From Pseudomonas putida (GTDB taxonomy: Bacteria; Pseudomonadota; Gammaproteobacteria; Pseudomonadales; Pseudomonadaceae), in assembly GCF_002741075.1 (NCBI RefSeq), contig NZ_CP016634.1:1504501-1568500 (forward strand): 64,000 nt of DNA, given 5' to 3'. Positions within the stretch are counted from its first letter, which is position 1. Every line of letters begins with the position of its first letter. This document shows positions 1-64,000 of the stretch, piece by piece. The notes below the pieces were generated by a model, which was given only the letters and a program-made list of their open reading frames with translations, made no database searches and was not told where the DNA came from. A program made the translations under genes and the position numbers.

Positions 1-912
1 TTCCGCGTCTCGATCATGCCGAGCATCTTCGGCGAAGATGCCGTGCTGCGGGTGCTGGACAAACAGGACCTGTCCGACCGGGTCAGCGGCGTGCAGTTGC
101 AGGCCCTGGGCTTTGCCGACCACACCCTGGTGGCCCTGCGCCGCCTGGCTGCCGAGCCCTACGGCATGATCCTGGTCACTGGCCCCACCGGCAGCGGCAA
201 GACCACCACCCTCTACGCCATGATCAGCGAGATCAACCACGGCGTGGACAAGATCATCACCATCGAAGACCCGGTCGAGTACCAACTGCCGGGTGTGTTG
301 CAGATCCCGGTCAACGAGAAGAAGGGGCTGACCTTCGCCCGGGGCCTGCGTTCGATCCTGCGCCATGACCCGGACAAGATCCTGGTCGGTGAGATCCGCG
401 ACCCGGACACCGCTCAGATCGCCGTGCAATCGGCCCTGACCGGGCACCTGGTGTTCACCACCATCCACGCCAACAACGTGTTCGATGTGATCGGCCGCTT
501 CAGCCAGATGCAGGTCGACCCCTACAGCTTCGTCTCGGCGCTCAACGCCGTGCTGGCCCAGCGTCTGATTCGTCTGGCCTGCCCGCACTGTGTGGTCCAT
601 GCCGAGCCGGATGACGAAACCCTGGCCGCCTCGGGGCTGACCCGCGAAGGCGTGGCCGGATGGACTTTCGTTCGCGCCCAGGGCTGCGGCCAGTGCCGTG
701 GCAGCGGTTACCGCGGACGCAGCGCCATCGCCGAATTGCTGCACCTGGATGACGACCTGCGGCAGATGATCGTCGAGCGCCGGCCCCTGTCGCAGATCAA
801 GTCGCTGGCCTGCCAGCGCGGTCTGCGCCTGCTGCGCGCCTCTGCCCTGGACCTGGTCCGCGAGGGCCGTACCACGCTTGAGGAGATCAACCGTGTCACA
901 TTTATCGCTTGA
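1..912 (+). CDS. gspE: GspE/PilB-family secretion ATPase (5' end outside window)
   Basis: Hexameric cytoplasmic ATPase that powers assembly of a pseudopilus in type II secretion or type IV pilus-like machines. The frame is open from base 1, so the protein begins upstream and only its C-terminal 303 residues are visible. Seen here: the Walker A motif GPTGSGKTT encoded at 181-207, the Asp box and Walker B region ending in VGEIRDPDTAQ near 388-420, the His box TGHLVFTTIHANN, and a zinc-type tetracysteine (CPHC then CGQC about 35 residues later), as in GspE of type II systems. It overlaps the next gene by 20 bases. No GspF-like inner membrane platform gene is in the window; it may lie upstream. 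Family assignment is firm; whether the machine is a secretion system or a pilus is not settled by this gene. Confidence 0.93.
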   Translation, partial: FRVSIMPSIFGEDAVLRVLDKQDLSDRVSGVQLQALGFADHTLVALRRLAAEPYGMILVTGPTGSGKTTTLYAMISEINHGVDKIITIEDPVEYQLPGVLQIPVNEKKGLTFARGLRSILRHDPDKILVGEIRDPDTAQIAVQSALTGHLVFTTIHANNVFDVIGRFSQMQVDPYSFVSALNAVLAQRLIRLACPHCVVHAEPDDETLAASGLTREGVAGWTFVRAQGCGQCRGSGYRGRSAIAELLHLDDDLRQMIVERRPLSQIKSLACQRGLRLLRASALDLVREGRTTLEEINRVTFIA

Positions 913-1675
913 TCGCTATTGCGCCGTGCTCGGCGCCGAGGGTGTCGGCCTGGGTCGCTGGCACGCCAACCAACACCAGTGGCTGGGCAGCCGCGCGTTC
1001 ACCTGCGACCCCGCCCAGCCGGCCTGGGCACCGGCACTGGAGGCCCTGGCCGAGCTGCTGGCCGAGCATGCGCCACGGGGTGCCCAACTGCGGGTGCTGC
1101 TGTCGGCACGCTACAGCCGCTTCTGCCTGGTGCCGTGGAGCGACGCCATCGGCCATCCACGTGAGCTGGACGCCTACGCCCGGGCCTGTTTCGAGAACCT
1201 CTATGGTCAGTCGCTGGACGACTGGCGCATCGTGCTCTCGCCAGAGCCGGCAGGGGCCTCGCGCATCGCCACTGCCTTGCCTGAAGCGCTGTTGCAGGCC
1301 TTGCAGGCACTGGGCCGGGAGAGTCGCCTGAGCCTGCGCTCGGTCCAGCCTTACCTGATGGCTGCCTACAATCGCTGCTCGGCGCAACTGGAGGAGGGCG
1401 ATTTTCTCTTCGTGCTCGCCGAACCACGGCGCAGCGTGTTGCTGCTGGCTGCCGGGGGCGCCTGGCAACAGGTACTGGCCCAAGGTTGCGCTGACAACGA
1501 CCAGGCGCTGCAGGCGTTGATCGAGCGCACTTGCGAGCTGTATGGCGAGCATCTGCCCAGGGTTTACCTGCATGCGCCGGGGCGGGGGGATGTGCCTCGC
1601 TTGGCCGCCGTGCAACTGTGCCAGCCGGCAGGCGACAGCGACCCGCTGTGCGCCATGTGGCGGGCGGTGGCTTGA
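893..1675 (+). CDS. PilM/GspL-N-like protein of the secretion cluster
   Basis: A 260-residue protein without signal peptide or obvious membrane segment. By position (directly after the ATPase and before PilN- and PilO-like genes) it is the probable cytoplasmic PilM/GspL actin-like component that couples the ATPase to the inner membrane. Sequence similarity to PilM is weak by eye; the assignment rests on gene order. I chose the GTG at 893 because a GAGGAG at 880-885 sits seven bases before it; a TTG at 878 in the same frame would lie on that ribosome site. The start lies inside the end of the ATPase gene, which suggests translational coupling. Confidence 0.6.
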   Translation: MSHLSLDRYCAVLGAEGVGLGRWHANQHQWLGSRAFTCDPAQPAWAPALEALAELLAEHAPRGAQLRVLLSARYSRFCLVPWSDAIGHPRELDAYARACFENLYGQSLDDWRIVLSPEPAGASRIATALPEALLQALQALGRESRLSLRSVQPYLMAAYNRCSAQLEEGDFLFVLAEPRRSVLLLAAGGAWQQVLAQGCADNDQALQALIERTCELYGEHLPRVYLHAPGRGDVPRLAAVQLCQPAGDSDPLCAMWRAVA

Positions 1676-1676
1676 C

Positions 1677-2219
1677 ATGCGCCGCCTCGATCTGGAATTC
1701 CAGCCAGCCCCCAGCAGCCCGATCGCCTGGTCGCTGTTGGCCCTGGGGTGCGCCGTACTGGCAGCGATGCTGCTGGTCGAGCAGCACTTGCAGGACGAAC
1801 AAGCGGACCTTCAGGCCCGGGTCCACCTGCTCGAACAGCAACTGGGGCGCCGCCCGCTCAGTGCTGCCCCCCAGAGCAGCGCCGCCAGCCTCGAGCAGGC
1901 CGAACAGCTGGCGCAGATGCGCAGCGTCTCTGAGCAACTGCAACGGCCCTGGCAACAACTGTTCGCCATGCTCGAGGGCATGCCCCAGGAAGACGTGGCG
2001 CTGTTGAGCCTGACCCCCGATGCACGCAAGGGTCAGGTCCGTATCGCCGCCGAAGCCCGCGACCTGGAAGCCATGCTGCAGTACCACCAGCGCCTGGAGC
2101 GCAGCGAGGAGTTGCGCGATGTCTCGTTGCTCAACCACGAGGTAGTGGCTGGCCAACCTGAGCATCCGGTGCGCTTCAACCTGACCGCTACCTGGGAGAC
2201 CGGCCATGCGCGTCCCTAG
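1677..2219 (+). CDS. PilN/GspL-C-like membrane protein
   Basis: A 180-residue bitopic protein: short cytoplasmic N-terminus, one membrane segment at about residues 16-36, a coiled-coil-like stretch rich in Gln, Glu and Leu at about 37-60, then a small periplasmic domain. This is the layout of PilN and of the C-terminal part of GspL. It starts one base after the previous stop and its own end overlaps the next gene by 14 bases, so it is part of one operon. The role is inferred from topology and from its place between a PilM-like and a PilO-like protein. Confidence 0.65.
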   Translation: MRRLDLEFQPAPSSPIAWSLLALGCAVLAAMLLVEQHLQDEQADLQARVHLLEQQLGRRPLSAAPQSSAASLEQAEQLAQMRSVSEQLQRPWQQLFAMLEGMPQEDVALLSLTPDARKGQVRIAAEARDLEAMLQYHQRLERSEELRDVSLLNHEVVAGQPEHPVRFNLTATWETGHARP

Positions 2220-2757
2220 CCTGATACTCCACGAACGCCTTGCGCGCCTGGGCCGTGTCGGATGCGCCGCAGCCGCCGTCGGCACGCTGGCGCTGCTGGT
2301 CGGTGTCACCTGGGTACTGCCGCAATGGCAGGTCGTGCGCGAGCTGCGGGCCAGCGAGGCCGATGCCGAAGTGCAGGTGCAGCGGGTCAAGCGCGGCGAG
2401 CTCAAGGTGGCGGTCCAGCCTGAGCAGCAGGCGCTGGACAGTCTGCGTCAGCAACTGCCCGGCCAACCCCAGGCCAGCGAGCTGATCGAGCGCCTGTATC
2501 ACCTGGCCAGCGCCCAGCGCATCAGCCTGGCCCGTGGCGAATACGCCCTGGGCGTCGACCCGAAGACTCAACTGGCGCGCTATCAGATCGTCCTGCCGGT
2601 ACGCGGCAGCTACCCGCAGATCCGTGGCTTTCTCCAGGCGCTGCTTGGCCAGGTACCGACCCTGGTGCTCGAAGACCTGGAGCTGCAACGCAAGCGCATC
2701 GGTGAGCGCGAGCTCAACGGTCGCCTGCGCATGACCCTTTACCTGTCGAGGTCGTGA
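2206..2757 (+). CDS. PilO/GspM-like membrane protein
   Basis: A 183-residue bitopic protein with a membrane segment near residues 17-38, a Glu/Gln-rich helical stretch at about 45-75 and a C-terminal ferredoxin-like periplasmic domain containing the phrase LPVRGSYPQIRGFLQALL, which is typical of PilO. PilO pairs with PilN in the inner membrane alignment complex. The start overlaps the previous gene and the stop overlaps the next by one base (TGATG). Topology and operon position support the call. Confidence 0.7.
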   Translation: MRVPSLILHERLARLGRVGCAAAAVGTLALLVGVTWVLPQWQVVRELRASEADAEVQVQRVKRGELKVAVQPEQQALDSLRQQLPGQPQASELIERLYHLASAQRISLARGEYALGVDPKTQLARYQIVLPVRGSYPQIRGFLQALLGQVPTLVLEDLELQRKRIGERELNGRLRMTLYLSRS

Positions 2758-3260
2758 TGAACACTCAGCGCGCGGTGATGTGGGTCGGTTTTCTCGGGCT
2801 TTCAGGCGCTCTGGCCTGGGCGCCAGGGCATTGGTTCGGCCAGCAGGACAGTGTCGAGCCCCTTGCGGGTAAACCCGCTGCCACGACAATCAGCGCCCAA
2901 ACAGAACCTGTGGGTTTACCCGTGAAGGGAAAAACACAGGCCTCAACCGACCTGTTCCCGGCCCAGCAATGGACCGCGCCAAAAACCATGGCCACCGTCA
3001 CTGAGCAACCTGTTGCTGCGGCGCCGGTGGTGGAGGCCGCACCCACCGCCCCGGTGCTGCCGTTCCAGTTCGTCGGCCGTTTGGGGGATCGCGACGACCT
3101 GCAGGTGTTCCTGCAGAGCGGCGAGAAACTCTACGTCGTGCGTCAGGGCGATGTGATCGAACACACCTACCGCCTGGACCGGATTTCGGCCACCGAGCTG
3201 GACCTGGTCTACCTGCCTTTGCACCAGTCACAGACGTTGTCTGTCGGGAGCGCACCATGA
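2757..3260 (+). CDS. GspC/PilP-like periplasmic linker protein, carrying an in-frame REP palindrome
   Basis: A 167-residue protein with one N-terminal membrane segment (about residues 7-24), a Pro/Ala/Thr-rich linker and a small beta domain at about 102-160 (from PFQFVGRLGDRDDLQVFLQ), as in the homology region of GspC and PilP that contacts the secretin N0 domain. Bases 2861-2930 are a REP palindrome like those found between genes elsewhere in this window, here read in frame and encoding part of the linker (PLAGKPAATT ... VGLPVKGK). The ATG at 2757 was taken because GTG 2754 adds only one residue. The stop overlaps the secretin start (ATGA). Confidence 0.72.
   Translation: MNTQRAVMWVGFLGLSGALAWAPGHWFGQQDSVEPLAGKPAATTISAQTEPVGLPVKGKTQASTDLFPAQQWTAPKTMATVTEQPVAAAPVVEAAPTAPVLPFQFVGRLGDRDDLQVFLQSGEKLYVVRQGDVIEHTYRLDRISATELDLVYLPLHQSQTLSVGSAP
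2861..2930. repeat. REP palindrome inside a coding sequence
   Basis: Inverted pair CTTGCGGGTAAACCCGC and GGGTTTACCCGTGAAGG separated by about 30 bases. The same cores occur in noncoding DNA at several other places in this window. Here the element is within the linker of the GspC/PilP-like gene and keeps the frame open. Confidence 0.8.
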
Positions 3261-5113
3261 AGCCTTCGAAGTTGTGCAAGCCTGCTCCGTTCATGATGCT
3301 GGCGTTGTGCGTGGCCCTGGCGGGCTGCGGCTCCAGCGGTACGCGCAAGGACAGCGCCGAACTGATGAAGGAGGGCCAGTATGAGGCGGGCATCGCCATG
3401 CTGGAGAACGCCCTGCGGGAGGACCCGCGTGACACCGAGCTGAACATCGCCCTGGCACATGGCCGCCAGCAAGCCGTCGAGGCGCTGCTGACCCAGTCCG
3501 ACGCCGACCGTATCCGCCATGATTTTGCCAGCGCACGCATGGGCTATGGCCGGGTCCTGACCATCGAACCGAACAACCGTCGGGCCCAGGAAGGTATTCG
3601 CCAGCTGGAACTGGTGCGCAACCTCGACGAGCGCGTGGCCATGGGCCAGGCGGCGCTGCGCCAGGGCGATCTGTTCGGCGCCGAGCGCTATATGCGCGAT
3701 GTGCTGCGCCTGGATCCGCAGAACCAGAAGGGCATTGCGCTTCGCAGCGACATCGAGAACGTCCAGGCGCGCACCGCGCAGCCGTTCCCGCAGTTGCGCA
3801 GCAAGCTGGAGCGCCCGGTGACCCTGGAGTTCCGTGACGCCAACCTCAAGACCATCTTCGAGGTGCTGTCCCAGGTCGCCGGGATCAACTTCATCTTCGA
3901 CAAGGACCTGCGCCCGGACATGAAAGCCACCATCTTCGTGCGCGATGTGCGCATCGAGGACGCCGTGGCCCTGCTGCTGGAGCAGAACCAACTGCACCAG
4001 AAGATCGTCAACGACAACACCCTGCTGATCTACCCCGACTCGCCGCAGAAGACCAAGGACTACCAGGAACTGGTCATGCGCACGTTCTACCTGACCAGCA
4101 TCGACGCCAACACCGCGCTGAACATGGTCAAGACCATGCTCAAGACCCGCGATGTGTTCGTGGACGAGCGCCTGAACACCCTGACCATGCGCGACACCCC
4201 CGATGCCATTCGCATGGCCGAGAAGCTTTTGCAGTCCCAGGACCAGTCCAACCCGGAAGTGGTCCTGGAAGTGGAGGTGATGGAGGTGGCCCGGTCGCGC
4301 ATCCTGGACCTGGGCCTGCAATGGCCGAGCACCTTTGGCGTGCTCAACGATGAGGGCAACCCGGTCAGCGTGCTCGACCAGCTGCGCGGCATCGACTCCA
4401 GCCGTATCAGCATCGCCCCGGCGCCCCAGGCCAAGATCAACGCCGCCGACAAAGACATCAACACCCTGGCCAGCCCGGTGATCCGTGTCAGCAACCGTGA
4501 GCAGGCGCGCATCCACATCGGCCAGCGGGTGCCGATCATCAGCGCCACGTCGGTGCCGTCGACCCAGGGCCCGGTAATTACCGAGAGCGTCACCTACCTG
4601 GATGTGGGTCTGAAGCTCGAAGTGCAGCCCACCGTGCACCTGAACAACGAAGTGGCGATCAAGGTAGCCCTGGAAGTGAGCAACGCCACCCCGCTGGAGC
4701 CGACTCGCCAGGGCACCATCCCGGTTCAGGTCGATACCCGCAACGCCCAGACCAGCCTGCGTCTGCACGATGGCGAGACCCAGGTGCTGGCAGGCCTGGT
4801 ACGCAACGACCTGACCTCCAGCGGCAACAAGATCCCCGGCCTTGGCGACATCCCCGGCCTGGGCCGGCTGTTCGGCAGCAACCGCGACGACAAGAGCAAG
4901 TCCGAGCTGGTGCTGGCGATCACCCCGCGCATCGTGCGCAACCTGCCGTACCAGAGCCCGTCGGACATGGAGTTCGCCACCGGCACCGAGTCGAGCCTGC
5001 AGGTGCGCCAGCAGATGATGGCTCCGGTCGCGCAGCCTGAGGCCGAGCCGACCCAGGGTGCGGTCGCCACCGTGCCGGCCGCGGTCACCACCCCGGTGGG
5101 CCCACGGCCATGA
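3257..5113 (+). CDS. Lipoprotein secretin with N-terminal TPR-like repeats
   Basis: Outer membrane secretin, 618 residues, the channel of the secretion or pilus-like machine. Order of parts: lipoprotein signal ending in LAGC (Cys24), TPR-like helical repeats at about 30-170, a secretin/TonB N-terminal (N0) domain at about 180-245, an N1-type domain at about 265-345, and the secretin beta-barrel domain at about 345-575 with the signature VPIISATS...GPVITESVTYLDVGLKLEVQP split over the gate region and the typical end GDIPGLGRLFGSN. TPR plus lipoprotein secretins resemble MshL/PilQ-type and non-classical GspD proteins rather than canonical XcpQ. It overlaps both neighbours by four bases (ATGA), so it is translated with them. 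A lipidated secretin may not need a separate pilotin. Confidence 0.88.
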   Translation: MKPSKLCKPAPFMMLALCVALAGCGSSGTRKDSAELMKEGQYEAGIAMLENALREDPRDTELNIALAHGRQQAVEALLTQSDADRIRHDFASARMGYGRVLTIEPNNRRAQEGIRQLELVRNLDERVAMGQAALRQGDLFGAERYMRDVLRLDPQNQKGIALRSDIENVQARTAQPFPQLRSKLERPVTLEFRDANLKTIFEVLSQVAGINFIFDKDLRPDMKATIFVRDVRIEDAVALLLEQNQLHQKIVNDNTLLIYPDSPQKTKDYQELVMRTFYLTSIDANTALNMVKTMLKTRDVFVDERLNTLTMRDTPDAIRMAEKLLQSQDQSNPEVVLEVEVMEVARSRILDLGLQWPSTFGVLNDEGNPVSVLDQLRGIDSSRISIAPAPQAKINAADKDINTLASPVIRVSNREQARIHIGQRVPIISATSVPSTQGPVITESVTYLDVGLKLEVQPTVHLNNEVAIKVALEVSNATPLEPTRQGTIPVQVDTRNAQTSLRLHDGETQVLAGLVRNDLTSSGNKIPGLGDIPGLGRLFGSNRDDKSKSELVLAITPRIVRNLPYQSPSDMEFATGTESSLQVRQQMMAPVAQPEAEPTQGAVATVPAAVTTPVGPRP

Positions 5114-5583
5114 AACGCCAGCAGCAGGGGTTCAGCCTGGTCGAAGTGGTGGTGACCCTGGCATTGCTCGGGTTGCTCGCCAGCATGGCCGCGCCCCTGA
5201 CCGAAACCGTGGTGCGCCGGGGCAAGGAGCAGCAACTGCGTGAGGCGCTGTACCAGATCCGCGATGCCATCGATGCCTACAAGCGTGCCTTCGATGCCGG
5301 CTATATCGAAAAACGCCTGGACAGCAGTGGCTACCCGCCGAGCCTGGATGTGCTGGTGGAAGGGGTGCGCGACGTGCGCAGCGCCAAAGGGGCGAAGTTC
5401 TACTTCCTGCGGCGCATCCCCCACGATCCGCTGGTGGCGGCCAAGCGCGAGGACGAGGGAGGCTGGGGCCTGCGCGCCTACGACAGCAGCGCCGACAACC
5501 CGCGCGATGGCAAGGACGTCTTCGATGTGTATTCCAAGGCCACCGGTACTGGCCTGAACGGCATCCCTTACGGGCAATGGTGA
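5110..5583 (+). CDS. gspG: Type II secretion pseudopilin (GspG-like)
   Basis: A 157-residue pseudopilin. It has a short basic leader ending in Gly, then FSLVEVVVTLALLGLLASM, the type III signal peptide with Phe+1 and Glu+5 processed by a prepilin peptidase. After the N-terminal helix comes a domain with the GspG-like phrases LDVLVEG and FYFLRRIPHDPL. A major pseudopilin builds the periplasmic piston. Its start overlaps the secretin stop (ATGA). Confidence 0.85.
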   Translation: MKRQQQGFSLVEVVVTLALLGLLASMAAPLTETVVRRGKEQQLREALYQIRDAIDAYKRAFDAGYIEKRLDSSGYPPSLDVLVEGVRDVRSAKGAKFYFLRRIPHDPLVAAKREDEGGWGLRAYDSSADNPRDGKDVFDVYSKATGTGLNGIPYGQW

Positions 5584-5588
5584 CGGTC

Positions 5589-5963
5589 ATGAAACGCAAC
5601 CGTGGCTTTACCCTCATCGAACTGCTGGTGGTCATGGCGATCATCGCCACCCTGATGACCATCGCCTTGCCGCGTTATTTCAACAGCCTTGAGGCCTCCC
5701 GCGAGGCCACGCTGCGCCAGAGCCTGGCCGTGCTGCGCGAGGCCTTGGACCATTACTACGGCGATACCGGCCATTACCCCGAGTCCCTGGAGCAACTGGT
5801 GGAGCAGCGCTACCTGCGCAACACCCCGGTGGACCCGATCACCGAGCGCAGCGACGCCTGGCAACTGGTGCCGCCGCCGGAGGGTGTGACCGGTGGGGTG
5901 GCCGATATCAAGAGCGGGGCAACGGGGAGGGCGCGTGATGGCAGCCTCTATGCCGAATGGTAA
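5589..5963 (+). CDS. Second GspG-like pseudopilin
   Basis: A 124-residue pseudopilin with leader MKRNRG and mature start FTLIELLVVMAIIATLMTIA, so Glu+5 is present. The C-terminal part has the GspG-like phrases HYPESLEQLVEQRYLRNTPVDP and a terminal DGSLYAEW. It starts five bases after the preceding stop; ATG 5577 in the same frame would add four residues before the leader. It is shorter than the first pseudopilin and could be either the major subunit or a minor one. The next gene starts inside it. Confidence 0.83.
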   Translation: MKRNRGFTLIELLVVMAIIATLMTIALPRYFNSLEASREATLRQSLAVLREALDHYYGDTGHYPESLEQLVEQRYLRNTPVDPITERSDAWQLVPPPEGVTGGVADIKSGATGRARDGSLYAEW

Positions 5964-6465
5964 GGCCTGCGCGGGCTTCACTTATCTGGGCGTGCTGTTT
6001 CTGATCGCGGTCAGCAGCATGGCCCTGGCCGCCACCGGCACCCTCTGGGCCACGGCCGCCCAGCGCGAGCACGAGCGCCAGCTGCTGTGGATCGGCGGCC
6101 AGTACGCTCAGGCGCTGCGCAGCTACTACCGGGCATCACCGGGCCTGGCCCAGTACCCCCAGGCACTGGAAGATCTGCTGGAGGACAACCGCTTCCCATC
6201 GCCTCAACGGCACATCCGCCGCTTGTACCCCGACCCGATCACCAACGGCGAGGAGTGGGGCCTGATGCGTTCGGAGGACGGGCGGATCACCGGCGTCCAC
6301 AGCCGCTCGGACGCCACGCCCCTCAAACGCAGTGGCTTCGATGCGCAGTGGTCCGGCTTCGAGGGGCTCGAGCACTACAGCGACTGGCAGTTCGTCGCCG
6401 AGCAGCCCTTCGCCGAGAGCACCGGCGGTGCCCGTAGCCACAGCGGCCCGGGAGATACGCCATGA
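5938..6465 (+). CDS. Third pseudopilin-like protein lacking Glu+5
   Basis: A 175-residue pilin-like protein. The leader ends in ...CAG and the mature part begins FTYLGVLFLIAVSSMALA, with Gly instead of Glu at position +5. GspK, the tip pseudopilin of classical systems, also lacks Glu+5, so a tip role is possible (inference). The body has YPQALEDLLEDNRFPS...RRLYPDPITNGEEWGL, resembling the other two pseudopilins. I took ATG 5938, which overlaps the previous gene by 26 bases; ATG 5950 is a possible alternative. The stop overlaps the csgE start (ATGA), which ties the secretion genes to the curli genes. Confidence 0.72.
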   Translation: MAASMPNGKACAGFTYLGVLFLIAVSSMALAATGTLWATAAQREHERQLLWIGGQYAQALRSYYRASPGLAQYPQALEDLLEDNRFPSPQRHIRRLYPDPITNGEEWGLMRSEDGRITGVHSRSDATPLKRSGFDAQWSGFEGLEHYSDWQFVAEQPFAESTGGARSHSGPGDTP

Positions 6466-6863
6466 AATCGCTTGCCGCGCTGTGCTGCCTGTACCTGCTG
6501 CTGGCCTTGCCTGGCGCCCCAGCCCGTGCCGACGCCGAAGACGAGATGAAGGGCTTCATCGTCGACAACACCATCTCGCACATCGGCCATGACTTCTACA
6601 ACGACTTCACCGACCGCCTGCGCGCCACGAGCCGCCTGGATTTCAACCTGGTAGTGCGCGAACGCCCCGACGCCCGTTGGGGCAGCCTGGTGACGGTGGA
6701 ATACGAACGCGAGGTGTTGTACCGGCGCTTCCTGCCGCCCAACACCACGCAACTCAAAGACGAGGCCGTCGCGGCGGCGGACCTGGTCAAGCAGCAGATC
6801 ATCCAGCGCAAGCTGCAACGGCTGCTGCAGGACACCACTGATCTGGAGAGGGACGAGCTATGA
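6462..6863 (+). CDS. csgE: Curli assembly factor CsgE
   Basis: Periplasmic 133-residue protein that delivers curlin subunits to the CsgG channel and caps it. An N-terminal signal peptide (about residues 1-23, ending in PARADA) precedes the conserved CsgE body with GFIVDNTISHIGHDFYNDF and QLKDEAVAAADLVKQQI. Length matches the family. It overlaps the pseudopilin gene before it and csgF after it by four bases each. Confidence 0.92.
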   Translation: MKSLAALCCLYLLLALPGAPARADAEDEMKGFIVDNTISHIGHDFYNDFTDRLRATSRLDFNLVVRERPDARWGSLVTVEYEREVLYRRFLPPNTTQLKDEAVAAADLVKQQIIQRKLQRLLQDTTDLERDEL

Positions 6864-7279
6864 GCAACCACATTTCCCGGTGCGTCGCCGTCTGCCTGCT
6901 GGCCGGCGCCTTCGCCGGTCACGCCCAGGCCACGGAGCTTGTGTACACCCCGGTCAACCCGGCGTTCGGCGGCAACCCGCTCAACGGCACCTGGCTTTTG
7001 AACAACGCCCAGGCGCAGAACGACCATGACGACCCAGACCTCAAGGACCGTGCCTCGGCCTTCGCCGGCACCTCGGCCCTGGAGCGCTTCAGCAACCAGC
7101 TCGAATCGCGGCTGTTGTCCCAGTTACTGGACAACATCAACGACGGCAAGACCGGCAGCCTTTCTACGGATTCGTTCCTGATCGATGTGATCGACGATTC
7201 CGGGGCCCTCAGCATCAAGGTCACCGACCGTGCGACAGGGGAAGTCTCGATCATCGAGGTCAGCGGCCTGAACCCCTGA
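6860..7279 (+). CDS. csgF: Curli assembly factor CsgF
   Basis: Surface-exposed 139-residue protein that binds CsgG and anchors the nucleator CsgB at the outer membrane. Signal peptide at about residues 1-24, then the CsgF hallmark LVYTPVNPAFGGNPLNGTWL, whose N-terminal part inserts into the CsgG pore in the known structure. The start overlaps the csgE stop (ATGA). Confidence 0.93.
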   Translation: MSNHISRCVAVCLLAGAFAGHAQATELVYTPVNPAFGGNPLNGTWLLNNAQAQNDHDDPDLKDRASAFAGTSALERFSNQLESRLLSQLLDNINDGKTGSLSTDSFLIDVIDDSGALSIKVTDRATGEVSIIEVSGLNP

Positions 7280-7308
7280 GAGGGAAGGGTCAATAGGGGA
7301 GAACGACC

Positions 7309-8148
7309 ATGAAACGCTTGCTGAGCACACTGCTGATCCTCACCACCTTGCAAGGCTGCGGCCTGCGCGAGCCGATGCCCGCCGAACAGGATACGGAGAC
7401 CCCGACCCTGACCCCGCGTGCCTCGACCTACTACGACCTGATCAACATGCCACGGCCCAAGGGCAGGCTGATGGCGGTGGTGTATGGCTTCCGTGACCAG
7501 ACCGGCCAGTACAAGCCGACCCCGGCAAGCTCCTTCTCCACCAGCGTCACCCAGGGCGCGGCGAGCATGTTGATGGACGCCTTGAGCGCCAGCGGCTGGT
7601 TCGTGGTCCTGGAGCGCGAAGGCCTGCAGAACCTGTTGACCGAGCGCAAGATCATCCGCGCTTCGCAAAAGAAACCCGACGCGCCCTTGAACATCCAGGG
7701 CGAGTTGCCACCCCTGCAGGCGGCCAACCTGATGCTCGAAGGTGGCATCATCGCCTACGACACCAACGTGCGCAGTGGTGGGGAGGGGGCTCGCTACCTG
7801 GGGATCGACCTGTCCCGCGAGTACCGGGTTGACCAGGTGACCGTGAACCTGCGGGCGGTGGATGTGCGCAGCGGCCAGGTGCTGGCCAACGTGATGACCA
7901 GCAAGACCATCTACTCGATCGGCCGTAGCGCCGGGGTGTTCAAGTTCATCGAGTTCAAGAAGCTGCTCGAAGCTGAGGTGGGCTACACCACCAACGAACC
8001 GGCCCAGCTGTGCGTGCTCTCGGCGATCGAGGCAGCGGTGGGGCACCTGTTGGCCCAGGGCATCGAGCGCCGGTTGTGGCAGGTGGCGGATGCAGGGGAG
8101 GGTAATGCGCAGGTGGACAAGTTCCTGAGCCAGAACCAGCAGCCGTGA
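7309..8148 (+). CDS. csgG: Curli secretion channel CsgG (lipoprotein)
   Basis: Outer membrane lipoprotein, 279 residues, forming the nonameric pore that exports curlins. The lipobox LQGC lies at about residue 17; the mature part contains VVYGFRDQTGQYKP and SASGWFVVLEREGLQNLLTERK, both typical of CsgG. It follows csgF by 29 bases with a good ribosome site (AGGGGAGAA), so csgEFG end the secretion operon. After the stop there is only a REP region, then the convergent alkB. Confidence 0.95.
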   Translation: MKRLLSTLLILTTLQGCGLREPMPAEQDTETPTLTPRASTYYDLINMPRPKGRLMAVVYGFRDQTGQYKPTPASSFSTSVTQGAASMLMDALSASGWFVVLEREGLQNLLTERKIIRASQKKPDAPLNIQGELPPLQAANLMLEGGIIAYDTNVRSGGEGARYLGIDLSREYRVDQVTVNLRAVDVRSGQVLANVMTSKTIYSIGRSAGVFKFIEFKKLLEAEVGYTTNEPAQLCVLSAIEAAVGHLLAQGIERRLWQVADAGEGNAQVDKFLSQNQQP

Positions 8149-8150
8149 TG

Positions 8151-8254
8151 GCCTGTGCCGGCCTCTTCGCGGGTAAATCGGAGCGCCGAACCGCCGCTCC
8201 CACAGGGATCGCATCGCGCCTCAGGGCAGCGGTGTGCCTGTGGGAGTGGGAACA
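8151..8254. repeat. REP-type inverted repeat between csgG and alkB
   Basis: Degenerate pair of REP cores (CCTCTTCGCGGGTAAATCGG and CCTGTGGGAGTGGGAACAG) in the convergent gap between csgG and alkB; it may help end or stabilise the transcripts. Confidence 0.6.
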
Positions 8255-8274
8255 GCCCAGCCCTGTGTCTACCG

Positions 8275-8919
8275 TCAACGCGCCTTGCGCAACGTCAGGT
8301 TGATCCGCCGCTCCCCCATCCTTGGGTGTACACCCGGCTTGATCGGCATCACCCCGTGATAGCGCAGCCGATCCTCACCGCCCCACACCAACACGTCGCC
8401 GTGGCTCAAGGGTATCCGTTGAGTCCGGTCCGAACGTTGCAGCCCACCGAATAGAAACACCGCCGGCAGCCCCAGGGACAGCGATACGATCGGCTGGCCG
8501 AAATCGCGCTCGTCGCGGTCTTGGTGCAGGGTCAGGCGGGTGCCGGGTACGTAGTGGTTGATCAGGCAGGCATCGGGGACGAAGCCGTCGAAGCCGGCCG
8601 CGCAGGCGGCGCGATCGGCAAGTACGAGCAATGCCTGGGGCATCGCTGGCCAGGGCAGGCCGGACTTGGGATCGGTGGGGCTGTAGCGGTAGCCCTGCTC
8701 ATCGCTGACCCAGCCCTGGGCGCCGCAGTTGGTCAGGGCCACGGCCATGTGCAGGCCACCGGGGGTGCGCATGTGCCGGAACGGCGCTGCGCGCAGCACC
8801 GGGCGCAGGGCATCGAGGATGGCCTCGACCTCAGCCAGGGCGAAGCCCGGCAGCAGCACGGTGTGGCTGGCCAGGCGTTGCGGCTGGGGGCCGAACAGGT
8901 CGAGGTCGGACTGGATCAT
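8275..8919 (-). CDS. alkB: AlkB alkylated-DNA repair dioxygenase
   Basis: Fe(II)/2-oxoglutarate dioxygenase that removes methyl groups from 1-methyladenine and 3-methylcytosine. The iron ligands H132 and D134 (LHQDRDE) and H188 (RYHGV) and the 2-oxoglutarate arginine in RRINLTLRKAR (R205, R211) are all present, as is NHYVPGTRL before the HxD motif. Its 214 residues match E. coli AlkB. It sits alone between the two curli operons, with REP elements on both sides; no ada partner is adjacent. Confidence 0.94.
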   Translation of the reverse strand: MIQSDLDLFGPQPQRLASHTVLLPGFALAEVEAILDALRPVLRAAPFRHMRTPGGLHMAVALTNCGAQGWVSDEQGYRYSPTDPKSGLPWPAMPQALLVLADRAACAAGFDGFVPDACLINHYVPGTRLTLHQDRDERDFGQPIVSLSLGLPAVFLFGGLQRSDRTQRIPLSHGDVLVWGGEDRLRYHGVMPIKPGVHPRMGERRINLTLRKAR

Positions 8920-9020
8920 GGGATGGCATCGGTTGGGTCTGCGCGCATTGTAATGCCGACGGCCTGTTCGCGGGCCAGTCGATGCGACGAACCGCCCGCC
9001 TGCGCGGTGTCAACGCTGAC

Positions 9021-9078
9021 GCATTCGCGGGTAAACCCGCTCCCACAAGAATTGCGCAAGGTTTACCCGCGAAGGGGG
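9021..9078. repeat. REP palindrome upstream of alkB
   Basis: Inverted cores TTCGCGGGTAAACCCGC and GGTTTACCCGCGAAGG flank a short loop. The 8920-9195 gap holds this repeat, the alkB promoter region and the csgA terminator. Confidence 0.8.
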
Positions 9079-9141
9079 CAGCGGCGACCTCAAGCCAAGC
9101 GCTGTGGCAGAAAAGAGGGGTTACCGCCAATGAAGGGGAAT

Positions 9142-9183
9142 AAAAAGGAACCGCGGCGCCAGGGAGAGGGAACACCGCGGTCC
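9142..9183 (-). terminator. Rho-independent-type terminator of the csgBA operon
   Basis: On the minus strand, ACCGCGG pairs with CCGCGGT around an 18-base loop and is followed by TTCCTTTTTATT. It lies directly after the csgA stop. Confidence 0.65.
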
Positions 9184-9195
9184 AAGGGGGACCCG

Positions 9196-10641
9196 CTACT
9201 GCTGGGTGACGATGGCAGTGTTGGTGCTGCCGTATTGGGTGATGGCGGCGTTCTGGTTCATGTTGCTCTGGGTGACGGTGGCCAGGTTGCCGGTGCCGCC
9301 CTGGGTGACATAGGCGACGTTGGCGACATCGCTCTGGGTGATGTTGGCCGTGTTGCCACTGCCATACAGCTGGTAGGTGTAGCTCTGGTTGCCCTGGCCG
9401 GACTGGTCGAGGTTGATGACGTTGCCGCTGCCGGCGCTCAGGCCCTCGGCGTAGTTGCCGCCGTCACGTTGGGCGGCGATGAGCAGGTTGTCGCTGCCGT
9501 TCTGTTCGAAGTACAGCTCGTTGTTGCCATCGACCTGGTTGGTTTCCATGGTGTTTCGGTTGCCTTTTTGCTCCAGCTTGGCCAACTGGTTCATGCCTTC
9601 CTGGTTGAAGTTGACGCTGTTGCCGTTGCCGTTTTGCTTGATCTGGGCTTTCTGGTCGCTGCCGAACTGGCCACCGAACTTCTCGCCCTTCCAGTTGCTG
9701 GCCATGACCTTGTTGCCATTGCCGATGGTGTCGATGGTCAGGCTGTGGTTGTCACCGGTCTGGTAGGTGAAGTGCAGGTTGTCCTTGCCGTTCTGGGTGA
9801 TGTCGACCACCGAGTTGTTGGTCTCGAACTGGTCCGACCAACTGGCGTTGCGCTGGCCGCTCTGGGACAGGTGGGCGGAGTTGGCCTCGCCGAAGCTCTG
9901 GTCGATGTAGCCTTCGTTGAGCTGACCTTGCTGATAGACACTGGCCTGGCTGGCGACCTGGGTGTCCTGCCACACCTCGACGGAGTGGCTGCTGCCGACC
10001 TGCTGGATGTCGAGGGTACCGCCCAGGCCGTTGCGCTGGTCGCCGTAGGCCCAGCTGGCCTGACCCTTCTGCTGGATACGGATGTCGCCGTTATCGTGGA
10101 GGATATGCTCGGAGGCGGCGGTGTTGCCGGTACCTTCCTGCATGATCTGGGCGCGGTTGTTGGTGCCGCCGATCAACTGCTCGACCACCGCATCGTTGGC
10201 ACTGCCTTGCTGAAGCGTGGTCGCCTGGGCCCCGGTCTGGAACTCCTGGAACACCTTGGACATGTTGCCGGTGCCTTGCTGGACCTGCAGCACCTGGTTG
10301 TCCTGGCCCAGCGACTGGCTGGAGAAGTTGTCGTTGAGGGTGCCGCCGGAGCGCTGGATGGTCTTGCTGCCGTTCTCCATGATCTGGTCGGCGTAGCCGG
10401 CGTTGTAGGAGCCGGTGGCGCTCTGGCTGATGTCGCTGGTGCTGGAGTCCTGCACGGCGAGGTGGTTGTGGCCCTGGCCGGTCTGGTCCTGGGTGACCGA
10501 GGCGTAGGGGGCGACGGCCTGCAGGACTTCGGCGATGTTCGCCTTGCCCTGCTGGTTCTGAGTCGAGGTGCTGTCATCGGCCATGACCTGGCCGGCGATC
10601 GCCAGGACAACGGCGGCGCTTAAGGGAGCGAGCTTGAACAT
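9196..10641 (-). CDS. csgA: Major curlin CsgA, long form with about 20 curlin repeats
   Basis: Secreted amyloid fibre subunit, 481 residues with a signal peptide (about 1-20, ending VMA). The rest is made of roughly 20 imperfect 22-residue curlin units of the type Q-x-G-x-x-N-x-A-x-I-x-Q, for example SGNTANITQSDVANVAYVTQ, ending in IVTQQ. E. coli CsgA has 151 residues and five repeats, so this is an extended version, as also seen in other pseudomonads. The ATG at 10641 has GGAGG seven bases upstream; a longer frame starting at 10692 would run into csgB. Minus-strand gene behind csgB, 16 bases after it. Confidence 0.92.
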   Translation of the reverse strand: MFKLAPLSAAVVLAIAGQVMADDSTSTQNQQGKANIAEVLQAVAPYASVTQDQTGQGHNHLAVQDSSTSDISQSATGSYNAGYADQIMENGSKTIQRSGGTLNDNFSSQSLGQDNQVLQVQQGTGNMSKVFQEFQTGAQATTLQQGSANDAVVEQLIGGTNNRAQIMQEGTGNTAASEHILHDNGDIRIQQKGQASWAYGDQRNGLGGTLDIQQVGSSHSVEVWQDTQVASQASVYQQGQLNEGYIDQSFGEANSAHLSQSGQRNASWSDQFETNNSVVDITQNGKDNLHFTYQTGDNHSLTIDTIGNGNKVMASNWKGEKFGGQFGSDQKAQIKQNGNGNSVNFNQEGMNQLAKLEQKGNRNTMETNQVDGNNELYFEQNGSDNLLIAAQRDGGNYAEGLSAGSGNVINLDQSGQGNQSYTYQLYGSGNTANITQSDVANVAYVTQGGTGNLATVTQSNMNQNAAITQYGSTNTAIVTQQ

Positions 10642-10657
10642 GGTGGTGCCTCCAGGT

Positions 10658-11140
10658 CTAACGGTATTGAGTGATCTGAACATGTTGGCCATTGCCAGCC
10701 TGGGTCACGGCGCTGGTCAGCCCCGTGCCGCTCTGCTGGATGCTGGCGGTGTTGTAGTTGCCGAACTGCTCGATCGACGCGCTGTTGTTGCTACCGCTCT
10801 GGCGGATGGCAGCGTTGTTGCCCTGGCCCTGTTGCACGATCGAGGCCATCAGGTCGCTGCCTTCCTGCAGGATGTACGCCTCCTGCGCCCCCCCGGCCTG
10901 GACGATCCGGCCCAGCAGGGCCTGACCGTTCTGGTCGAGGGCGGCGCGGTTGCCCGAACCTTGCTGCTCGATGACCGCCATCTGGCCGGCACCTGCCGGG
11001 ATCAGACGCACGATCACCGGTTCTCCCAGGTCGTTGCCGAGCGCAAGGTCGGCGTTGTCCATCAGGTCGTCGGCCCAGCTGGGCTGGAGGGCCTGGCCCG
11101 CCAGGGCCAGGCAGAGCAGCAGTGGATTCAGGCGTTTCAT
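10658..11140 (-). CDS. csgB: Minor curlin / nucleator CsgB
   Basis: A 160-residue curlin with a signal peptide (residues 1-23, ending SWA), a 40-residue linker and about five curlin units (for example NNAAIRQSGSNNSASIEQFG). CsgB nucleates CsgA polymerisation at the cell surface with CsgF. It precedes csgA by 16 bases and follows the 743-residue secreted protein gene by 15 bases, so all are in one operon. Confidence 0.9.
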   Translation of the reverse strand: MKRLNPLLLCLALAGQALQPSWADDLMDNADLALGNDLGEPVIVRLIPAGAGQMAVIEQQGSGNRAALDQNGQALLGRIVQAGGAQEAYILQEGSDLMASIVQQGQGNNAAIRQSGSNNSASIEQFGNYNTASIQQSGTGLTSAVTQAGNGQHVQITQYR

Positions 11141-11155
11141 GGCGGCCTCCCGGGC

Positions 11156-13387
11156 TTACTGCAGCCTGACCGGCACGGTGCGAACAGTGCCTTGGCTGGT
11201 ACGGATGGTCGCTGACGGCGTGGCGGTCGGTACCAGGGTGGTGCTGTTGCTCACGATCACCCGCCAGCGTCCGGTCAGTGGTACTGCGGTGCTGCCCAGG
11301 GTCACCAGACCGTTACGGGTGGTCACCTGCACCGTGACGGTGTTGCCGGTGGTCACCGAGGACGTGCCGCTGATGTCCCAGTTGTAACGGTTGTTGGAAC
11401 GTGCGGTGACGGTTGCCGCGGTGACCGTGAGGGTCTCGGTCGGCGGCTTGGGCGACACTTGCACGGTGACGGTGCCATTGCCGGATAGCGCGCCGATCGA
11501 GTCACGCGCCACGTAGGTGAACGTGGTGGTGAACGGCGCGGTGACCGTGGCCGGTGGCGTGTAGGTAACCGTGGTGCCGTTGTGGCTGACCGTGCCGCGA
11601 CCGACCGGAGGCTGAGTGACACTGGCCACGGCCAGCGGCAGGTTGCCTTCAGGGTCAGTGTCGTTGGCCAGCACGTTGATGGTCAGCGGTACGCCCAGGG
11701 TCGCCACGCTGTCGGCGACAGCGGTCGGTGCACGGTTGGGCACGACGTTGACGGTCACCGTGGCCGGTTCGGACTTCAGCCCTTTGGCGTCCTGGGCGCG
11801 GTAGCTGAAGATCGCCGGGAAGGCCGTGGTGGCACCGACAGGCGGGGTATAGGTCACCGACGTGGTGCCATTGAGAGCCACCGTCCCCAGGCCTGTACCC
11901 GGTTGGGTGAGGTCGGTGATGGTCAGCGGCATGTCGCCATCGGGGTCGGTGTCGTTGGTCAGCAGGTTGAGGGTCAGCGGCACGCCGACACTGGTCCCGC
12001 CGACATCGGCCTGGGCCAGCGGCGGTTGGTTCTCGGCCGTGACCGGCGCATTACCGACCACCGTCACCGGCTCGACGTCACTGCCGCCACGGGCGGATTT
12101 GACCGTCACGGTGGCAGGGGGCTGGGTCAGATCGGTGACGGTCAGGGTCTGCAGCGTGCCGGACTTGGACAGGCGCCCATAGCCCTGGGCGACTAGGTCC
12201 GGTATCTGCACTTCATCACTGGAGCTGGCTTCGATCACCAGGCGTTTGCTGGCCCAGTCGAAGCGGGCGGTACTAACTTTCACCACGTCGCTGAGCTTGC
12301 TCGACAACGCCGTTGGCCGGGTACCGCCTGCGGTGCTGCTGGCGGTGACCACCACCACCGAAGGCGGTGCGGTCTGGTTCAACTGCTGGCTGAAGAACAG
12401 TCCGCTGTTGTCGGATAACAGGTTGAACTCGCAAGGCGAGGGTGGGCTGCCGACCAACGCCAGGCCATAGCGCATGCACAGGCTGGCATCGCTCGGTGCC
12501 TTGGCGAACACCTCGACGCGGGTACCGTTGCCGTTACGTTGATAGGTGGCACGCTCCAGGTTCACAGGTGTCTGCGCGCGTGGGTCGAGCACTTTGCCCG
12601 AGAGCGTGAACACGTTGGTCTGGATGTGTCCGGCCGGGCCGTCGATGGCCACGAAGTTGGTATTGAACGGGCTGCCGGTCACTGCCTCGGTGATATTGGG
12701 GTCGCCGATGAAGGTCTCGGTGGCGCCGGTGTCCGGGTTGAGCTCGGTATAGAAGCCCGTGGCGCTGCGCAGGAACGGCCCGATGTCGCCTTTGAGCGCG
12801 CCGCTGAAGTCACCCGGCGCGCCAATGCCGATGTCGCGGGTGATGTTGATCGCGCGCCGGCCGGGGGTGTTGACGACCACGGTTTCGACGCCGTAGGGGT
12901 GGGTGATGCGGTAGGTGCCGGCGGTCGGTACCGAGGCGCGGATGCGGATCCGGGCGAAGCTTTGCTGGTCGCCATCGACCGGGTTCTCGGCGGCGAAGGC
13001 CGCTTCGATGCCCGCGACGTAGACTTCCAGTTCATAGCCGCTGTTGCCCACGGCAGGAATCGAGGTTTCGGCCAGGAACCAGAACATCTCCGGCGGCCAG
13101 TTGTCCGGGAACACCAGCGGCAGCGTGTCGTCATACACGCCCGGCTCCGGCAGCAAGGTGCACATGTAGGCAGGTGCTCCGGGTGCGCCAGGTGCCCGTG
13201 AGCTAGTAGCACGCGACTGGCACAGCTCCAGCGACAGTTCGCTGGCGTCCTTGTACCACATCGGATAACCGCCGGTGGCCAGGGTGTAGGGGCCTGGATC
13301 GACCTCGGTGAGCGCAGCCGATACCGCGCCGCTGAGAGAGAGGGAAAGCCCGGCGGCGTAAAGTGCCCGGCGTGGCCAAGTGTTCAT
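11156..13387 (-). CDS. Secreted protein with curli-operon N-domain and Ig-like repeats
   Basis: A 743-residue exported protein with a signal peptide ending near SAVSAA. Residues from about 25 to 320 form a domain shared with the next gene upstream (PYGVET, RRAIN.TRDIGIG, LKGDIGPFLRS, EAVTGSPFNTNFV). The middle has a region with the phrase SSDEVQIPDLVAQGYGRL, and the C-terminal third has two cadherin-like/Ig-like units, each with an NDTDP-type motif (NLLTNDTDPDGD, NVLANDTDPEGN) and a YTPP strand, then a final beta domain. The family has no function that I recognise. The place between its paralog and csgB suggests a surface or fibre-associated partner of curli. Start ATG 13387 has AGGAGG upstream. 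Confidence 0.75.
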   Translation of the reverse strand: MNTWPRRALYAAGLSLSLSGAVSAALTEVDPGPYTLATGGYPMWYKDASELSLELCQSRATSSRAPGAPGAPAYMCTLLPEPGVYDDTLPLVFPDNWPPEMFWFLAETSIPAVGNSGYELEVYVAGIEAAFAAENPVDGDQQSFARIRIRASVPTAGTYRITHPYGVETVVVNTPGRRAINITRDIGIGAPGDFSGALKGDIGPFLRSATGFYTELNPDTGATETFIGDPNITEAVTGSPFNTNFVAIDGPAGHIQTNVFTLSGKVLDPRAQTPVNLERATYQRNGNGTRVEVFAKAPSDASLCMRYGLALVGSPPSPCEFNLLSDNSGLFFSQQLNQTAPPSVVVVTASSTAGGTRPTALSSKLSDVVKVSTARFDWASKRLVIEASSSDEVQIPDLVAQGYGRLSKSGTLQTLTVTDLTQPPATVTVKSARGGSDVEPVTVVGNAPVTAENQPPLAQADVGGTSVGVPLTLNLLTNDTDPDGDMPLTITDLTQPGTGLGTVALNGTTSVTYTPPVGATTAFPAIFSYRAQDAKGLKSEPATVTVNVVPNRAPTAVADSVATLGVPLTINVLANDTDPEGNLPLAVASVTQPPVGRGTVSHNGTTVTYTPPATVTAPFTTTFTYVARDSIGALSGNGTVTVQVSPKPPTETLTVTAATVTARSNNRYNWDISGTSSVTTGNTVTVQVTTRNGLVTLGSTAVPLTGRWRVIVSNSTTLVPTATPSATIRTSQGTVRTVPVRLQ

Positions 13388-13419
13388 GCTGCCTCCTTGA
13401 AGGCGGAGCCTTTGTCTGT

Positions 13420-14766
13420 TCATGGCACCAGCACCACGTCTTCGCTGTCGCTACCGCCGTTGTCGCTGGTGACTTGCACCTTCGCGGGCGGAATCGGCGA
13501 GAGCCCTGTGCTCAATGTCTTCACCGCGCCGTTGCCGGAGAGGCTGCCGATCAGCGTGCCGTTGCCGGTGCGGGCGACCATGGCGGGCGGCGAGGTCTCG
13601 TCGCTGCTGCTGGCGACCAGGGTCAGCTGGCCGCTGGCCAAGCTGTATTCGGCACGGGTTATCGTCACCAGGTCGGTCAGCGGCAGGTTCGCGCTGGTGG
13701 CGGTGCTGGTGGGGATGGCCACGCTGTTGTCCGCGGTGACGGTCATGGTGGTTGGCAGCGTCGGGTCGAGCGTCGACTGGGCGTACCAGGTGCCGGTCTT
13801 GTTGGCCTCGGTCAGCGGCAGGTTGGGCGACTGGCTGGTGAGGTTCACGGCGGCCGGAGGTGGGGGCGCCAGGACGAAGACATCTTGCTGGGCGCGCAGG
13901 TCGCCGTTTTCGGTGTGCTTGGAATAGGTGCTGCGCTGGGGCAGCAACGGGGTCGGTAGATTGACCGTGGAGAGTTTGCCGGACACCGCGAACAGTTCGG
14001 TGCGCAGGTCGATGCCATTGGGGCCTTCGATCCGCACGAAGTTGGTGTTGAACGGGCTGCCGGTCACGGCTTCGTTGAGGTTCGGGTCGCCGATGAACCG
14101 CTCGCTCGCCCCGGTGCTGGGGTTGGTTTCGGTGTACGGCCCATTGACGCTGCGCAGGAACGGCCCGATGTCACCCTTGAGCGCCCCGGTGAAATTGCCG
14201 GGCGAGCCGATGCCGATGTCGCGGGTCATGTTGATCGCCCGCCGGCCCGGGGTGGCCACGTCGAACACCTCGACGCCGTAGGGGTGGGTGATGATGTAGG
14301 TGCCAGCGGTGGGCACATCGACGCGGATGCGCACGCGGGCGAAGCTGATTTGGTCGCCTTCGAGAGGGTCGCCACCGCCGAACGCGGCTTCGATCGCCGA
14401 GACGTACCCCAGGTTGACCCCGCGGGCGGCGTCATTGATTGCGGCATCGGCGGTGAACCAGAACGCCTCGTCAGGGAAGTTGCTGGGGAAGACGATTGGC
14501 TGGGTGTCGTCGAACACGCCCGGGGTCGGCAGCAGGGTGCACATGTACGACGGCGCACCAGGCGCCCCGGCCACCCGCGAGCTCACCGCCTTGGTCAGGC
14601 ACAGGTCCAGTACCCGGCCATGGGTGTCCTGGTACCACGCGGCGAAGCCGCCGTTTTCCGGTGTGTAGGTGCCCTGGTCGACCGCATTGAGGGCGGCCTG
14701 GGCGGGAAGCTGGAGCATGCTGGCGAAGATCGCCACTGCCAGCGGGTGGGGTATCGGTCGGTGCAT
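13420..14766 (-). CDS. Secreted protein, short paralog of the following curli-operon gene
   Basis: A 448-residue exported protein with a signal peptide ending PAQAA. Residues of about 25-290 match the N-terminal domain of the 743-residue neighbour almost phrase by phrase (APGAPSYMCTLLP, THPYGVE, TRDIGIGSPGNF, KGDIGPFLRS, NEAVTGSPFNTNFV). The C-terminal part has SSDETSPPAMVARTGNGTLIG, also shared, but it ends before the Ig-like repeats. First gene of the minus-strand operon, with a GGAGGG ribosome site and a perfect sigma-54 promoter 56-70 bases upstream. Function unknown; a curli-associated surface factor is the simplest inference. Confidence 0.75.
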   Translation of the reverse strand: MHRPIPHPLAVAIFASMLQLPAQAALNAVDQGTYTPENGGFAAWYQDTHGRVLDLCLTKAVSSRVAGAPGAPSYMCTLLPTPGVFDDTQPIVFPSNFPDEAFWFTADAAINDAARGVNLGYVSAIEAAFGGGDPLEGDQISFARVRIRVDVPTAGTYIITHPYGVEVFDVATPGRRAINMTRDIGIGSPGNFTGALKGDIGPFLRSVNGPYTETNPSTGASERFIGDPNLNEAVTGSPFNTNFVRIEGPNGIDLRTELFAVSGKLSTVNLPTPLLPQRSTYSKHTENGDLRAQQDVFVLAPPPPAAVNLTSQSPNLPLTEANKTGTWYAQSTLDPTLPTTMTVTADNSVAIPTSTATSANLPLTDLVTITRAEYSLASGQLTLVASSSDETSPPAMVARTGNGTLIGSLSGNGAVKTLSTGLSPIPPAKVQVTSDNGGSDSEDVVLVP

Positions 14767-14821
14767 GAGTCAAACCCTCCTGCAAACGAGCCCATCGGGT
14801 GGGGCGTCTGCACAGGGATCG

Positions 14822-14836
14822 GCAACAGCCGTGCCA
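14822..14836 (-). promoter_or_regulatory. Perfect sigma-54 (-24/-12) promoter of the curli structural operon
   Basis: Minus strand reads TGGCACGGCTGTTGC, an exact match to TGGCACG-N4-TTGC. The start codon at 14766 is about 45 bases past the expected transcription start. The rest of the 14767-15179 gap holds a weak REP-like pair (near 14972-15025), a dyad at 15119-15135 and the ribosome site of the activator gene. Confidence 0.82.
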
Positions 14837-15118
14837 CTTTTCTGATATTGCGCTGCAGGCCTTGTGGGACGTGGCTTTGGTGGATCCTCCAGAGCACTTC
14901 TGGGCCAAGCGGTGGTGGGCTGAGTCCCCCAGCATTGGGGAATTGGGGCGCGTGGTGTGGGGCGTTCTGTGCGTGGGTGAACCCGCTTCTCGACTGGCGT
15001 GATCGTGGTGGACGCGGGTTCATTCGTGAAAAGGCGTGCGCACAGATCGCCAGTGCCTTTACGTAAACGTAAGCTTTGTGCCAACCTGCCTCCCAACCGG
15101 ATGACGGCCCGGGGATTC

Positions 15119-15135
15119 TGACGCACACTGCAACA
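15119..15135. promoter_or_regulatory. Candidate activator-binding dyad upstream of the sigma-54 regulator gene
   Basis: TGACGCACACTGCAACA, a 7-3-7 dyad that differs by three bases from the dyad at 24056-24072 before qhpA. It lies 45 bases before the regulator start and 283 bases from the -24 element of the divergent curli promoter. Confidence 0.45.
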
Positions 15136-15179
15136 AGTCCCGGAGCCCTTCCCCCGTGGGGGCACAGCTGGAGTAAACG

Positions 15180-17093
15180 ATGGCGCGACAATTCCCAATA
15201 ACAAACGCCTCCGACCCTTTGCAGGAATCCCGCCAGGCCCGGCTCAAGCTGGCCAACGAGGGCGAACTGCCCTCCGGGATGCTGCGCGAGGAGATCGATG
15301 CCTCCTGGCGTCGTAGCCTTGGCCATGGCCTGGACTGCCTGCAGGACGAACAAGTGGGCTTGGGCACCCGGCCGGGGCATGACCTGCGCTCGCTGCTCGA
15401 GCACAACCGCTTGCTGATCGACGCGGTGGCCCCGGAGCTCGATTACCTGGTCAAGCGCCAGGGCAAGAGCGGCATCGTCATCCTCGGTGACGCCCAGGCC
15501 AACGTTCTGGCCATCGAGGGCCAGACCCACGTACTCGGCCGCGAGGGCCTGCGTGACCTGCACCCTGGCAGTTGCTGGAGCGAGGCGCTACGCGGCACCA
15601 ATGCCATCGGCACGGCGGTGGTCGAAGGCCGCCCGACGCTGATCAACTGTGGCGAACACTACCTGGACCGGCTGAGCCCGTTCTCGTGCACCTCGGTCCC
15701 CCTGCGTGACCCGCGCGGGGAAGTGATCGGCGTGCTGGACATCACCCGCGAAGGGGTGATGACCCAACCCCAGGACAACCTCTCCACCCTGATGCTCGCT
15801 GCCGGCAACATCGAAAGCCGGCTGTTCGGCCTGTGTCACCCCGAGCACCTGGTGCTGGCTTTCCACAGTCGCCCGCAATACCTCACCAGTGCCTGGCAGG
15901 GGCTGTTGGCCCTGAGCCTGGATGGCGAAGTGCTGGCGGCCAACGACAACGCCTGCCAGTTGTTGCAGGTCTCGCGCCAGGCGTTGATCGGCCGGCGCAG
16001 CAGCGATTTGCTCGGCGAACGCTCACCGGCCTTCATCGCCCGCCTGTGGCAGGGTGGGGTCAGCAGTGTGCAGACCGCCAAGGGCGAGTTTTTCTTCCGC
16101 GCCCTGCAACTGCCTCGTCACGGCAACCTCGGCGTCAGCGTGGCGCCTGGCAAACCCCTCAATTCGAACAAGTCCCCGGCCCTGGAAGCCCTGGCCGGCG
16201 GCGATGCGCGCCTGGCCCGAAGCCTGCGCATGGCGCGTCAGGGCCTGGTCAGTGGCCTGCCGGTGTTGCTGCTGGGCGAGACCGGCACCGGCAAGGAAGT
16301 GGCTGCCCGCGCCTTGCACCAGGCCAGCCCGCGCGCCGACAAACCCTTCGTTGCCGTCAACTGTGCGGCGATCCCCGAGGGGCTGATCGAGTCCGAACTG
16401 TTCGGCTACCGCGAGGGCGCCTTTACCGGCTCGCGCCGCGGCGGCATGGTCGGGCGCCTGATGCAGGCCCACGGCGGCACGTTGTTCCTCGACGAGATCG
16501 GCGACATGCCCCTGGCCCTGCAGGCACGACTGCTGCGGGTGCTGCAGGAGCGCCGAGTGGCCCCGTTGGGCGCCGGTGAGGAGCAGGACATCGACGTGGC
16601 GTTGATCTGCGCCACCCACCGTGACCTCAAGCGCCTGGTGGCCGAACAGCATTTTCGCGAGGACCTGTACTACCGGGTCAACGGCGTCTCCCTGCGCCTG
16701 CCGGCGCTGCGCGAGCGGGACGATCTGGCGAGCATCGTCGAGGGGCTGCTGGACAAGTTCGGCGCCAAGGGCGTGACCCTCGACCCGGCCTTGGCCGAGC
16801 TGCTCGAGGGCTTTGACTGGCCGGGCAACATCCGCCAGCTGGAAATGGTGCTGCGCACCGCCCTGGCCATGCGCGAGGAGGGTGAGCAGGTGCTGAGCCT
16901 GGAGCACCTGACCGACTGCCTGCTGGACGAGCTTGCCAGCGGCGCGGTGCCCTCCGGCAGCCTGCGTGAAAACGAGCTGGAACTGATCCGTGGGGCGTTG
17001 ACCCGGCACCAAGGCAATGTTTCTGCCGCTGCCGAAGCCTTGGGCATCAGCCGGGCCACGCTGTACCGCAAGCTCAAGCACCTGCGCAGCTGA
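15180..17093 (+). CDS. Sigma-54-dependent activator of the AcoR type, probable qhp regulator
   Basis: A 637-residue enhancer-binding protein. An N-terminal AcoR-like and GAF region occupies about residues 1-210, a PAS-like segment about 235-310, the AAA+ domain about 330-560 (Walker A GETGTGKE near 366, Walker [12 protein letters not shown]) and a Fis-type helix-turn-helix is at the end ([21 protein letters not shown]). The sigma-54 contact loop reads GAFTGS rather than GAFTGA. The ABC exporter gene qhpF begins one base after its stop, so it leads the maturation operon. Both divergent promoters of the amine dehydrogenase region carry sigma-54 elements, which fits this protein as their activator. 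The described Paracoccus system uses an AraC-type QhpR instead. The inducer is probably an amine or its aldehyde, but nothing in the sequence proves it. Confidence 0.88.
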
Positions 17094-17094
17094 C

Positions 17095-18828
17095 ATGGGC
17101 GGCCTGTTCGCACGGCTGGTGGAAACCAGCGATCCGCTGCTGATGCGCCAGGCCCTGGCCTGGTTGTATGGTTTCGTGCGCCCGCACCGGCGGGCCATCG
17201 CCCTGCTGCTGGGGCTGTCGTTGTGCGCCTCGCTGCTGGCCCTGGCCCAGCCCTGGCTGGTCAAGACGCTGATCGACGAAGGCTTGCTGGCGCGCGATTA
17301 CACGACTCTTTGGCACATGGCGGCGGTGATGATCTTGGCCGGCGTGCTCGGCACGCTGCTAGCAGGCATCAACCGCTACCTGCACACGCGCTTGTCGGGG
17401 CGCATTCTGTTTGCCCTGCGCGATGACCTCTATCGGCATCTGCAGCAGCTGTCGCCGACGTTCTACGGACGTCGGCGCACCGGCGACATCCTCTCCCGGC
17501 TCGACGGCGATGTCGCCGAGATCCAGCGTTTTGCCGTGGACTCGCTGTTTTCGGCGGTGTCCAGCGTGATCGGCCTGCTCGGTGCGCTGACCTTGATGCT
17601 GATGCTCTCCTGGCAGCTGTCGTTGTTGCTGGCGCTGTTGATTCCTGTCGAAGTGCTGTGGCTGCGCTGGATGCGGCGCAAGGTCGAGCGTGAGGTGCGC
17701 AGCCTGCGCGAGCGTTCGACGGACGTGTCGTCGTTTCTGGTCGAGACCCTGCCGGCCATGAAGTTCATCCAGGCAGCGGGCCAGCAAGGCCGCGAGGCCG
17801 GGCGCCTGGAGCAGCTCGGCCAAGGCTACATGGGCCAGTTGCTCAAGGTGCAGGTGACCGAGTTCTTCACCCAGGCGGTGCCCGGCACGCTTACCTCCTT
17901 GTGCCGCGCTTGTGCGTTTCTGGTCGGCGGCTGGTGGGTGATCCAGGGGACTTGGCAGTTGGGTGCGCTGATCGCCTTTTCCACCTACCTGGGGATGGCC
18001 GTGGGGCCGGTGCAGAGCCTGCTGGGTCTGTACGTGGCGGTGCAGCGCATGGCGGTGAGCCTGGGCCGGGTGATGGAGCTCAAGCAGGAGCCGGTGGCGG
18101 TGCATGAGGCCCCGTCGCCCAGGCCCATGCCGGACGGCCCGGGGGAGCTGCGTCTGGAGCGGTTGGCCTTTGCCCACGCCGGGCGCCAGGGCGCGGTGCT
18201 GCAGGAGGTGGACGTCTGCATCCCGGGCGGGCTGAAAGTCGCCATCAGCGGCGCCTCGGGTGTCGGCAAATCGACCCTGATCGACCTGCTGCAGCGCTTC
18301 TACGACCCCGATGCCGGGCGCATCCTGCTTGACGGCACGGACCTTCGCGAGCTGGACCTGCAGGCGTTGCGCCGGCGTATCGCGGTGGTCAGCCAGGACA
18401 TCGTGCTGTTTCGCGGCACCCTGGCGCAGAACCTGGCCTACAGCACGCCCGAGGCCAGCCTGGCCGATCTGCAGCGGGTGGTGCGCCTGACCCAACTGGA
18501 GGGGTTGGTGCAAAGCCTACCGCTGGGCCTGGACGGGCTGTTGGGCGAGCGTGGCCAACAGCTGTCCGGCGGGCAGAAACAACGCATCGCCATTGCCCGC
18601 GCGCTGCTGCAGGATCCTGCGATCCTGGTGCTCGACGAGGCCACTTCGGCGGTGGACGAAGCCACCGAGCGTGAGGTCATCGCAGCTATCGACCAACTGT
18701 TCGCCGGTCGTACCCGCATCCTGATCAGCCATCGCGCCTCGACCCTCGCCGACGCCGACCTGCACCTGCAGTTGCACGACGGCCAGTTGCAGGTCAGGCC
18801 CCAGGAGGTTGCCGGCCATGGCCAGTGA
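17095..18828 (+). CDS. qhpF: QhpF-like ABC exporter (fused membrane and ATPase domains)
   Basis: A 577-residue half transporter: six membrane helices within about residues 20-310, then an ATPase domain with Walker [11 protein letters not shown], signature [16 protein letters not shown] and Walker [14 protein letters not shown]. In the quinohemoprotein amine dehydrogenase system QhpF is the exporter needed to move the processed gamma subunit across the inner membrane. The adjacent protease and monooxygenase genes identify it here; by sequence alone it is a general MsbA/peptide-type exporter. It starts one base after the regulator stop and overlaps qhpE by 11 bases. Confidence 0.87.
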
Positions 18829-19495
18829 ACTGCGTATCGGCGTGATCGACAGCGGTTGCTCGCCGGAGCAGGCCCCAATGTTGGTCGCGTCACGGCGCTT
18901 TCGGCTCGAAGAGGGGGTGCTGTGCGAAGAGGCGCCGGTGCCGGACTATCTGGGCCATGGCAGTGCGGTGCTGGCCCGTCTGCAATCGGAAGCGGGGGCG
19001 CTGCCGATGCTGATGGCCCAGGTCTTCGAGCGGCAATGGAGCACCAGCGCCCTGCAGGTCGCCGCAGCATTGCTCTGGCTGGTGGAAGAGGGCGCGACTT
19101 TGGTCAACCTGAGCCTGGGCCTGCATCAGGACCGGCCCGTGCTGCGCCAGGCATGCGCCGAAGCACAGGCGGCCGGTGTGCTGCTGTGCGCCTCAAGCCC
19201 CGCCCGGGGTGGGCCGGTGTATCCGGCCAGTTACCCCGGCGTGCTGCGCATTACCGGTGATGCCCGTTGCGCACCGGGGCAGTGGTCCTGGCTGGGCAGT
19301 GGCCAGGCTGACATCGGCGGCTATGTCGGCGGGCAGGGCATGGCCGGGGCGAGCCTGGCCTGTGCCGCCCTGAGCGGGCGGATAGCCCGCCTGCTGGAGC
19401 AGCACCCCGAGATGGATCATCCCCAGCTGCTGGCGCACCTGCGCGAGGCGGCTGCCTTCACCGGCCCCGAGCGCAGAGGCGCCTACAATGGCTGA
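18818..19495 (+). CDS. qhpE: QhpE-like subtilisin-type protease for gamma-subunit leader removal
   Basis: A 225-residue small subtilisin (S8) with no signal peptide, so cytoplasmic. The triad is complete: D11 (GVIDSG), H47 (LGHGSAV) and S179 (MAGASLAC). QhpE cuts the 28-residue leader from the crosslinked QhpC precursor. It is far shorter than secreted subtilisins and lacks a propeptide, as known for QhpE. ATG 18818 was chosen because of AGGAGG at 18803-18808; TTG 18809 is too close to it. It overlaps qhpF and qhpG. Confidence 0.9.
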   Translation: MASELRIGVIDSGCSPEQAPMLVASRRFRLEEGVLCEEAPVPDYLGHGSAVLARLQSEAGALPMLMAQVFERQWSTSALQVAAALLWLVEEGATLVNLSLGLHQDRPVLRQACAEAQAAGVLLCASSPARGGPVYPASYPGVLRITGDARCAPGQWSWLGSGQADIGGYVGGQGMAGASLACAALSGRIARLLEQHPEMDHPQLLAHLREAAAFTGPERRGAYNG

Positions 19496-20786
19496 CCCCC
19501 GCATCCTCGTACTGGGCGCAGGCCCAGCAGGCGCAGCCACGGCCCTGGGCCTGCGGCGCCTTGGCTACCCCGTCACGGTGGTCTCGGACTGGCGTCGTTT
19601 CGCCGCGGTCGAGGGCGTCTCCGAACGCGTGCTGGAGGGCCTGCGCCATGCCGGGCTGGGTAGGGCGCTGGGCGAGGCGGTGAGTCTGGCGAAGCGCCAG
19701 GTGCACTGGAATGGCGAGCACCTGCGGCTGAATCAGGAATATTTACTCGATCGCCCAGCGTTCGACCGTGCCTTGCGTGGCGATCTGCTGCGCGCAGGCG
19801 TGACGTTGATCGAAGGCCGGGTGCGCGACATTCGCCATGACGGTGGGCACCAGGTGCGACTGGACGATGGCCAGGTGCTGCGGGCAGATTTTCTGGTGGA
19901 AGCCCGTGGCCGCCAGGCACCGCTGGCGGCCGATCGGTCGCGCGGTCCGGAAACCGTCAGCCTGCTCAACCGTTGGCAGGGCGCGCCTGGGGAGCCTGCG
20001 TCGGCAGTGCAGAGCCTGGACGACGGCTGGGCCTGGATGGCGCGGCTGGCCGACGGCCAGTGCTACTGGCAGATCACGCTCGATGCCGATGCGGCGGGCC
20101 TGCCCGGCAAGGCTGTGCTACCGGCGTACTGCGCCGCACGGCGAGGGCAATCGACGCTGGTGGCGGAGCTATTCGATGAGCAGGCGCTGCAGCCTTGTGA
20201 GGTGCATGCCCGCAGCAGCACGGCGATCCTGGCGGGTGAGTGCGTGGGCAATGGCTGGATAAGGGTGGGGGATGCGGCGATGGCCGTGGACCCCTTGTCG
20301 GGCAATGGCATCTTCCAGTCGCTGTCGTCGGCGTTGCAGGCACCGGTGGTGATCAACACCTTGCTGCGCCGGCCCGAGCGCGCCGCCTTGGCGCGACAGT
20401 TTCACCAGGAGCGGATCGAGCAGTTGTTTCTGCGCTTTGCCCGCATCGGCCGGGACTTCTACGCCCAGGAGCTGGGCCGCGCCGAGCACCCGTTCTGGGC
20501 GCGGCGCCGGGTATGGCCGGACGCCCAGCCGATGCACGCGGCGGCGGATTGGCAGGCCGTGCAGGTGGCGCGCCGGCCCGTGCTGCGCGACAGCCTGGTG
20601 GAGGAGGCCGAGGTGGTCGTGACCCGGGACCAGCCGCTGGGGATCTGGCACTTGCAGGGGGTCGAACTGGCCCCGGTGGTGCGGGCGGTGAGGGCGGGCG
20701 CGTCGTTGCAGTCGGTACTGGGCGCGATGGCGGTGGAGCAGCAAGGGATGCTGCGGCGGTGGCTGGGCGAGCAGGGGTATCGGTGA
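19488..20786 (+). CDS. qhpG: QhpG-like flavin-dependent monooxygenase (CTQ biogenesis)
   Basis: A 432-residue FAD enzyme: dinucleotide-binding motif VLGAGPAGAATALG at residues 7-20, the second flavin motif GDAAMAVDPLSGNGI in the middle, and a fold like tryptophan halogenase/PHBH-type monooxygenases. QhpG is reported to hydroxylate the gamma-subunit tryptophan that becomes cysteine tryptophylquinone. It overlaps qhpE by eight bases and ends the R-F-E-G operon, 32 bases before the convergent porin gene. Confidence 0.88.
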   Translation: MADPRILVLGAGPAGAATALGLRRLGYPVTVVSDWRRFAAVEGVSERVLEGLRHAGLGRALGEAVSLAKRQVHWNGEHLRLNQEYLLDRPAFDRALRGDLLRAGVTLIEGRVRDIRHDGGHQVRLDDGQVLRADFLVEARGRQAPLAADRSRGPETVSLLNRWQGAPGEPASAVQSLDDGWAWMARLADGQCYWQITLDADAAGLPGKAVLPAYCAARRGQSTLVAELFDEQALQPCEVHARSSTAILAGECVGNGWIRVGDAAMAVDPLSGNGIFQSLSSALQAPVVINTLLRRPERAALARQFHQERIEQLFLRFARIGRDFYAQELGRAEHPFWARRRVWPDAQPMHAAADWQAVQVARRPVLRDSLVEEAEVVVTRDQPLGIWHLQGVELAPVVRAVRAGASLQSVLGAMAVEQQGMLRRWLGEQGYR

Positions 20787-20818
20787 GGTCGCTGGGGCTG
20801 CACAGCAGCCCCATACCC

Positions 20819-22132
20819 CTAGAAGAAGGTCCCGACCAGCAGTTGCAGGTAGGTCCCGGTATCCCGCCCACCCAATTGCACGCCGCCGTCACTGGCACTG
20901 CGCTCAGGGGTGTAGAACCCCACCAGTGGGCTGATCAGCAGGTGGTCATTGACCATCCACTCCACATACAGGTCCACTTCACGCCCGCCCAGATTGCCCG
21001 GGTCGGTGTCCAGGGTATCGAAGTCGAAATACAGCGCGCCCAGGGTCAGGTTGTCCCGTGGCTTGGCCTTTAGCCCGACGTGATGCACCTGGGTGTTGCT
21101 GTTGAACGGCCCGGCATAGTTGGCCGCAACCTCGCCCTGGAACCAGGTGCCATAGCCGCGGCTCGCGCCGTAGAACAGCGGGTCGAAGTCCTCGGAGAAG
21201 CGGCTGTAGCGGTAGGTGGCCGTCGGCGACCAGGGCACGTCGGAGAAGGTCCAGTTGCCCTCCAGGTACCAGGCGTTCTCGCGCCCGCCGGTGCGGTCCT
21301 GAGTGACGTATTCGGCGGCCAGCTCCAGGTCTTTCACACCCAGGTTGCCGCGCCCGCGCAGGCTGTAGGTGTCCATGCCGTCGCGGTGCTCCAGGCCCAT
21401 GATCTGGGCATAGCGACGGTCTACGTCCAACCCGCGGATCCAGCTCACGCCCAGGGTGCCTGCGTCGGCGACATGCTCCAGGTTGGTCACGGCCAGGGAT
21501 GTATCAGCCTGGTAGTGGTTGTCGGACTTGAGCCACATCAGGTCGCCTCGCCAGCCTTGGCTGCCGCCCAGGCGTACGACCGCCGTGCGGTCGAAGGCCT
21601 TTCGCGCGGCCAGGTAATAGGCGCCACCGCGGTTGAAGTTGGCGCCCAGATCGACCTTGCCGAGGTTGACCGGATCGCCCTGGATCAAGAACCCGTCGCC
21701 CAGCGTCACCACCTGGCGTCCACCAGAGACATCGATGCCATCTTCACCCAGCGCCGGGAACAGAGTGCCCGAACGCCAGCCCAGGTAGGCGTCTTCCACG
21801 GCGGTACGGCGTTCGTCGCCCAAGGTGAGCCCGGCCGCATCGCCATCGCCCCAGGTGGCGGAGCTGAGCAGGCTGAAGGCGCCATACAGCGAACCTGCCT
21901 CGGCCAGGGCCTGGCTCCCGCTGAGCCCATACTTGACGTAGCCCTCGCGCCAGGCGCTGCTGCCGGGCTGACGGTTGCCGGCCTGGTTGAAGCTTTCGTC
22001 ACTGTGAAAAACGCCGAACAGCGCCTCGAGGTCGGCGTTCAGGACGGTGCCATCCTGGTTGTACAGCTCCTGGGCCTGGGTGAGGGGGGCGGCGGCCAGC
22101 AGGGCCAATGTGCAGGCGAGTGTGTGCCTCAT
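20819..22132 (-). CDS. Outer membrane porin-like protein of the amine island
   Basis: A 437-residue outer membrane beta-barrel candidate: signal peptide ending in TQA, long alternating aromatic/polar strands and a terminal Phe (LLVGTFF), the usual barrel end signal. Sequence phrases such as GLTLGDERRTAVEDAYLGWRSG and GGRQVVTLGDGFLIQGD resemble alginate/aromatic-type porins annotated in pseudomonads. It lies 127 bases after the aldehyde dehydrogenase gene on the same strand, with a REP element between, so it may be on the same transcript and admit amines or aromatic acids (inference). ATG 22132 has GGAG six bases upstream; ATG 22144 would adjoin no such site. Confidence 0.72.
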   Translation of the reverse strand: MRHTLACTLALLAAAPLTQAQELYNQDGTVLNADLEALFGVFHSDESFNQAGNRQPGSSAWREGYVKYGLSGSQALAEAGSLYGAFSLLSSATWGDGDAAGLTLGDERRTAVEDAYLGWRSGTLFPALGEDGIDVSGGRQVVTLGDGFLIQGDPVNLGKVDLGANFNRGGAYYLAARKAFDRTAVVRLGGSQGWRGDLMWLKSDNHYQADTSLAVTNLEHVADAGTLGVSWIRGLDVDRRYAQIMGLEHRDGMDTYSLRGRGNLGVKDLELAAEYVTQDRTGGRENAWYLEGNWTFSDVPWSPTATYRYSRFSEDFDPLFYGASRGYGTWFQGEVAANYAGPFNSNTQVHHVGLKAKPRDNLTLGALYFDFDTLDTDPGNLGGREVDLYVEWMVNDHLLISPLVGFYTPERSASDGGVQLGGRDTGTYLQLLVGTFF

Positions 22133-22172
22133 GGTGTGCTCCATGTTTGTTTTTGTTTTGTGTTGTCTGTTC

Positions 22173-22243
22173 CGGCCTCTTCGTGGGTAAACCCCACAGG
22201 TACTACGCAGACCCTGTGGGAGTGGGTTTACCCGCGAATCGGG
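22173..22243. repeat. REP palindrome between the dehydrogenase and porin genes
   Basis: Cores CTTCGTGGGTAAACCCCACA and GAGTGGGTTTACCCGCGAAT around a short loop, in a gap between two minus-strand genes. Confidence 0.8.
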
Positions 22244-22259
22244 CGACGCGAGTTGAAGA

Positions 22260-23753
22260 TCAGAGCTTGATCAGCACCGACTTGAGCTCGGTGTAGTGCT
22301 CGATGGCGTTGGCCCCCATCTCGCGACCGACGCCGGAGAGCTTGTAGCCACCGAAGGGCAGGGATGGGTCCAGGGCGCTGTGGCAGTTGACCCACACCGA
22401 GCCTGACTTGATACGCGGAATCATCCGGTGGACCGCGCCCAAGTCGTTGGACCAGATGCTCGCCCCCAGCCCATAGGGGTTGTCGTTGGCCAGGCGCACC
22501 ACCTCATCGATGTCGTCGAAAGGCATGGCCACCAGTACCGGCCCGAAGATCTCCTCCTGGACCAGGCGATGACGCTGGTCGACGTCGACGATCACCGTCG
22601 GTTTGACGAAGTAGCCGGGCCCGAAACCTTCGCCCCCGCAGGCGATGGTGGCGCCCAGCTCACGGCCTAGGTTGATGTAGCCGGTGACTCGGTCTTGTTG
22701 CTTGGCCGAGATCAGCGGCCCCATCTGCACCGAGGGGTCCAGGCCATTGCCCAGCTTCATGCCATTGGCAATGCCCGCGATGTCGGCCACCACGCTGTCG
22801 AAGTGCTTGCGGTGTACATACAGCCGGGAGCCGGCGCAGCACACCTGTCCTTGGTTGAAGAAGATCGCCGTGGCAGCGCCTGCAGCGGCTTCCTGCAGGT
22901 TGGCGTCGGGCATGACGATGGTGGGCGACTTGCCGCCCAGCTCCAGGGTGACCCGGGTCATGTTGTCCATGGCCGCCTTGCCGATCTGCTTGCCGACCTC
23001 GGTGGAGCCGGTGAAGGTCAGTTTGTCCACGCCCGGGTGGCTGCTCAGGGCGGCACCGGCGTTGAGGCCGGTGCCGGTGACCACGTTGAAGACCCCGGCC
23101 GGGTAGCCAGCCTCGTCCACCAGTTCGGCCAGCTTAAGGGCGGTCAGCGGGGTTTCGTCGGCGGGCTTGAGCACCAGGGTGCAGCCGGTGGCCAGGGCCG
23201 GGCCGAGTTTCCAGCAGGCCAGCAGCAACGGGAAGTTCCAGGCCACGATCGCACCGACCACGCCCACTGCCTCGCGGCGGATGAAACCGTGGAACTGCTC
23301 GTTCGGCATCAAGGGCAGGGACGGCTCGACGGTGCTGCCTTCGATCTTGGTGGCCCAGCCGGCCATGTAGCGTAGAAAATCGATCGCAAGTTGGACGTCC
23401 ATCACCTGGGCCACGGCAGCGCTCTTGCCGTTGTTCAGGCATTCGAGCTCGGCCAGCACCTGGGCGTCGCGCTCCATCAGGTCGGCCAGGCGCCACAGCA
23501 GGTTCTGCCGTTCGCGTGGGCGCAGGCGGCTCCAGGGCGAGTCGTCGAAGGCCTGGCGTGCGGCGCTCACTGCCCGGTCCACATCTTGCGGGTCGGCCGA
23601 AGGCACTTCGCCCAGAACCTCACCTGTGGCCGGGTTGCGAAAACTCATGGTCCGACCGCTGGCGGCGTCCTGCCAGTCAGCGCCGATGCGCATCTTCAGC
23701 TTGCGCTCGACAAATGCGCGGGTGGCAGGAAGGAGGGGCAGTTCGCAATGCAT
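22260..23753 (-). CDS. Phenylacetaldehyde-type aldehyde dehydrogenase
   Basis: NAD(P)-dependent aldehyde dehydrogenase, 497 residues, closest in pattern to phenylacetaldehyde dehydrogenases (FeaB/PeaE type). The conserved parts are IVAWNFPLLLACWKLGPAL, the catalytic Glu in LELGGKSP, the catalytic Cys in FFNQGQVCCAGSR and the C-terminal GVGREMG. It would oxidise the aldehyde made by the amine dehydrogenase. The start was placed at ATG 23753, because an upstream open frame to 23876 would run through the sigma-54 promoter at 23794-23808. The gene is divergent from qhpA. Confidence 0.87.
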   Translation of the reverse strand: MHCELPLLPATRAFVERKLKMRIGADWQDAASGRTMSFRNPATGEVLGEVPSADPQDVDRAVSAARQAFDDSPWSRLRPRERQNLLWRLADLMERDAQVLAELECLNNGKSAAVAQVMDVQLAIDFLRYMAGWATKIEGSTVEPSLPLMPNEQFHGFIRREAVGVVGAIVAWNFPLLLACWKLGPALATGCTLVLKPADETPLTALKLAELVDEAGYPAGVFNVVTGTGLNAGAALSSHPGVDKLTFTGSTEVGKQIGKAAMDNMTRVTLELGGKSPTIVMPDANLQEAAAGAATAIFFNQGQVCCAGSRLYVHRKHFDSVVADIAGIANGMKLGNGLDPSVQMGPLISAKQQDRVTGYINLGRELGATIACGGEGFGPGYFVKPTVIVDVDQRHRLVQEEIFGPVLVAMPFDDIDEVVRLANDNPYGLGASIWSNDLGAVHRMIPRIKSGSVWVNCHSALDPSLPFGGYKLSGVGREMGANAIEHYTELKSVLIKL

Positions 23754-23793
23754 GGTTCGGTGCCTCTTGTCATTGGAGTGTGGAGGCACCTGC

Positions 23794-23808
23794 GCAATGG
23801 CCGTGCCA
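23794..23808 (-). promoter_or_regulatory. Perfect sigma-54 promoter of the aldehyde dehydrogenase gene
   Basis: Minus strand reads TGGCACGGCCATTGC, an exact TGGCACG-N4-TTGC. It places transcription start about 30 bases before ATG 23753. Confidence 0.85.
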
Positions 23809-23885
23809 AGGCGCGACGGGTGCGTCAATGGCCTTGAGTGACAAGGGTTTCGCGCGGGGTCGAGGTCCAGCGCCAAGGGCTATGC

Positions 23886-23902
23886 TGTTGCACATTGAGA
23901 CG
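23886..23902. promoter_or_regulatory. Candidate activator dyad for the dehydrogenase promoter
   Basis: TGTTGCACATTGAGACG matches the dyad at 24056-24072 in 12 of 17 positions and lies 78 bases upstream of the -24 element, a usual distance for enhancer-binding proteins. Confidence 0.45.
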
Positions 23903-23938
23903 GGGTGAGACGCTGTTGAAACAGTGGGACCGAGTTGG

Positions 23939-24044
23939 GCGCTTCGCGGGTGAACCCGCTTCCACAGGTACAGCGGTGACAGTGAGTGCACCGCAGAAGC
24001 AGTGGGGGTTGCTGCTCTCACAGGTTCACCCGCGAAGCGCCCGA
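23939..24044. repeat. REP palindrome in the divergent qhpA/dehydrogenase gap
   Basis: Cores GCTTCGCGGGTGAACCCGC and GGTTCACCCGCGAAGC enclose about 70 bases. The 23754-24260 gap thus holds two sigma-54 promoters, two dyads and this REP pair, and no gene. Confidence 0.8.
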
Positions 24045-24055
24045 CGCCGAAGCCG

Positions 24056-24072
24056 TGTCTCACACTGAAACA
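24056..24072. promoter_or_regulatory. Candidate activator dyad for the qhpA promoter
   Basis: TGTCTCACACTGAAACA, a near-perfect 7-3-7 inverted repeat (TGTYTCA-N3-TGARACA) placed 99 bases upstream of the -24 element at 24171. Confidence 0.5.
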
Positions 24073-24170
24073 GCCTGTCGCGAAATGGGACGTTCCGGCC
24101 CGCCAGTGGCTATATGAAATCCCCGGGGAAAAGCAATCAACATATTGAAAAAAAAGGTTTTTACGAAGGC

Positions 24171-24185
24171 TGGCACACTTTCTGT
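24171..24185 (+). promoter_or_regulatory. Sigma-54-like promoter of qhpADCB
   Basis: TGGCACACTTTCTGT matches the consensus at the -24 GG and at the first base of the -12 GC; the last base is T instead of C. The TTG start codon at 24261 is about 65 bases past the expected transcript start. Confidence 0.65.
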
Positions 24186-24260
24186 ATCAGCCCCCAGCAC
24201 ATGCACCAGCGGTATCAGAGCGTGCGATAACGATAAGAACAACACCGTGGAGGTCTGACC

Positions 24261-25826
24261 TTGAAGACGACTCGACTCCGGCGGCATGCGGGCAAACTGG
24301 CGCTGGTCGCCGCCGCACTGCTGAGCACCCAGGCCATGGCGGCCGAGCAGGGCCCGAGCCTGTTGCAATCGAAGTGCATGGGGTGCCATATCCCCGAAGG
24401 CAACGACAGTTACAGCCGCATCAGCCATCAGCGCAAGACGCCAGAAGGCTGGCTGATGAGCATCGCGCGCATGCAGGTGATGCACGGCCTGCAGATCAGC
24501 GACGATGACCGTCGCACCTTGGTCAAGTACCTGGCGGACAAGCAGGGCCTGGCGCCCAGCGAGACCGAAGGCGTGCGTTACGCCATGGAGCGCCGGCTGA
24601 ACACCGTCGAGCACTTCGACGACCAGACCAGCCAGATGTGCGGCCGCTGTCACTCCGGCGCCCGCGTCGCCCTGCAGCGCCGCCCGGCCCAGGAATGGGA
24701 ACACCTGGTCAATTTCCACCTCGGCCAATGGCCGTCCCTCGAATACCAGGCCCAGGCCCGCGACCGCGACTGGCTGGACATCGCCTTGAAGCAGATGGTC
24801 CCGGACCTGGCCAAGCGCTACCCCCTCGACAACCCCGCCTGGGCCCAATGGCTCAAGACCCGGCCCAAGGCCGATGCCTTGCCGGGCCAGTGGGCCTTCA
24901 GTGGGCACATGCTGGCCAAGGGCGATGTACGTGGCGTGATGAGCGTGACCGCCGACAAAGACGACACCTTCAAGGTCGAGGTCAAGGGCACCTATGCCGA
25001 TGGCACGCCGTTCAACGGCAGCGGCTCGGCGATTCTCTATAACGGCTATGAATGGCGCGGCAACGTGAAGGTCGGCGACAGCAACCTGCGCCAGGTGTTC
25101 GCCGCACTGGACGGTGAGATGAAGGGGCGCATGTTCGAGGCCGACCATGACGAGCGTGGCCTTGACTTCAGCGCAGTGAAAGAGGGCAAGGCACGCCTGC
25201 TGGCTGTGCAGCCGGCGTTCATCAAGGCTGGTAGCGAAAGCGAGATCACCTTGGTCGGCAGCGGCCTGTCCGGCAAGCCGGCGCTGGGCGCTGGGGTCGA
25301 GGTGGTCGAGGTGCTGGAGTCCACGCCGACGCAGGTCAGGGTCAAGGCTCGCGCCGCGGCCGATGCTGCGCCAGGTCAGCGCGAGGTGGCTGTAGGCGCG
25401 CTCAAGGGCGTGAGTCTGGCGGTGTACGACAAGGTCGAAGAGGTCAAGGTGGTACCTGCGTTCTCCATCGCCCGCATTGGTGAAAACGGCGGCTCCACAC
25501 CCAAGGTCCAGGGCCGCTTCGAGGCCGAGGCCTGGGGCAAGGACGCCAACGGCCAGCCCCTGCGTATCGGCTACCTGCCGGCCAAATGGAAGGTCGAGCC
25601 GTTCAACGAGCGCGCCGTGGAAGACGAAGACGTGAAGTTCGCAGGCCAAATGCAGCCTGACGGCATCTTCATGCCGGCCGGTGCCGGCCCCAACCCCGAG
25701 CGCAAGATGATGACCAACAACGCCGGCAACCTGAAGGTCATCGCCGAACTCGAAGACGGCGGGCAGAAGGGCGAAGGCCACTTGATCGTCACCGTGCAGC
25801 GCTGGAACAACCCGCCGTTGCCATGA
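24261..25826 (+). CDS. qhpA: Quinohemoprotein amine dehydrogenase alpha subunit (diheme)
   Basis: Periplasmic 521-residue subunit that carries two c-type hemes and passes electrons from the CTQ cofactor to an external acceptor. Signal peptide ends at AMA (about residue 27). Heme motifs CMGCH (39-43) and CGRCH (127-131) lie in the N-terminal domain; the rest forms beta domains that hold the other subunits. Start is TTG 24261 with GGAGG seven bases upstream. qhpD follows after 58 bases. Sequence agrees with the P. putida enzyme family throughout. Confidence 0.95.
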   Translation: MKTTRLRRHAGKLALVAAALLSTQAMAAEQGPSLLQSKCMGCHIPEGNDSYSRISHQRKTPEGWLMSIARMQVMHGLQISDDDRRTLVKYLADKQGLAPSETEGVRYAMERRLNTVEHFDDQTSQMCGRCHSGARVALQRRPAQEWEHLVNFHLGQWPSLEYQAQARDRDWLDIALKQMVPDLAKRYPLDNPAWAQWLKTRPKADALPGQWAFSGHMLAKGDVRGVMSVTADKDDTFKVEVKGTYADGTPFNGSGSAILYNGYEWRGNVKVGDSNLRQVFAALDGEMKGRMFEADHDERGLDFSAVKEGKARLLAVQPAFIKAGSESEITLVGSGLSGKPALGAGVEVVEVLESTPTQVRVKARAAADAAPGQREVAVGALKGVSLAVYDKVEEVKVVPAFSIARIGENGGSTPKVQGRFEAEAWGKDANGQPLRIGYLPAKWKVEPFNERAVEDEDVKFAGQMQPDGIFMPAGAGPNPERKMMTNNAGNLKVIAELEDGGQKGEGHLIVTVQRWNNPPLP

Positions 25827-25884
25827 CGGCCGGTTGTCGCACGTGCCACCGAAGAACGGGCTGAAGAATCATCGAGAGGTCGCC

Positions 25885-27315
25885 ATGGGCGCACTATTGA
25901 ACCTGGTCGAACGCAACCTGCACGAAGTGCAGGTGGATGCCGACCGCATGCTCTTTCATATCCCCAGCAGTTCGCTGTTCGCCGCCGATGCGGTGACCGG
26001 CGACATCATCGACACCCTGCGCCAGCAAGGCTGCTCCGCCGAAGAGCTGGTGCAGCGCCTGGGGCAACGCTTCACCGGGCAGGACATCGAAGACACCTTG
26101 CGTGAGCTGATCGCCCTTGAGCTGGTCAGCGACGGCTCGCCGCTGACGCCGGAGATCGCCCTGCGCAAGGTCGAGCGCACGGCGCTCAACACCGTGGTGC
26201 TCAACGTCAACACCGGCTGCAACCTCAGCTGCACCTACTGCTACAAGGAAGACCTGGACAAACCCTCGGCCGGCAAGAAGATGAGCGCCGCCACCGCCGA
26301 AGCCTCGGTGGAGATGCTGCTCAAGGAATCGCCTGACGAGCAACGCTACAGCGTGGTGTTCTTCGGCGGCGAGCCGTTGTCCAACCGGCCGCTGATCGAG
26401 CACATGGTCGCCTACTGCGAGCGTCGGTTCACCGAGGCGGGCAAGCAGGTCGAGTTCATCATGACCACCAATGCCACGCTGCTCACCGAAGAGATCGTCG
26501 ATTGGCTCAACGCCCATCGCTTTGGCCTGTCGGTGAGCATCGACGGGCCAAAGACCGTGCACGATCGCAACCGCATCACGGTGGGCGGGCAGGGCACCTA
26601 TGACGTGGTGCGGCGCAAGGTCGACATGCTGCTGTCGCGCTACCACAGCCGGCCCGTCGGGGCACGGGTCACCTTGACCCGTGGCATCACCGACGTGGAG
26701 ACCATCTGGAACCACCTGTTCAACGAGCTCGGTTTCGCCGAAGTCGGTTTCGCCCCGGTCACCTCCGGCGACATGGCCAGTTTCAACCTGACCGGCGAAG
26801 AACTGGTGCAGGTCTTCGCCAACATGAAGGCCTTGGGCCGGCGCTACCTTGAGGCCGCGCTGGAGCACCGCAACATCGGTTTTTCCAACCTGCACCAGCT
26901 GATCACCGATATCCACGAGGGCCACAAGAAGGCACTGCCGTGCGGCGCCGGGCTGAAAATGCTGGCGGTGGACCACGAAGGCGAGCTGAACCTCTGCCAT
27001 CGCTTCACCGGCTCCAGCCTGCCCACCTTCGGCAATGTGCACCAAGGCGTGAAACAGGCGCAGCTCAATGATTTTCTGTCCCAGCGTCTGGACCGCAGCG
27101 GCACCGGCTGCGACAGCTGCCGCATCCGCAACCTGTGTTCCGGCGGTTGCTACCACGAGAGCTATGCGCGCTATGGCGACCCCACCCACCCGACCTACCA
27201 CTACTGCGAACTGATGCGTGACTGGGTGGACTTCGGCATCGAAGTCTACAGCCGCATCATGGCCGCCAACCCGGCCTTCATCGATCGCTACATCACTCCG
27301 CGGAAGGCGCACTGA
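25885..27315 (+). CDS. qhpD: QhpD radical SAM enzyme forming gamma-subunit thioether crosslinks
   Basis: Cytoplasmic 476-residue radical SAM enzyme. It inserts three Cys-to-Asp/Glu methylene thioether bonds in QhpC. The SAM-cluster motif CNLSCTYC has cysteines 112, 116 and 119; the N-terminal 100 residues fit a peptide-binding (RRE-like) domain. C-terminal cysteines for auxiliary clusters are seen in [33 protein letters not shown] and HYCELM (SPASM-like). Start ATG 25885 has GAGAGG upstream; a longer frame from 25834 adds no conserved sequence. qhpC begins one base after its stop. Confidence 0.94.
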
Positions 27316-27316
27316 C

Positions 27317-27640
27317 ATGAAGCACTTGAAGCCCCTGAACAACAAGGCCCGCATCCTTGAGCAGGCCGCCGCTGAAGACCGCGTGGAAGAAGTCGTGGCC
27401 ATGAGTGCGGTAGCCGGTTGCACCGCCACCACCGACCCGGGCTGGGAAGTGGACGCCTTTGGTGGTGTCAGCTCCCTGTGCCAGCCGATGGAGGCCGACC
27501 TGTACGGCTGCTCCGACCCGTGCTGGTGGCCTGCCCAGGTGCCGGACATGATGAGCACCTACCAGGACTGGAACGCCCAGGCCACCAACTCGATGGAAGA
27601 CTGGCGCAACCTGGGCACCGTGTTCCCGAAAGACAAGTGA
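27317..27640 (+). CDS. qhpC: Quinohemoprotein amine dehydrogenase gamma subunit precursor (CTQ and thioether peptide)
   Basis: A 107-residue precursor: 28-residue leader and a 79-residue mature part. Every crosslink residue known from the P. putida enzyme is present. In mature numbering these are Cys7-Glu16, Cys27-Asp33 and Cys41-Asp49 for the thioethers and Cys37-Trp43 for the cysteine tryptophylquinone; in precursor numbering, C35-E44, C55-D61, C69-D77 and C65-W71. The leader is basic then acidic and is the recognition part for QhpD and the cut site for QhpE. It lies between the radical SAM gene and the beta subunit gene. Confidence 0.97.
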
Positions 27641-27672
27641 CCGGCCCGACAAGAACAACAAGGGGAAACCGC

Positions 27673-28794
27673 ATGAAACCTGGATTCTGCGCACAGCTCG
27701 CGCTCACCGCCGCCATCTGTGCCGGCGCCTGGACGGCCCAGGCCGCTGACACCGGGCCCGCCCTCAAGGCCGGCCACGAGTACCTGATCGCCACCAACTA
27801 CCCGAACAACCTGCACGTGGTGGATGTGGCCAGCGACACGCTCTACAAAACCTGCCGCATGCCGGACGCCTTCGGCCCCGGCACGGCGATGATGGCGCCG
27901 GACAAGCGCACCGCGTACGTGCTCAACAACCACTTCGGTGATATCTATGGCATCGACCTGGACACCTGCGGCACCACCTTCCACGCCAATCTTTCCAGCG
28001 TGCCGGGCGAGGTGGGACGTTCGATGTTCTCCTTCGCCATCAGCCCCGATGGCAAGGAAGTGTATGCAACGGTCAATCCGACCCAGCGCCTGAACGACCA
28101 CTACGTGGTCAAGCCGCCGCGCCTGGAGGTGTTCCGCACCGCCGATGGGCTCGATGCCAAGCCGGTGCGCCACTTCCCCATGCCGCGCCAGGTCTACCTG
28201 ATGCGCGCCGGTGATGACGGCAGCCTGTACGTGGCCGGGGCGGACATCTACAAGATGGACGTGAACACCGGCAAGTACGAGGTGGCGTTGCCCCTGCGCA
28301 ACTGGAACCGCCCAGGCTACAGCGCGCCGGACGTGCTGTATTTCTGGCCGCACCAGACTGGCCGCCATGAGTTCTCGATGCTCTACACCGTGGCCAAGTT
28401 CAAGGACGCCAAGCAGGACCCGAACGAGGCCGCATTGCTGTATGGCTACCTGTCCGTGGACCTTAAGACCGGCAAGACCCACACCCAGGAGTTCGCCGAC
28501 CTCACCGAGCTGTACTTCACCGGCCTGCGCTCGCCCAAGGACCCCAACCAGATGTACGGCGTGCTCAACCGTTTGGCCCGCTATGACATCAAGGAGCGCA
28601 AGCTGATCCAGGCCGCGAATCTGGACCACACTTACTACTGTGTGGCGTTCGATCGCTCCGGCAGCAAGCTTTACCTGGCCGGGACCTTCAACGACATCGC
28701 GGTGTTCGATCCGCAGACGATGAAGAAGGTGAAGAACATCAAGCTGCCCGGTGGTGACATGGCCATTACCACCACCCAGGTGTTCGTCCGCTAG
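27673..28794 (+). CDS. qhpB: Quinohemoprotein amine dehydrogenase beta subunit
   Basis: Periplasmic 373-residue seven-bladed beta-propeller subunit that forms part of the substrate site over the CTQ-bearing gamma subunit. A signal peptide ends at AQA (about residue 24); the mature part begins with ADTGPALKAGHEYL and contains repeated blade phrases (for example NNLHVVDVASDTLYKTCRM and KLYLAGTFNDIAVFDPQTM). Preceded by AGGGGAAA and 32 bases after qhpC. Last gene of the A-D-C-B set. Confidence 0.94.
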   Translation: MKPGFCAQLALTAAICAGAWTAQAADTGPALKAGHEYLIATNYPNNLHVVDVASDTLYKTCRMPDAFGPGTAMMAPDKRTAYVLNNHFGDIYGIDLDTCGTTFHANLSSVPGEVGRSMFSFAISPDGKEVYATVNPTQRLNDHYVVKPPRLEVFRTADGLDAKPVRHFPMPRQVYLMRAGDDGSLYVAGADIYKMDVNTGKYEVALPLRNWNRPGYSAPDVLYFWPHQTGRHEFSMLYTVAKFKDAKQDPNEAALLYGYLSVDLKTGKTHTQEFADLTELYFTGLRSPKDPNQMYGVLNRLARYDIKERKLIQAANLDHTYYCVAFDRSGSKLYLAGTFNDIAVFDPQTMKKVKNIKLPGGDMAITTTQVFVR

Positions 28795-28892
28795 TCGGTG
28801 GTGGCTGCTTCGTGGGCCTCTTCCACACGTGCGCCTCGCACGGCGTGTGGAAGTGGCTTCATCGAGGCGTCGAACTGCCGCGAAGCAGTCAA

Positions 28893-28950
28893 CGCGATGG
28901 ATGGCACGGGCTTCGCCCGTGTTCTCGGGTAAACCCGCTCCTACAGGGCG
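28893..28950. repeat. REP-type element before the acyl-CoA ligase
   Basis: Half element ATGGCACGGGCTTCGCCCGT followed by CTCGGGTAAACCCGCTCCTA. The same pair occurs in reverse near 56500-56560. The rest of 28795-29043 shows nothing else except the ribosome site of the next gene. Confidence 0.65.
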
Positions 28951-29043
28951 CGTTGGTGTGCAAATAGGTGCGCACAATGCAAAGCCTGTGGGCGCGGGGA
29001 CAGTGGCTTGCTCCATAAACGCTAGAACAACAAGAGAGTGCCC

Positions 29044-30714
29044 ATGCTTCAGCCAAGCTACTCCCAGGGCGACCCTGACAAGGCCTTGCTCACTCATTGC
29101 ATCGGCGACGCCTTCGACGCCACCGTCGCGCGCTTTCCCGACCGCGACGCCTTGATCGTTCGCCACCAGGGCCTGCGCTACACCTGGCGTCAGTTGGCCG
29201 AGGTCGTCGACCGCCATGCCCGTGCCTTGATGGCCCTGGGTGTGCAGGCTGGCGATCGCCTGGGCATCTGGGCACCGAATTGCGCCGAATGGTGCATCAC
29301 CCAGTTCGCCAGCGCCAAGGTCGGGGCCATTCTGGTCAACATCAACCCGGCCTATCGCAGCAGCGAACTGGACTACGCACTGGGACAGGCCGGTTGCCGC
29401 TGGGTGATCTGCGCGGGCGCCTTCAAGACCTCCGACTACCACGCCATGCTGCTGGGCCTGGTGCCGGGGCTGCATGGCAGCCGGCCTGGCGAGCTGCACT
29501 GCGAACGCTTGCCGGAGCTACGTGGGGTCATCAGCCTGGCCAAGGAGCCCCCGGCAGGCTTTCTTGCCTGGGATGATCTGCAGGCGCGCGCCGAGCAGGT
29601 AAGTGCCCAGGCACTGGCCGAGCGCCAGGGGCAATTGCAGCCAAGCGACCCGATCAACATCCAGTACACCTCCGGCACCACCGGTTTCCCCAAAGGGGCG
29701 ACCTTGAGCCACCACAACATCCTCAACAACGGCTACATGGTCGGTGAAAGCCTGGGCCTGACCGAGCACGACCGCCTGGTGGTCCCGGTGCCGCTGTACC
29801 ACTGTTTCGGCATGGTCATGGCCAACCTGGGCTGCCTGACCCACGGCAGCACCCTGATCTACCCCAACGACGCTTTCGACCCGCTGGCCACCCTGCGTGC
29901 GGTGGCCGAAGAACGTGCCACGGCGCTGTACGGCGTGCCGACGATGTTCATCGCTGAACTCGATCATCCTCAGCGCGGCGAATTCGACCTCTCCAGCCTG
30001 CGCACCGGCATCATGGCCGGCGCCACCTGCCCGATCGAGGTGATGCGCCGGGTGATCCACGAGATGCACATGACCCAGGTGCAGATCGCCTACGGCATGA
30101 CCGAGACCAGCCCCGTGTCGCTGCAAACCGGCCCGGACGATGAGCTGGAGTTGCGTGTGACCACCGTGGGTCGCACCCAGCCACGGTTGGAGAGCAAGGT
30201 CATCGACGCCGAAGGCGCCATCGTGCCGCGAGGGGAGATCGGCGAGTTGTGCACCCGCGGCTACAGCGTGATGCTCGGCTACTGGAACAACCCCAAGGCC
30301 ACCGCCGAGAGCATCGACGCCGAAGGCTGGATGCACACCGGGGACCTGGCGGTGATGGACGAGCAGGGGTATGTGCGCATCGTCGGGCGCAGCAAGGACA
30401 TGATCATTCGCGGCGGCGAGAACATCTATCCACGGGAGCTGGAGGAGTTCTTCTTCACCCACCCGGCGGTGGCCGATGTGCAGGTGATCGGCATTCCGTG
30501 CAGCAAGTACGGCGAGGAGATCGTGGCCTGGATCCGCTTCCATCCTGGGCATGTCGCCAGCGAAGAGGAACTGCGCGAATGGGCCAAGGCACGGATCGCG
30601 CATTTCAAGGTGCCGCGCTACTTCCGTTTCGTGGACGAGTTCCCGATGACGGTGACGGGGAAGGTGCAGAAGTTTCGGATGCGCGAGATCAGTATCGAGG
30701 CGTTGAGAGGGTAG
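29044..30714 (+). CDS. AMP-forming fatty-acyl/aryl-CoA ligase
   Basis: A 556-residue acyl-CoA synthetase of the ANL family: AMP motif [16 protein letters not shown], the A5 region [10 protein letters not shown], the [23 protein letters not shown] hinge (split here over motifs A7-A8) and the catalytic lysine in [11 protein letters not shown]. It would turn the acid from amine oxidation into a CoA thioester, the natural last step of this island. Medium-chain fatty acids or aryl-acetates are possible substrates; the sequence does not decide. Start ATG 29044 has AAGAGAG before it. Confidence 0.87.
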
Positions 30715-30724
30715 GTTTGGGTTT

Positions 30725-31080
30725 TTGGGTTTTTGGTCGTATCCATTTTTTTGGTGGTGACACCACTGGCGCTTTCCGCCTTTACGGCGGGTTACTTTGG
30801 TCTTGGCCAACGTAACCAAGGCCGTTGGCTCCCCCATACGGCCCCTGCGCTGCGCTCCGGGGTTGCCTGCGCTCCGGTGCCTTGCGGGGCTTCGCGGCCT
30901 CCGGCTTGCTGCGCAAGCCTCCATCTCGCGACTCCGGCTGCGCCGAAGGGCGCTGCGCGCCAACCCCTCCAGACACCTCCACTTGGCCTTCTGAGGTCGC
31001 GATTGGTGGTGTCTGGGCTGGCGTGTAGTAAGTATCCGTACGGTCGGGGATGGCGCCTGGGGGTACTGGCCACCGCGCAG
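30725..31080. repeat. Gene-free stretch resembling a dispersed Pseudomonas repeat
   Basis: The 375 bases between the ligase and mobA hold a T-rich stretch, then GCGGGTTACTTTGG, a TTGG/CCAA-rich part and short G+C-rich hairpins (CTGCGCTGCGCTCCGGGG type). Several short frames on both strands cross it but none has a ribosome site or a recognisable product. It looks like a dispersed intergenic element of this genus; I recognise the style, not a named family. Confidence 0.4.
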
Positions 31081-31089
31081 CGGCCCTGG

Positions 31090-31665
31090 TCACTGTTCGA
31101 GCCACTGGGGGCTGTTGAAGTTGCTCAACCGCCCATCCGTCTCGGTACATTCCAGCCCTTGCACGGACTCGCGTAACAGCGCCTTCTGCAAGCTACGTTC
31201 GCCAGTGCTCCAGGCTTGCTCCAGCAGCGGCAACACCTTGCGCGGCAACACACTGAACATCGGCTGCCAGAACCCACCCTGGCGCACCATGGCGGGGCTA
31301 TCGTGCTCGACCGCCAGGCGCAGCAGGTCGGTGACCAACGTTTGATCCAGGCGTGGCGCATCGCACGCCAGCACCACCACCCAATCATGCCGCGCAGCCG
31401 CGAGCCCGGCGAGCACTCCGGCCAGCGGGCCCGGGAAGTCTGCCTCGGCGTCGGACACCAACTGATCGGCATAGGCCCGGTACGCCTCGTGGTTGCGGTT
31501 GCAGGAGATCACCACATCGTCGCTCAGTGGCCGTACCACGCGTTGTACATGGGCCACCAGCGGTTCGCCGTGCCAGGGCACCAAGCCTTTGTCACGGCCG
31601 CCCATGCGCTGGCCGCGGCCACCGGCGAGAATGAGGATGGAGCAAGGGGGCAGGGGAGTGGACAT
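31090..31665 (-). CDS. mobA: Molybdenum cofactor guanylyltransferase MobA
   Basis: A 191-residue enzyme that joins GMP to molybdopterin to form MGD. The nucleotide-binding motif is LILAGGRGQRMGGRDKGL at about 11-28, and VVVLACDAPRL carries the metal-binding Asp. Length fits the family. The start codon sits directly at the T tract of the terminator that ends the pump operon, and no Shine-Dalgarno-like site is visible before it. Confidence 0.92.
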   Translation of the reverse strand: MSTPLPPCSILILAGGRGQRMGGRDKGLVPWHGEPLVAHVQRVVRPLSDDVVISCNRNHEAYRAYADQLVSDAEADFPGPLAGVLAGLAAARHDWVVVLACDAPRLDQTLVTDLLRLAVEHDSPAMVRQGGFWQPMFSVLPRKVLPLLEQAWSTGERSLQKALLRESVQGLECTETDGRLSNFNSPQWLEQ

Positions 31666-31701
31666 GAAAAAGGGTTCCAGGCAGTCACTGCCGGGAACCC
31701 T
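31666..31701 (-). terminator. Rho-independent terminator of the RND operon
   Basis: Minus strand: GGGTTCCCGGCAG, loop TGA, CTGCCTGGAACCC, then TTTTT. It follows the pump gene stop by about 25 bases and its T tract touches the mobA ATG. Confidence 0.82.
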
Positions 31702-31726
31702 CCCATGTCACGCAGGCGTTGTCCAG

Positions 31727-34700
31727 TCAGGCGTCGTGGGGCTGCGCCTGAGTGTCCGTGGCGGTCCGGCGACGCCCGGCCAGGCGCATCACCACCACGA
31801 AGAACACCGGCACGAACACCACCGCCAGGGTGGCGCTGAGCATGCCGCCGATCACGCCGGTGCCGATGGCCTGCTGGCTGGCCGAGCTTGCGCCGGTGGC
31901 GATGGCCAGGGGCACCACGCCGAGGATGAACGCCAGTGAGGTCATCACGATCGGCCGCAAGCGCAGGCGGGCGGCCTGCACGGCGGCGCTGACCGGGTCC
32001 TGGCCCTGGTCCACCAGGCTCTTGGCGAACTCGATGATCAGGATGGCGTTCTTTGCCGACAGGCCGATCAGGGTGATCAGCCCGACCTTGAAGAACACAT
32101 CGTTGGGCATCCCGCGCAAGGTCACCGCCAGCACGGCGCCAAGCACGCCCAGCGGGACCACCAGCAGCACCGCGGTGGGAATCGACCAGCTCTCGTACAG
32201 CGCCGCCAGGCACAGGAACACCACCAGCAGCGACAGCGCCATCAGCAGCGGCGCCTGGCTGCCGGACAACCGCTCTTGCAGCGATAGCCCCGTCCACTCA
32301 AGGCCTGCGCCCGCCGGCAACTGGTCGACCAGGCGCTGGATCTCGGCCATGGCCTCGCCGGAGCTGTAGCCGGCGGCGGGCTCGCCGGAGATGGACACCG
32401 CCGGGTAGCCGTTGTAGCGGGTCAACTGCACCGGGCCGCTGACCCACTTGGCCTGCACGAACGCGCCCAGGGGCACCATCTTGCCGCTGTTGTTGCGTAC
32501 ATGGATCTTGAGCAGGTCTTCCACCTGGCTGCGTTGGTCGCCTTCGGCCTGCACCACCACCCGCTGCATGCGGCCTTGGTTGGGGAAGTCGTTGACGTAG
32601 TTCGAGCCTACGGCGGTGTCGAGCACTGCGCCGATGTCGGCGAACGACACGCCCAGGGCGTTGGCCTGGCGGCGGTCGATCTCCAATTGCACCTGCGGGC
32701 TCTCGGCCAGCGAGGCTTCGCGCACGTTGGCCAGCACCTTGCTCTTGCGCGCCTCGGCGAGCAACTGATCGCGGGCGGCCATCAACGCCTCGTGGCCCAT
32801 GCCGCCGCGGTCCTGCAGGCGGAACTCGAAACCGGTGGATTCGCCCAAACCGTCGACGGGCGGTGGCAGCACGGAAAACGCCACTGCGTCCTTGAGCTGG
32901 CTGAAGGCTTCGGTCGCACGGTCGGCGATCGACTGGGCGCTGTCCTCGGCGCCGCGCTCGGACCAATCCTTGAGCGTAGTGAAGGCCAGCGCCGCGTTCT
33001 GCCCGCTGCCTGAGAAGCTGAAGCCCAGGATCAACGTGGTGTTGCCCACGCCAGGCTCTTCGGCGTTGTGCGCCTCGATCTGCGCGGCCACCTGTTCGGT
33101 GCGCATGCGGCTGGCACCGGGTGGCAACTGGATGTCGGTGATGGTGTAGCCCTGATCCTCGGTAGGCAGGAACGCGCTCGGCAGTTGGCTGAAGCCATAG
33201 CCGAGCACCGCCAGCAGCACGCCATACACCAGCAGGTAACGGCCGCTGCGCTTGAGGGCATGGACCACCCAGTGCTGATAGCCTTCGCTCATGCGTTCGA
33301 AGCGGCGGTTGAACCAGCCAAAGAACCCTTTGCGCTCATGGTGCTCGCCTTTGGTCAAGGGCTTGAGCAGGGTCGCGCACAGGGCCGGGGTCAGGCTCAG
33401 GGCCAGGAACGCCGAGAACAGGATCGACACCGCCATCGACACCGAGAACTGTTGGTAGATCACCCCCACCGAGCCTTTCATGAACGCCATCGGCAGGAAC
33501 ACTGCCACCAGCACCAGGGTGATGCCGACGATGGCGCCGCTGATCTGGCCCATGGCCTTGCGCGTCGCCTGCTTGGGCGATAGGCCTTCCTCGGCCATGA
33601 TCCGCTCGACGTTCTCCACCACCACGATGGCATCGTCCACCAGGATGCCGATGGCCAGGACCATGCCGAACAGCGTCAGCACGTTCACCGAGAAGCCCAG
33701 CGCCAGCATCGTGGCGAAGGTCCCCATCAGCGCCACGGGCACCACCAGGGTCGGGATCAGGGTGTAGCGGATGTTCTGCAGGAACAGGAACATCACCAGG
33801 AACACCAGCAGCATGGCCTCGAACAGGGTGCTGATCACCTGCTGGATCGACACCTTGACGAAGGGCGAGGTGTCGTAGGGGATGTCATAGCGCACGCCCT
33901 CGGGGAAGTAACGCGCCAGCTCTTCCATCTTCGCCCGTACCAGGGTCGCGGTCTCCATGGCGTTGGCGCCGGGCGAGAGCTGCACGCTGAAGGCGGTGGA
34001 CGGTTTGCCATTGAGGCGGGTGCCGTACTGGTATTCCTGGGCGCCGATCTCCACCCGGGCGACATCGCCGATGGTCACCGTGGAGCCGTCGGGGTTGGCG
34101 CGCAGGACGATGGCGGCGAACTCCTCGGGGGTGCTCAGCTGGCCTTTGACCACCACGTTAGCGGTGATCTCCTGGGTGCTGCGCCCAGGCAGGTCGCCAA
34201 TGCTGCCGGGGGCGACCTGGGCGTTCTGCGCGGCGATGGCCTCGGCTACGTCATTGGGCGTGAGGTTGAAGCCGATCAGCTTCTGCGGGTCGATCCAGAT
34301 CCGCATGGCCCGCTCGGAGCCATACAGCTGGGCCTTACCCACGCCCTTGAGGCGGCGGATCTCGTTCATCACGTTGCGCGCGAGGATGTCGGAGAGGGCG
34401 GTCTCATCGAGGCTGCCGTCCTCGGAGGTGAGGGTGGCCAGCAGCAGAAAGCCCGTAGACACCTTCTCCACTTGCAGGCCCTGCTGGGTCACCGGGCGCG
34501 GCAGGCGCGACTCGACCACCTTCAGACGGTTCTGCACGTCCACCTGGGCCAGGTCCGGGTGGGTACCCGGCTCGAAGGTGGCGGTAATGGTTGCACTGCC
34601 CAGGCTGCTCTGGGACTCGAAGTACAGCAGGTTGTCGGCGCCGTTGAGCTCTTGCTCGATCAGGCTGACCACGCTTTCGTCCATGGTCGCCGCTGAGGCG

Positions 34701-34852
34701 CCGGGGTAGACCGCGTAGATTTCGACCTGTGGCGGCGCCACGTTAGGGTACTGGGCCACCGGCAACTGGGGGAGGGCCAGGGCGCCGGCAAGCAGGATGA
34801 ACAGCGCGACCACCCAGGCGAACACCGGGCGGTCGATGAAGAACTGCGGCAT
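31727..34852 (-). CDS. RND efflux pump, inner membrane transporter (HAE1 family)
   Basis: A 1041-residue proton-driven drug exporter of the AcrB/MexB type. Visible features: start MPQFFIDRPVFAWV, a large periplasmic loop, the helix-4 proton relay GILVDDAIVVVENVERIM with two Asp, a second periplasmic loop, and ALYESWSIP before the last helices. It follows the adaptor gene by 11 bases. No outer membrane channel gene is attached, so it probably borrows a TolC/OprM-type channel coded elsewhere. The RstAB-like pair across the divergent promoter is the likely regulator. Substrates cannot be read from the sequence. Confidence 0.92.
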   Translation of the reverse strand: MPQFFIDRPVFAWVVALFILLAGALALPQLPVAQYPNVAPPQVEIYAVYPGASAATMDESVVSLIEQELNGADNLLYFESQSSLGSATITATFEPGTHPDLAQVDVQNRLKVVESRLPRPVTQQGLQVEKVSTGFLLLATLTSEDGSLDETALSDILARNVMNEIRRLKGVGKAQLYGSERAMRIWIDPQKLIGFNLTPNDVAEAIAAQNAQVAPGSIGDLPGRSTQEITANVVVKGQLSTPEEFAAIVLRANPDGSTVTIGDVARVEIGAQEYQYGTRLNGKPSTAFSVQLSPGANAMETATLVRAKMEELARYFPEGVRYDIPYDTSPFVKVSIQQVISTLFEAMLLVFLVMFLFLQNIRYTLIPTLVVPVALMGTFATMLALGFSVNVLTLFGMVLAIGILVDDAIVVVENVERIMAEEGLSPKQATRKAMGQISGAIVGITLVLVAVFLPMAFMKGSVGVIYQQFSVSMAVSILFSAFLALSLTPALCATLLKPLTKGEHHERKGFFGWFNRRFERMSEGYQHWVVHALKRSGRYLLVYGVLLAVLGYGFSQLPSAFLPTEDQGYTITDIQLPPGASRMRTEQVAAQIEAHNAEEPGVGNTTLILGFSFSGSGQNAALAFTTLKDWSERGAEDSAQSIADRATEAFSQLKDAVAFSVLPPPVDGLGESTGFEFRLQDRGGMGHEALMAARDQLLAEARKSKVLANVREASLAESPQVQLEIDRRQANALGVSFADIGAVLDTAVGSNYVNDFPNQGRMQRVVVQAEGDQRSQVEDLLKIHVRNNSGKMVPLGAFVQAKWVSGPVQLTRYNGYPAVSISGEPAAGYSSGEAMAEIQRLVDQLPAGAGLEWTGLSLQERLSGSQAPLLMALSLLVVFLCLAALYESWSIPTAVLLVVPLGVLGAVLAVTLRGMPNDVFFKVGLITLIGLSAKNAILIIEFAKSLVDQGQDPVSAAVQAARLRLRPIVMTSLAFILGVVPLAIATGASSASQQAIGTGVIGGMLSATLAVVFVPVFFVVVMRLAGRRRTATDTQAQPHDA

Positions 34853-34863
34853 GAATCAGGCCC

Positions 34864-36039
34864 TCACTGGCCGGTGTGCTGGACGATGGGCAAGGTGTCC
34901 TGGGCCGGATCGACCTGGACCTGGTCGCCTGCCTTGACGTGTTGCAGGCCCTCGATCACCACACGCTCGCCGGCGGCCAGCCCCTGGGTGACGATCCAGC
35001 GATCGCCCTGGGCGTTGCCCAGTACCACCTGGCGTTCGCTGATGCGCGCCTGTGCGTCGACCACCAGCACCTTGGGCATACCGGCACTGTCGCGCAGGAT
35101 CGCACGCTGCGGCACGCTGATGCCCTTCGGTTGCACGGCCTGGTCCAGGCGCACGCGGACATAGCTGCCTGGCAGCAGGTCGAGGTCCGGGTTGGGGAAC
35201 TCGCTGCGCAGGGTGATCTGGTTGGTGCTCGGGTCGACGCTTATGTCGGAGAACAGCAGCTTGCCCGGCAGCGGATAGGCCGTGCCGTCGTCTTGTATCA
35301 AGGTCGCCCTGGCCTGGCCTTCGCCGACCTGCTGCAACTCGCCGGCGCGCATGGCCCGGCGCAAGGTGTTGAGTTCGCGGGTCGACTGGGTGACGTCGGC
35401 ATGGATCGGGTCCAACTGCTGGATGGTCGCCAGCGGCGTGGTTTCGTTCTGGCCCACCAGCGCGCCCTCGGTGACCAGGGCTCGGCCAATTCGCCCGGAG
35501 ATCGGGGCGGTGACCGTGGCATAGCCCAGGTTCAGGCGCGCCCGCTCCAACGCTGCCTTGGCTTCGGCCACGATAGCGCTGGCTTGAAGGAAGGCGGCGC
35601 GGGCATTGTCGTACTCCTGGCGGCTGACGGCCTTGTCGTCCACCAGCTCGCGGTAGCGCTGCTCTTGCAGGCGCGCCTGGTACAGGTTGGCCTCGGCCTT
35701 GGCCAAGGTGGCGCGGGCGGCATCATGGTCGGCCTTGAACGGTGCAGGGTCGATCAGGAACAGGACATCGCCCTGTTTGACGTCGCTGCCTTCACGGTAC
35801 ACGCGTTTGAGCACCACGCCGCTCACCCGTGCGCGGACCTCGGCGGTACGCGGCGCGAGGATGCGGCCGCTGAGCTCGGTGCTGATGGCCAGGGGCTGGG
35901 CCTGCACGGTCTCGACCCGCACCTGCGGCGGGGGTGTCTGCTCGTCCTGCTCGGCGGCGTCGTTGCAACCGGCCAGGGACAAGTTCAACAGCGCCAGAAG
36001 CGCCAACGGGCGCAGGCGATAAGGGAAAGAAATTGACAT
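34864..36039 (-). CDS. RND efflux membrane-fusion (adaptor) lipoprotein
   Basis: A 391-residue periplasmic adaptor. Lipobox LAGC lies near residue 24; the lipoyl-like domain starts at GVVLKRVYREGSDVKQGD and resumes at YATVTAPISGRIG, with a coiled-coil hairpin between them (about 100-170) and beta-barrel and membrane-proximal domains after. First gene of the pump operon, divergent from the response regulator with a 170-base shared promoter region. Confidence 0.92.
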   Translation of the reverse strand: MSISFPYRLRPLALLALLNLSLAGCNDAAEQDEQTPPPQVRVETVQAQPLAISTELSGRILAPRTAEVRARVSGVVLKRVYREGSDVKQGDVLFLIDPAPFKADHDAARATLAKAEANLYQARLQEQRYRELVDDKAVSRQEYDNARAAFLQASAIVAEAKAALERARLNLGYATVTAPISGRIGRALVTEGALVGQNETTPLATIQQLDPIHADVTQSTRELNTLRRAMRAGELQQVGEGQARATLIQDDGTAYPLPGKLLFSDISVDPSTNQITLRSEFPNPDLDLLPGSYVRVRLDQAVQPKGISVPQRAILRDSAGMPKVLVVDAQARISERQVVLGNAQGDRWIVTQGLAAGERVVIEGLQHVKAGDQVQVDPAQDTLPIVQHTGQ

Positions 36040-36209
36040 GCGGATCTTCCGAGAATGACCGAGCCTATGCTAAGGCAGCCGCTCCTGCCATGGCTGTGAA
36101 GCTATGTAGGACGAATGTGAAAAAGTGTAAGAATTCTCATTGACCGGCATGGGATTCTATATCCTGCAGCGCGTCAACCCTCTCTACTTACCCGTTCTTC
36201 TCACCGCCT

Positions 36210-36911
36210 ATGCCGAATATTCTCCTGGTCGAAGACGACAGTGCTTTGTCCGAACTGATCGCCAGCTACCTGCAACGCAACGACTTTCACGTCCGGGTGA
36301 TTGCCCGTGGCGATCATGTGCTGGAAGAGTTCCGCCGGCAAAAGCCAGACCTTGTGGTGCTCGACCTGATGTTGCCGGGCCTGGACGGCCTGCAGGTGTG
36401 CCGCCTGTTGCGCCAGGAGTCGCAATCCCTGCCGATCCTCATGCTGACCGCCCGCGACGATAGCCATGACCAGGTGCTTGGCCTGGAGATGGGGGCCGAC
36501 GATTACGTCACCAAGCCGTGCGAGCCCCGCGTGTTGCTGGCGCGGGTGCGCACCTTGCTGCGCCGCAGTACGGTCAACGAACCTCGCCTGGACAGCGACC
36601 TGATCCAGGTGGGGGGCTTGCGCATCGACCTGGCGGAGCGCGTCGTCACCTGGCGCGGCGACGAAGTGGAGCTTTCAAGCAGCGAGTACAACCTGTTGGT
36701 GGTGATGGCGCGCAATGCCGGCGAGGTGCTCAGCCGCGACCGCATTCTCCAACAACTGCGCGGCATCGAGTTCAACGGCACCGACCGCTCGGTGGACGTG
36801 GCCATCTCCAAGCTGCGGCGCAAGTTCGATGACCATGCCGGCGAGGCGCGCAAGATCAAGACTGTGTGGGGCAAGGGGTATCTGTTCAGCCGGGTCGAGT
36901 GGGAGTACTGA
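36210..36911 (+). CDS. OmpR/RstA-family response regulator
   Basis: A 233-residue regulator: receiver domain with acidic pair E8-D9-D10, phospho-acceptor D52 (VVLDLMLPG) and K (YVTKP), then an OmpR-type winged helix (ELSSSEYNLLVVMARN; RSVDVAISKLRRKF). Overall pattern is closest to RstA. No clear Shine-Dalgarno site precedes the ATG. The kinase gene follows after six bases. It probably controls the divergent RND pump (inference from position). Confidence 0.88.
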   Translation: MPNILLVEDDSALSELIASYLQRNDFHVRVIARGDHVLEEFRRQKPDLVVLDLMLPGLDGLQVCRLLRQESQSLPILMLTARDDSHDQVLGLEMGADDYVTKPCEPRVLLARVRTLLRRSTVNEPRLDSDLIQVGGLRIDLAERVVTWRGDEVELSSSEYNLLVVMARNAGEVLSRDRILQQLRGIEFNGTDRSVDVAISKLRRKFDDHAGEARKIKTVWGKGYLFSRVEWEY

Positions 36912-36917
36912 CGCGCC

Positions 36918-38216
36918 ATGCTGAAGATTCTGGTGCGCCTGTACCTGGTCATCATCGCCGCCTATGCCGGTGCGCTGCTGTTCATCCCCGACACCATCGT
37001 CGGCCTGTTCCATGACCGCTTCATGGCCTACAACCTGGAGCAGGCCAAGGGGGTGCAGTCGCTGCTGGTGCGCCAGTTCCAGCAAACGCCACGCGAGCAA
37101 TGGCCAGAGGTGGAGCGGCAATTGGCGCAGAGCTTCGCGCCACTGCAGATCAAGCTGCTGCGCATGGACCAGGCCGAGCTGACGGCGCCGGAGCGGGCGC
37201 GCCTGGCGCAGGGCCAGAACGTGGTGCGCATCGCCGACTGGGGCTACTACGACACCGCCCTGGCACCACTCGACCAAGACTGGCTGGTGCGCCTTTACAC
37301 CCCGCCGGACCCGCTGGACATCAACGTGCTGTCCTGGGGCGTCACAGTGCTCATCGGCGCAGCCATGCTCGGCTGCCTGCTGCTGTGGGTGTGGCCGCAC
37401 TGGCGCGACCTGGAACGTCTGAAGGAAACCGCCCGGCGCCTGGGTCAGGGGCAGATGGCCGAGCGGACCCATATTTCGCCGCGTTCGAACATCGGCGAGC
37501 TGGCGGGGGTGTTCGACACCATGGCCAGTGACCTGGAGCGGCACGTCAACCAGCAGCGCGAACTGCTCAATGCGGTGTCCCACGAGCTGCGCACACCGCT
37601 GACCCGGCTGGATTTCGGCTTGGTGCTGTTGTTCGACGAGGTGCCGCCACCGTGCCGCAAGCGCCTGCTGGAACTGGTCGGACACGTGCGTGAGCTCGAT
37701 GAACTGGTGCTGGAGTTGCTGTCCTACAGTCGCCTGCAGAATGCCGACCAGGCCCGCGAGCGGGTCGAGGTGTCGCTGCTGGAGCTGGTCGACAGCGTGC
37801 TCGGCGGGTTTGCCGAAGAGCTCGACGGGCGAGGCATTCAGTGGGAGGTGCGGGCTGAGACCCGGCTGCCGCGCTTTGTGCTCGACCCACGCCTGACCGC
37901 GCGTGCCGTGCAAAACCTCGTGCGCAATGCCATGCGCTATTGCGACGAAAGTCTGCTGCTGCGCCTGCGCCTGGAGGAAGATGGCGCGTGTCTGGTGACC
38001 GTGGAGGATGATGGCATCGGCATCCCGCCCGAGGAGCGCGAGCGGATCTTCCAGCCGTTCTACCGGCTGGACCGTAGTCGCGATCGCAGCACCGGCGGTT
38101 TCGGGTTGGGGCTTGCCATCAGCCGGCGGGCCATCGAGGGGCAGGGCGGGACGCTGACCGTGGCCCAGTCAGCCCTTGGCGGGGCACAGTTCAGGATTCG
38201 CCTGCCGGCAGGTTAG
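36918..38216 (+). CDS. RstB-family sensor histidine kinase
   Basis: A 432-residue membrane kinase: helix at about 5-25, a periplasmic domain of about 110 residues, second helix at about 138-159, HAMP region about 160-212, phospho-acceptor H222 in VSHELRTPLTR, then the ATPase with NLVRNAMRY (N box), VEDDGIGIPPEERERIF and GFGLGLAIS. Partner of the adjoining regulator. Confidence 0.9.
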   Translation: MLKILVRLYLVIIAAYAGALLFIPDTIVGLFHDRFMAYNLEQAKGVQSLLVRQFQQTPREQWPEVERQLAQSFAPLQIKLLRMDQAELTAPERARLAQGQNVVRIADWGYYDTALAPLDQDWLVRLYTPPDPLDINVLSWGVTVLIGAAMLGCLLLWVWPHWRDLERLKETARRLGQGQMAERTHISPRSNIGELAGVFDTMASDLERHVNQQRELLNAVSHELRTPLTRLDFGLVLLFDEVPPPCRKRLLELVGHVRELDELVLELLSYSRLQNADQARERVEVSLLELVDSVLGGFAEELDGRGIQWEVRAETRLPRFVLDPRLTARAVQNLVRNAMRYCDESLLLRLRLEEDGACLVTVEDDGIGIPPEERERIFQPFYRLDRSRDRSTGGFGLGLAISRRAIEGQGGTLTVAQSALGGAQFRIRLPAG

Positions 38217-38250
38217 CGAACAGCCCAGACGGTATCTGGATACCGAGGTG

Positions 38251-38346
38251 CTTTCTTCGCGGGTAAACCCACAAGGATTGCGGTGGATCCAGATCTGCGG
38301 GAAACCGGCTTCCTCAAGGATTGCGGGTTTACCCGCGAAGGGGCCA
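38251..38346. repeat. REP palindrome after the kinase gene
   Basis: Cores CTTCGCGGGTAAACCCACAA and GCGGGTTTACCCGCGAAGGG with a 50-base centre, in the convergent gap between the kinase and the diguanylate cyclase. Confidence 0.8.
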
Positions 38347-38364
38347 GGGCAGGCCACTCAGACA

Positions 38365-39456
38365 TTAGGCTCCTCTGGCCAATTGTGTCGACCAGGAGAC
38401 GACTCGGTCCTTGCCACTGTGCTTGGCTTCGTAAAGCGCCTGGTCCGCCCGCACCAAGGCCATGCTCAGGGTGTCACCGTGGTCGACCCGGGTCAGGCCG
38501 ATGCTGATGGTCACCGGGTGCGGGCTCAGGTCTTCGCGCACCCGCTGGCACAGGGCCCCCACTTGCCGCTCGGCGCCTAGCTGGTCCAGCCCCTCGAAGT
38601 AGATGGCGAACTCTTCGCCGCCGAGGCGGGCAAAGGCGTAGCCGCTCATGCTCGCCTTGATGTGCGCGGCCACGCGCTTGAGGACTTCGTCACCGATGTC
38701 ATGGCCGAAGCGGTCATTGACCCGCTTGAAATTGTCGATGTCGATCATCGCCAGGTACTGCCCGGATGCGGCCACCTGCAACTGCTGTTCGGCCTTGAGC
38801 ATGAACGAGCGGCGGTTGGGAATCTCGGTGAGCGCATCGATGTAGGCCTGGTCCAGCAGGACCTTGGACAGGTAGAAGTTGTGCAGCTTGGCCTGGCGCA
38901 TCCGTAGATACGCATAGATCACCAGCCCGCAGAGAAACACCGCATAGCTCAGCAGCATCGCGCCCTCGAGTTCCAGCAGTTCGATACGGGTGTGGTGGAA
39001 AGGATTGAGCACCAGCCAGGTGATGGCCATGGCGCAAAAGAAAGACCAGCGCCGCACCGGCAGCACCGAGACGCTGTAGAGCACCGTCGAGACTCCCAGC
39101 ACCAGCCATACCGGGCGCAGCGCAATGGGGATGCCATCGATCACCAGGCGCATGGCCAGCGTGATGGTTGCGATGAACACCAGGTTGAGCACATCGAAGT
39201 GCTGGCTTTTGCGGGTGAAGCCGAGCACTACCGTGATGGCGCAGAGTGCGGTGAGAAACAGCATCGAAAGCCAGGTGAAGCCTTGATCGCCCAGGTAGCT
39301 GACGAGCAGGTCGAAGATCAGCCAAATGGCGATGCTGACGCAGAAGATCAGCAGGCAGAACCGGCGCATGGCCTCGAACTCGTGCTGGCGGAACTCGGCG
39401 CGCAGCGCGGCGGGGGCCACCTGCTTGCGCAACTGGTCTTCGATGGTCTTGAACAT
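38365..39456 (-). CDS. Membrane diguanylate cyclase
   Basis: A 363-residue protein with five or six membrane helices (about 40-190) and a C-terminal GGDEF domain with the active motif GGEEF (RLGGEEFAIYFEG) and a preceding IDIDNFKRVNDRFGHDIGDEVL. The product inhibition I-site RxxD, expected just before the motif, is replaced (MSGY), so the enzyme probably lacks that feedback. It makes c-di-GMP, a signal for attachment and biofilm. I took ATG 39456 because upstream residues are not conserved-looking. Confidence 0.88.
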   Translation of the reverse strand: MFKTIEDQLRKQVAPAALRAEFRQHEFEAMRRFCLLIFCVSIAIWLIFDLLVSYLGDQGFTWLSMLFLTALCAITVVLGFTRKSQHFDVLNLVFIATITLAMRLVIDGIPIALRPVWLVLGVSTVLYSVSVLPVRRWSFFCAMAITWLVLNPFHHTRIELLELEGAMLLSYAVFLCGLVIYAYLRMRQAKLHNFYLSKVLLDQAYIDALTEIPNRRSFMLKAEQQLQVAASGQYLAMIDIDNFKRVNDRFGHDIGDEVLKRVAAHIKASMSGYAFARLGGEEFAIYFEGLDQLGAERQVGALCQRVREDLSPHPVTISIGLTRVDHGDTLSMALVRADQALYEAKHSGKDRVVSWSTQLARGA

Positions 39457-39583
39457 GCTGGAAGGGAACTCCTCAAAGTTCTCTGCTGTTTTCTCGGTAC
39501 GGTGCAGCAGCGGGGCTATCCACCACCAGACAGTCAAGCCCAGACTGCTCGACCGGTCCACTTTGGCAGCATCGACCAGGGTG

Positions 39584-39611
39584 TTGACTTCCTACAGGGC
39601 GGCGGGCTAAT
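39584..39611 (+). promoter_or_regulatory. Candidate sigma-70 promoter for the ilvA leader
   Basis: TTGACT (39584-39589), 16 bases, GCTAAT (39606-39611). Transcription would start near 39618, only a few bases before the leader ATG at 39622. Confidence 0.45.
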
Positions 39612-39621
39612 TTCCCACCCC

Positions 39622-39687
39622 ATGAACCCATACCTGCAGCGTCACGCCATCAGCATTATTACCGCCATTATCGGATTGGCGGGCTAG
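39622..39687 (+). CDS. ilvA leader peptide (isoleucine-rich, 21 residues)
   Basis: A 21-codon open frame with isoleucine at codons 10, 12, 13, 16 and 17 (ISIITAII) and stop TAG at 39685. It is followed by a terminator hairpin and then ilvA. This is the usual layout of an attenuation leader sensing charged tRNA-Ile. There is no obvious ribosome site, and the candidate promoter puts the start near the 5' end of the RNA. Confidence 0.75.
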   Translation: MNPYLQRHAISIITAIIGLAG

Positions 39688-39702
39688 CGCGTACGTGCAC
39701 CG

Positions 39703-39727
39703 AACCCGCCCTGGAGGCGGGTTTTTT
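39703..39727 (+). terminator. Attenuator terminator upstream of ilvA
   Basis: Stem AACCCGCC (39703-39710) with GGCGGGTT (39716-39723), loop CTGGA, then a T run to 39727. A competing GGCGGG at 39678-39683, inside the last codons of the leader peptide, can pair with CCCGCC (39705-39710) and would serve as the antiterminator when ribosomes stall on the Ile codons. Confidence 0.82.
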
Positions 39728-39768
39728 CTTTCCGACTCTTGGGCCCTTGAAAACACCAGGAGTCATCG

Positions 39769-41331
39769 ATGACCAACCTCAGCGTCAGCCCTCGTACCCC
39801 CGTCTCGCCCGCGCAACTGCTCTCGGAGCAGGTGCGCCGCATTCTCAGCGCCCCGGTGTACGACCTGGCCATCGAAACACCTCTGCAACGGGCACCTGCG
39901 CTGTCTGCCACCCTGGGCAACCAGGTGCTGCTCAAGCGCGAAGACCTGCAGCCGACGTTCTCCTTCAAGATCCGCGGGGCCTATACCCGTTTATCGCGCC
40001 TGACCCCGGCCCAGCGCGAGCGTGGTGTGATCACCGCCTCGGCGGGCAACCATGCCCAAGGCGTGGCGCTGGCCGCCTCGCGCCTGGGCATGCAGGCCAC
40101 CATCGTCATGCCCACCACCACCCCGGAACTCAAGGTCCAGGGTGTGCGCTCGCGGGGGGGCCACGTCGTGCTGCACGGCGAAAGTTTCCCTCATGCCCTG
40201 GCCCATGCCCTGCAACTGGCCGACAGTGACGGTGCGACCTTCGTGCCGCCATTCGACGACCCGGACGTGATCGCCGGCCAGGGCACCGTGGCCATGGAAA
40301 TCCTGCGCCAGCAACCTGGTGCCCTGGATGCGATCTTCGTCCCCGTGGGCGGTGGTGGTCTGGTTGCGGGCATCGCGGCGTACGTCAAATACCTGCGTCC
40401 GCAGGTGAAGGTGATCGGGGTCGAGCCTGAGGACTCCAATTGCCTGCAGGCCGCCCTGGCTGCGGGCGAGCGGGTAATCCTGCCGCAGGTAGGCACTTTC
40501 GCCGATGGCGTGGCGGTGGCGCAGGTCGGCGCCCATTGCTTCGAGCTGTGCCGCCATTTTGTCGACGAGGTGGTGACGGTCAGCAGCGACGAGCTGTGCG
40601 CGGCCATCAAGGACATCTACGACGATACCCGCTCGATCACCGAGCCGTCCGGTGCGCTGGCGGTGGCCGGGATCAAGAAATACGTGGCCCGCGAAGGCGT
40701 CCAGGGCCAGACCCTGGTGGCCATCGACTCCGGCGCCAATGTCAATTTCGACCGCCTGCGCCATGTGGCCGAGCGCGCCGAACTGGGTGAGCAGCGCGAG
40801 GCGATCATCGCCGTGACCATCCCCGAGCGCCCCGGCAGCTTCCGGGCCTTCTGCCAGGCGCTGGGCAAGCGCCAGATCACCGAGTTCAACTACCGCTACT
40901 TCCCGGGCAAGGAGGCGCGGCTGTTCGTGGGCGTACAGACCCACCCCCAGCACGACCCGCGCGAGCATTTGCTGGCCAGCCTGCGCGAGCAGGGCTACAA
41001 CGTGCTGGACCTGACCGATAACGAACTGGCCAAGCTGCACGTGCGCCATACGGTGGGTGGCCATGCCGCGCCTGGGGCGGATGAGCGCGTGCTGCGGTTC
41101 GAGTTTCCTGAGCGGCCCGGGGCGTTGCTGGGCTTTCTCGAGCGGCTGGGCAAGCGCTGGAACATCAGCCTGTTCCATTACCGCAACCATGGTGCGGCCG
41201 AGGCGCGGGTGTTCGCCGCGCTCGAAGTGCCGGGCGATGAACTGCCGGGGTTGCCCCAAGCGTTGGATGACATGGGCTATCGCTACTGGGATGAAACCGA
41301 GAACCCGGCGTATCGGTTGTTCTTGGGGTAA
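39769..41331 (+). CDS. ilvA: Threonine dehydratase, biosynthetic (IlvA) with two ACT domains
   Basis: PLP enzyme that converts threonine to 2-oxobutanoate, the first step of isoleucine synthesis. K67 in SFKIRGA is the PLP lysine; SAGNHAQGVA and the glycine loop PVGGGGLVAGIA bind the cofactor. The C-terminal 190 residues hold two ACT-like regulatory modules (starting at VTIPERPGSFRAF and EFPERPGALLGFL), which mediate isoleucine inhibition. At 520 residues it is the size of E. coli IlvA. Expression is probably controlled by the leader and attenuator just upstream. Confidence 0.95.
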   Translation: MTNLSVSPRTPVSPAQLLSEQVRRILSAPVYDLAIETPLQRAPALSATLGNQVLLKREDLQPTFSFKIRGAYTRLSRLTPAQRERGVITASAGNHAQGVALAASRLGMQATIVMPTTTPELKVQGVRSRGGHVVLHGESFPHALAHALQLADSDGATFVPPFDDPDVIAGQGTVAMEILRQQPGALDAIFVPVGGGGLVAGIAAYVKYLRPQVKVIGVEPEDSNCLQAALAAGERVILPQVGTFADGVAVAQVGAHCFELCRHFVDEVVTVSSDELCAAIKDIYDDTRSITEPSGALAVAGIKKYVAREGVQGQTLVAIDSGANVNFDRLRHVAERAELGEQREAIIAVTIPERPGSFRAFCQALGKRQITEFNYRYFPGKEARLFVGVQTHPQHDPREHLLASLREQGYNVLDLTDNELAKLHVRHTVGGHAAPGADERVLRFEFPERPGALLGFLERLGKRWNISLFHYRNHGAAEARVFAALEVPGDELPGLPQALDDMGYRYWDETENPAYRLFLG

Positions 41332-41502
41332 GGCGCTCGCACGCTGTTCAACCAGGGGCCGTTGCGCGGCCCTTCGCAGGCTTCGCCAGCACCTACAGGT
41401 TCCCTGTTGCCCATGTAGGCGTGGCCTTGCGCTGGATCAACACCCCTGACCGCAATCAGGCGGATCCTCGAAGGCACACAGACTTTTCGCGAGGATTCGG
41501 CC

Positions 41503-42651
41503 ATGAGCAGCACGTTCTTCATTCCTGCCGTCAACATCATGGGTATCGACTGCCTGGAGGAGGCGATGGCTGCCATTGCAGGCTTTGGCCTACGCAAGGC
41601 GCTGATCGTCACCGACCCGGGGCTGGTCAAGGCCGGGGTCGCCGAACGCATCGCGGGCATGTTGGCCATGCGCGACATCGACTCGGTGGTGTTCGACGGT
41701 GCCAAGCCCAACCCGAGCATCGCCAACGTCGAGGCGGGGCTGGCCATGCTGCGCCAGGCGCGGTGCGACTGCGTGGTTTCCCTGGGCGGCGGCTCGCCCC
41801 ATGACTGCGCCAAGGGCATCGCCTTGTGCGCCACCAACGGCGGACACATCAGTGACTACGAAGGGGTCGACCGCTCCAGCAAGCCGCAATTGCCATTGAT
41901 CGCGATCAACACCACTGCCGGTACGGCCAGCGAGATGACCCGGTTCTGCATCATCACCGACGAGACGCGCCACGTGAAAATGGCCATCGTCGACCGTAAC
42001 GTAACGCCGATTTTGTCAGTTAACGACCCGGCATTGATGGTCGGCATGCCGCAAAGCCTCACCGCCGCCACGGGCATGGATGCCCTGACCCATGCCATCG
42101 AGGCCTATGTGTCCACGGCGGCCACGCCCATCACCGATGCCTGCGCGCTCAAGGCCATCACCCTGATCAGCGACAACCTGCGTCAGGCCGTGGCCGATGG
42201 CAGCGACCTCAAGGCGCGGGAGAACATGGCCTATGCCCAGTTCCTCGCCGGCATGGCCTTCAACAACGCTTCGCTGGGGTACGTGCACGCCATGGCGCAC
42301 CAACTGGGCGGCTTCTACGACTTGCCTCATGGGGTGTGCAATGCGGTGTTGCTGCCCCATGTGCAGCGCTTCAATGCCAAGGTCAGCGCTGCACGGCTGC
42401 GCGATGTGGCCAAGGCCATGGGCGTGAAGGTGTGTGCGCTGGATGCCGAGCAGGGCGCGGGCGCGGCGATTTCGGCCATCGAGCACCTGGCTGCGGCGAT
42501 CGGGATTCCGGCGGGGCTGGCAGAACTGGGGGCGAAGGTCGAGGATGTGCCGTTGCTGGCGGCCAATGCCTTGAAAGATGCCTGCGGGCTGACCAACCCG
42601 CGCCCGGCGAGCCAGGCGGAAATCGAGGCGATCTTCAAGGCGGCGTTCTAG
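41503..42651 (+). CDS. yiaY: Iron-containing alcohol dehydrogenase (YiaY/group III)
   Basis: A 382-residue NAD-dependent alcohol dehydrogenase of the iron-activated family. Nucleotide part [15 protein letters not shown]; metal-ligand regions [13 protein letters not shown] and [20 protein letters not shown]. It matches YiaY/AdhB-like enzymes in length. A GAGGATT ribosome site precedes the ATG. The 171-base gap upstream shows no clear regulatory motif. Substrate unknown. Confidence 0.88.
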
Positions 42652-42679
42652 GCCAAGTCTTGGGGCGTCTGTACTGACG

Positions 42680-42808
42680 TTTTCGCGGGTAAACCCGCTC
42701 CCACAGGAACCGCGCTGTGCTTCAGGGCAACGGTGAACCTCTCACAGGAGCCGCGCTGTGCTTCAGGGCAACGGTGAACCTGTGGGAGCGGGTTTACCCG
42801 CGAAGAGG
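42680..42808. repeat. REP palindrome with an internal 41-bp tandem duplication
   Basis: Outer cores TTCGCGGGTAAACCCGCTCC and GAGCGGGTTTACCCGCGAAG; between them a 41-base unit (CACAGGARCCGCGCTGTGCT ... GGTGAACCTST) occurs twice in a row (42702-42742, 42743-42783) with two differences. Confidence 0.85.
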
Positions 42809-42820
42809 GCGGCGCTGACT

Positions 42821-44011
42821 TCAGCGCTCACGCATGAAGAAGCCGGCGACGAACTTGCGGAAGGTCTCCAGGCTCTTGAAGTCGGCGTAGCGTTTGAAGT
42901 TCTCGGTGTCAGGTTCAGGTCCGATCGGTTGTTCGAGCAGCGATACCGACAGCACCCGGTCCTGATCCGAGGTCAGCACCAGTTCGTCCATCAGCTGGCC
43001 GCCAATCACCGGCCGGCGCATCAACACCTTGACACCCTTGCTCGCCATCCAGTCGATCAACGACACCAAGGCCTTGAGCGGCTCTCGCTCTTCATCGCGG
43101 TACACCGGGAACAGGTGCCCGCGTGACAGCACCGGGACGCTCGCCACGTGGATGAGTTCGTAGAAATGGCTGCCGGCGGTAGTCGGCGAATAGAGCATCA
43201 GGGCCAGCAATGGCCCGTGGGTCTTACCGCCGTCCCAGTACAGATGATGCCCCTGGAAGTCGAAGCCGTCTTCGGTACGGGCGCTGAAGACTTTACGCCC
43301 CTTGATCTGGTCGACGCAGTCGAGCAACAGCCCATGGCGGCGATGGTTGCCGAATGCCGTGGCTTCGCGCAGGCGGGACTTGAGCATCATCATGTGCTTC
43401 ATGTCCAGGCGGGTTTCCAGGTAGTTGCTCGCCGGTACGCGCTCAACCAACGGGTAGCGGGCGGCCACGCCGCGCAGGTCGGCGAATTGGGCGGTAAGGT
43501 CTTTTTTCAGGTGCGTGGCATAGACGTTGAGCCCGCTGGCTTCCATCCAGGTCAGCAGTAAAGACAGCAAACGCTGCTGTTCGCGGCGCTCCGTGGATGC
43601 ACCGGCGCCGGCTGGGCCACCTTCGCCAACCGTGTGGTAATCGCCCAGCAGGCGCAGCGGGGTATCGGGCGCGAGCCACGCAGCAGGTTGTGTGGCCTGC
43701 TCGGTGCGTTCGCCGGCTTCGCGCTCGACTTTGGTGAACGGGCAGCCCGGGGCATGCTCGGGGGTGTCCGGGTTGTTACGCAAAAACAGGGTGCCGGTGT
43801 TGCCGTTGAGGGTGACATTGAGCACTGGCAAGGCGTCCCGCCGGCAATCGCAGGCCAGCCACTGATTGGCGCTGCGCACCTTCATCAGCCATTGGTTGGC
43901 CTGCAGCAGACGGGGCCCGGCGAGGGTGCCGGCGGCAAAACCGACCAGCAGTTCCTCTTCGGCCGGGGTCAGGCTGCGCACAGGCGCGGCGCTTTTGTCG
44001 ATGATTCGCAT
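42821..44011 (-). CDS. Hypothetical protein with N-terminal Cys cluster
   Basis: A 396-residue protein that I do not recognise. No signal peptide or membrane segment. The N-terminal region has a Cys-rich stretch, WLACDCRRDALPVL, and later HAPGCPFTKVE, which could bind zinc. The middle part contains DMKHMMMLKSRLREA and DFQGHHLYWDGGKTHGP, and the C-terminal half an LSRGHLFPVYRDEER region. A start at 44011 (MRIIDKS) was chosen over 44038. It lies downstream of a VOC protein on the same strand with 63 bases between. Function open. Confidence 0.6.
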   Translation of the reverse strand: MRIIDKSAAPVRSLTPAEEELLVGFAAGTLAGPRLLQANQWLMKVRSANQWLACDCRRDALPVLNVTLNGNTGTLFLRNNPDTPEHAPGCPFTKVEREAGERTEQATQPAAWLAPDTPLRLLGDYHTVGEGGPAGAGASTERREQQRLLSLLLTWMEASGLNVYATHLKKDLTAQFADLRGVAARYPLVERVPASNYLETRLDMKHMMMLKSRLREATAFGNHRRHGLLLDCVDQIKGRKVFSARTEDGFDFQGHHLYWDGGKTHGPLLALMLYSPTTAGSHFYELIHVASVPVLSRGHLFPVYRDEEREPLKALVSLIDWMASKGVKVLMRRPVIGGQLMDELVLTSDQDRVLSVSLLEQPIGPEPDTENFKRYADFKSLETFRKFVAGFFMRER

Positions 44012-44074
44012 GAAGCAGCTCCAAGCTACGAGCCCCAAGCTTCAAGCAAAGTCGCGCCGCTTTCAACGTGTCGC

Positions 44075-44542
44075 TCAACTGCCGCCGAACATCTTGGCGG
44101 CGCGGTCGCGGATTTCTTCCGGGGTGAGGTCTTCCTTGTGGGTAGAGACGAACCACATGTTGCCGAACGGGTCTTTCAGCGTGCCGCTGCGGTCGCCATA
44201 GAACTGGTCCTTCACCTCGTATACCTGGGTAGCGCCGGCGGCAAGGGCCTGGGCGTAGACCTTGTCGCAGTCTTCCACATACAAATGCAGGCCCACAGCT
44301 GCACCGGCAAGCTTCTGGCTGGCGGTCAGGCCGCCTTCCATATCGCAGGGGTCGCCGAGCATCACGGAGGAATCGCCAATCTTCAGTTCGGCATGGCCGA
44401 CGCGCCCACCCGGGGCGTCCAGGCGGAACATTTCGACAGCGCCAAAGGCCTTCTTGTAGAACTCGATGGCCTTGGCGGCATCGTTGATGGCCAGGTACGG
44501 GGTAATGCTGTGCTGGCCTTCGGGAATAGGTTTGACTGCCAT
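44075..44542 (-). CDS. VOC-superfamily (PhnB/glyoxalase-like) protein
   Basis: A 155-residue protein of the vicinal oxygen chelate fold with the typical PhnB-like phrases ITPYLAINDAAKAIEFYKKAFGA and DPFGNMWFVSTHKEDL. Members include dioxygenases, glyoxalases and resistance proteins, so the reaction cannot be named. Its own promoter is probably in the 111-base gap upstream. Confidence 0.83.
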   Translation of the reverse strand: MAVKPIPEGQHSITPYLAINDAAKAIEFYKKAFGAVEMFRLDAPGGRVGHAELKIGDSSVMLGDPCDMEGGLTASQKLAGAAVGLHLYVEDCDKVYAQALAAGATQVYEVKDQFYGDRSGTLKDPFGNMWFVSTHKEDLTPEEIRDRAAKMFGGS

Positions 44543-44653
44543 GTTCGACTCTCCTATGCATGGGGGCGCCGGGTGGCGCCCTGTTGCTTAGAGTCGATTG
44601 CGCAGGTGGAAAATCGACAAGATCGTTAGATCGATTCTTTATAAGCGTGGTGC

Positions 44654-46273
44654 TTAGAAGATGTAATCGGTGGTCAGGAAGCTCGACTGACGGTTGCGGA
44701 TGATCTCGCTGATCAGTTCCTTGTTGGCGTGCTGGAACTTGGTCGCCACCAAGGTACGAATGGAGAACACGCGCAGCGCATCGTGCACCGACAGCGTGCC
44801 CTCGGCGCTGTTCTTGCGGCCGTTGAACGGGTAGGTGTCAGGCCCGCGCTGGCACTGGGCGTTGAGGTTGATGCGCCCGACCTGGTTGGCGAAGGTGTCC
44901 ACCAGCACGCCGATGGTCTGCGGGTCGTTGCCGAACAGGCTCAGCTGCTGGCCGTAGTCGGAGTCGAGCACGTAGTCGATCACCGTTTGCAGGTCGCGGT
45001 AGGGCACCACGGGCACCAAGGGGCCGAACTGTTCTTCGTGATAGACGCGCATGTCGGCGCTGACTGGGTAGAGCAGGGCGGGATAGAAGAACGAGCCGCG
45101 GCTGAGTCCGCCGCTTTCGTTGAGCACCTGCGCGCCCTTGTCGGTGGCGTCGGCTACCAGGGCGTCGAGGTAGTCGATCTTGCCGGGCTCCGGCAGCGGC
45201 GTCAGGGCCACCCCAGGCTCCCAGGGCATGCCGGGTTTGAGGGCGGCGAGCTTGCGCTGGAACTTGTCCAGGAACGGCTCGACCACATCCTCATGGACGA
45301 ACAGGATCTTGAGTGCGGTGCAACGCTGGCCGTTGAACGACAGGGCGCCGGTCACGGCCTCTTCGACGGCGTTGTCCAGGTCCACCTGGGGCAGGACGAT
45401 GCCGGGGTTCTTTGCGTCCAGGCCCAGGGCCGCGCGCAGCCGGTGTGGGCGCGGGTGCAGTTTCTTGAGGTCGCTGGCGGCCTTGTGGGTACCGATGAAG
45501 GCGAACACGTCGATCTTGCCGCTGGCCATCAAGGCGCTGACCGTCTCGCGACCACGGCCATAGATGACGTTGATCACCCCCGGTGGGAAGCTGTCGCGGA
45601 ACGCCTCCAGAAGCGGGCGGATCAGCAGCACGCCGAACTTGGCAGGCTTGAACACCACGGTATTGCCCATGATCAACGCCGGGATCAGCGTGGTGAAGGT
45701 CTCGTTGAGTGGGTAGTTGTAGGGGCCCATGCACAGGGCCACGCCCAACGGCGCGCGACGGATCTGGCCGAGGGTGCCTTGCTCAAGCTCGAAGCGACTG
45801 GAGCGCCGGTCCAGGTCCTTGAGGGCGTTGACGGTGTCGACGATGTAGTCGCAGGTGCGGTCGAATTCCTTTTCCGAATCCTTGAGGTTCTTGCCGATTT
45901 CCCACATCAGCAGTTTGACCACCGCCGTGCGTTGCTCGCGCATGCGCGCCAGGAAGGTCTCGACATGCTGGATGCGCTCGGCCACGCGCATCGTCGGCCA
46001 GGTGCCACGCCCTTTGTCGTAGGCCTGTACCGCAGCGTCCAGGGCGGTGAGGGCGGTGTCGGCGTCGAGCAGGGGCGCACTGCCCAGGATCACCTGGCGC
46101 TCGCCATCGCCTTCCTTGAGCCAGACCGGGCTGCGCACGGTGGCCAACGGGCCGTCCCAGCGGCGCAGCTCGCCACCTACCAGATAGTCGCGCTGCTCCA
46201 GCGGAGCGCCCAGGCGCCAGGCTTCGGGAATGTCGTCGGCAGCAGGAAACAGCGAATCGAGCAAAGGATCCAT
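44654..46273 (-). CDS. gapN: NADP-dependent (non-phosphorylating) glyceraldehyde-3-phosphate-type aldehyde dehydrogenase
   Basis: A 539-residue member of the aldehyde dehydrogenase superfamily, most like GapN-type enzymes: MGPYNYPLNETFTTLIPAL, the catalytic Cys in FNGQRCTALK and RINLNAQCQRGPDTYPFNG near the end. Such enzymes oxidise glyceraldehyde-3-phosphate directly to 3-phosphoglycerate with NADP. It has an N-terminal extension of about 40 residues compared with short homologs. The gene stands alone. The GapN assignment is by pattern; a general semialdehyde substrate is possible. Confidence 0.78.
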   Translation of the reverse strand: MDPLLDSLFPAADDIPEAWRLGAPLEQRDYLVGGELRRWDGPLATVRSPVWLKEGDGERQVILGSAPLLDADTALTALDAAVQAYDKGRGTWPTMRVAERIQHVETFLARMREQRTAVVKLLMWEIGKNLKDSEKEFDRTCDYIVDTVNALKDLDRRSSRFELEQGTLGQIRRAPLGVALCMGPYNYPLNETFTTLIPALIMGNTVVFKPAKFGVLLIRPLLEAFRDSFPPGVINVIYGRGRETVSALMASGKIDVFAFIGTHKAASDLKKLHPRPHRLRAALGLDAKNPGIVLPQVDLDNAVEEAVTGALSFNGQRCTALKILFVHEDVVEPFLDKFQRKLAALKPGMPWEPGVALTPLPEPGKIDYLDALVADATDKGAQVLNESGGLSRGSFFYPALLYPVSADMRVYHEEQFGPLVPVVPYRDLQTVIDYVLDSDYGQQLSLFGNDPQTIGVLVDTFANQVGRINLNAQCQRGPDTYPFNGRKNSAEGTLSVHDALRVFSIRTLVATKFQHANKELISEIIRNRQSSFLTTDYIF

Positions 46274-46414
46274 CGGTACGGCACCTCACGTTGTTTTTGG
46301 CTTGGTGAAACGCTTCAGCTTGTGAGCATGCACCCTGTCGCAGAAAAACACCAGTGTGGCTCAAATTTGCTGCCGGCACGCCGATACAGGATCAATCGAA
46401 TTCGATCGCTGCTC

Positions 46415-48658
46415 ATGAAGACACTTCCCCTTCCCCTCGATGAACAGGCCTCGCCTGCCAATTGCGCACTGCGGCGCACCCTCCATCGCCTGTTACCGGT
46501 CGGTTTCGCCGTGGTCGGCATCGGCCTGTCGGTGGTGCTTGGGCATTTGGACAACCAGCGCAAGGAAAGCGAGCAGATCGCCAACATCTCGGCGCGTCTG
46601 TCCGGTGTGCGCGGTGCCCTGGAAGCCCAGTTGCGTACCGCCTTCGGCGAAGCCGAAGGCATTGCCCAGCTGATCGCCACCGATGGGCGGATCAGTCCTG
46701 AACATTTTCATGGCATGGCCCAGGACGCGCTCGAGTCGGTGCCCTACATGCATCACATTGCTCTGGCCCAGGACGATGTGATTGGTGATGTGTCCCCGCG
46801 GGAAGGCAACCTGGCGATCATTGGCCTGGACTATCGCCACTTGCCCGACCAGTATCCGATGCTGCAGTCGGCCCGCGAGCAAGGTCAGCCGGTGCTGGCT
46901 GGCCCTGTTCAGCTGTACCAGGGTGGACGGGCGCTGATCTATCGCCGACCGGTGTTCGTCAGTGGCAAGCGCGGTGTGAAGTTCTACTGGGGCAATGTGT
47001 CGATCGTCGCCGATATCGATCGCTTGTTGTGGGCAGCGGGTCTCAGGCCGGACATGGATTTCCAGATCGCGGTACGGGGCTCCGATGACAAGGGGGCCCA
47101 AGGCGCGATGATATGGGGCGATGCGCACCTGTTCGACAACCCGCTGCTCAGCCAGGCGGTGAACGTGCCAGGCGGTCACTGGCAATTGGTTGCCGCCCCT
47201 CGCGGCGGCTGGCCGCAGTTGGGCCTGTTCACGTCGCCCCTGTTCATGTTCGCGTTGGTCTGCACCGGGCTGTTCAGCCTGTTCGTCGCCCAGCTCGATG
47301 GCAACCAACGCCTGCTCAAGCAGCGCAACCGCGAGCTGCGCCAGTCTCAGGCGCAGCTCGAACGTCTGGCTCACTACGACACCATCACCGGCCTGCCCAA
47401 CCGGGTGCTGTTCAGGCGTCAGTTGGCCGAAGCGATCGCACACGGCCACGGCCTGGCGGTGTTGATCCTGGACATCGATGGCTTCAAGCAGGTCAACGAC
47501 AGCCTGGGCCACCCAATGGGCGATCTGCTGCTGCAGCAGGCGACGGCGCGTTTTCTGCAGGAGCTCCACAGCGCCGATCGGGTCTGTCGCCTGGGCGGTG
47601 ATGAATTCGTGTTCATGCTTCAGGGCAGCCAGGGCCAGGTCAATCTCCAGGTACAGGCTTTGCTGCGGTGTCTGCAGCGGCCGTTCGATCTCAACGGCAA
47701 TGCTGCGTTGGTCACCGGCAGCATCGGTGTGGCCCGATGCCCGCAGCATGGCGAGGATGCCGACAGCCTGCTGCGCCACGCCGACACGGCGATGTACGCT
47801 GCCAAGGAGGGTGGCCGTAACGGCTGGCGTCCGTACCATTCGGAGATGACCGAGCGCCTGCAACTGCGCCTGGAGCTGGAACGTAACCTGCGCCGGGCAT
47901 TGGAATACGATGAGTTCGAGCTGTGGTACCAACCCAAGCTGGACCTGTTCAGCGGTCGCCTGGAAGGGGTCGAGGCGCTGGTGCGCTGGCGCGACCCCGA
48001 CCATGGGCTGGTCTCCCCGGGCGAGTTCATCCCCTTGGCCGAGCGCACCGGGCTGATCATTCCCCTCGGCGAACGGGTGCTGGAGCTGGCCTGCGCTCAA
48101 CTGGCGGCCTGGCGCGCGGCGGACTGTCTGCCTGGACCGCTGGCGATCAACGTGGCGGCGTTGCAGATCGAGCGCAGCGACTATGTCGCCAGCCTGGCCA
48201 GGGCCTTGGCCCGTTACGACCTGCCGGCAAGCTTGCTGGAGGTGGAGATCACCGAAAGCCTGCTGATGGAAAGCCAGCAACAGGCCTGCGCGGTGCTGGC
48301 TCAACTGCAGGCTATGGGGGTGGTCACGGCGGTGGATGACTTTGGCACGGGCTATTCGTCGCTGGCCTATCTGCGGGCACTGCCGATCGATCACCTGAAG
48401 ATCGATCGTGCGTTCATCAAGGACCTGCCCGGCGATGACGACGCCGAAGCAGTGGCCCGGGGCATCATCGACCTGGGCCACGCCTTGGGCTTTCGGATCA
48501 CCGCCGAGGGGATCGAGACCCAGGCGCAGTACGACTTCCTGCGCAACGTCGGTTGCGACCAGGGCCAGGGCTTTTTGCTCGGGCGACCGATGCCGGCGCC
48601 AGCGCTGGAGCGGTGGCTTACCGACCATCAAGCCAAGGGGCGTTCGCTGGGCCTCTGA
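46415..48658 (+). CDS. GGDEF-EAL dual c-di-GMP enzyme with periplasmic sensor domain
   Basis: A 747-residue inner membrane protein: helix at about 25-45, a periplasmic CHASE-like domain to about 265, second helix about 270-290, GGDEF domain (RLGGDEFVFML, with ILDIDGFKQVNDSLGH) and EAL domain (EALVRW, EITESLLM, DDFGTGYSSLAYL, KIDRAF). Both signature motifs are intact, so it may make or break c-di-GMP. The frame stays open far upstream because it is antisense to gapN; I chose ATG 46415, which begins MKTLPLPLDEQ before the first helix. The ribosome site is weak. Confidence 0.88.
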   Translation: MKTLPLPLDEQASPANCALRRTLHRLLPVGFAVVGIGLSVVLGHLDNQRKESEQIANISARLSGVRGALEAQLRTAFGEAEGIAQLIATDGRISPEHFHGMAQDALESVPYMHHIALAQDDVIGDVSPREGNLAIIGLDYRHLPDQYPMLQSAREQGQPVLAGPVQLYQGGRALIYRRPVFVSGKRGVKFYWGNVSIVADIDRLLWAAGLRPDMDFQIAVRGSDDKGAQGAMIWGDAHLFDNPLLSQAVNVPGGHWQLVAAPRGGWPQLGLFTSPLFMFALVCTGLFSLFVAQLDGNQRLLKQRNRELRQSQAQLERLAHYDTITGLPNRVLFRRQLAEAIAHGHGLAVLILDIDGFKQVNDSLGHPMGDLLLQQATARFLQELHSADRVCRLGGDEFVFMLQGSQGQVNLQVQALLRCLQRPFDLNGNAALVTGSIGVARCPQHGEDADSLLRHADTAMYAAKEGGRNGWRPYHSEMTERLQLRLELERNLRRALEYDEFELWYQPKLDLFSGRLEGVEALVRWRDPDHGLVSPGEFIPLAERTGLIIPLGERVLELACAQLAAWRAADCLPGPLAINVAALQIERSDYVASLARALARYDLPASLLEVEITESLLMESQQQACAVLAQLQAMGVVTAVDDFGTGYSSLAYLRALPIDHLKIDRAFIKDLPGDDDAEAVARGIIDLGHALGFRITAEGIETQAQYDFLRNVGCDQGQGFLLGRPMPAPALERWLTDHQAKGRSLGL

Positions 48659-48759
48659 CCGGGGCCGGCGCCATCGTTTTTGAACTTTGCCGCGCTGGGC
48701 GATTCCACCGCATGCCGGGGTCGATTTTGTCCACCCGGTACTGTCAGAGGAGCGGCCCC

Positions 48760-48894
48760 ATGAACACCGACACCGAGTTCGACGAACTGAACGAGCTTCC
48801 CCAGGCCCGCGAGCAGCCCGAGGATGACCCTGAGGTCATGCCCGACGACCCTGATTTGCAGGGCCTGCCCGGCGAGGACAAGCTGCCGGGCTGA
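48760..48894 (+). CDS. Small acidic protein, 44 residues
   Basis: MNTDTEFDELNELPQAREQP at its start, then many Asp, Glu and Pro, ending GEDKLPG. GAGGAG lies seven bases before the ATG. Likely soluble and unstructured. It comes 28 bases before the permease gene, so the two may share a transcript. Function unknown. Confidence 0.75.
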   Translation: MNTDTEFDELNELPQAREQPEDDPEVMPDDPDLQGLPGEDKLPG

Positions 48895-48921
48895 TGCCGG
48901 CAGCAGAGGAGGACCGCCGGC

Positions 48922-49308
48922 ATGAAATTCGATCGATTCGCCCAATGGCTGGCCAAGTGGGCCGGCCGCCCGCTGACCTTTGGCATTGCGTTGTTGTTGA
49001 TTCTGGCCTGGGCCGTGAGCGGGCCGCTGTTCGACTTCAACGACACCTGGCAACTGGTGATCAATACCTCGACCACCATCATCACCTTCCTCATGGTGTT
49101 CCTGATCCAGAACACCCAGAACCGCGACAACGATGTCTTGCACATAAAGATCGACGAACTGCTGCGTACCACGCACAAGGCACACAAGGCGCTGCTGGAT
49201 CTGGAGCACATGGACCCGGTCCAGCTGCACGCCCTGCGCAAGCAGTACCAGCAGATAGGCGAGGGCTGCGACGACCTGCCACCGGCCGCCACCGACGAGT
49301 CCGACTGA
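48922..49308 (+). CDS. Low-affinity iron permease-family protein
   Basis: A 128-residue membrane protein with two helices (about 20-38 and 50-65) and the phrase WQLVINTSTTIITFLMVFLIQNTQNRD, typical of the short bacterial members of the low-affinity iron permease family, then a helical cytoplasmic tail (HIKIDELLRTTHKAHKALLDLE). Whether bacterial members carry iron is not settled. Sits between small and ClpP-like genes. Confidence 0.82.
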   Translation: MKFDRFAQWLAKWAGRPLTFGIALLLILAWAVSGPLFDFNDTWQLVINTSTTIITFLMVFLIQNTQNRDNDVLHIKIDELLRTTHKAHKALLDLEHMDPVQLHALRKQYQQIGEGCDDLPPAATDESD

Positions 49309-49356
49309 CCGTCTGCCCGCTTCACTGGACTGATTTCGCCAACTTTGGAGGCAAGC

Positions 49357-49908
49357 ATGGCCAGACATATCATCCACTTCACAGGCCCCATCAATTCATC
49401 CACCTGCGGCAACCTGATCAGCACCTGCACCCGCGCCCTGCAACAGGGCGCCGAGATTCTGCAGATCAACATCGCGACCATGGGCGGGGAGTGCAGCTAC
49501 GGTTTCACGCTGTACAACTTCCTGCGCTCGTTGCCGGTACCGGTGCATACCCACAACCTGGGCACGGTGGAGTCGATGGGCAATATCCTGTTCTTGGCCG
49601 GCGAGCGGCGTACCGCGTGCGTGTTGAGCAAGTTCCTGTTCCATCCATTTCACTGGACGTTGCACGGTTCGGTGGACCATTCACGCATGGCTGAATATGC
49701 CATGAGCCTGGATTACGACCTGCGCCTGTATGCCCAGATCGTGGCCGAACGGACCAAGGGCGCCAGTGAAGTGCTGGATGTGCCGCGTTACTTGATGGCC
49801 TATCCGCGCATCCTGAGCGCCAATGAGGCGCTGGCCTGCGGCATGATCGATGCCATCGACGAGATGCCGATCGAGGCCGATGTTAGCCAGCACAGTGTGC
49901 ATGCCTGA
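49357..49908 (+). CDS. ClpP-like (S14-type) protease or peptidase
   Basis: A 183-residue ClpP-fold protein away from any clp chaperone gene. It shows an oxyanion-region phrase ATMGGECSYGF, Ser in the GTVESMGNILFLAGERR motif and His in LFHPFHW, the equivalent positions of the ClpP Ser and His. The classical VASM/AASMG signature is changed to VESMG, so activity is uncertain. ATG 49357 follows GGAGG. It may be an inactive or specialised ClpP paralog. Confidence 0.8.
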   Translation: MARHIIHFTGPINSSTCGNLISTCTRALQQGAEILQINIATMGGECSYGFTLYNFLRSLPVPVHTHNLGTVESMGNILFLAGERRTACVLSKFLFHPFHWTLHGSVDHSRMAEYAMSLDYDLRLYAQIVAERTKGASEVLDVPRYLMAYPRILSANEALACGMIDAIDEMPIEADVSQHSVHA

Positions 49909-49921
49909 GTCAGGCTGATGT

Positions 49922-50008
49922 GCCTTTTTCGCGGGTAAACCCCCACAGGATTCTCGGTGTTTTGGATATCACCGCGGTACCTGTGGGGGTTTACCCGCGA
50001 AAAGGGCA
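49922..50008. repeat. Near-perfect REP palindrome between convergent genes
   Basis: A 29-base arm (TTTTTCGCGGGTAAACCCCC at its core) is repeated inverted with one mismatch around a 29-base loop, between the ClpP-like gene and the NUDIX gene. It may act as a bidirectional transcript end. Confidence 0.85.
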
Positions 50009-50029
50009 CCGCCGAAAAACGGTCAAGCT

Positions 50030-50428
50030 TCAGCGCACGGAGTCGGCCACGCACTGGTCACAGGCAAGCAGCGACTGGATCAGCAGCCTGATGTCATCTT
50101 TGAGCTCGGACACCCGGTCCAGGTGCGCGAAGCAGCAGTCGGCGATTTCATGGCTGGCCTCGGGCCGGGGCGCGTCGGCGAACTCGGCTTCGAAGACGTA
50201 ATGCACCCGCTCGGGCGACTCATAGCGCATCAGGAAGGTCAGCGCCCGCGCCTTGAGCCCGGTTTCCTCCAACAGCTCGCGCTCGGCAGCCTCGACGGGG
50301 GTCTCGCCTGGCTCGATCTTGCCACCGGGCAGTGTCCACGCGGCCTTGGGCTTTCTCACCCATAGCCATTTGCGGGTTTTCCTGCCATGGCGGCAGATCA
50401 CGGTGGCGCGGTGCTTGACGGGCTTCAT
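50030..50428 (-). CDS. NUDIX hydrolase
   Basis: A 132-residue pyrophosphohydrolase with a full NUDIX box (GGKIEPGETPVEAAERELLEE, consensus GX5EX7REUXEEXGU), then a beta sheet and a short C-terminal helix ending CDQCVADSVR. ATG 50428 was chosen over 50443. Substrate class cannot be read from the sequence. Closely spaced (82 bases) to the sensor kinase fusion downstream on the other side. Confidence 0.87.
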   Translation of the reverse strand: MKPVKHRATVICRHGRKTRKWLWVRKPKAAWTLPGGKIEPGETPVEAAERELLEETGLKARALTFLMRYESPERVHYVFEAEFADAPRPEASHEIADCCFAHLDRVSELKDDIRLLIQSLLACDQCVADSVR

Positions 50429-50510
50429 GCGGGCTCCAGGCAAAATCCAGTATTCCTACTGAATTGGGCCATTGGTGCCAGCTGGAAGTTGTCCCCGTCA
50501 GGATGAGCGG

Positions 50511-53500
50511 TCAGTAGGGTTGCGAGCCGCTCAGGGCTTCGATCGCCTCCACCAGCTCGTCATAGGCCACCGGTTTGTTCAGATGACGGTCGAACCCGGA
50601 CTGGCGCGATTTGTACTGATCGGCGCTGGCACCGTAGCCGGTCAGGGCGATTGCGGGAATGTCCTTCAGATGCGCATGCTCGCGCAGTGCCTTGATCAGT
50701 GCATGGCCATCCATGACCGGCATGCCAATGTCCGAGAGAATGATGTCGTACTGCCCGTCAGCCGCGGCCTTCAGCGCGGTGCGTGGGTCATGGAAGGCGC
50801 TGACCTGCGCACCTTCCATCTCCAGCAACTGCTGCATGATTTCTAGCACATCTGCGGAATCGTCCACCAACAGCACACGGATATTGTCCAGGCGCGGTGC
50901 CCCCTGCTGTTCGCCCGCAGTGTGCGGCAGTTGGGGGTTGAAGTGGCACAGTGGCAGGCGGACAGTGAAGGTGCAGCCTTTGCCTAACCCTGGGGAGCTG
51001 GCATGCACGCCGCCGCCATGGGCCAGCACCAGCTGGCGTACCAGTGACAGGCCGATCCCCAGGCCTTCGCGGCTGTGGCTGGTGACTGGTGGGGCGGCCT
51101 GGGTGAACAGGTCGAAGATGTTCTCCAGGCTTTCCTCGCTCAAGCCCAAGCCCTGGTCGATCACCTGCAGCAGTGCCTGTTCGCCCTGACTGGTCAGCAC
51201 CAGACGGATCTCGCTACCGGCCGGGCTGAACTTCAGGGCATTGTTGAGCAGGTTCCAGATGATCTGCTCGAGGCGGGTGATGTCCCCTTCGATGAACAGC
51301 GCCTTGTCGTTGGCCGGCAACTCCAGGACCACGTCGAGCGGGTGCTGCTCGCTACGCACCACGGCATGGATGTCACGCAGGATGGTGCACAGGTTCACAG
51401 GTTCGGTCTTGAGCTTGAGCTTGCCGGTGCGGATACGCGCCACATCGAGCAAGTCATCGATGATGCGCGCCTGGCTGGCGACCGCTTCGCAGATGGTGCC
51501 TACCGCCTTGCTGGCTGCGCTGATGGTCTTGACCGAAGGCAGGCGGCGCAGGATCTCGGCGTTGAGTTGGATCAGATTGAGCGGGTGCTTGAGCTCATGC
51601 GACATGATGGCGAAGAACTCGTCCTTCATGTGGCTGCTGCTCTGGGACTCGGCCAACTGCTTGCTCTGCTCTTCGTGCAGGCGCTTGTGCCCGGTCAGGT
51701 CACGGGCGATCTTGACGTAGCCGCGCAAACTGCTGCCTTTGAGCAGGGAGACCTCGCCACTGCAGAAGAAGCGGCTGCCATCCTTGCGCACGTGCCAGCG
51801 CTCGTCCTGGCCGCGACCGTTGAGGCGGGCGGCGCGCAGCTCTCGGCTGGGCACGCCGTTGGCGCGGTCTTGCTCGGTGAAGATCAGCTCGTAGTGGCGG
51901 CCGATCACTTCGTCCTTGGCGTGGCCGAAGATCAGCGTGGCGCCGGTGTTCCAGTCGGTGATCACCCCGTGTTCGTCGAGCAGGATGATGGCGAAGTCGT
52001 GGGTACTCTCGGCCACCAGGCGCATACGCTCTTCGCCCACTCGCAGACGTTCCTCGGCGGCGCGGCCCTTGCTGATGTCGATGAAGGTGAGCACCGTACC
52101 ATCGATCTTCTGCTCGCTGGCGCGGTAGGGCAGCAGGCGGGCCAGGTACCAGTGCTGGTTCTCGCCGCACACCTCGCGCTCGATGGAGGGGGTGCCCTGG
52201 GCCACGGCACGGGCGTCGTCGGCCAGCTCCGGGTAGTCCAGCCGGTGGGTGATGTCGAGCAACGAGCGGCCGGTGTCCACGGGCAGGATGTTGAAGATAT
52301 CGGCGGCGCGAGGGGTGAACCAGCGGATGCACAGGTTGCGATCGACGAACACCGTGGCGATGGCGGTCGAGGCAATCAGGTTGCTCAGGTAGTCGTTGAC
52401 CTTGTCGGTTTCCTCGACCTTGTTCTTGAGCTCGTAGTTGACCGTCAGCAGCTCTTCATTGATCGACTGCAGTTCTTCCTTGCTGGTCTCAAGCTCCTCG
52501 CTGGCCGAACGCAGCTCTTCGTTGATCGCCTGCATTTCTTCGTTGGAGGCGGTCAGCTCTTCGCTGGAGATTTCCGATTGCTCGATGGTTTCCTGCAACT
52601 GCAGGCGGGTGCGCTGCAGTTCGCGCTCCAGGTTGTTCAGCACCATGCTGTCGGTCTGACGGATGCCACTGGTGGGCAACAGGGATGGGTCGGGCACGCG
52701 TTCCTCGAACACCACCAGCAGGCATTCGCTGCCGCTGGGTTCGTCCTTGTGCGGGTGCACCGCGATCTCAACCTGCATCTCGCCCAGCTCGACCGGGCGC
52801 GAGGTCACCGCCTGGGTGCCCTGGCGTGCTTGGAACAACGTACTGCGCAGAGCCAGGCGCAGCTGTGGCAGGACCAGGTTGATCAAGTTGCGGCTGGGCT
52901 CGCCGCCGACCAGGTGCAGGAAGCGGCCGACGCCATCGCTCATGTGCAGGATATTGCCGTCACCATCGACAATGAGGCTGGGCGGGGTCCGCGTGGCCAG
53001 GGCGCGATGGTGCACCTCGGCATAGGAAATCTTGCGACCGGGACGTAGCTTGATCTGGCTGTCCTGCAAGGTCGAGGACACTTCCGCGCCGGGCAGCAGG
53101 CGGCCGGAGGCGCGGATAGCAGGGCTGGCGGGGCTGGCGCGAAAGATACGGTTGCGCTTGTCCACCGGGATGAACAGCTCGCTGGCCACATCCACCGATT
53201 CGGAGGTGCCCAGGAACAGGTGCCCGCCCGGGCGCAGGGCGAAGTGGAACATCTGCAGGATGTCGCGTTGCACCTCGCGATCCAGGTAGATCAGCAGGTT
53301 GCGACAGACGATCAGGTCGATCTGCGAGAATGGCGGATCGGACAGCAGGTTGTGCCGGGCGAACAGCACCTTCTCGCGGATTTCCTTGCGCACCCGGTAG
53401 TGCTGGTCTTCCTTGATGAAGAACTGGCGCAGTCGGGCCGGCGGTACGTCGGTGACGATCGCCTCCGGGTAGAGGCCGGTACGGGCGGTACCGATGGCCC

Positions 53501-54641
53501 GTTCATCCAGGTCGGTGGCAAACACCTGGACCTTCGCCGCGCGCCGCTCCAGTGCCAGTTGCTCGCACACGAGCATGGCCAGGCTGTACGCCTCTTCGCC
53601 GGTCGAGCAACCGGCCGACCAGACGCGCACTTCGCTCGGCCCGTCGCCGCTTTCGCCATCACTGACCAGCTCAGGCAGTACATGACGCTCCAGTGCCTCG
53701 AAAGCTTCGCGGTCGCGGAAGAAATTGGTCACGCCGATCAGCATATCGGCCAGCAGCTCGGTGGATTCTGCCGGGTGCTGCTCCAGGTAACGTTGGTAGG
53801 CGCCCAGGTCGGGCTGCCCGGTGACGTGCAGGCGCCGCTCGATGCGCCGCAGCACGGTGGCGCGCTTGTAGTGCTGGAAGTCATGGCCGGTATTGGTGCG
53901 CAGCAGCAGAAGGATTTCATCGAGCAGTGGTTCGGCCTGGGCGGGGTCGCCGCTGCGGCTGCCCAGCGCCGGCGGTAGGGTGTCGTCCTCGATGGTCGGC
54001 AGCCTGACCTGGCGGGCGTTGTGCCACAGCTCCATGAGCTTTTGCGGCATCTCGGCCACCGGCAGCACGGCATCGACCATGCCGGTCGCCAGGGCCGCCC
54101 GCGGCATACTGTCATAGAGGGCGTCGTCGGGAGACTGGACCAAAGTCACGCCGCCTTGCTCCTTGATCCGCGACAGGCCCACCGCGCCGTCGGCGCCGGT
54201 CCCGGAGAGGACCACGCAGAACGCATGGTCCTTGTGCACATCGGCCAGGTCGCGGAAAAACAGGTCGATCGCCACATGGTCACCCCGGCGACGGTTGGCC
54301 GGGCTGACGCGCAGGTAGCCATCGTTGGTGGACAAGCGGTTGGCCGGGGAAATCACATAGACATGATTGCGCTCGATCGGCACCGGTTCGCTGACCTGCA
54401 GCACCGGCATGGCAGTGGTTTCCTGGATGATGCGGTCGGCGACGCTCTGGTGGTCCGCCGACAGGTGCAGCACCACCACGAAGGCCATGTCGCAATCGGC
54501 GGGCATTTGCTTGAAGAAGGTGCAGATCGCCTCGAGCCCGCCCGCCGAAGCGCCGATGCCGACCACCGGAAAGTCCAGGTGGCTCGGGCTCAACGCCGGA
54601 TTCTGAGGCGAGGCGACGGCGGGCTTGGAGGTTGACTTCAT
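50511..54641 (-). CDS. CheB-CheR-PAS-histidine kinase-receiver fusion
   Basis: A 1376-residue cytoplasmic multidomain protein. Domains in order: CheB-type methylesterase (about 20-220; Ser in GIGASAGGLEA, His in VVLHLSADH, Asp in SGTGADGAVG), CheR-type methyltransferase (about 245-510; VWSAGCSTGEEAYSLAM and NLLIYLDREVQ), a coiled-coil region with repeated SEEL/NEEL units (about 665-755), two PAS domains (about 755-1000), a histidine kinase with H in IMSHELKHPLN (near 1012) and an ATPase, then a receiver with Asp in DIILSDIGMPVMDG (about 1255-1370). Such fusions occur in several proteobacteria and sense poorly known signals. No chemotaxis receptor gene adjoins. ATG 54641 was taken over 54686. 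Confidence 0.9.
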   Translation of the reverse strand: MKSTSKPAVASPQNPALSPSHLDFPVVGIGASAGGLEAICTFFKQMPADCDMAFVVVLHLSADHQSVADRIIQETTAMPVLQVSEPVPIERNHVYVISPANRLSTNDGYLRVSPANRRRGDHVAIDLFFRDLADVHKDHAFCVVLSGTGADGAVGLSRIKEQGGVTLVQSPDDALYDSMPRAALATGMVDAVLPVAEMPQKLMELWHNARQVRLPTIEDDTLPPALGSRSGDPAQAEPLLDEILLLLRTNTGHDFQHYKRATVLRRIERRLHVTGQPDLGAYQRYLEQHPAESTELLADMLIGVTNFFRDREAFEALERHVLPELVSDGESGDGPSEVRVWSAGCSTGEEAYSLAMLVCEQLALERRAAKVQVFATDLDERAIGTARTGLYPEAIVTDVPPARLRQFFIKEDQHYRVRKEIREKVLFARHNLLSDPPFSQIDLIVCRNLLIYLDREVQRDILQMFHFALRPGGHLFLGTSESVDVASELFIPVDKRNRIFRASPASPAIRASGRLLPGAEVSSTLQDSQIKLRPGRKISYAEVHHRALATRTPPSLIVDGDGNILHMSDGVGRFLHLVGGEPSRNLINLVLPQLRLALRSTLFQARQGTQAVTSRPVELGEMQVEIAVHPHKDEPSGSECLLVVFEERVPDPSLLPTSGIRQTDSMVLNNLERELQRTRLQLQETIEQSEISSEELTASNEEMQAINEELRSASEELETSKEELQSINEELLTVNYELKNKVEETDKVNDYLSNLIASTAIATVFVDRNLCIRWFTPRAADIFNILPVDTGRSLLDITHRLDYPELADDARAVAQGTPSIEREVCGENQHWYLARLLPYRASEQKIDGTVLTFIDISKGRAAEERLRVGEERMRLVAESTHDFAIILLDEHGVITDWNTGATLIFGHAKDEVIGRHYELIFTEQDRANGVPSRELRAARLNGRGQDERWHVRKDGSRFFCSGEVSLLKGSSLRGYVKIARDLTGHKRLHEEQSKQLAESQSSSHMKDEFFAIMSHELKHPLNLIQLNAEILRRLPSVKTISAASKAVGTICEAVASQARIIDDLLDVARIRTGKLKLKTEPVNLCTILRDIHAVVRSEQHPLDVVLELPANDKALFIEGDITRLEQIIWNLLNNALKFSPAGSEIRLVLTSQGEQALLQVIDQGLGLSEESLENIFDLFTQAAPPVTSHSREGLGIGLSLVRQLVLAHGGGVHASSPGLGKGCTFTVRLPLCHFNPQLPHTAGEQQGAPRLDNIRVLLVDDSADVLEIMQQLLEMEGAQVSAFHDPRTALKAAADGQYDIILSDIGMPVMDGHALIKALREHAHLKDIPAIALTGYGASADQYKSRQSGFDRHLNKPVAYDELVEAIEALSGSQPY

Positions 54642-54721
54642 GGGTGCAGCCTTCTGCAGACCTAACGATTCGGCCGATCGAAGCATCGCCGGGCGGTTGA
54701 TGCGCGATTATAGGCCCGGTC

Positions 54722-54988
54722 TCAATGGCGCGGCGAGCGCTCGTGGGGGGCGCTGCCTGGCGCTTCGAACGTTCGCTCGATCAGCGCCAGGTGGTCCAGC
54801 GCCTCCTGATAACGTTCGGCGGCCTTTCGACGCAGTGCCTGGTAGCGGTCGAAGCGGCTGGCATCGAGCCCGGGGCGGTCGAGCAAGGCAAAGGCGTTGT
54901 GATCGAGTTGGTAGGCCTGCTGCAGTAGGCGGCGGTTCTGTTCCAGGGCGAGTTGGCGGCAGGCGTGGATGGGGTGGGCATCAATCAT
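54722..54988 (-). CDS. Small helical protein, 88 residues
   Basis: An 88-residue protein rich in charged and Leu/Ala residues (LEQNRRLLQQAYQLDHNAFA; RYQALRRKAAERYQEALDHL), probably alpha helical. AGGA stands 11 bases before the ATG. Lies upstream of the sensor fusion on the same strand with 80 bases between. Function unknown. Confidence 0.68.
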   Translation of the reverse strand: MIDAHPIHACRQLALEQNRRLLQQAYQLDHNAFALLDRPGLDASRFDRYQALRRKAAERYQEALDHLALIERTFEAPGSAPHERSPRH

Positions 54989-55225
54989 GGCGCGGTTCCT
55001 GGTCGAGGAATGATGGGCGTCTTTGTATGACCGCTGCCCAGGTGGCGAAGTGCAAAAAAAATCGAGCATGTAGAGACTGGCGTGCAAGTGTTTGGTCAGG
55101 GCGTTGTTTGGCGCCACTCGTCCGAGGCTGGGCAGACCGATTGAGCAGAGCCTGCTCCGGCCTGTTCGGAACTACTGCACGGTGCGATTCCGTGCGCAGC
55201 CAATCCACTAGTAAGGAGAAACGAC

Positions 55226-55435
55226 ATGGCTCGTGATCAAGAAAACAGCGGACAACGTGGCGGCACCAAAGAAACCAACCCAGGTAACTTCGCCAACGAC
55301 CGCGAAAAAGCCTCCCGCGCCGGCCACAAGGGCGGCCAGAACTCCGGCGGCAACTTTGCCAATGACCGGGAGCGTGCCTCTGAGGCCGGCCGCAAAGGTG
55401 GCCAGCATAGCCATGGCGGTGGTCGCAACCAGTGA
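55226..55435 (+). CDS. KGG-repeat stress-type protein
   Basis: A 69-residue, strongly hydrophilic protein with two copies of the GNFANDRE(K/R)AS.AG.KGGQ motif (KGG domain), as in GsiB/YciG-like general stress proteins. AAGGAG precedes the ATG. Such proteins accumulate on stress or entry into stationary phase. The 237-base gap before it holds its probable promoter; I see no clear consensus. Confidence 0.88.
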   Translation: MARDQENSGQRGGTKETNPGNFANDREKASRAGHKGGQNSGGNFANDRERASEAGRKGGQHSHGGGRNQ

Positions 55436-55718
55436 CGCCCGCCTGCTTTAGCCCGGTGTAGCACTTGCCGGGCGCCGCCCCTGGGCGAGTGGCCACACCA
55501 CCGGGCGGGATGCGATCCTCAACAACAAAAGCATCCCGCCGGGGGCGGCGAGGCCGACTAGGTAGACAGGTGATTCTGGTGCCTGGCGCGGCACCGAGCG
55601 CCGGGCAATGATTCAGGTATCAGCCCATTCATTCGAATTGTTCGACAATCTTTTGAATCTTCGCGCAAAACCTTGATCCATCAGGATGTCATCCATGGAG
55701 AAGAGGAGGGCCCCTACG

Positions 55719-56036
55719 ATGCCAACCCCACAGCTGTACATCATTGACTACCGGCTGCATGGCCAGCCGCGCAGTTTCATTATCCGTCTGGAGCGCATGG
55801 ACAATGCCGAGGCTTGGCATTGGGCCAGTTGTGATGCTGGGGTGGGGATCATTCCGAAGTTCGGGCGGGAGAAGATCCGCAAGGTCAGTCGGCCGATGGC
55901 CGAACGCTATGGCGTGAGTGAGGTGAGCTGGCGGCTGTCTGGCAGCGGACCGGCGTTCGTACCGGTCTCTGGTGAAGGCGCGGCGCCGACAACGGTTGCG
56001 CACGACCCTCCCGGGCACGACGCCGCGATGGCCTGA
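55719..56036 (+). CDS. Conserved-looking hypothetical protein, 105 residues
   Basis: A 105-residue basic protein with phrases YIIDYRLHGQPRSFIIRLER and GREKIRKVSRPMAERYGVSE, probably soluble. AGGAGGG lies about 10 bases before ATG 55719; an in-frame ATG at 55686 adds 11 weak residues. Followed by a terminator-like inverted repeat. Function unknown. The preceding 283-base gap contains only short G+C-rich inverted repeats. Confidence 0.7.
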   Translation: MPTPQLYIIDYRLHGQPRSFIIRLERMDNAEAWHWASCDAGVGIIPKFGREKIRKVSRPMAERYGVSEVSWRLSGSGPAFVPVSGEGAAPTTVAHDPPGHDAAMA

Positions 56037-56046
56037 GGCAAGCAGC

Positions 56047-56084
56047 ACGTGGGGCAAGCCGGTTGACGCGGGCTTGCCCCACGT
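56047..56084. terminator. Bidirectional hairpin between convergent small genes
   Basis: ACGTGGGGCAAGCC and GGCTTGCCCCACGT form a perfect 14-base-pair stem with a 10-base loop. It has no T run on either side, so it may be a terminator or a protein site. Confidence 0.6.
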
Positions 56085-56089
56085 TACGT

Positions 56090-56260
56090 TCAGGCGCCGG
56101 ATTCCGGATCGCTGGCGGGCACACCGGGGCGGTTGCCGTCATCGTCTTCCAGGTTTGGGTCGGTGTCGGGGTCGTCGGCTTTGTCGTTGCGCTGGTCGGG
56201 GTCCAGTTCCGGCCAGTCGTCCTGGACGTTGCCGCCACCCATCTGCAGTGATCTGTGCAT
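56090..56260 (-). CDS. Small acidic protein, 56 residues
   Basis: MHRSLQMGGGNVQDDWPELD at its start, then Asp/Pro-rich, ending DPESGA; probably unfolded. GGAGG sits five bases before the ATG. Convergent with the previous gene. No family recognised. Confidence 0.72.
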   Translation of the reverse strand: MHRSLQMGGGNVQDDWPELDPDQRNDKADDPDTDPNLEDDDGNRPGVPASDPESGA

Positions 56261-56431
56261 GGTGGCCTCCTCGGGTTCGAAAAAAGGGCCCGCCAACAAC
56301 GCGGGCCGAACACAGGAGTGTAGGCGTAGCCGTTGCCGCGCCTCTCATGGATTCAGAGCCTGATGGCGCGGGTGTGATCGGTTTTTCGTGCAGGGCCCGC
56401 GACCAACGGTCTTGCCGGGGCTTTGAGTTGT

Positions 56432-56603
56432 GCTCTTCGCGGGTAAACCCGCACAGGTTCAGCGATGCCTTGCGGATCGACGCGGGCGCTGTGGGAGCGG
56501 GTTCACCCGCGAACACGGGCGAAGCCCGTGCCATTGATCGCGGCGTCTGTTTCGCGGGTGAACCCGCTCCCACGGGGATTGCGCACGTCTTGCCGCGAAA
56601 GGG
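56432..56603. repeat. Cluster of three REP-type elements
   Basis: Cores near 56437 (TTCGCGGGTAAACCCGCACA), 56493 (GGAGCGGGTTCACCCGCGAA) and 56550 (TTCGCGGGTGAACCCGCTCC), with CACGGGCGAAGCCCGTG between the second and third. The 361-base gap 56261-56621 otherwise holds nothing I recognise. Confidence 0.8.
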
Positions 56604-56621
56604 TAGATGCGGCGCAGGTGC

Positions 56622-56768
56622 TCACCCATCGGACTGCTCTTCTGGCGGCACCTGGCCTTCCGGCCAATCGGGCGCTTTCTTTTCTGGGGGCGGTACAGGC
56701 TCTCCGGGGTTGTGAGGGATGTTGTCCACATAGGGATCGGGATCATTGGGCTGTTTGGGGTCTGCCAT
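56622..56768 (-). CDS. Small proline- and acid-rich protein, 48 residues
   Basis: Minus-strand frame from MADPKQPNDPDPYVDNIPHN to VPPEEQSDG, with GGAGG six bases before the ATG. Composition (Pro, Asp, Glu, Lys) is like the other tiny proteins here. Its short length may hide it from routine calling. Function unknown. Confidence 0.72.
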   Translation of the reverse strand: MADPKQPNDPDPYVDNIPHNPGEPVPPPEKKAPDWPEGQVPPEEQSDG

Positions 56769-56945
56769 GGCTGGCCTCCGGGTGGGTTGGCTTGCCTGGT
56801 ATTAGGGTCGTGGGCCGGTGGATGTGTTCATTCTGGCGGCATGAACGGCAGCTCACCCCGAAGGGTGATGGTCGCCTTGGCCCGTGCGTGAAACAATCCC
56901 AGCCAGCCACGGACACGCACAACCACCCTGGCGGGGATCTGAGAC

Positions 56946-57794
56946 ATGAGCAAAGACCAGCTGAAATCGCCCGACTGGTACGAGCAGATGGCCCGTGTCA
57001 TCGAGGCCATCGGCACGCCAGGCTTCGTCGAGGCGCTGTTCGGTGCGCTCAATTGCCTGGCCCAGTGCCAGGCCATCACGGTGTTTCTCTACCCGCGCAA
57101 AGGCCTGCCTTCGGCATTGTTCGAAAAAGACGAAGAGGGCCCTTGGCTGCCTGAAGGCAACGTGCAGAAGTACCTCGAAGGTTATTACCTGCTGTGCCCG
57201 TTCTACCGCGCCTGCATGGAGGGCATTGCCCCAGGTTGCTATCGTTTGAGCGATGTGGCACCGGACCACTTCAAGCGCAGCGAGTACTACCTGTCGTTCT
57301 ACCAGCACGCGCACCTTGAGGATGAACTCAACTACATCGTGCCGCTCGATGCGCAGCTCACCATCGCCGTGGCCCTGGGCAGCACCCGACGCCTGACGGC
57401 AGCGCAGGTTGCCGACCTCAAGCGCATCGCCCCCTGGGTGGTGGCGGTGGTGCGCCGGCACTGGGGGCAGCTGGATGCCGACACCCTGGGCGGACGCTTC
57501 GAAAGCGCCCTGGGTCGGCAGATCAACGCCGCCTTGAACAACTTCGGCTCTTCGCTCTTGACCGAGCGCGAGTGTCGGGTCGCCCAGTACCTGCTGCGTG
57601 GCCACTCGACCCGCTCCTTGTCCGAGCGCCTAGGCATCAGCGAAGACACGGTCAAGACCCATCGCAAGAACCTCTACACCAAGCTCGACATCGCCAAGCA
57701 GTCCGAGCTGTTCTCCTTGTTCATCGATTCGCTGGCCCAGGCCCAGGAAGGCTTGAGCAAGGACCCGCTGGAAAGCTACCTGCGAAGGCGCTGA
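56946..57794 (+). CDS. LuxR-family transcriptional regulator
   Basis: A 282-residue regulator with an N-terminal sensor-like region (about 1-190) and a C-terminal LuxR-type helix-turn-helix (LTERECRVAQYLLRGHSTRSLSERLGISEDTVKTHRKNLY split at its middle, about 205-265). It precedes the dehydrogenase/aminotransferase genes by 69 bases on the same strand and probably controls them (inference). No acyl-homoserine lactone site is evident. Confidence 0.88.
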   Translation: MSKDQLKSPDWYEQMARVIEAIGTPGFVEALFGALNCLAQCQAITVFLYPRKGLPSALFEKDEEGPWLPEGNVQKYLEGYYLLCPFYRACMEGIAPGCYRLSDVAPDHFKRSEYYLSFYQHAHLEDELNYIVPLDAQLTIAVALGSTRRLTAAQVADLKRIAPWVVAVVRRHWGQLDADTLGGRFESALGRQINAALNNFGSSLLTERECRVAQYLLRGHSTRSLSERLGISEDTVKTHRKNLYTKLDIAKQSELFSLFIDSLAQAQEGLSKDPLESYLRRR

Positions 57795-57863
57795 ACGGCC
57801 CACCGCGTCACCCACCTACAACCATAACCAGCGCCCGCCCAGGCGGTCGCAAGGGAGTCCTGC

Positions 57864-59354
57864 GTGCATACATTGAGCGATTGGCAGCAGCGCGCTGCAC
57901 AACAAAGCTTCATCGATACCGCGTTGATCGAAGGCCGCCGCGTGGCTGCCTGCTCCGGCGAGACCTTCGACGCCATCAACCCGGCCAACAACCAGGTATT
58001 GGCCAAGGTTGCCGCTTGTGGCGAGCTCGAGGTCGACCAGGCGGTGCGTTCTGCCCGTCGCGCCTTCGAGCAAGGCCCCTGGGCACGCATGGCGCCCACC
58101 GCCCGCAAGCGCGTGCTGCTGCGCCTGGCCGAGCTGATGCTGGCCCACCGCGAGGAGCTGGCCCTGCTCGATTCGCTGAACATGGGCAAGCCGGTCATGG
58201 ATGCCTACACCATCGATGTGCCGGGCGCGGCCCACGTCTTTGCCTGGTATGGCGAGGCCCTGGACAAACTCTACGACCAGGTGGCGCCGACCGCCGGTAA
58301 CGCGTTGGCCACCGTCACCCGTGAAGCCCTCGGTGTGGTCGGGGCGGTGGTGCCGTGGAACTTCCCCCTGGACATGGCCGCCTGGAAAGTCGCGCCGGCC
58401 TTGGCGGCCGGCAACAGCGTGGTACTAAAGCCCGCCGAGCAGTCGCCGTTCTCTGCCTTGCGCCTGGCCGAGCTCGCCCTGGAGGCGGGGTTGCCGGAAG
58501 GGGTGCTCAACGTGGTCACAGGCCTTGGCGAACAGGCCGGGCGAGCCCTGGGCCTGCACCCGGACGTGGATTGCCTGGTATTCACCGGCTCCACCCAGGT
58601 AGGCAAGTACTTCATGCAGTACTCGGCGCAATCGAACCTCAAGCAGGTCTGGCTCGAATGCGGCGGCAAGAGCCCGAACCTGGTGTTCGACGACTGCTGC
58701 GACCTGGACCTGGCGGCGGAGAAGGCTGCCTTTGGCATTTTCTTCAACCAAGGTGAAGTCTGCTCGGCCAACTCGCGCCTCTATGTGCAGCGCTCGATCC
58801 ATGACGAGTTCGTCGAACGCCTGCTCGCCAAGGCCCGTGACTGGATGCCGGGCGACCCGCTGAACCCGGCCAGCCGCGCCGGGGCCATCGTCGATGCCGC
58901 GCAGAGCGCGCGCATCAGCGCGGCCATCGACCAGGCCAAGGCCGACGGCGCACGCCTGCTGTGCGGTGGCCAGCGCCTGCGCTTCAATGGCTCGGACAAC
59001 TTCATCGCACCGACGATATTCACCGGCGTGGGCGCCGACATGGCCCTGGCCCGCGAGGAGGTTTTCGGCCCGGTGCTGGCGGTCAGCACCTTCGAGGACG
59101 AGGAGCAGGCCCTGCGCCTGGCCAACGACAGCATCTATGGTCTGGCCGCCTCGGTGTGGAGCGATGACCTCAACCGCGCCCACCGCGTGGCCCGGCGTCT
59201 GAAGGCCGGCACTGTGTCGGTCAATACCGTCGATGCGCTGGATGTGGTGGTGCCCTTTGGCGGCGGTCGCCAATCCGGTTTCGGCCGCGACCTCTCGCTG
59301 CATTCGTTCGACAAGTACACCCAATTGAAAACCACCTGGTTCCAGCTGCGCTGA
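57864..59354 (+). CDS. puuC: Aminoaldehyde-type aldehyde dehydrogenase (PuuC/KauB-like)
   Basis: A 496-residue NAD(P) aldehyde dehydrogenase. Catalytic Glu in LECGGKSPNLVF and Cys in FFNQGEVCSANSRLY; GVVGAVVPWNFPLDMAAWKVAP is typical of the PuuC/KauB/gamma-glutamyl-aminobutyraldehyde group, which finishes polyamine breakdown. GTG 57864 has GGGAG six bases upstream. The next gene is a polyamine-type aminotransferase, 20 bases away, which supports the role. Confidence 0.87.
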   Translation: MHTLSDWQQRAAQQSFIDTALIEGRRVAACSGETFDAINPANNQVLAKVAACGELEVDQAVRSARRAFEQGPWARMAPTARKRVLLRLAELMLAHREELALLDSLNMGKPVMDAYTIDVPGAAHVFAWYGEALDKLYDQVAPTAGNALATVTREALGVVGAVVPWNFPLDMAAWKVAPALAAGNSVVLKPAEQSPFSALRLAELALEAGLPEGVLNVVTGLGEQAGRALGLHPDVDCLVFTGSTQVGKYFMQYSAQSNLKQVWLECGGKSPNLVFDDCCDLDLAAEKAAFGIFFNQGEVCSANSRLYVQRSIHDEFVERLLAKARDWMPGDPLNPASRAGAIVDAAQSARISAAIDQAKADGARLLCGGQRLRFNGSDNFIAPTIFTGVGADMALAREEVFGPVLAVSTFEDEEQALRLANDSIYGLAASVWSDDLNRAHRVARRLKAGTVSVNTVDALDVVVPFGGGRQSGFGRDLSLHSFDKYTQLKTTWFQLR

Positions 59355-59374
59355 TATTCCTACGGAGAACAACA

Positions 59375-60757
59375 ATGAACGCACCTTTCCAGCCGCAACG
59401 CGAAACACGCGACTACCAGAGCGCCGATGCCGCCCACCACATCCATGCCTTCCTCGACCAGAAGGCGCTGAACGCCGAAGGCCCGCGGGTCATCGTGCGC
59501 GGTGAAGGCCTGCACCTGTGGGACAACGACGGCAAGCGCTACCTGGACGGCATGTCCGGCCTGTGGTGCACCCAGCTGGGCTATGGCCGCAAGGACCTGA
59601 CCGCCGCCGCCGCCGCGCAGATGGACCAACTGCCTTACTACAACATGTTCTTCCACACCACCCACCCGGCGGTGATCGAGTTGTCCGAGCTGCTGTTCAG
59701 CTTGCTGCCTGGGCACTACAGCCATGCCATCTACACCAACTCCGGCTCCGAATCCAACGAAGTGCTGATCCGCACCGTGCGCCGCTACTGGCAGGTGATG
59801 GGCAAGCCAGGCAAGAAGATCATGATCGGCCGCTGGAACGGCTACCACGGCTCGACCCTGGCCGCCACGGCGCTGGGCGGCATGAAGTTCATGCACGAGA
59901 TGGGCGGGCTGATTCCGGATGTCGCGCACATCGATGAGCCGTACTGGTACGCCGAAGGCGGCGCGCTGACCCCAGCCGAGTTCGGCCGTCGCTGCGCCTT
60001 GCAACTGGAGGAGAAAATCCTCGAACTGGGCGCCGAGAACGTCGCAGGCTTCATCGCCGAGCCGTTCCAGGGCGCTGGCGGCATGATCTTCCCGCCAGAG
60101 AGCTACTGGCCGGAAATCCAGCGCATCTGCCGTCAGTACGATGTGCTGCTGTGCGCCGACGAAGTGATCGGCGGCTTTGGCCGCACCGGCGAGTGGTTCG
60201 CCCACCAGCACTTCGGCTTCCAGCCGGACACCCTGTCCATCGCCAAGGGCCTGACCTCCGGCTACGTGCCCATGGGCGGCCTGGTACTGAGCAAGCGCAT
60301 CGCCGAGGCGCTGGTGGAGCGCGGTGGGGTGTTCGCCCACGGCCTGACCTACTCCGGCCACCCAGTGGCGGCGGCCGTGGCCATCGCCAACCTCAAGGCC
60401 CTGCGCGACGAAGGTATCGTGCGCCAGGTCAAGGACGACACCGGCCCTTACCTGCAAAGCTGCTTGCGCGAGGTGTTCGGTGATCACCCGCTGATCGGCG
60501 AAATCCAGGGCGCAGGCCTGGTGGCGGCGCTGCAGTTCGCCGAGGACAAGGCCACCCGCAAGCGCTTCGCCAACGAGAACGACCTGGCCTGGCAGTGCCG
60601 GACCTATGGCTTCGAGGAAGGGGTGATCATCCGTTCGACCCTGGGCCGGATGATCATGGCGCCGGCACTGGTGGCCAGCCGTGGTGACATCGATGAGCTG
60701 GTGGCCAAGACCAAGGTCGCCGTGGACCGTACGGCGCGGGACCTGGGCTTGTTGTAA
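59375..60757 (+). CDS. spuC: Polyamine-type omega aminotransferase (SpuC-like)
   Basis: A 460-residue class III PLP aminotransferase: NSGSESNEVLIRTVRRYW, the PLP lysine in SIAKGLTSGYVPMGG, and an Asp in LLCADEVIGGFGRTGE. The best pattern match is SpuC-type putrescine/polyamine:pyruvate transaminases. With the aldehyde dehydrogenase before it and the LuxR regulator it forms a small polyamine catabolism unit. Cofactor-lysine region and length fit. Followed by a terminator-like hairpin. Confidence 0.88.
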   Translation: MNAPFQPQRETRDYQSADAAHHIHAFLDQKALNAEGPRVIVRGEGLHLWDNDGKRYLDGMSGLWCTQLGYGRKDLTAAAAAQMDQLPYYNMFFHTTHPAVIELSELLFSLLPGHYSHAIYTNSGSESNEVLIRTVRRYWQVMGKPGKKIMIGRWNGYHGSTLAATALGGMKFMHEMGGLIPDVAHIDEPYWYAEGGALTPAEFGRRCALQLEEKILELGAENVAGFIAEPFQGAGGMIFPPESYWPEIQRICRQYDVLLCADEVIGGFGRTGEWFAHQHFGFQPDTLSIAKGLTSGYVPMGGLVLSKRIAEALVERGGVFAHGLTYSGHPVAAAVAIANLKALRDEGIVRQVKDDTGPYLQSCLREVFGDHPLIGEIQGAGLVAALQFAEDKATRKRFANENDLAWQCRTYGFEEGVIIRSTLGRMIMAPALVASRGDIDELVAKTKVAVDRTARDLGLL

Positions 60758-60767
60758 AGCCGATTTG

Positions 60768-60787
60768 GGGCCGCTTAGCGGCCCTTT
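60768..60787 (+). terminator. Terminator-like hairpin after spuC
   Basis: GGGCCGC, loop TTA, GCGGCCC, then TTT. A second long inverted repeat (ATGCAAGGCCGCTCCTAC with GTAGAGGCGGCCTTGCG) follows at 60792-60843. Confidence 0.65.
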
Positions 60788-60872
60788 CGCGATGCAAGGC
60801 CGCTCCTACGGGGTCCAGTGATCCTGTAGAGGCGGCCTTGCGTCTTGAAAAGGCTGCGTAGCAGCCCTGGAT

Positions 60873-62999
60873 TCAGAAGGTGTAGCTCACGCCGGCCTGC
60901 ACGGTGCGTGGCGCGCCGGGGTAGACGTAGCTGTTGAAGGCGCCTTCGTCGTATTCCTTGTTGAACAGGTTCTTCAGGTCCAGATTGAGCCGCACGTGCT
61001 CGTTGACCTGATAGAAGCTGAGTAGATCGACCACGGTGTACTGCTCCATGGTGTAGGTCTGCGTCGCGGTCTGGCCGGCGCGGTCGTCCACGTATTTCAC
61101 GCCCATGCCCAGACCCAGCCCCTTGAGGCCTCCATCCTGAAACTCATAGGTATTGAGCAGGCTGAAGCTGTTGCGCGGAATGTTGGCCAGGCGCGTGCCG
61201 TTCTGCAGGCTGGTGTCCTTGGTCACCTCGGCATCGACATAAGCGTAGCCACCGATCACGCGCCATTCGGGGGTGAGGTTGCCGGCAACGTTGATGTCCA
61301 GGCCGCGACTGCGGACTTCGCCTGCGGCGATCTTGTAGGTTCCGGTGGGGTCCAGCGGGTCGTTGGCGAGGACGTTTTCCTTGACGATGTGGTAGATGGC
61401 CGCATCGACGCTCAACTGGCGATCCAGCGCCTCCCATTTCACGCCCAGTTCGTACGATTTGCCTTTTTCCGGATCGAAGCCCTGGCCTTGCCGGCTGGCG
61501 CCGCTGTTGGGCTTGAACGAACGGGCAGTGTTGGCGTAGATGGCAACGGTGTCGGTCAGGTCGTACATCAGGCCCAGACGAGGGGTGACGGCGTTGTCGG
61601 CGGCGGTCCAGTCGGTGCTGCCGGGCAGGTAGTTGTCGTATTGGTGCTCGAAACGCTCGAAGCGCAAGCCCGCCAGGGCTTTGAGACGGTCGGTCAAGGC
61701 CACCTGGTCTTGAACGAAGGCGGCCCAGGTCTTGAGGTTTTCCTTGTCGTCGGTGGTGGTGCGGGTCAGGGCAGGGCGTGGCTGGCCCAGGGCCGGGTCG
61801 AACAAGTCGATAGGGTAGGCGTCGGCACCGTTGGCCGAGCGCCGAATGAAGGATTGATAGTCGTAGTCTTCATACTCCACGCCGGTCAGCAAGGTGTGGG
61901 CAAAACCTGCGGTGTCGAAGTGGCCGGTGAGGTTGAGCTGGTAGTCGCGGTCGGACCATTCGAGCTTGCGGTAGTTGAAGTTGCGCCCGAGGGTGCGGCC
62001 GTCTGGTTGCAGGGCATTGGCTTCCACCGCGTTGCCCTGGAGCGTGCCGTCGAGCCACTGCATGCCACCGCCCAGGGTCCAGTCGTCATTGAGCTGATGC
62101 TCGAAGCGCAGCTGGGCCATGTTGTTGTCGTTGTGCAGCAGGTTGTCGGAGCCTTTTTCCCAGACGTTGGTATCGCGCGAAGCCCGGTCACGCTGATTGG
62201 CAAAGCGTGTCAGGCCGCGGTCCAGAGGGTGGTTGTTGCGCATGAAATCGCCTTCGAAGACGATGCGTGTGGTGTCGTTGACCTGCCAGCTGAGCACGGG
62301 GGCGACGTCGTAGCGCTCGGTCTGCACGTCGTCGCGGAAGGTCTCGCCGCCTTCGCCGAGTACGTTCAGGCGGTAGGCCAGGCGGCCTTGTTCATCGAGC
62401 GGACCGGTGGCATCGAGGGTGGCGCGGTGCATCCCTTGGTCATCGAACTGGCTGCCCAAGGTGACTTTGGGGTCGGCCAGCGGCTGCTTGCTGACCACGT
62501 TGAACGTGCCGCCGGGATCGCCACGCCCGTACAGGCTGGTAGCCGGGCCCCGCAGGACCTCCAGACGCTCGACGGTGTTGGCGTCCGGGGCGTTGGGGTA
62601 GCCACGGTTGATGGGAAAGCCGTTGCGGTAGAACTCGCCGGTGGTGAAGCCGCGCACCGTGAAGGTGGTCAGCCCCTGGCCGCCGAAGTTGTTGGCGCGG
62701 CCCACGCCACCGGCATAGTCCAGCCCGTCCTGCAGACGGGTGGCGGCGGTGTCCTGCAGGACATCCTTGGGCACCACGCTGATCGATTGGGGTGTTTCGT
62801 GCAGTGCGGTGTCCGTGCGCGTGGCACTGGCCGAACGCGTCGCCTTGTAGCCGATCACCGGGCCGTCGGCGCGCTCCAGGTCGCTGGCAGCGTCGATGTT
62901 GACCGCTTGCAGTTCAAGGGGAGCCGTGGCTTGGGATTCGGCCAGGGCGACGGGGCTAATAGCGGGAATCAGGCAGAGTGAAACGAACGCACGACGCAT
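60873..62999 (-). CDS. TonB-dependent siderophore receptor
   Basis: Outer membrane receptor, 708 residues: signal peptide ending VALA, then a plug domain with ETPQSISVVPKDVLQD and the loop RLEVLRGPATSLYGRGDPGG, and a 22-strand barrel ending in the TonB-receptor signature VQAGVSYTF with terminal Phe. The sequence pattern is of the FhuE/FpvA-type ferric siderophore group; the ligand is not known. ATG 62999 was taken over GTG 63008. A Fur-box-like site precedes it. Confidence 0.92.
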   Translation of the reverse strand: MRRAFVSLCLIPAISPVALAESQATAPLELQAVNIDAASDLERADGPVIGYKATRSASATRTDTALHETPQSISVVPKDVLQDTAATRLQDGLDYAGGVGRANNFGGQGLTTFTVRGFTTGEFYRNGFPINRGYPNAPDANTVERLEVLRGPATSLYGRGDPGGTFNVVSKQPLADPKVTLGSQFDDQGMHRATLDATGPLDEQGRLAYRLNVLGEGGETFRDDVQTERYDVAPVLSWQVNDTTRIVFEGDFMRNNHPLDRGLTRFANQRDRASRDTNVWEKGSDNLLHNDNNMAQLRFEHQLNDDWTLGGGMQWLDGTLQGNAVEANALQPDGRTLGRNFNYRKLEWSDRDYQLNLTGHFDTAGFAHTLLTGVEYEDYDYQSFIRRSANGADAYPIDLFDPALGQPRPALTRTTTDDKENLKTWAAFVQDQVALTDRLKALAGLRFERFEHQYDNYLPGSTDWTAADNAVTPRLGLMYDLTDTVAIYANTARSFKPNSGASRQGQGFDPEKGKSYELGVKWEALDRQLSVDAAIYHIVKENVLANDPLDPTGTYKIAAGEVRSRGLDINVAGNLTPEWRVIGGYAYVDAEVTKDTSLQNGTRLANIPRNSFSLLNTYEFQDGGLKGLGLGMGVKYVDDRAGQTATQTYTMEQYTVVDLLSFYQVNEHVRLNLDLKNLFNKEYDEGAFNSYVYPGAPRTVQAGVSYTF

Positions 63000-63037
63000 C
63001 GACAGCACGATCCTAGGGAGGGCGGGAGCCGCGGATC

Positions 63038-63056
63038 ATAACTGATAGGCATTATC
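63038..63056 (-). promoter_or_regulatory. Fur box of the siderophore receptor
   Basis: Minus strand reads GATAATGCCTATCAGTTAT, a match at about 13 of 19 positions to the Fur consensus GATAATGATAATCATTATC, 39 bases upstream of the ATG. Iron repression is expected. Confidence 0.75.
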
Positions 63057-63113
63057 ATTTACAGCGGTATTTGGTGTACCAGAGTGCCAACTTCGAGGCG
63101 CCGTGAACAGGCA

Positions 63114-63138
63114 CAAAAAAGGGGGCTCATGGCCCCCT
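63114..63138 (-). terminator. Rho-independent terminator of the U32 peptidase gene
   Basis: On the minus strand GGGGGCCATGAGCCCCC is followed by TTTTTT, just after the stop at 63148. Confidence 0.85.
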
Positions 63139-63147
63139 GTTCGGTCA

Positions 63148-64000
63148 TCAGTGCGGCGCGCGCGGGATGGTCTTGAGCAGGTCTTCCGGGCTGATGTGCC
63201 CGACCACCTGGGCCACGGCGCTGCCTGGGGTCGGTAGGTCGATGATGTGGTCCTTCATCTTGCCGATCACATGCATCTCGCAGGGTTTGCAGTCGAACTT
63301 GAGGGTCAGCACTTCATCGCCATGCACCAGTTGCATCGGTGCGACCTTGGTACGTACGCCGGTGACGCCCTTGGCCTGTTTGGGACACAGGTTGAAGGAG
63401 AAACGCAGGCAGTGCTTGGTGATCATCACTGGCACCTCGCCGTGCTCTTCGTGCGCTTCGAAGGCAGCATCGATCAGCTTCACGCCATGGCGATGATAGA
63501 AGTCGCGTGCCTTCTGGTTGTAGACGTTGGCCAGGAACGACAGGTGCGCCTCAGGGTAGACCGGTGGTGGGGTGGTCTCGGCCTTGCGCCCGCCACGGGG
63601 GTGAGCCTTGACCCGCGCCTCGGTAAGCGCCTCGATGGCTTCGCGGCGCAGGGCCTTGAGCTGCGAGTTGGGGATGAAGTACGCCTGCGGAGCGTCCAGC
63701 TCGATGGCGTCTGCGTGGTACTGGGTGGTGCCCAGTTGGCCGAGCAGGTCGTGCAGTTGATCCAAGGCCTGCTGGGGCTTGTTGGCTTCACCGAACGGGC
63801 CGTCCAGGGCGACCTGCACGCTGACGCCCTCTTCACTGGTGACCGTCAGCGCCAGGCGCTGTTCGCGCAGCACCGCGTGCCATTCGACACCCACACGACG
63901 CTCGGCGGAGGTGCGTTGCAGCGCCTGCTGCCAGTTGTGGTCCAGGTTGCGTGAGAGCGGATGGTTCGGGCGCAGCTTGTGCAGGCCCTCGGGCATCTCG
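63148..64000 (-). CDS. U32-family peptidase (YdcP/RlhA- or TrhP-like), 5' end outside window
   Basis: C-terminal 284 residues of a U32 peptidase-family protein. The frame is open to the window edge, so the start lies upstream on the minus strand. Visible features: ALRREAIEALTEAR, then a Cys region KHCLRFSFNLCPKQ and DCKPCEMHV typical of the C-terminal part of this family, whose members include the RNA hydroxylation factors RlhA and TrhP and collagenase-like proteases. The N-terminal catalytic part is not in the window, so the subfamily is left open. Confidence 0.82.
   Translation of the reverse strand, partial: EMPEGLHKLRPNHPLSRNLDHNWQQALQRTSAERRVGVEWHAVLREQRLALTVTSEEGVSVQVALDGPFGEANKPQQALDQLHDLLGQLGTTQYHADAIELDAPQAYFIPNSQLKALRREAIEALTEARVKAHPRGGRKAETTPPPVYPEAHLSFLANVYNQKARDFYHRHGVKLIDAAFEAHEEHGEVPVMITKHCLRFSFNLCPKQAKGVTGVRTKVAPMQLVHGDEVLTLKFDCKPCEMHVIGKMKDHIIDLPTPGSAVAQVVGHISPEDLLKTIPRAPH

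Follow-up and report, generated by a model that had tools for sequence, protein, structure and literature searches.

The 64,000-nucleotide stretch of Pseudomonas putida DNA analysed here (contig NZ_CP016634.1; hereafter the window) opens with a tight run of genes in one direction that, according to the DNA and to profile searches, encodes a GspE-type ATPase, PilM/N/O/P-like proteins, a secretin and three pseudopilins, followed by csgE, csgF and csgG. The preliminary description of this DNA had named these genes as a secretion or pilus machine joined to csgEFG, and both their presence and their common direction were confirmed by profile matches and DNA. The 3' part of gspE (T2SS ATPase) covers positions 1..912 of the + strand; the whole gene (-845 to 912) starts 846 bases before the window (11155-12912 of locus L002) and its product exceeds the Pfam cut-off for T2SSE (408.7 bits), with GspE/PilB-type NCBIfam matches below the equivalog cut-offs. 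Four putative inner-membrane platform genes follow on the same strand. The PilM/GspL-like protein (893..1675, GTG start at 893 chosen by eye) had zero Pfam or NCBIfam matches in the profile search and is assigned from position and conservation only, being matched in 79/80 named loci. The PilN/GspL-M-like protein (1677..2219) scores 21.8 bits with PF05137, just under the cut-off of 22.8, and the PilO/GspM-like protein (2206..2757) is recognized by both T2SSM_b (30.7 bits, cut-off 21.7) and PilO (24.7 bits, cut-off 22). The PilP/GspC-like protein (2754..3260), for which family profile searches gave no match, was placed by position and is matched in all 80 of the 80 named loci. The secretin (3257..5113, + strand) is lipoprotein-like, with a lipobox read by eye and a TPR N-terminus; it matches Secretin (137.6 bits), Secretin_N, STN and TPR and scores below the NCBIfam cut-offs for GspD, PilQ and MshL.

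Three pseudopilin genes complete the machine part of the run, pp1 (5110..5583, N_methyl 33.7 bits), pp2 (5577..5963, N_methyl 41.1 and T2SSG 21.7 bits) and pp3 (5938..6465), all on the + strand. The minor pseudopilins pp1 and pp2 carry Glu at +5 in 79/79 sequences each, and pp3, a GspK-like tip protein that was without family match, has Gly at this position and lacks Glu in 79/79. GspK is the pseudopilin without Glu5, and pp3 thus has the character of the GspK-type minor pseudopilin of a T2SS; its relatives are annotated "type II secretion system protein" and it is presumably the protein named XcmX.

Nearly all junctions are overlaps or close to it. GspE and PilM genes overlap by about 20 bases (with the start chosen by eye), PilM and PilN are 1 base apart, PilN and PilO overlap by 14 bases and PilO and PilP by 1-4 bases, the PilP/secretin and secretin/pp1 overlaps are of 4 bases each, pp1 and pp2 overlap by 7 bases if the first ATG is used, and the pp2 and pp3 genes also overlap. 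The ATGA by which the last pseudopilin gene was said to overlap csgE is indeed there, and a 4-base overlap is kept in 74/75 named loci (72 ATGA, 2 TTGA; the exception is L190). The csgE/csgF junction is likewise ATGA, and csgF and csgG are separated by a 29-base gap. Between 4900 and 8400, a consensus-only scan detected neither a sigma-70-like promoter nor, on the + strand, a terminator-like site; one terminator-like site lies on the - strand. From this arrangement we infer that the machine genes are co-transcribed with csgEFG.

The curli secretion set is complete, since CsgE (6462..6863, PF10627 132.6 bits), CsgF (6860..7279, PF10614 117.4 bits) and CsgG (7309..8148, PF03783 271.1 bits), all on the + strand, and the curlin-repeat subunits are over the Pfam cut-offs. 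The subunit genes lie on the - strand in a facing operon: a csgA-like curlin of 498 aa (9196..10692, start maybe 10641; Curlin_rpt 77.9 bits, CsgA model 93.3 against a cut-off of 160) and a csgB-like curlin (10658..11140; Curlin_rpt 76.5 bits, CsgB model 94.4 against 165). The same strand carries the genes for two further proteins, S755 (11156..13423) and S448 (13420..14766), whose N-termini are, by eye, signal-peptide-like. S448 is predicted to be all-beta (models with pLDDT 89.6 and 93.8) and consists of this N-terminus, a conserved 250-residue domain and Ig-like domains, which are common in secreted proteins; Pfam and NCBIfam profiles assign it to no family. S755 joins an S448-type domain to two Ig/cadherin-like repeats (Big_9 84.2 bits), its N-terminal part being ~50% identical to S448.

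Judged from its profile matches, the machine is a split T2SS and not a pilus. Profile searches of the locus genes found no GspF and no true GspG. In the P. putida genome studied, a gspG-gspF pair is located 462 kb from the machine (L034); this major pseudopilin passes the GspG equivalog cut-off (192 bits against 88.9), and the GspF scores 181.5 bits with T2SSF and 283 with TIGR02120 (cut-off 424). The genome also has a prepilin peptidase, a 307-aa frame after a pilC-type gene (L033; Peptidase_A24 87.8, A24_N_bact 108.3 bits). Among 398 genomes, 68 with the secretin and 330 without, this GspF occurs in 67/68 and 0/330, respectively, the genomes being related to one another so that Fisher values are nominal. 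It stands within 40 kb of the machine in 42/67 genomes (median 19 kb), beyond the mnxG operon in the loci read, and in the other 25/67 the distance exceeds 40 kb or the gene sits on a different contig, yet it still tracks the presence of the secretin.

Just upstream of the window, beside the machine, lies a manganese-oxidase operon. Its MnxG product reaches 3861.5 bits with the equivalog NF041487 (cut-off 3100) and was found in 18/20 regions upstream of the machine; in a hand-picked set of genomes it is present in 13/14 with the machine and 0/22 without. A gene of the mnx operon is found upstream in 74 of the 76 named loci with room for it. The order, complete in relatives such as L106, is mnxG, a YVTN propeller, two SCO1/SenC, a substrate-binding protein with cytochrome c, and SurA, and the mnxG operon of strain GB-1 is printed with the same gene order in the pertinent part of PMC11409713. 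In the P. putida genome studied, a single remnant in two frames is all that is left of the two SCO1 genes, and manganese oxidation by this strain is therefore uncertain. Because of the upstream mnxG operon and the unlinked gspG-gspF pair, we propose that the machine is the T2SS of the manganese-oxidation system. The run is probably the main part of a dedicated, Xcm-type T2SS that forms part of the machinery by which Pseudomonas oxidises Mn(II). Some genomes keep the machine apart from these partners: G056 has the secretin and GspF with no match to S448, MnxG or csgE, and L183 and L197 have the machine with no mnxG match within 10 kb upstream and no csgE. The machine may thus have other cargo.

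S448 is inherited with the machine (67/68 machine genomes against 3/330 others), even where it is unlinked or where csgE is absent. This fits the earlier suggestion of a machine working for the pair of secreted proteins encoded in the facing operon, and makes S448 and S755 the best new cargo candidates from sequence comparison. Only 15/57 named loci with room have S448 within ~10 kb downstream of the machine, so physical linkage is often lost. A sigma-54 (-24/-12) type promoter, TGGCACGGCTGTTGCC, precedes the S448-S755-csgB-csgA run (14821..14836, - strand). Such sites, at a score of at least 10, stand before mnxG in 20/20 cases, S448 in 17/29 and seven control genes in 0/100; in 5/29 S448 upstreams none was found at a score of at least 9. 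No sigma-54-type site was seen beyond background upstream of gspE, gspG or the regulator gene that belongs to the machine, so joint regulation of the machine is hypothetical. For PmnxG, predicted sigma-54 sites and manganese dependence are given in the relevant section of PMC11930936.

The preliminary description also held that the machine may help export or position curli fibre parts. The neighbourhood itself is not random: secretin and csgE are less than 6 kb apart in 58/60 genomes with both, among the matches listed, and csgE and csgG are directly downstream of the machine in 64/68 named loci with room. The conserved pp3/csgE overlap speaks for a role in curli export, as does the CsgG tree, in which the proteins of machine-linked loci group on one side of a branch (22/38 rows, support 81/82, not starred). 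However, 76 of the 398 genomes have csgE without the machine and 6 the machine without csgE (at the locus it is also missing in L153), the csg genes of G061 are unlinked from the machine, and csgE, csgF and csgG are all present, with CsgF-CsgG described as the curli secretion channel in the part of PMC6957492 concerned. Curli export through the T2SS is thus not supported and we regard it as very unlikely; the mnxG operon and the unlinked gspG-gspF pair appear to explain the neighbourhood better. The csg genes appear to stand beside the T2SS because the two belong to a single Mn-linked gene set, and not because they make up one exporter. That the machine builds a type IV pilus or MSHA-like fibre is still more improbable. 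PilM/N/O-like genes and a TPR secretin do resemble MSHA and T4P clusters, and the secretin obtains 100 bits with the MshL profile (TIGR02519), but this falls short of the cut-off of 250.2, as do the 151 bits with PilQ (TIGR02515) of 284; moreover, the major pilin slot is taken by an equivalog GspG and no PilT-type retraction ATPase was found among the locus genes scanned. Equally hard to credit is a hitch-hiking island of functionally unlinked genes. The parts could move as one block, a block that is split in P. putida-type genomes, but they are co-inherited when apart, as with the distant GspF.

A more serious competitor, although we consider it unlikely, is that the T2SS exports only manganese oxidases (MnxG, McoA), with S448 and S755 co-inherited as members of the same trait that use another route or stay periplasmic. 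The title of De Vrind 2003 presents the Mn-oxidising factor as what is secreted, S448 persists without machine and MnxG in three genomes (G011, G062, G352), and an MnxS-like kinase gene lies within 2 kb of S448 in 11/27 S loci. Against it stand the signal-peptide-like N-termini and Ig-like domains of S448 and S755 and the position of S448 directly after gspG-gspF in L041, L070 and L071.

We thus favour a T2SS dedicated to manganese oxidation, whose ATPase, secretin and minor pseudopilins are encoded, together with a putative inner-membrane platform, in the operon of the window. In this model, MnxS/MnxR-type regulators would sense Mn(II) and switch on mnxG and S448-S755-csgB-csgA via sigma-54, and MnxG, S448, S755 and the curlins would enter the periplasm via Sec. 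A pseudopilus of GspG and pp1-pp2-pp3, powered by GspE and GspF, would push folded Mn-oxidation proteins, likeliest MnxG-type oxidases and/or S448/S755, through the secretin. In parallel, CsgG-CsgE-CsgF would export CsgA/B unfolded to form curli-like fibres that can keep Mn oxide, the oxidase and the S proteins on the cell surface. What would link the two exporters is when and where they assemble, and the T2SS would carry no curli. More tentatively, S448 and S755 could be the founders of a Pseudomonadaceae-specific family of Ig-like surface proteins that serve in Mn biomineralisation, are switched on with mnxG through sigma-54 and leave the cell by the Xcm T2SS. With curli from the adjacent csgEFG they would make up an extracellular scaffold that holds the oxidase and on which Mn oxide is nucleated or retained; if so, the T2SS-curli operon would supply two exporters that together build the matrix of a mineral coat.

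These results bear on how bacteria acquire a coat of manganese oxide, and why. To our knowledge, the cargo of Xcm has been described no more closely than as a "Mn-oxidising factor". The full machine is defined by the unlinked GspG-GspF pair that is inherited with it, and S448, co-inherited almost perfectly, emerges together with S755 as a concrete candidate for cargo or scaffold; should these two proteins have nothing to do with export, the locus would simply be one more orthologue of the system published in 2003. That system, Xcm, is said to be a Gsp-related pathway of P. putida GB-1 and KT2440 needed, as the title of De Vrind 2003 (Mol Microbiol 47:993) has it, for the Mn-oxidising factor to be secreted, and reportedly has an xcmT1-xcmS pair (GspG, GspF) apart from the remaining xcm genes and the pseudopilins xcmT2, xcmT3 and xcmX beside the csg homologues csmE, csmF and csmG. 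Both the separate gspG-gspF pair and the pseudopilins beside csgE/F/G are also found here, and the T2SS-curli gene pairing is thus essentially known already; the present analysis adds the joint inheritance seen over 398 genomes, the position of the mnxG operon immediately upstream, S448/S755, and lineages having the machine without csg. With regard to Mn oxidation, passages of PMC3056050 and PMC3521999 cite De Vrind 2003 for a general secretory pathway or for T2-secreted proteins.

The mnxG operon of P. putida GB-1 and DSV-1/MS-1, with its MnxS/MnxR regulation, has the same order and a sigma-54 promoter in the portions of PMC11409713 and PMC11930936 that treat it, and differs in the SCO1 pair; "secretion" and "curli" are absent from both main texts. 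In DSV-1, 17 gene numbers lie between mnxS1 (698) and SurA (716). The present run, with 13 + 4 genes, would fill this gap exactly.

The Xcp/Hxc T2SS have the same functional part set, whereas here the secretin and GspF are below the GspD/GspF equivalog cut-offs and F and G are encoded apart. With curli (type VIII, csgEFG-csgBA), the locus shares csgE/F/G and curlin-repeat proteins, but its curlin genes lie downstream of S448-S755 and point towards csgEFG, and its CsgA-like protein has 498 aa. A divergent Pseudomonas T2SS (L049; L050 alike) has a related secretin (33%), pp2/pp3, GspG, GspF and GspE, but with all T2SS parts in a single locus, no csg, and a GbpA-like LPMO gene (scanned in L049 only), a known neighbour of other T2SS according to the passage in PMC3521999.

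The gene run preceding csgE-csgF-csgG was confirmed as the preliminary description had claimed it, with GspE, PilM-like, PilN and PilO/GspM-like proteins, a PilP-like position, a TPR secretin and three pseudopilins, followed by csgE, csgF and csgG. Its close packing was likewise borne out, with overlaps or near-contacts at all junctions from gspE through csgG, the widest gap being the 29 bases between csgF and csgG, and the window DNA does hold the ATGA by which the third pseudopilin gene (pp3) was said to overlap csgE. We looked for the same order in other Pseudomonas among the named loci (the best 80 of 369 relatives, whose species overlap with the 398-genome sample used below). Five of the 80 have no pp3-csgE pair, and 74 of the remaining 75 retain the 4-base overlap; csgE and csgG lie downstream of the machine in 64 of the 68 with room. 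Judging from this arrangement, the gspE-to-csgG run may well be co-transcribed. Like GspK, pp3 is without Glu at +5, and this holds in all 79 named loci compared; its relatives are named type II secretion system protein or alike in databases, XcmX being absent among the 120 matches listed.

GspF was searched for within the machine locus and is absent from it, as is a true GspG. The genome's own gspG-gspF pair lies at C2:1969.6-1971.4 kb (locus L034), 462 kb from the machine; its GspG scores 192 bits against an equivalog cut-off of 88.9, and a prepilin peptidase (A24) is present in the same genome (locus L033). The machine is a type II secretion system (T2SS) in two parts. A fixed set of 398 Pseudomonadaceae genomes gave 75 matches to the secretin of the window; the 68 with no less than 64% identity are hereafter called machine genomes, and the other 7 (31-37% identity) were left out. 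The unlinked GspF (E <= 1e-90) occurs in 67 genomes, every one among these 68 (both, machine only, partner only, neither: 67/1/0/330), and the single secretin genome without it, G137, is a 100-contig draft. The pair lies within 40 kb of the secretin in 42 of the 67 genomes (median 19 kb); therefore its wide separation probably arose later on, by rearrangement in some members of the group. Other GspF matches in the P. putida genome are a PilC-like protein encoded beside a pilin gene (L033) and two shorter ones near another secretin, taken as Tad. L033 (G000:C2:3092.6-3095.3 kb) carries pilin, pilC-type and prepilin-peptidase genes with no obvious pilB between them, resembling the pilA-pilC-pilD cluster without pilB described for strain WCS358 in PMC4509608. 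A different T2SS-type secretin, 31-33% identical, occurs in six genomes of the same genus (G269, G283, G313, G320, G333, G349). Locus L049 has all T2SS parts together and no csg; its gspG is separated from the minor pseudopilins by a gene for a GbpA-like LPMO. L050 is alike and also without csg, the LPMO scan having covered L049.

The upstream neighbourhood of the machine is a manganese-oxidation gene set. Outside the window, at 12073-17919 of the fetched upstream region L126, lies the gene for a 1948-aa multicopper oxidase, MnxG (NCBIfam equivalog 3861.5 bits, cut-off 3100), which matches the solved MnxG structure 9bxa (E 3e-69). It is followed by genes for a YVTN-type propeller, an SCO1/SenC sequence, a substrate-binding/cytochrome c protein, a SurA-like protein and a receiver-domain regulator (RR), and then by gspE. 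The order in P. putida GB-1, as given in PMC11409713, is mnxG, propeller, SCO1, SCO1, substrate-binding/cytochrome c and SurA, and all six genes are complete in relatives such as L106. The SCO1/SenC pair of the present genome is one remnant (L002 7410-8080) in which the start of the first gene is followed by the end of the second, shifted in frame, through either a real deletion or an assembly fault. Of 20 fetched regions (L106-L125), 18 carry MnxG no further than about 18 kb upstream of the machine; the exceptions are L107, whose genome has it elsewhere, and L122. Among 36 hand-picked genomes, MnxG is present in 13 of 14 with the machine vs none of 22 without, and the substrate-binding/cytochrome gene lies upstream in 74 of 76 named loci with room (best 80 of 369 relatives). 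Beside gspG-gspF in L034 stand genes for two sensor kinases and a response regulator of the sigma-54 kind, a set that corresponds to MnxS1, MnxS2 and MnxR as judged by protein family and by what PMC11409713 describes. Three successive MnxG homologues of 73-75% identity occur at G150:C28:69576-87869, and two in L118 (G068). The loci of Pseudomonas sp. R37 and B28 (L183, L197) are partly reduced versions, retaining the machine, gspG, SCO1 and the substrate-binding/cytochrome gene, but lacking csgE at the locus and any mnxG match within 10 kb upstream.

The csgEFG genes are ordinary members of their families. In a CsgG tree of 38 rows, two of them from one genome, 22 linked loci fall on one side of a branch vs 16 unlinked rows (support 81/82, not starred). 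This grouping and the kept pp3/csgE overlap suggest that the linkage between machine and csg is probably old and has been kept. The preliminary description had gone further, suggesting that the machine may help export or position fibre parts, such as the two secreted proteins of the facing operon. For curli, nothing indicates or requires export by the T2SS: 76 of the 138 genomes with csgE lack the machine, and 6 of the 68 machine genomes lack csgE. The location of csgE is lacking for G098 and G112 among the 62 genomes with both, although the G098 csgE adjoins the machine in L045. Curli may act as a scaffold. An AlkB-like 2OG-Fe(II) oxygenase gene (window 8275-8919, - strand) lies between csgG and csgA and also adjoins csgA in L060.

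The tie between machine and csgE (62/6/76/254) is weaker than that between machine and S448, the first of the two signal-peptide-like proteins encoded by the facing minus-strand run S448-S755-csgB-csgA. S448 (E <= 1e-30) was found in 70 of the 398 genomes, of which 67 belong to the 68 machine genomes and 3 to the other 330 (67/1/3/327); since the genomes are related, the Fisher p values for S448 and GspF (3e-71 and smaller) are only nominal. It accompanies the machine even though unlinked, for instance 260 kb away in G293, and, of the six machine genomes that lack csgE, five have S448 (G017, G033, G044, G050, G093). The sole machine genome without it is G056. This genome (L038, L122) keeps the secretin and GspF and has no S448, MnxG or csgE match. 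Linkage is often lost: among the named loci (best 80 of 369 relatives), 57 leave room downstream of the machine, and S448 lies there within about 10 kb in 15; gspG-gspF-S448-S755 are contiguous in L041, L070 and L071. Of 27 S448 loci, 18 have csgB-csgA after S448-S755, eight of the nine exceptions being genomes without a csgE match, and 11 have an MnxS-like kinase within 2 kb of S448. In L067, L068 and L069 (G062, G352, G011), whose genomes lack the machine and MnxG, S448-S755 stand back to back with an MnxS/MnxR-like kinase and sigma-54 regulator, with a short gspG-like frame nearby in L067. We regard S448 and S755 as candidate cargo, which makes the locus interesting; the machine may export them as well as MnxG.

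Among named relatives, S448 is nearest to proteins of a P. putida MAG (97%) and of P. guariconensis (95%). AlphaFold2 models (pLDDT 89.6 for the whole protein, 93.8 for the N-terminal domain) are all-beta, with Ig-like domains at residues ~271-447. The N-terminal domain of ~250 residues is strongly conserved, 39 columns being invariant in an alignment of 45 S448 and S755 domains that leaves out the S448 of L065 (stop codon), and gave no confident fold match in structure comparison. When 369 genomes of the class (our own and 368 others, one of them from the same family) were searched with a profile, the domain was unseen at E <= 1e-10 in those 368, where all matches at this level lay in the Ig/cadherin part, from profile position 429 onwards. 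These results fit a lineage-specific secreted adhesin-like protein; an enzyme role is not indicated.

We also scanned bases 30-166 upstream of genes for -24/-12 (sigma-54) sites, counting distinct stretches only, with a maximum score of 12. Scores of at least 10 were obtained before mnxG in 20 of 20 stretches and before S448 in 17 of 29 (at least 9 in 24 of 29); of 100 stretches before seven control genes (gspG, RR, csgB, csgE, HK488, s54RR and gspE), none reached 10 and 4 reached at least 9, and about 0.4-2% of dinucleotide shuffles reached 10. The site before S448 lies at window 14836-14821 (- strand). For PmnxG and PmcoA, PMC11930936 describes Mn-dependence together with predicted sites for sigma-54 and IHF. 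Because of that report and the sites before both genes, S448-S755-csgB-csgA looks like part of a Mn regulon shared with mnxG. Sigma-54 control of the machine was considered and rejected, with no enrichment of sites before RR, gspE, gspG or csgE. Manganese may control the machine. A PAS and sigma-54 activator gene without receiver domain (window 15180-17093, + strand) adjoins S448, with similar genes beside S448 in L056-L059, and is a possible extra regulator of the operon. Beyond it, a row of genes for an ABC exporter and for S8-peptidase-like and tryptophan-halogenase-like proteins (window 17017-20786, + strand) could be a peptide-modifying or export cluster.

De Vrind and colleagues reportedly placed xcmT1-xcmS apart from the rest in 2003, with xcmX, xcmT2 and xcmT3 beside csmE, csmF and csmG; if this is right, the machine-csg observation was already published then. 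In WCS358, a search baited with the Xcm cluster of GB-1 and KT2440 revealed a second T2SS (PMC4509608, which cites De Vrind et al. 2003), a general secretory pathway is listed among genes important for Mn oxidation (PMC3056050), and Mn oxidation is named as a T2SS function in P. putida (PMC3521999). Curli is recorded in P. putida F1 in PMC3521004, whose main text does not contain 'type II'; the word secretion is likewise absent from the main text of PMC11409713, PMC11930936 and PMC8218464. In the openly licensed literature, which omits most subscription papers, we recognised neither S448/S755 nor a co-occurrence study of the machine. As far as the literature was searched, the co-inheritance of the split machine, its S448/S755 partners, their sigma-54 sites and the machine lineages without csg are new. 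Our observations are of gene content, gene order, co-occurrence, promoter-like sites and models; set beside the known Xcm pathway, the coupling of a T2SS to curli genes is ordinary, and the candidate cargo is the interesting part.
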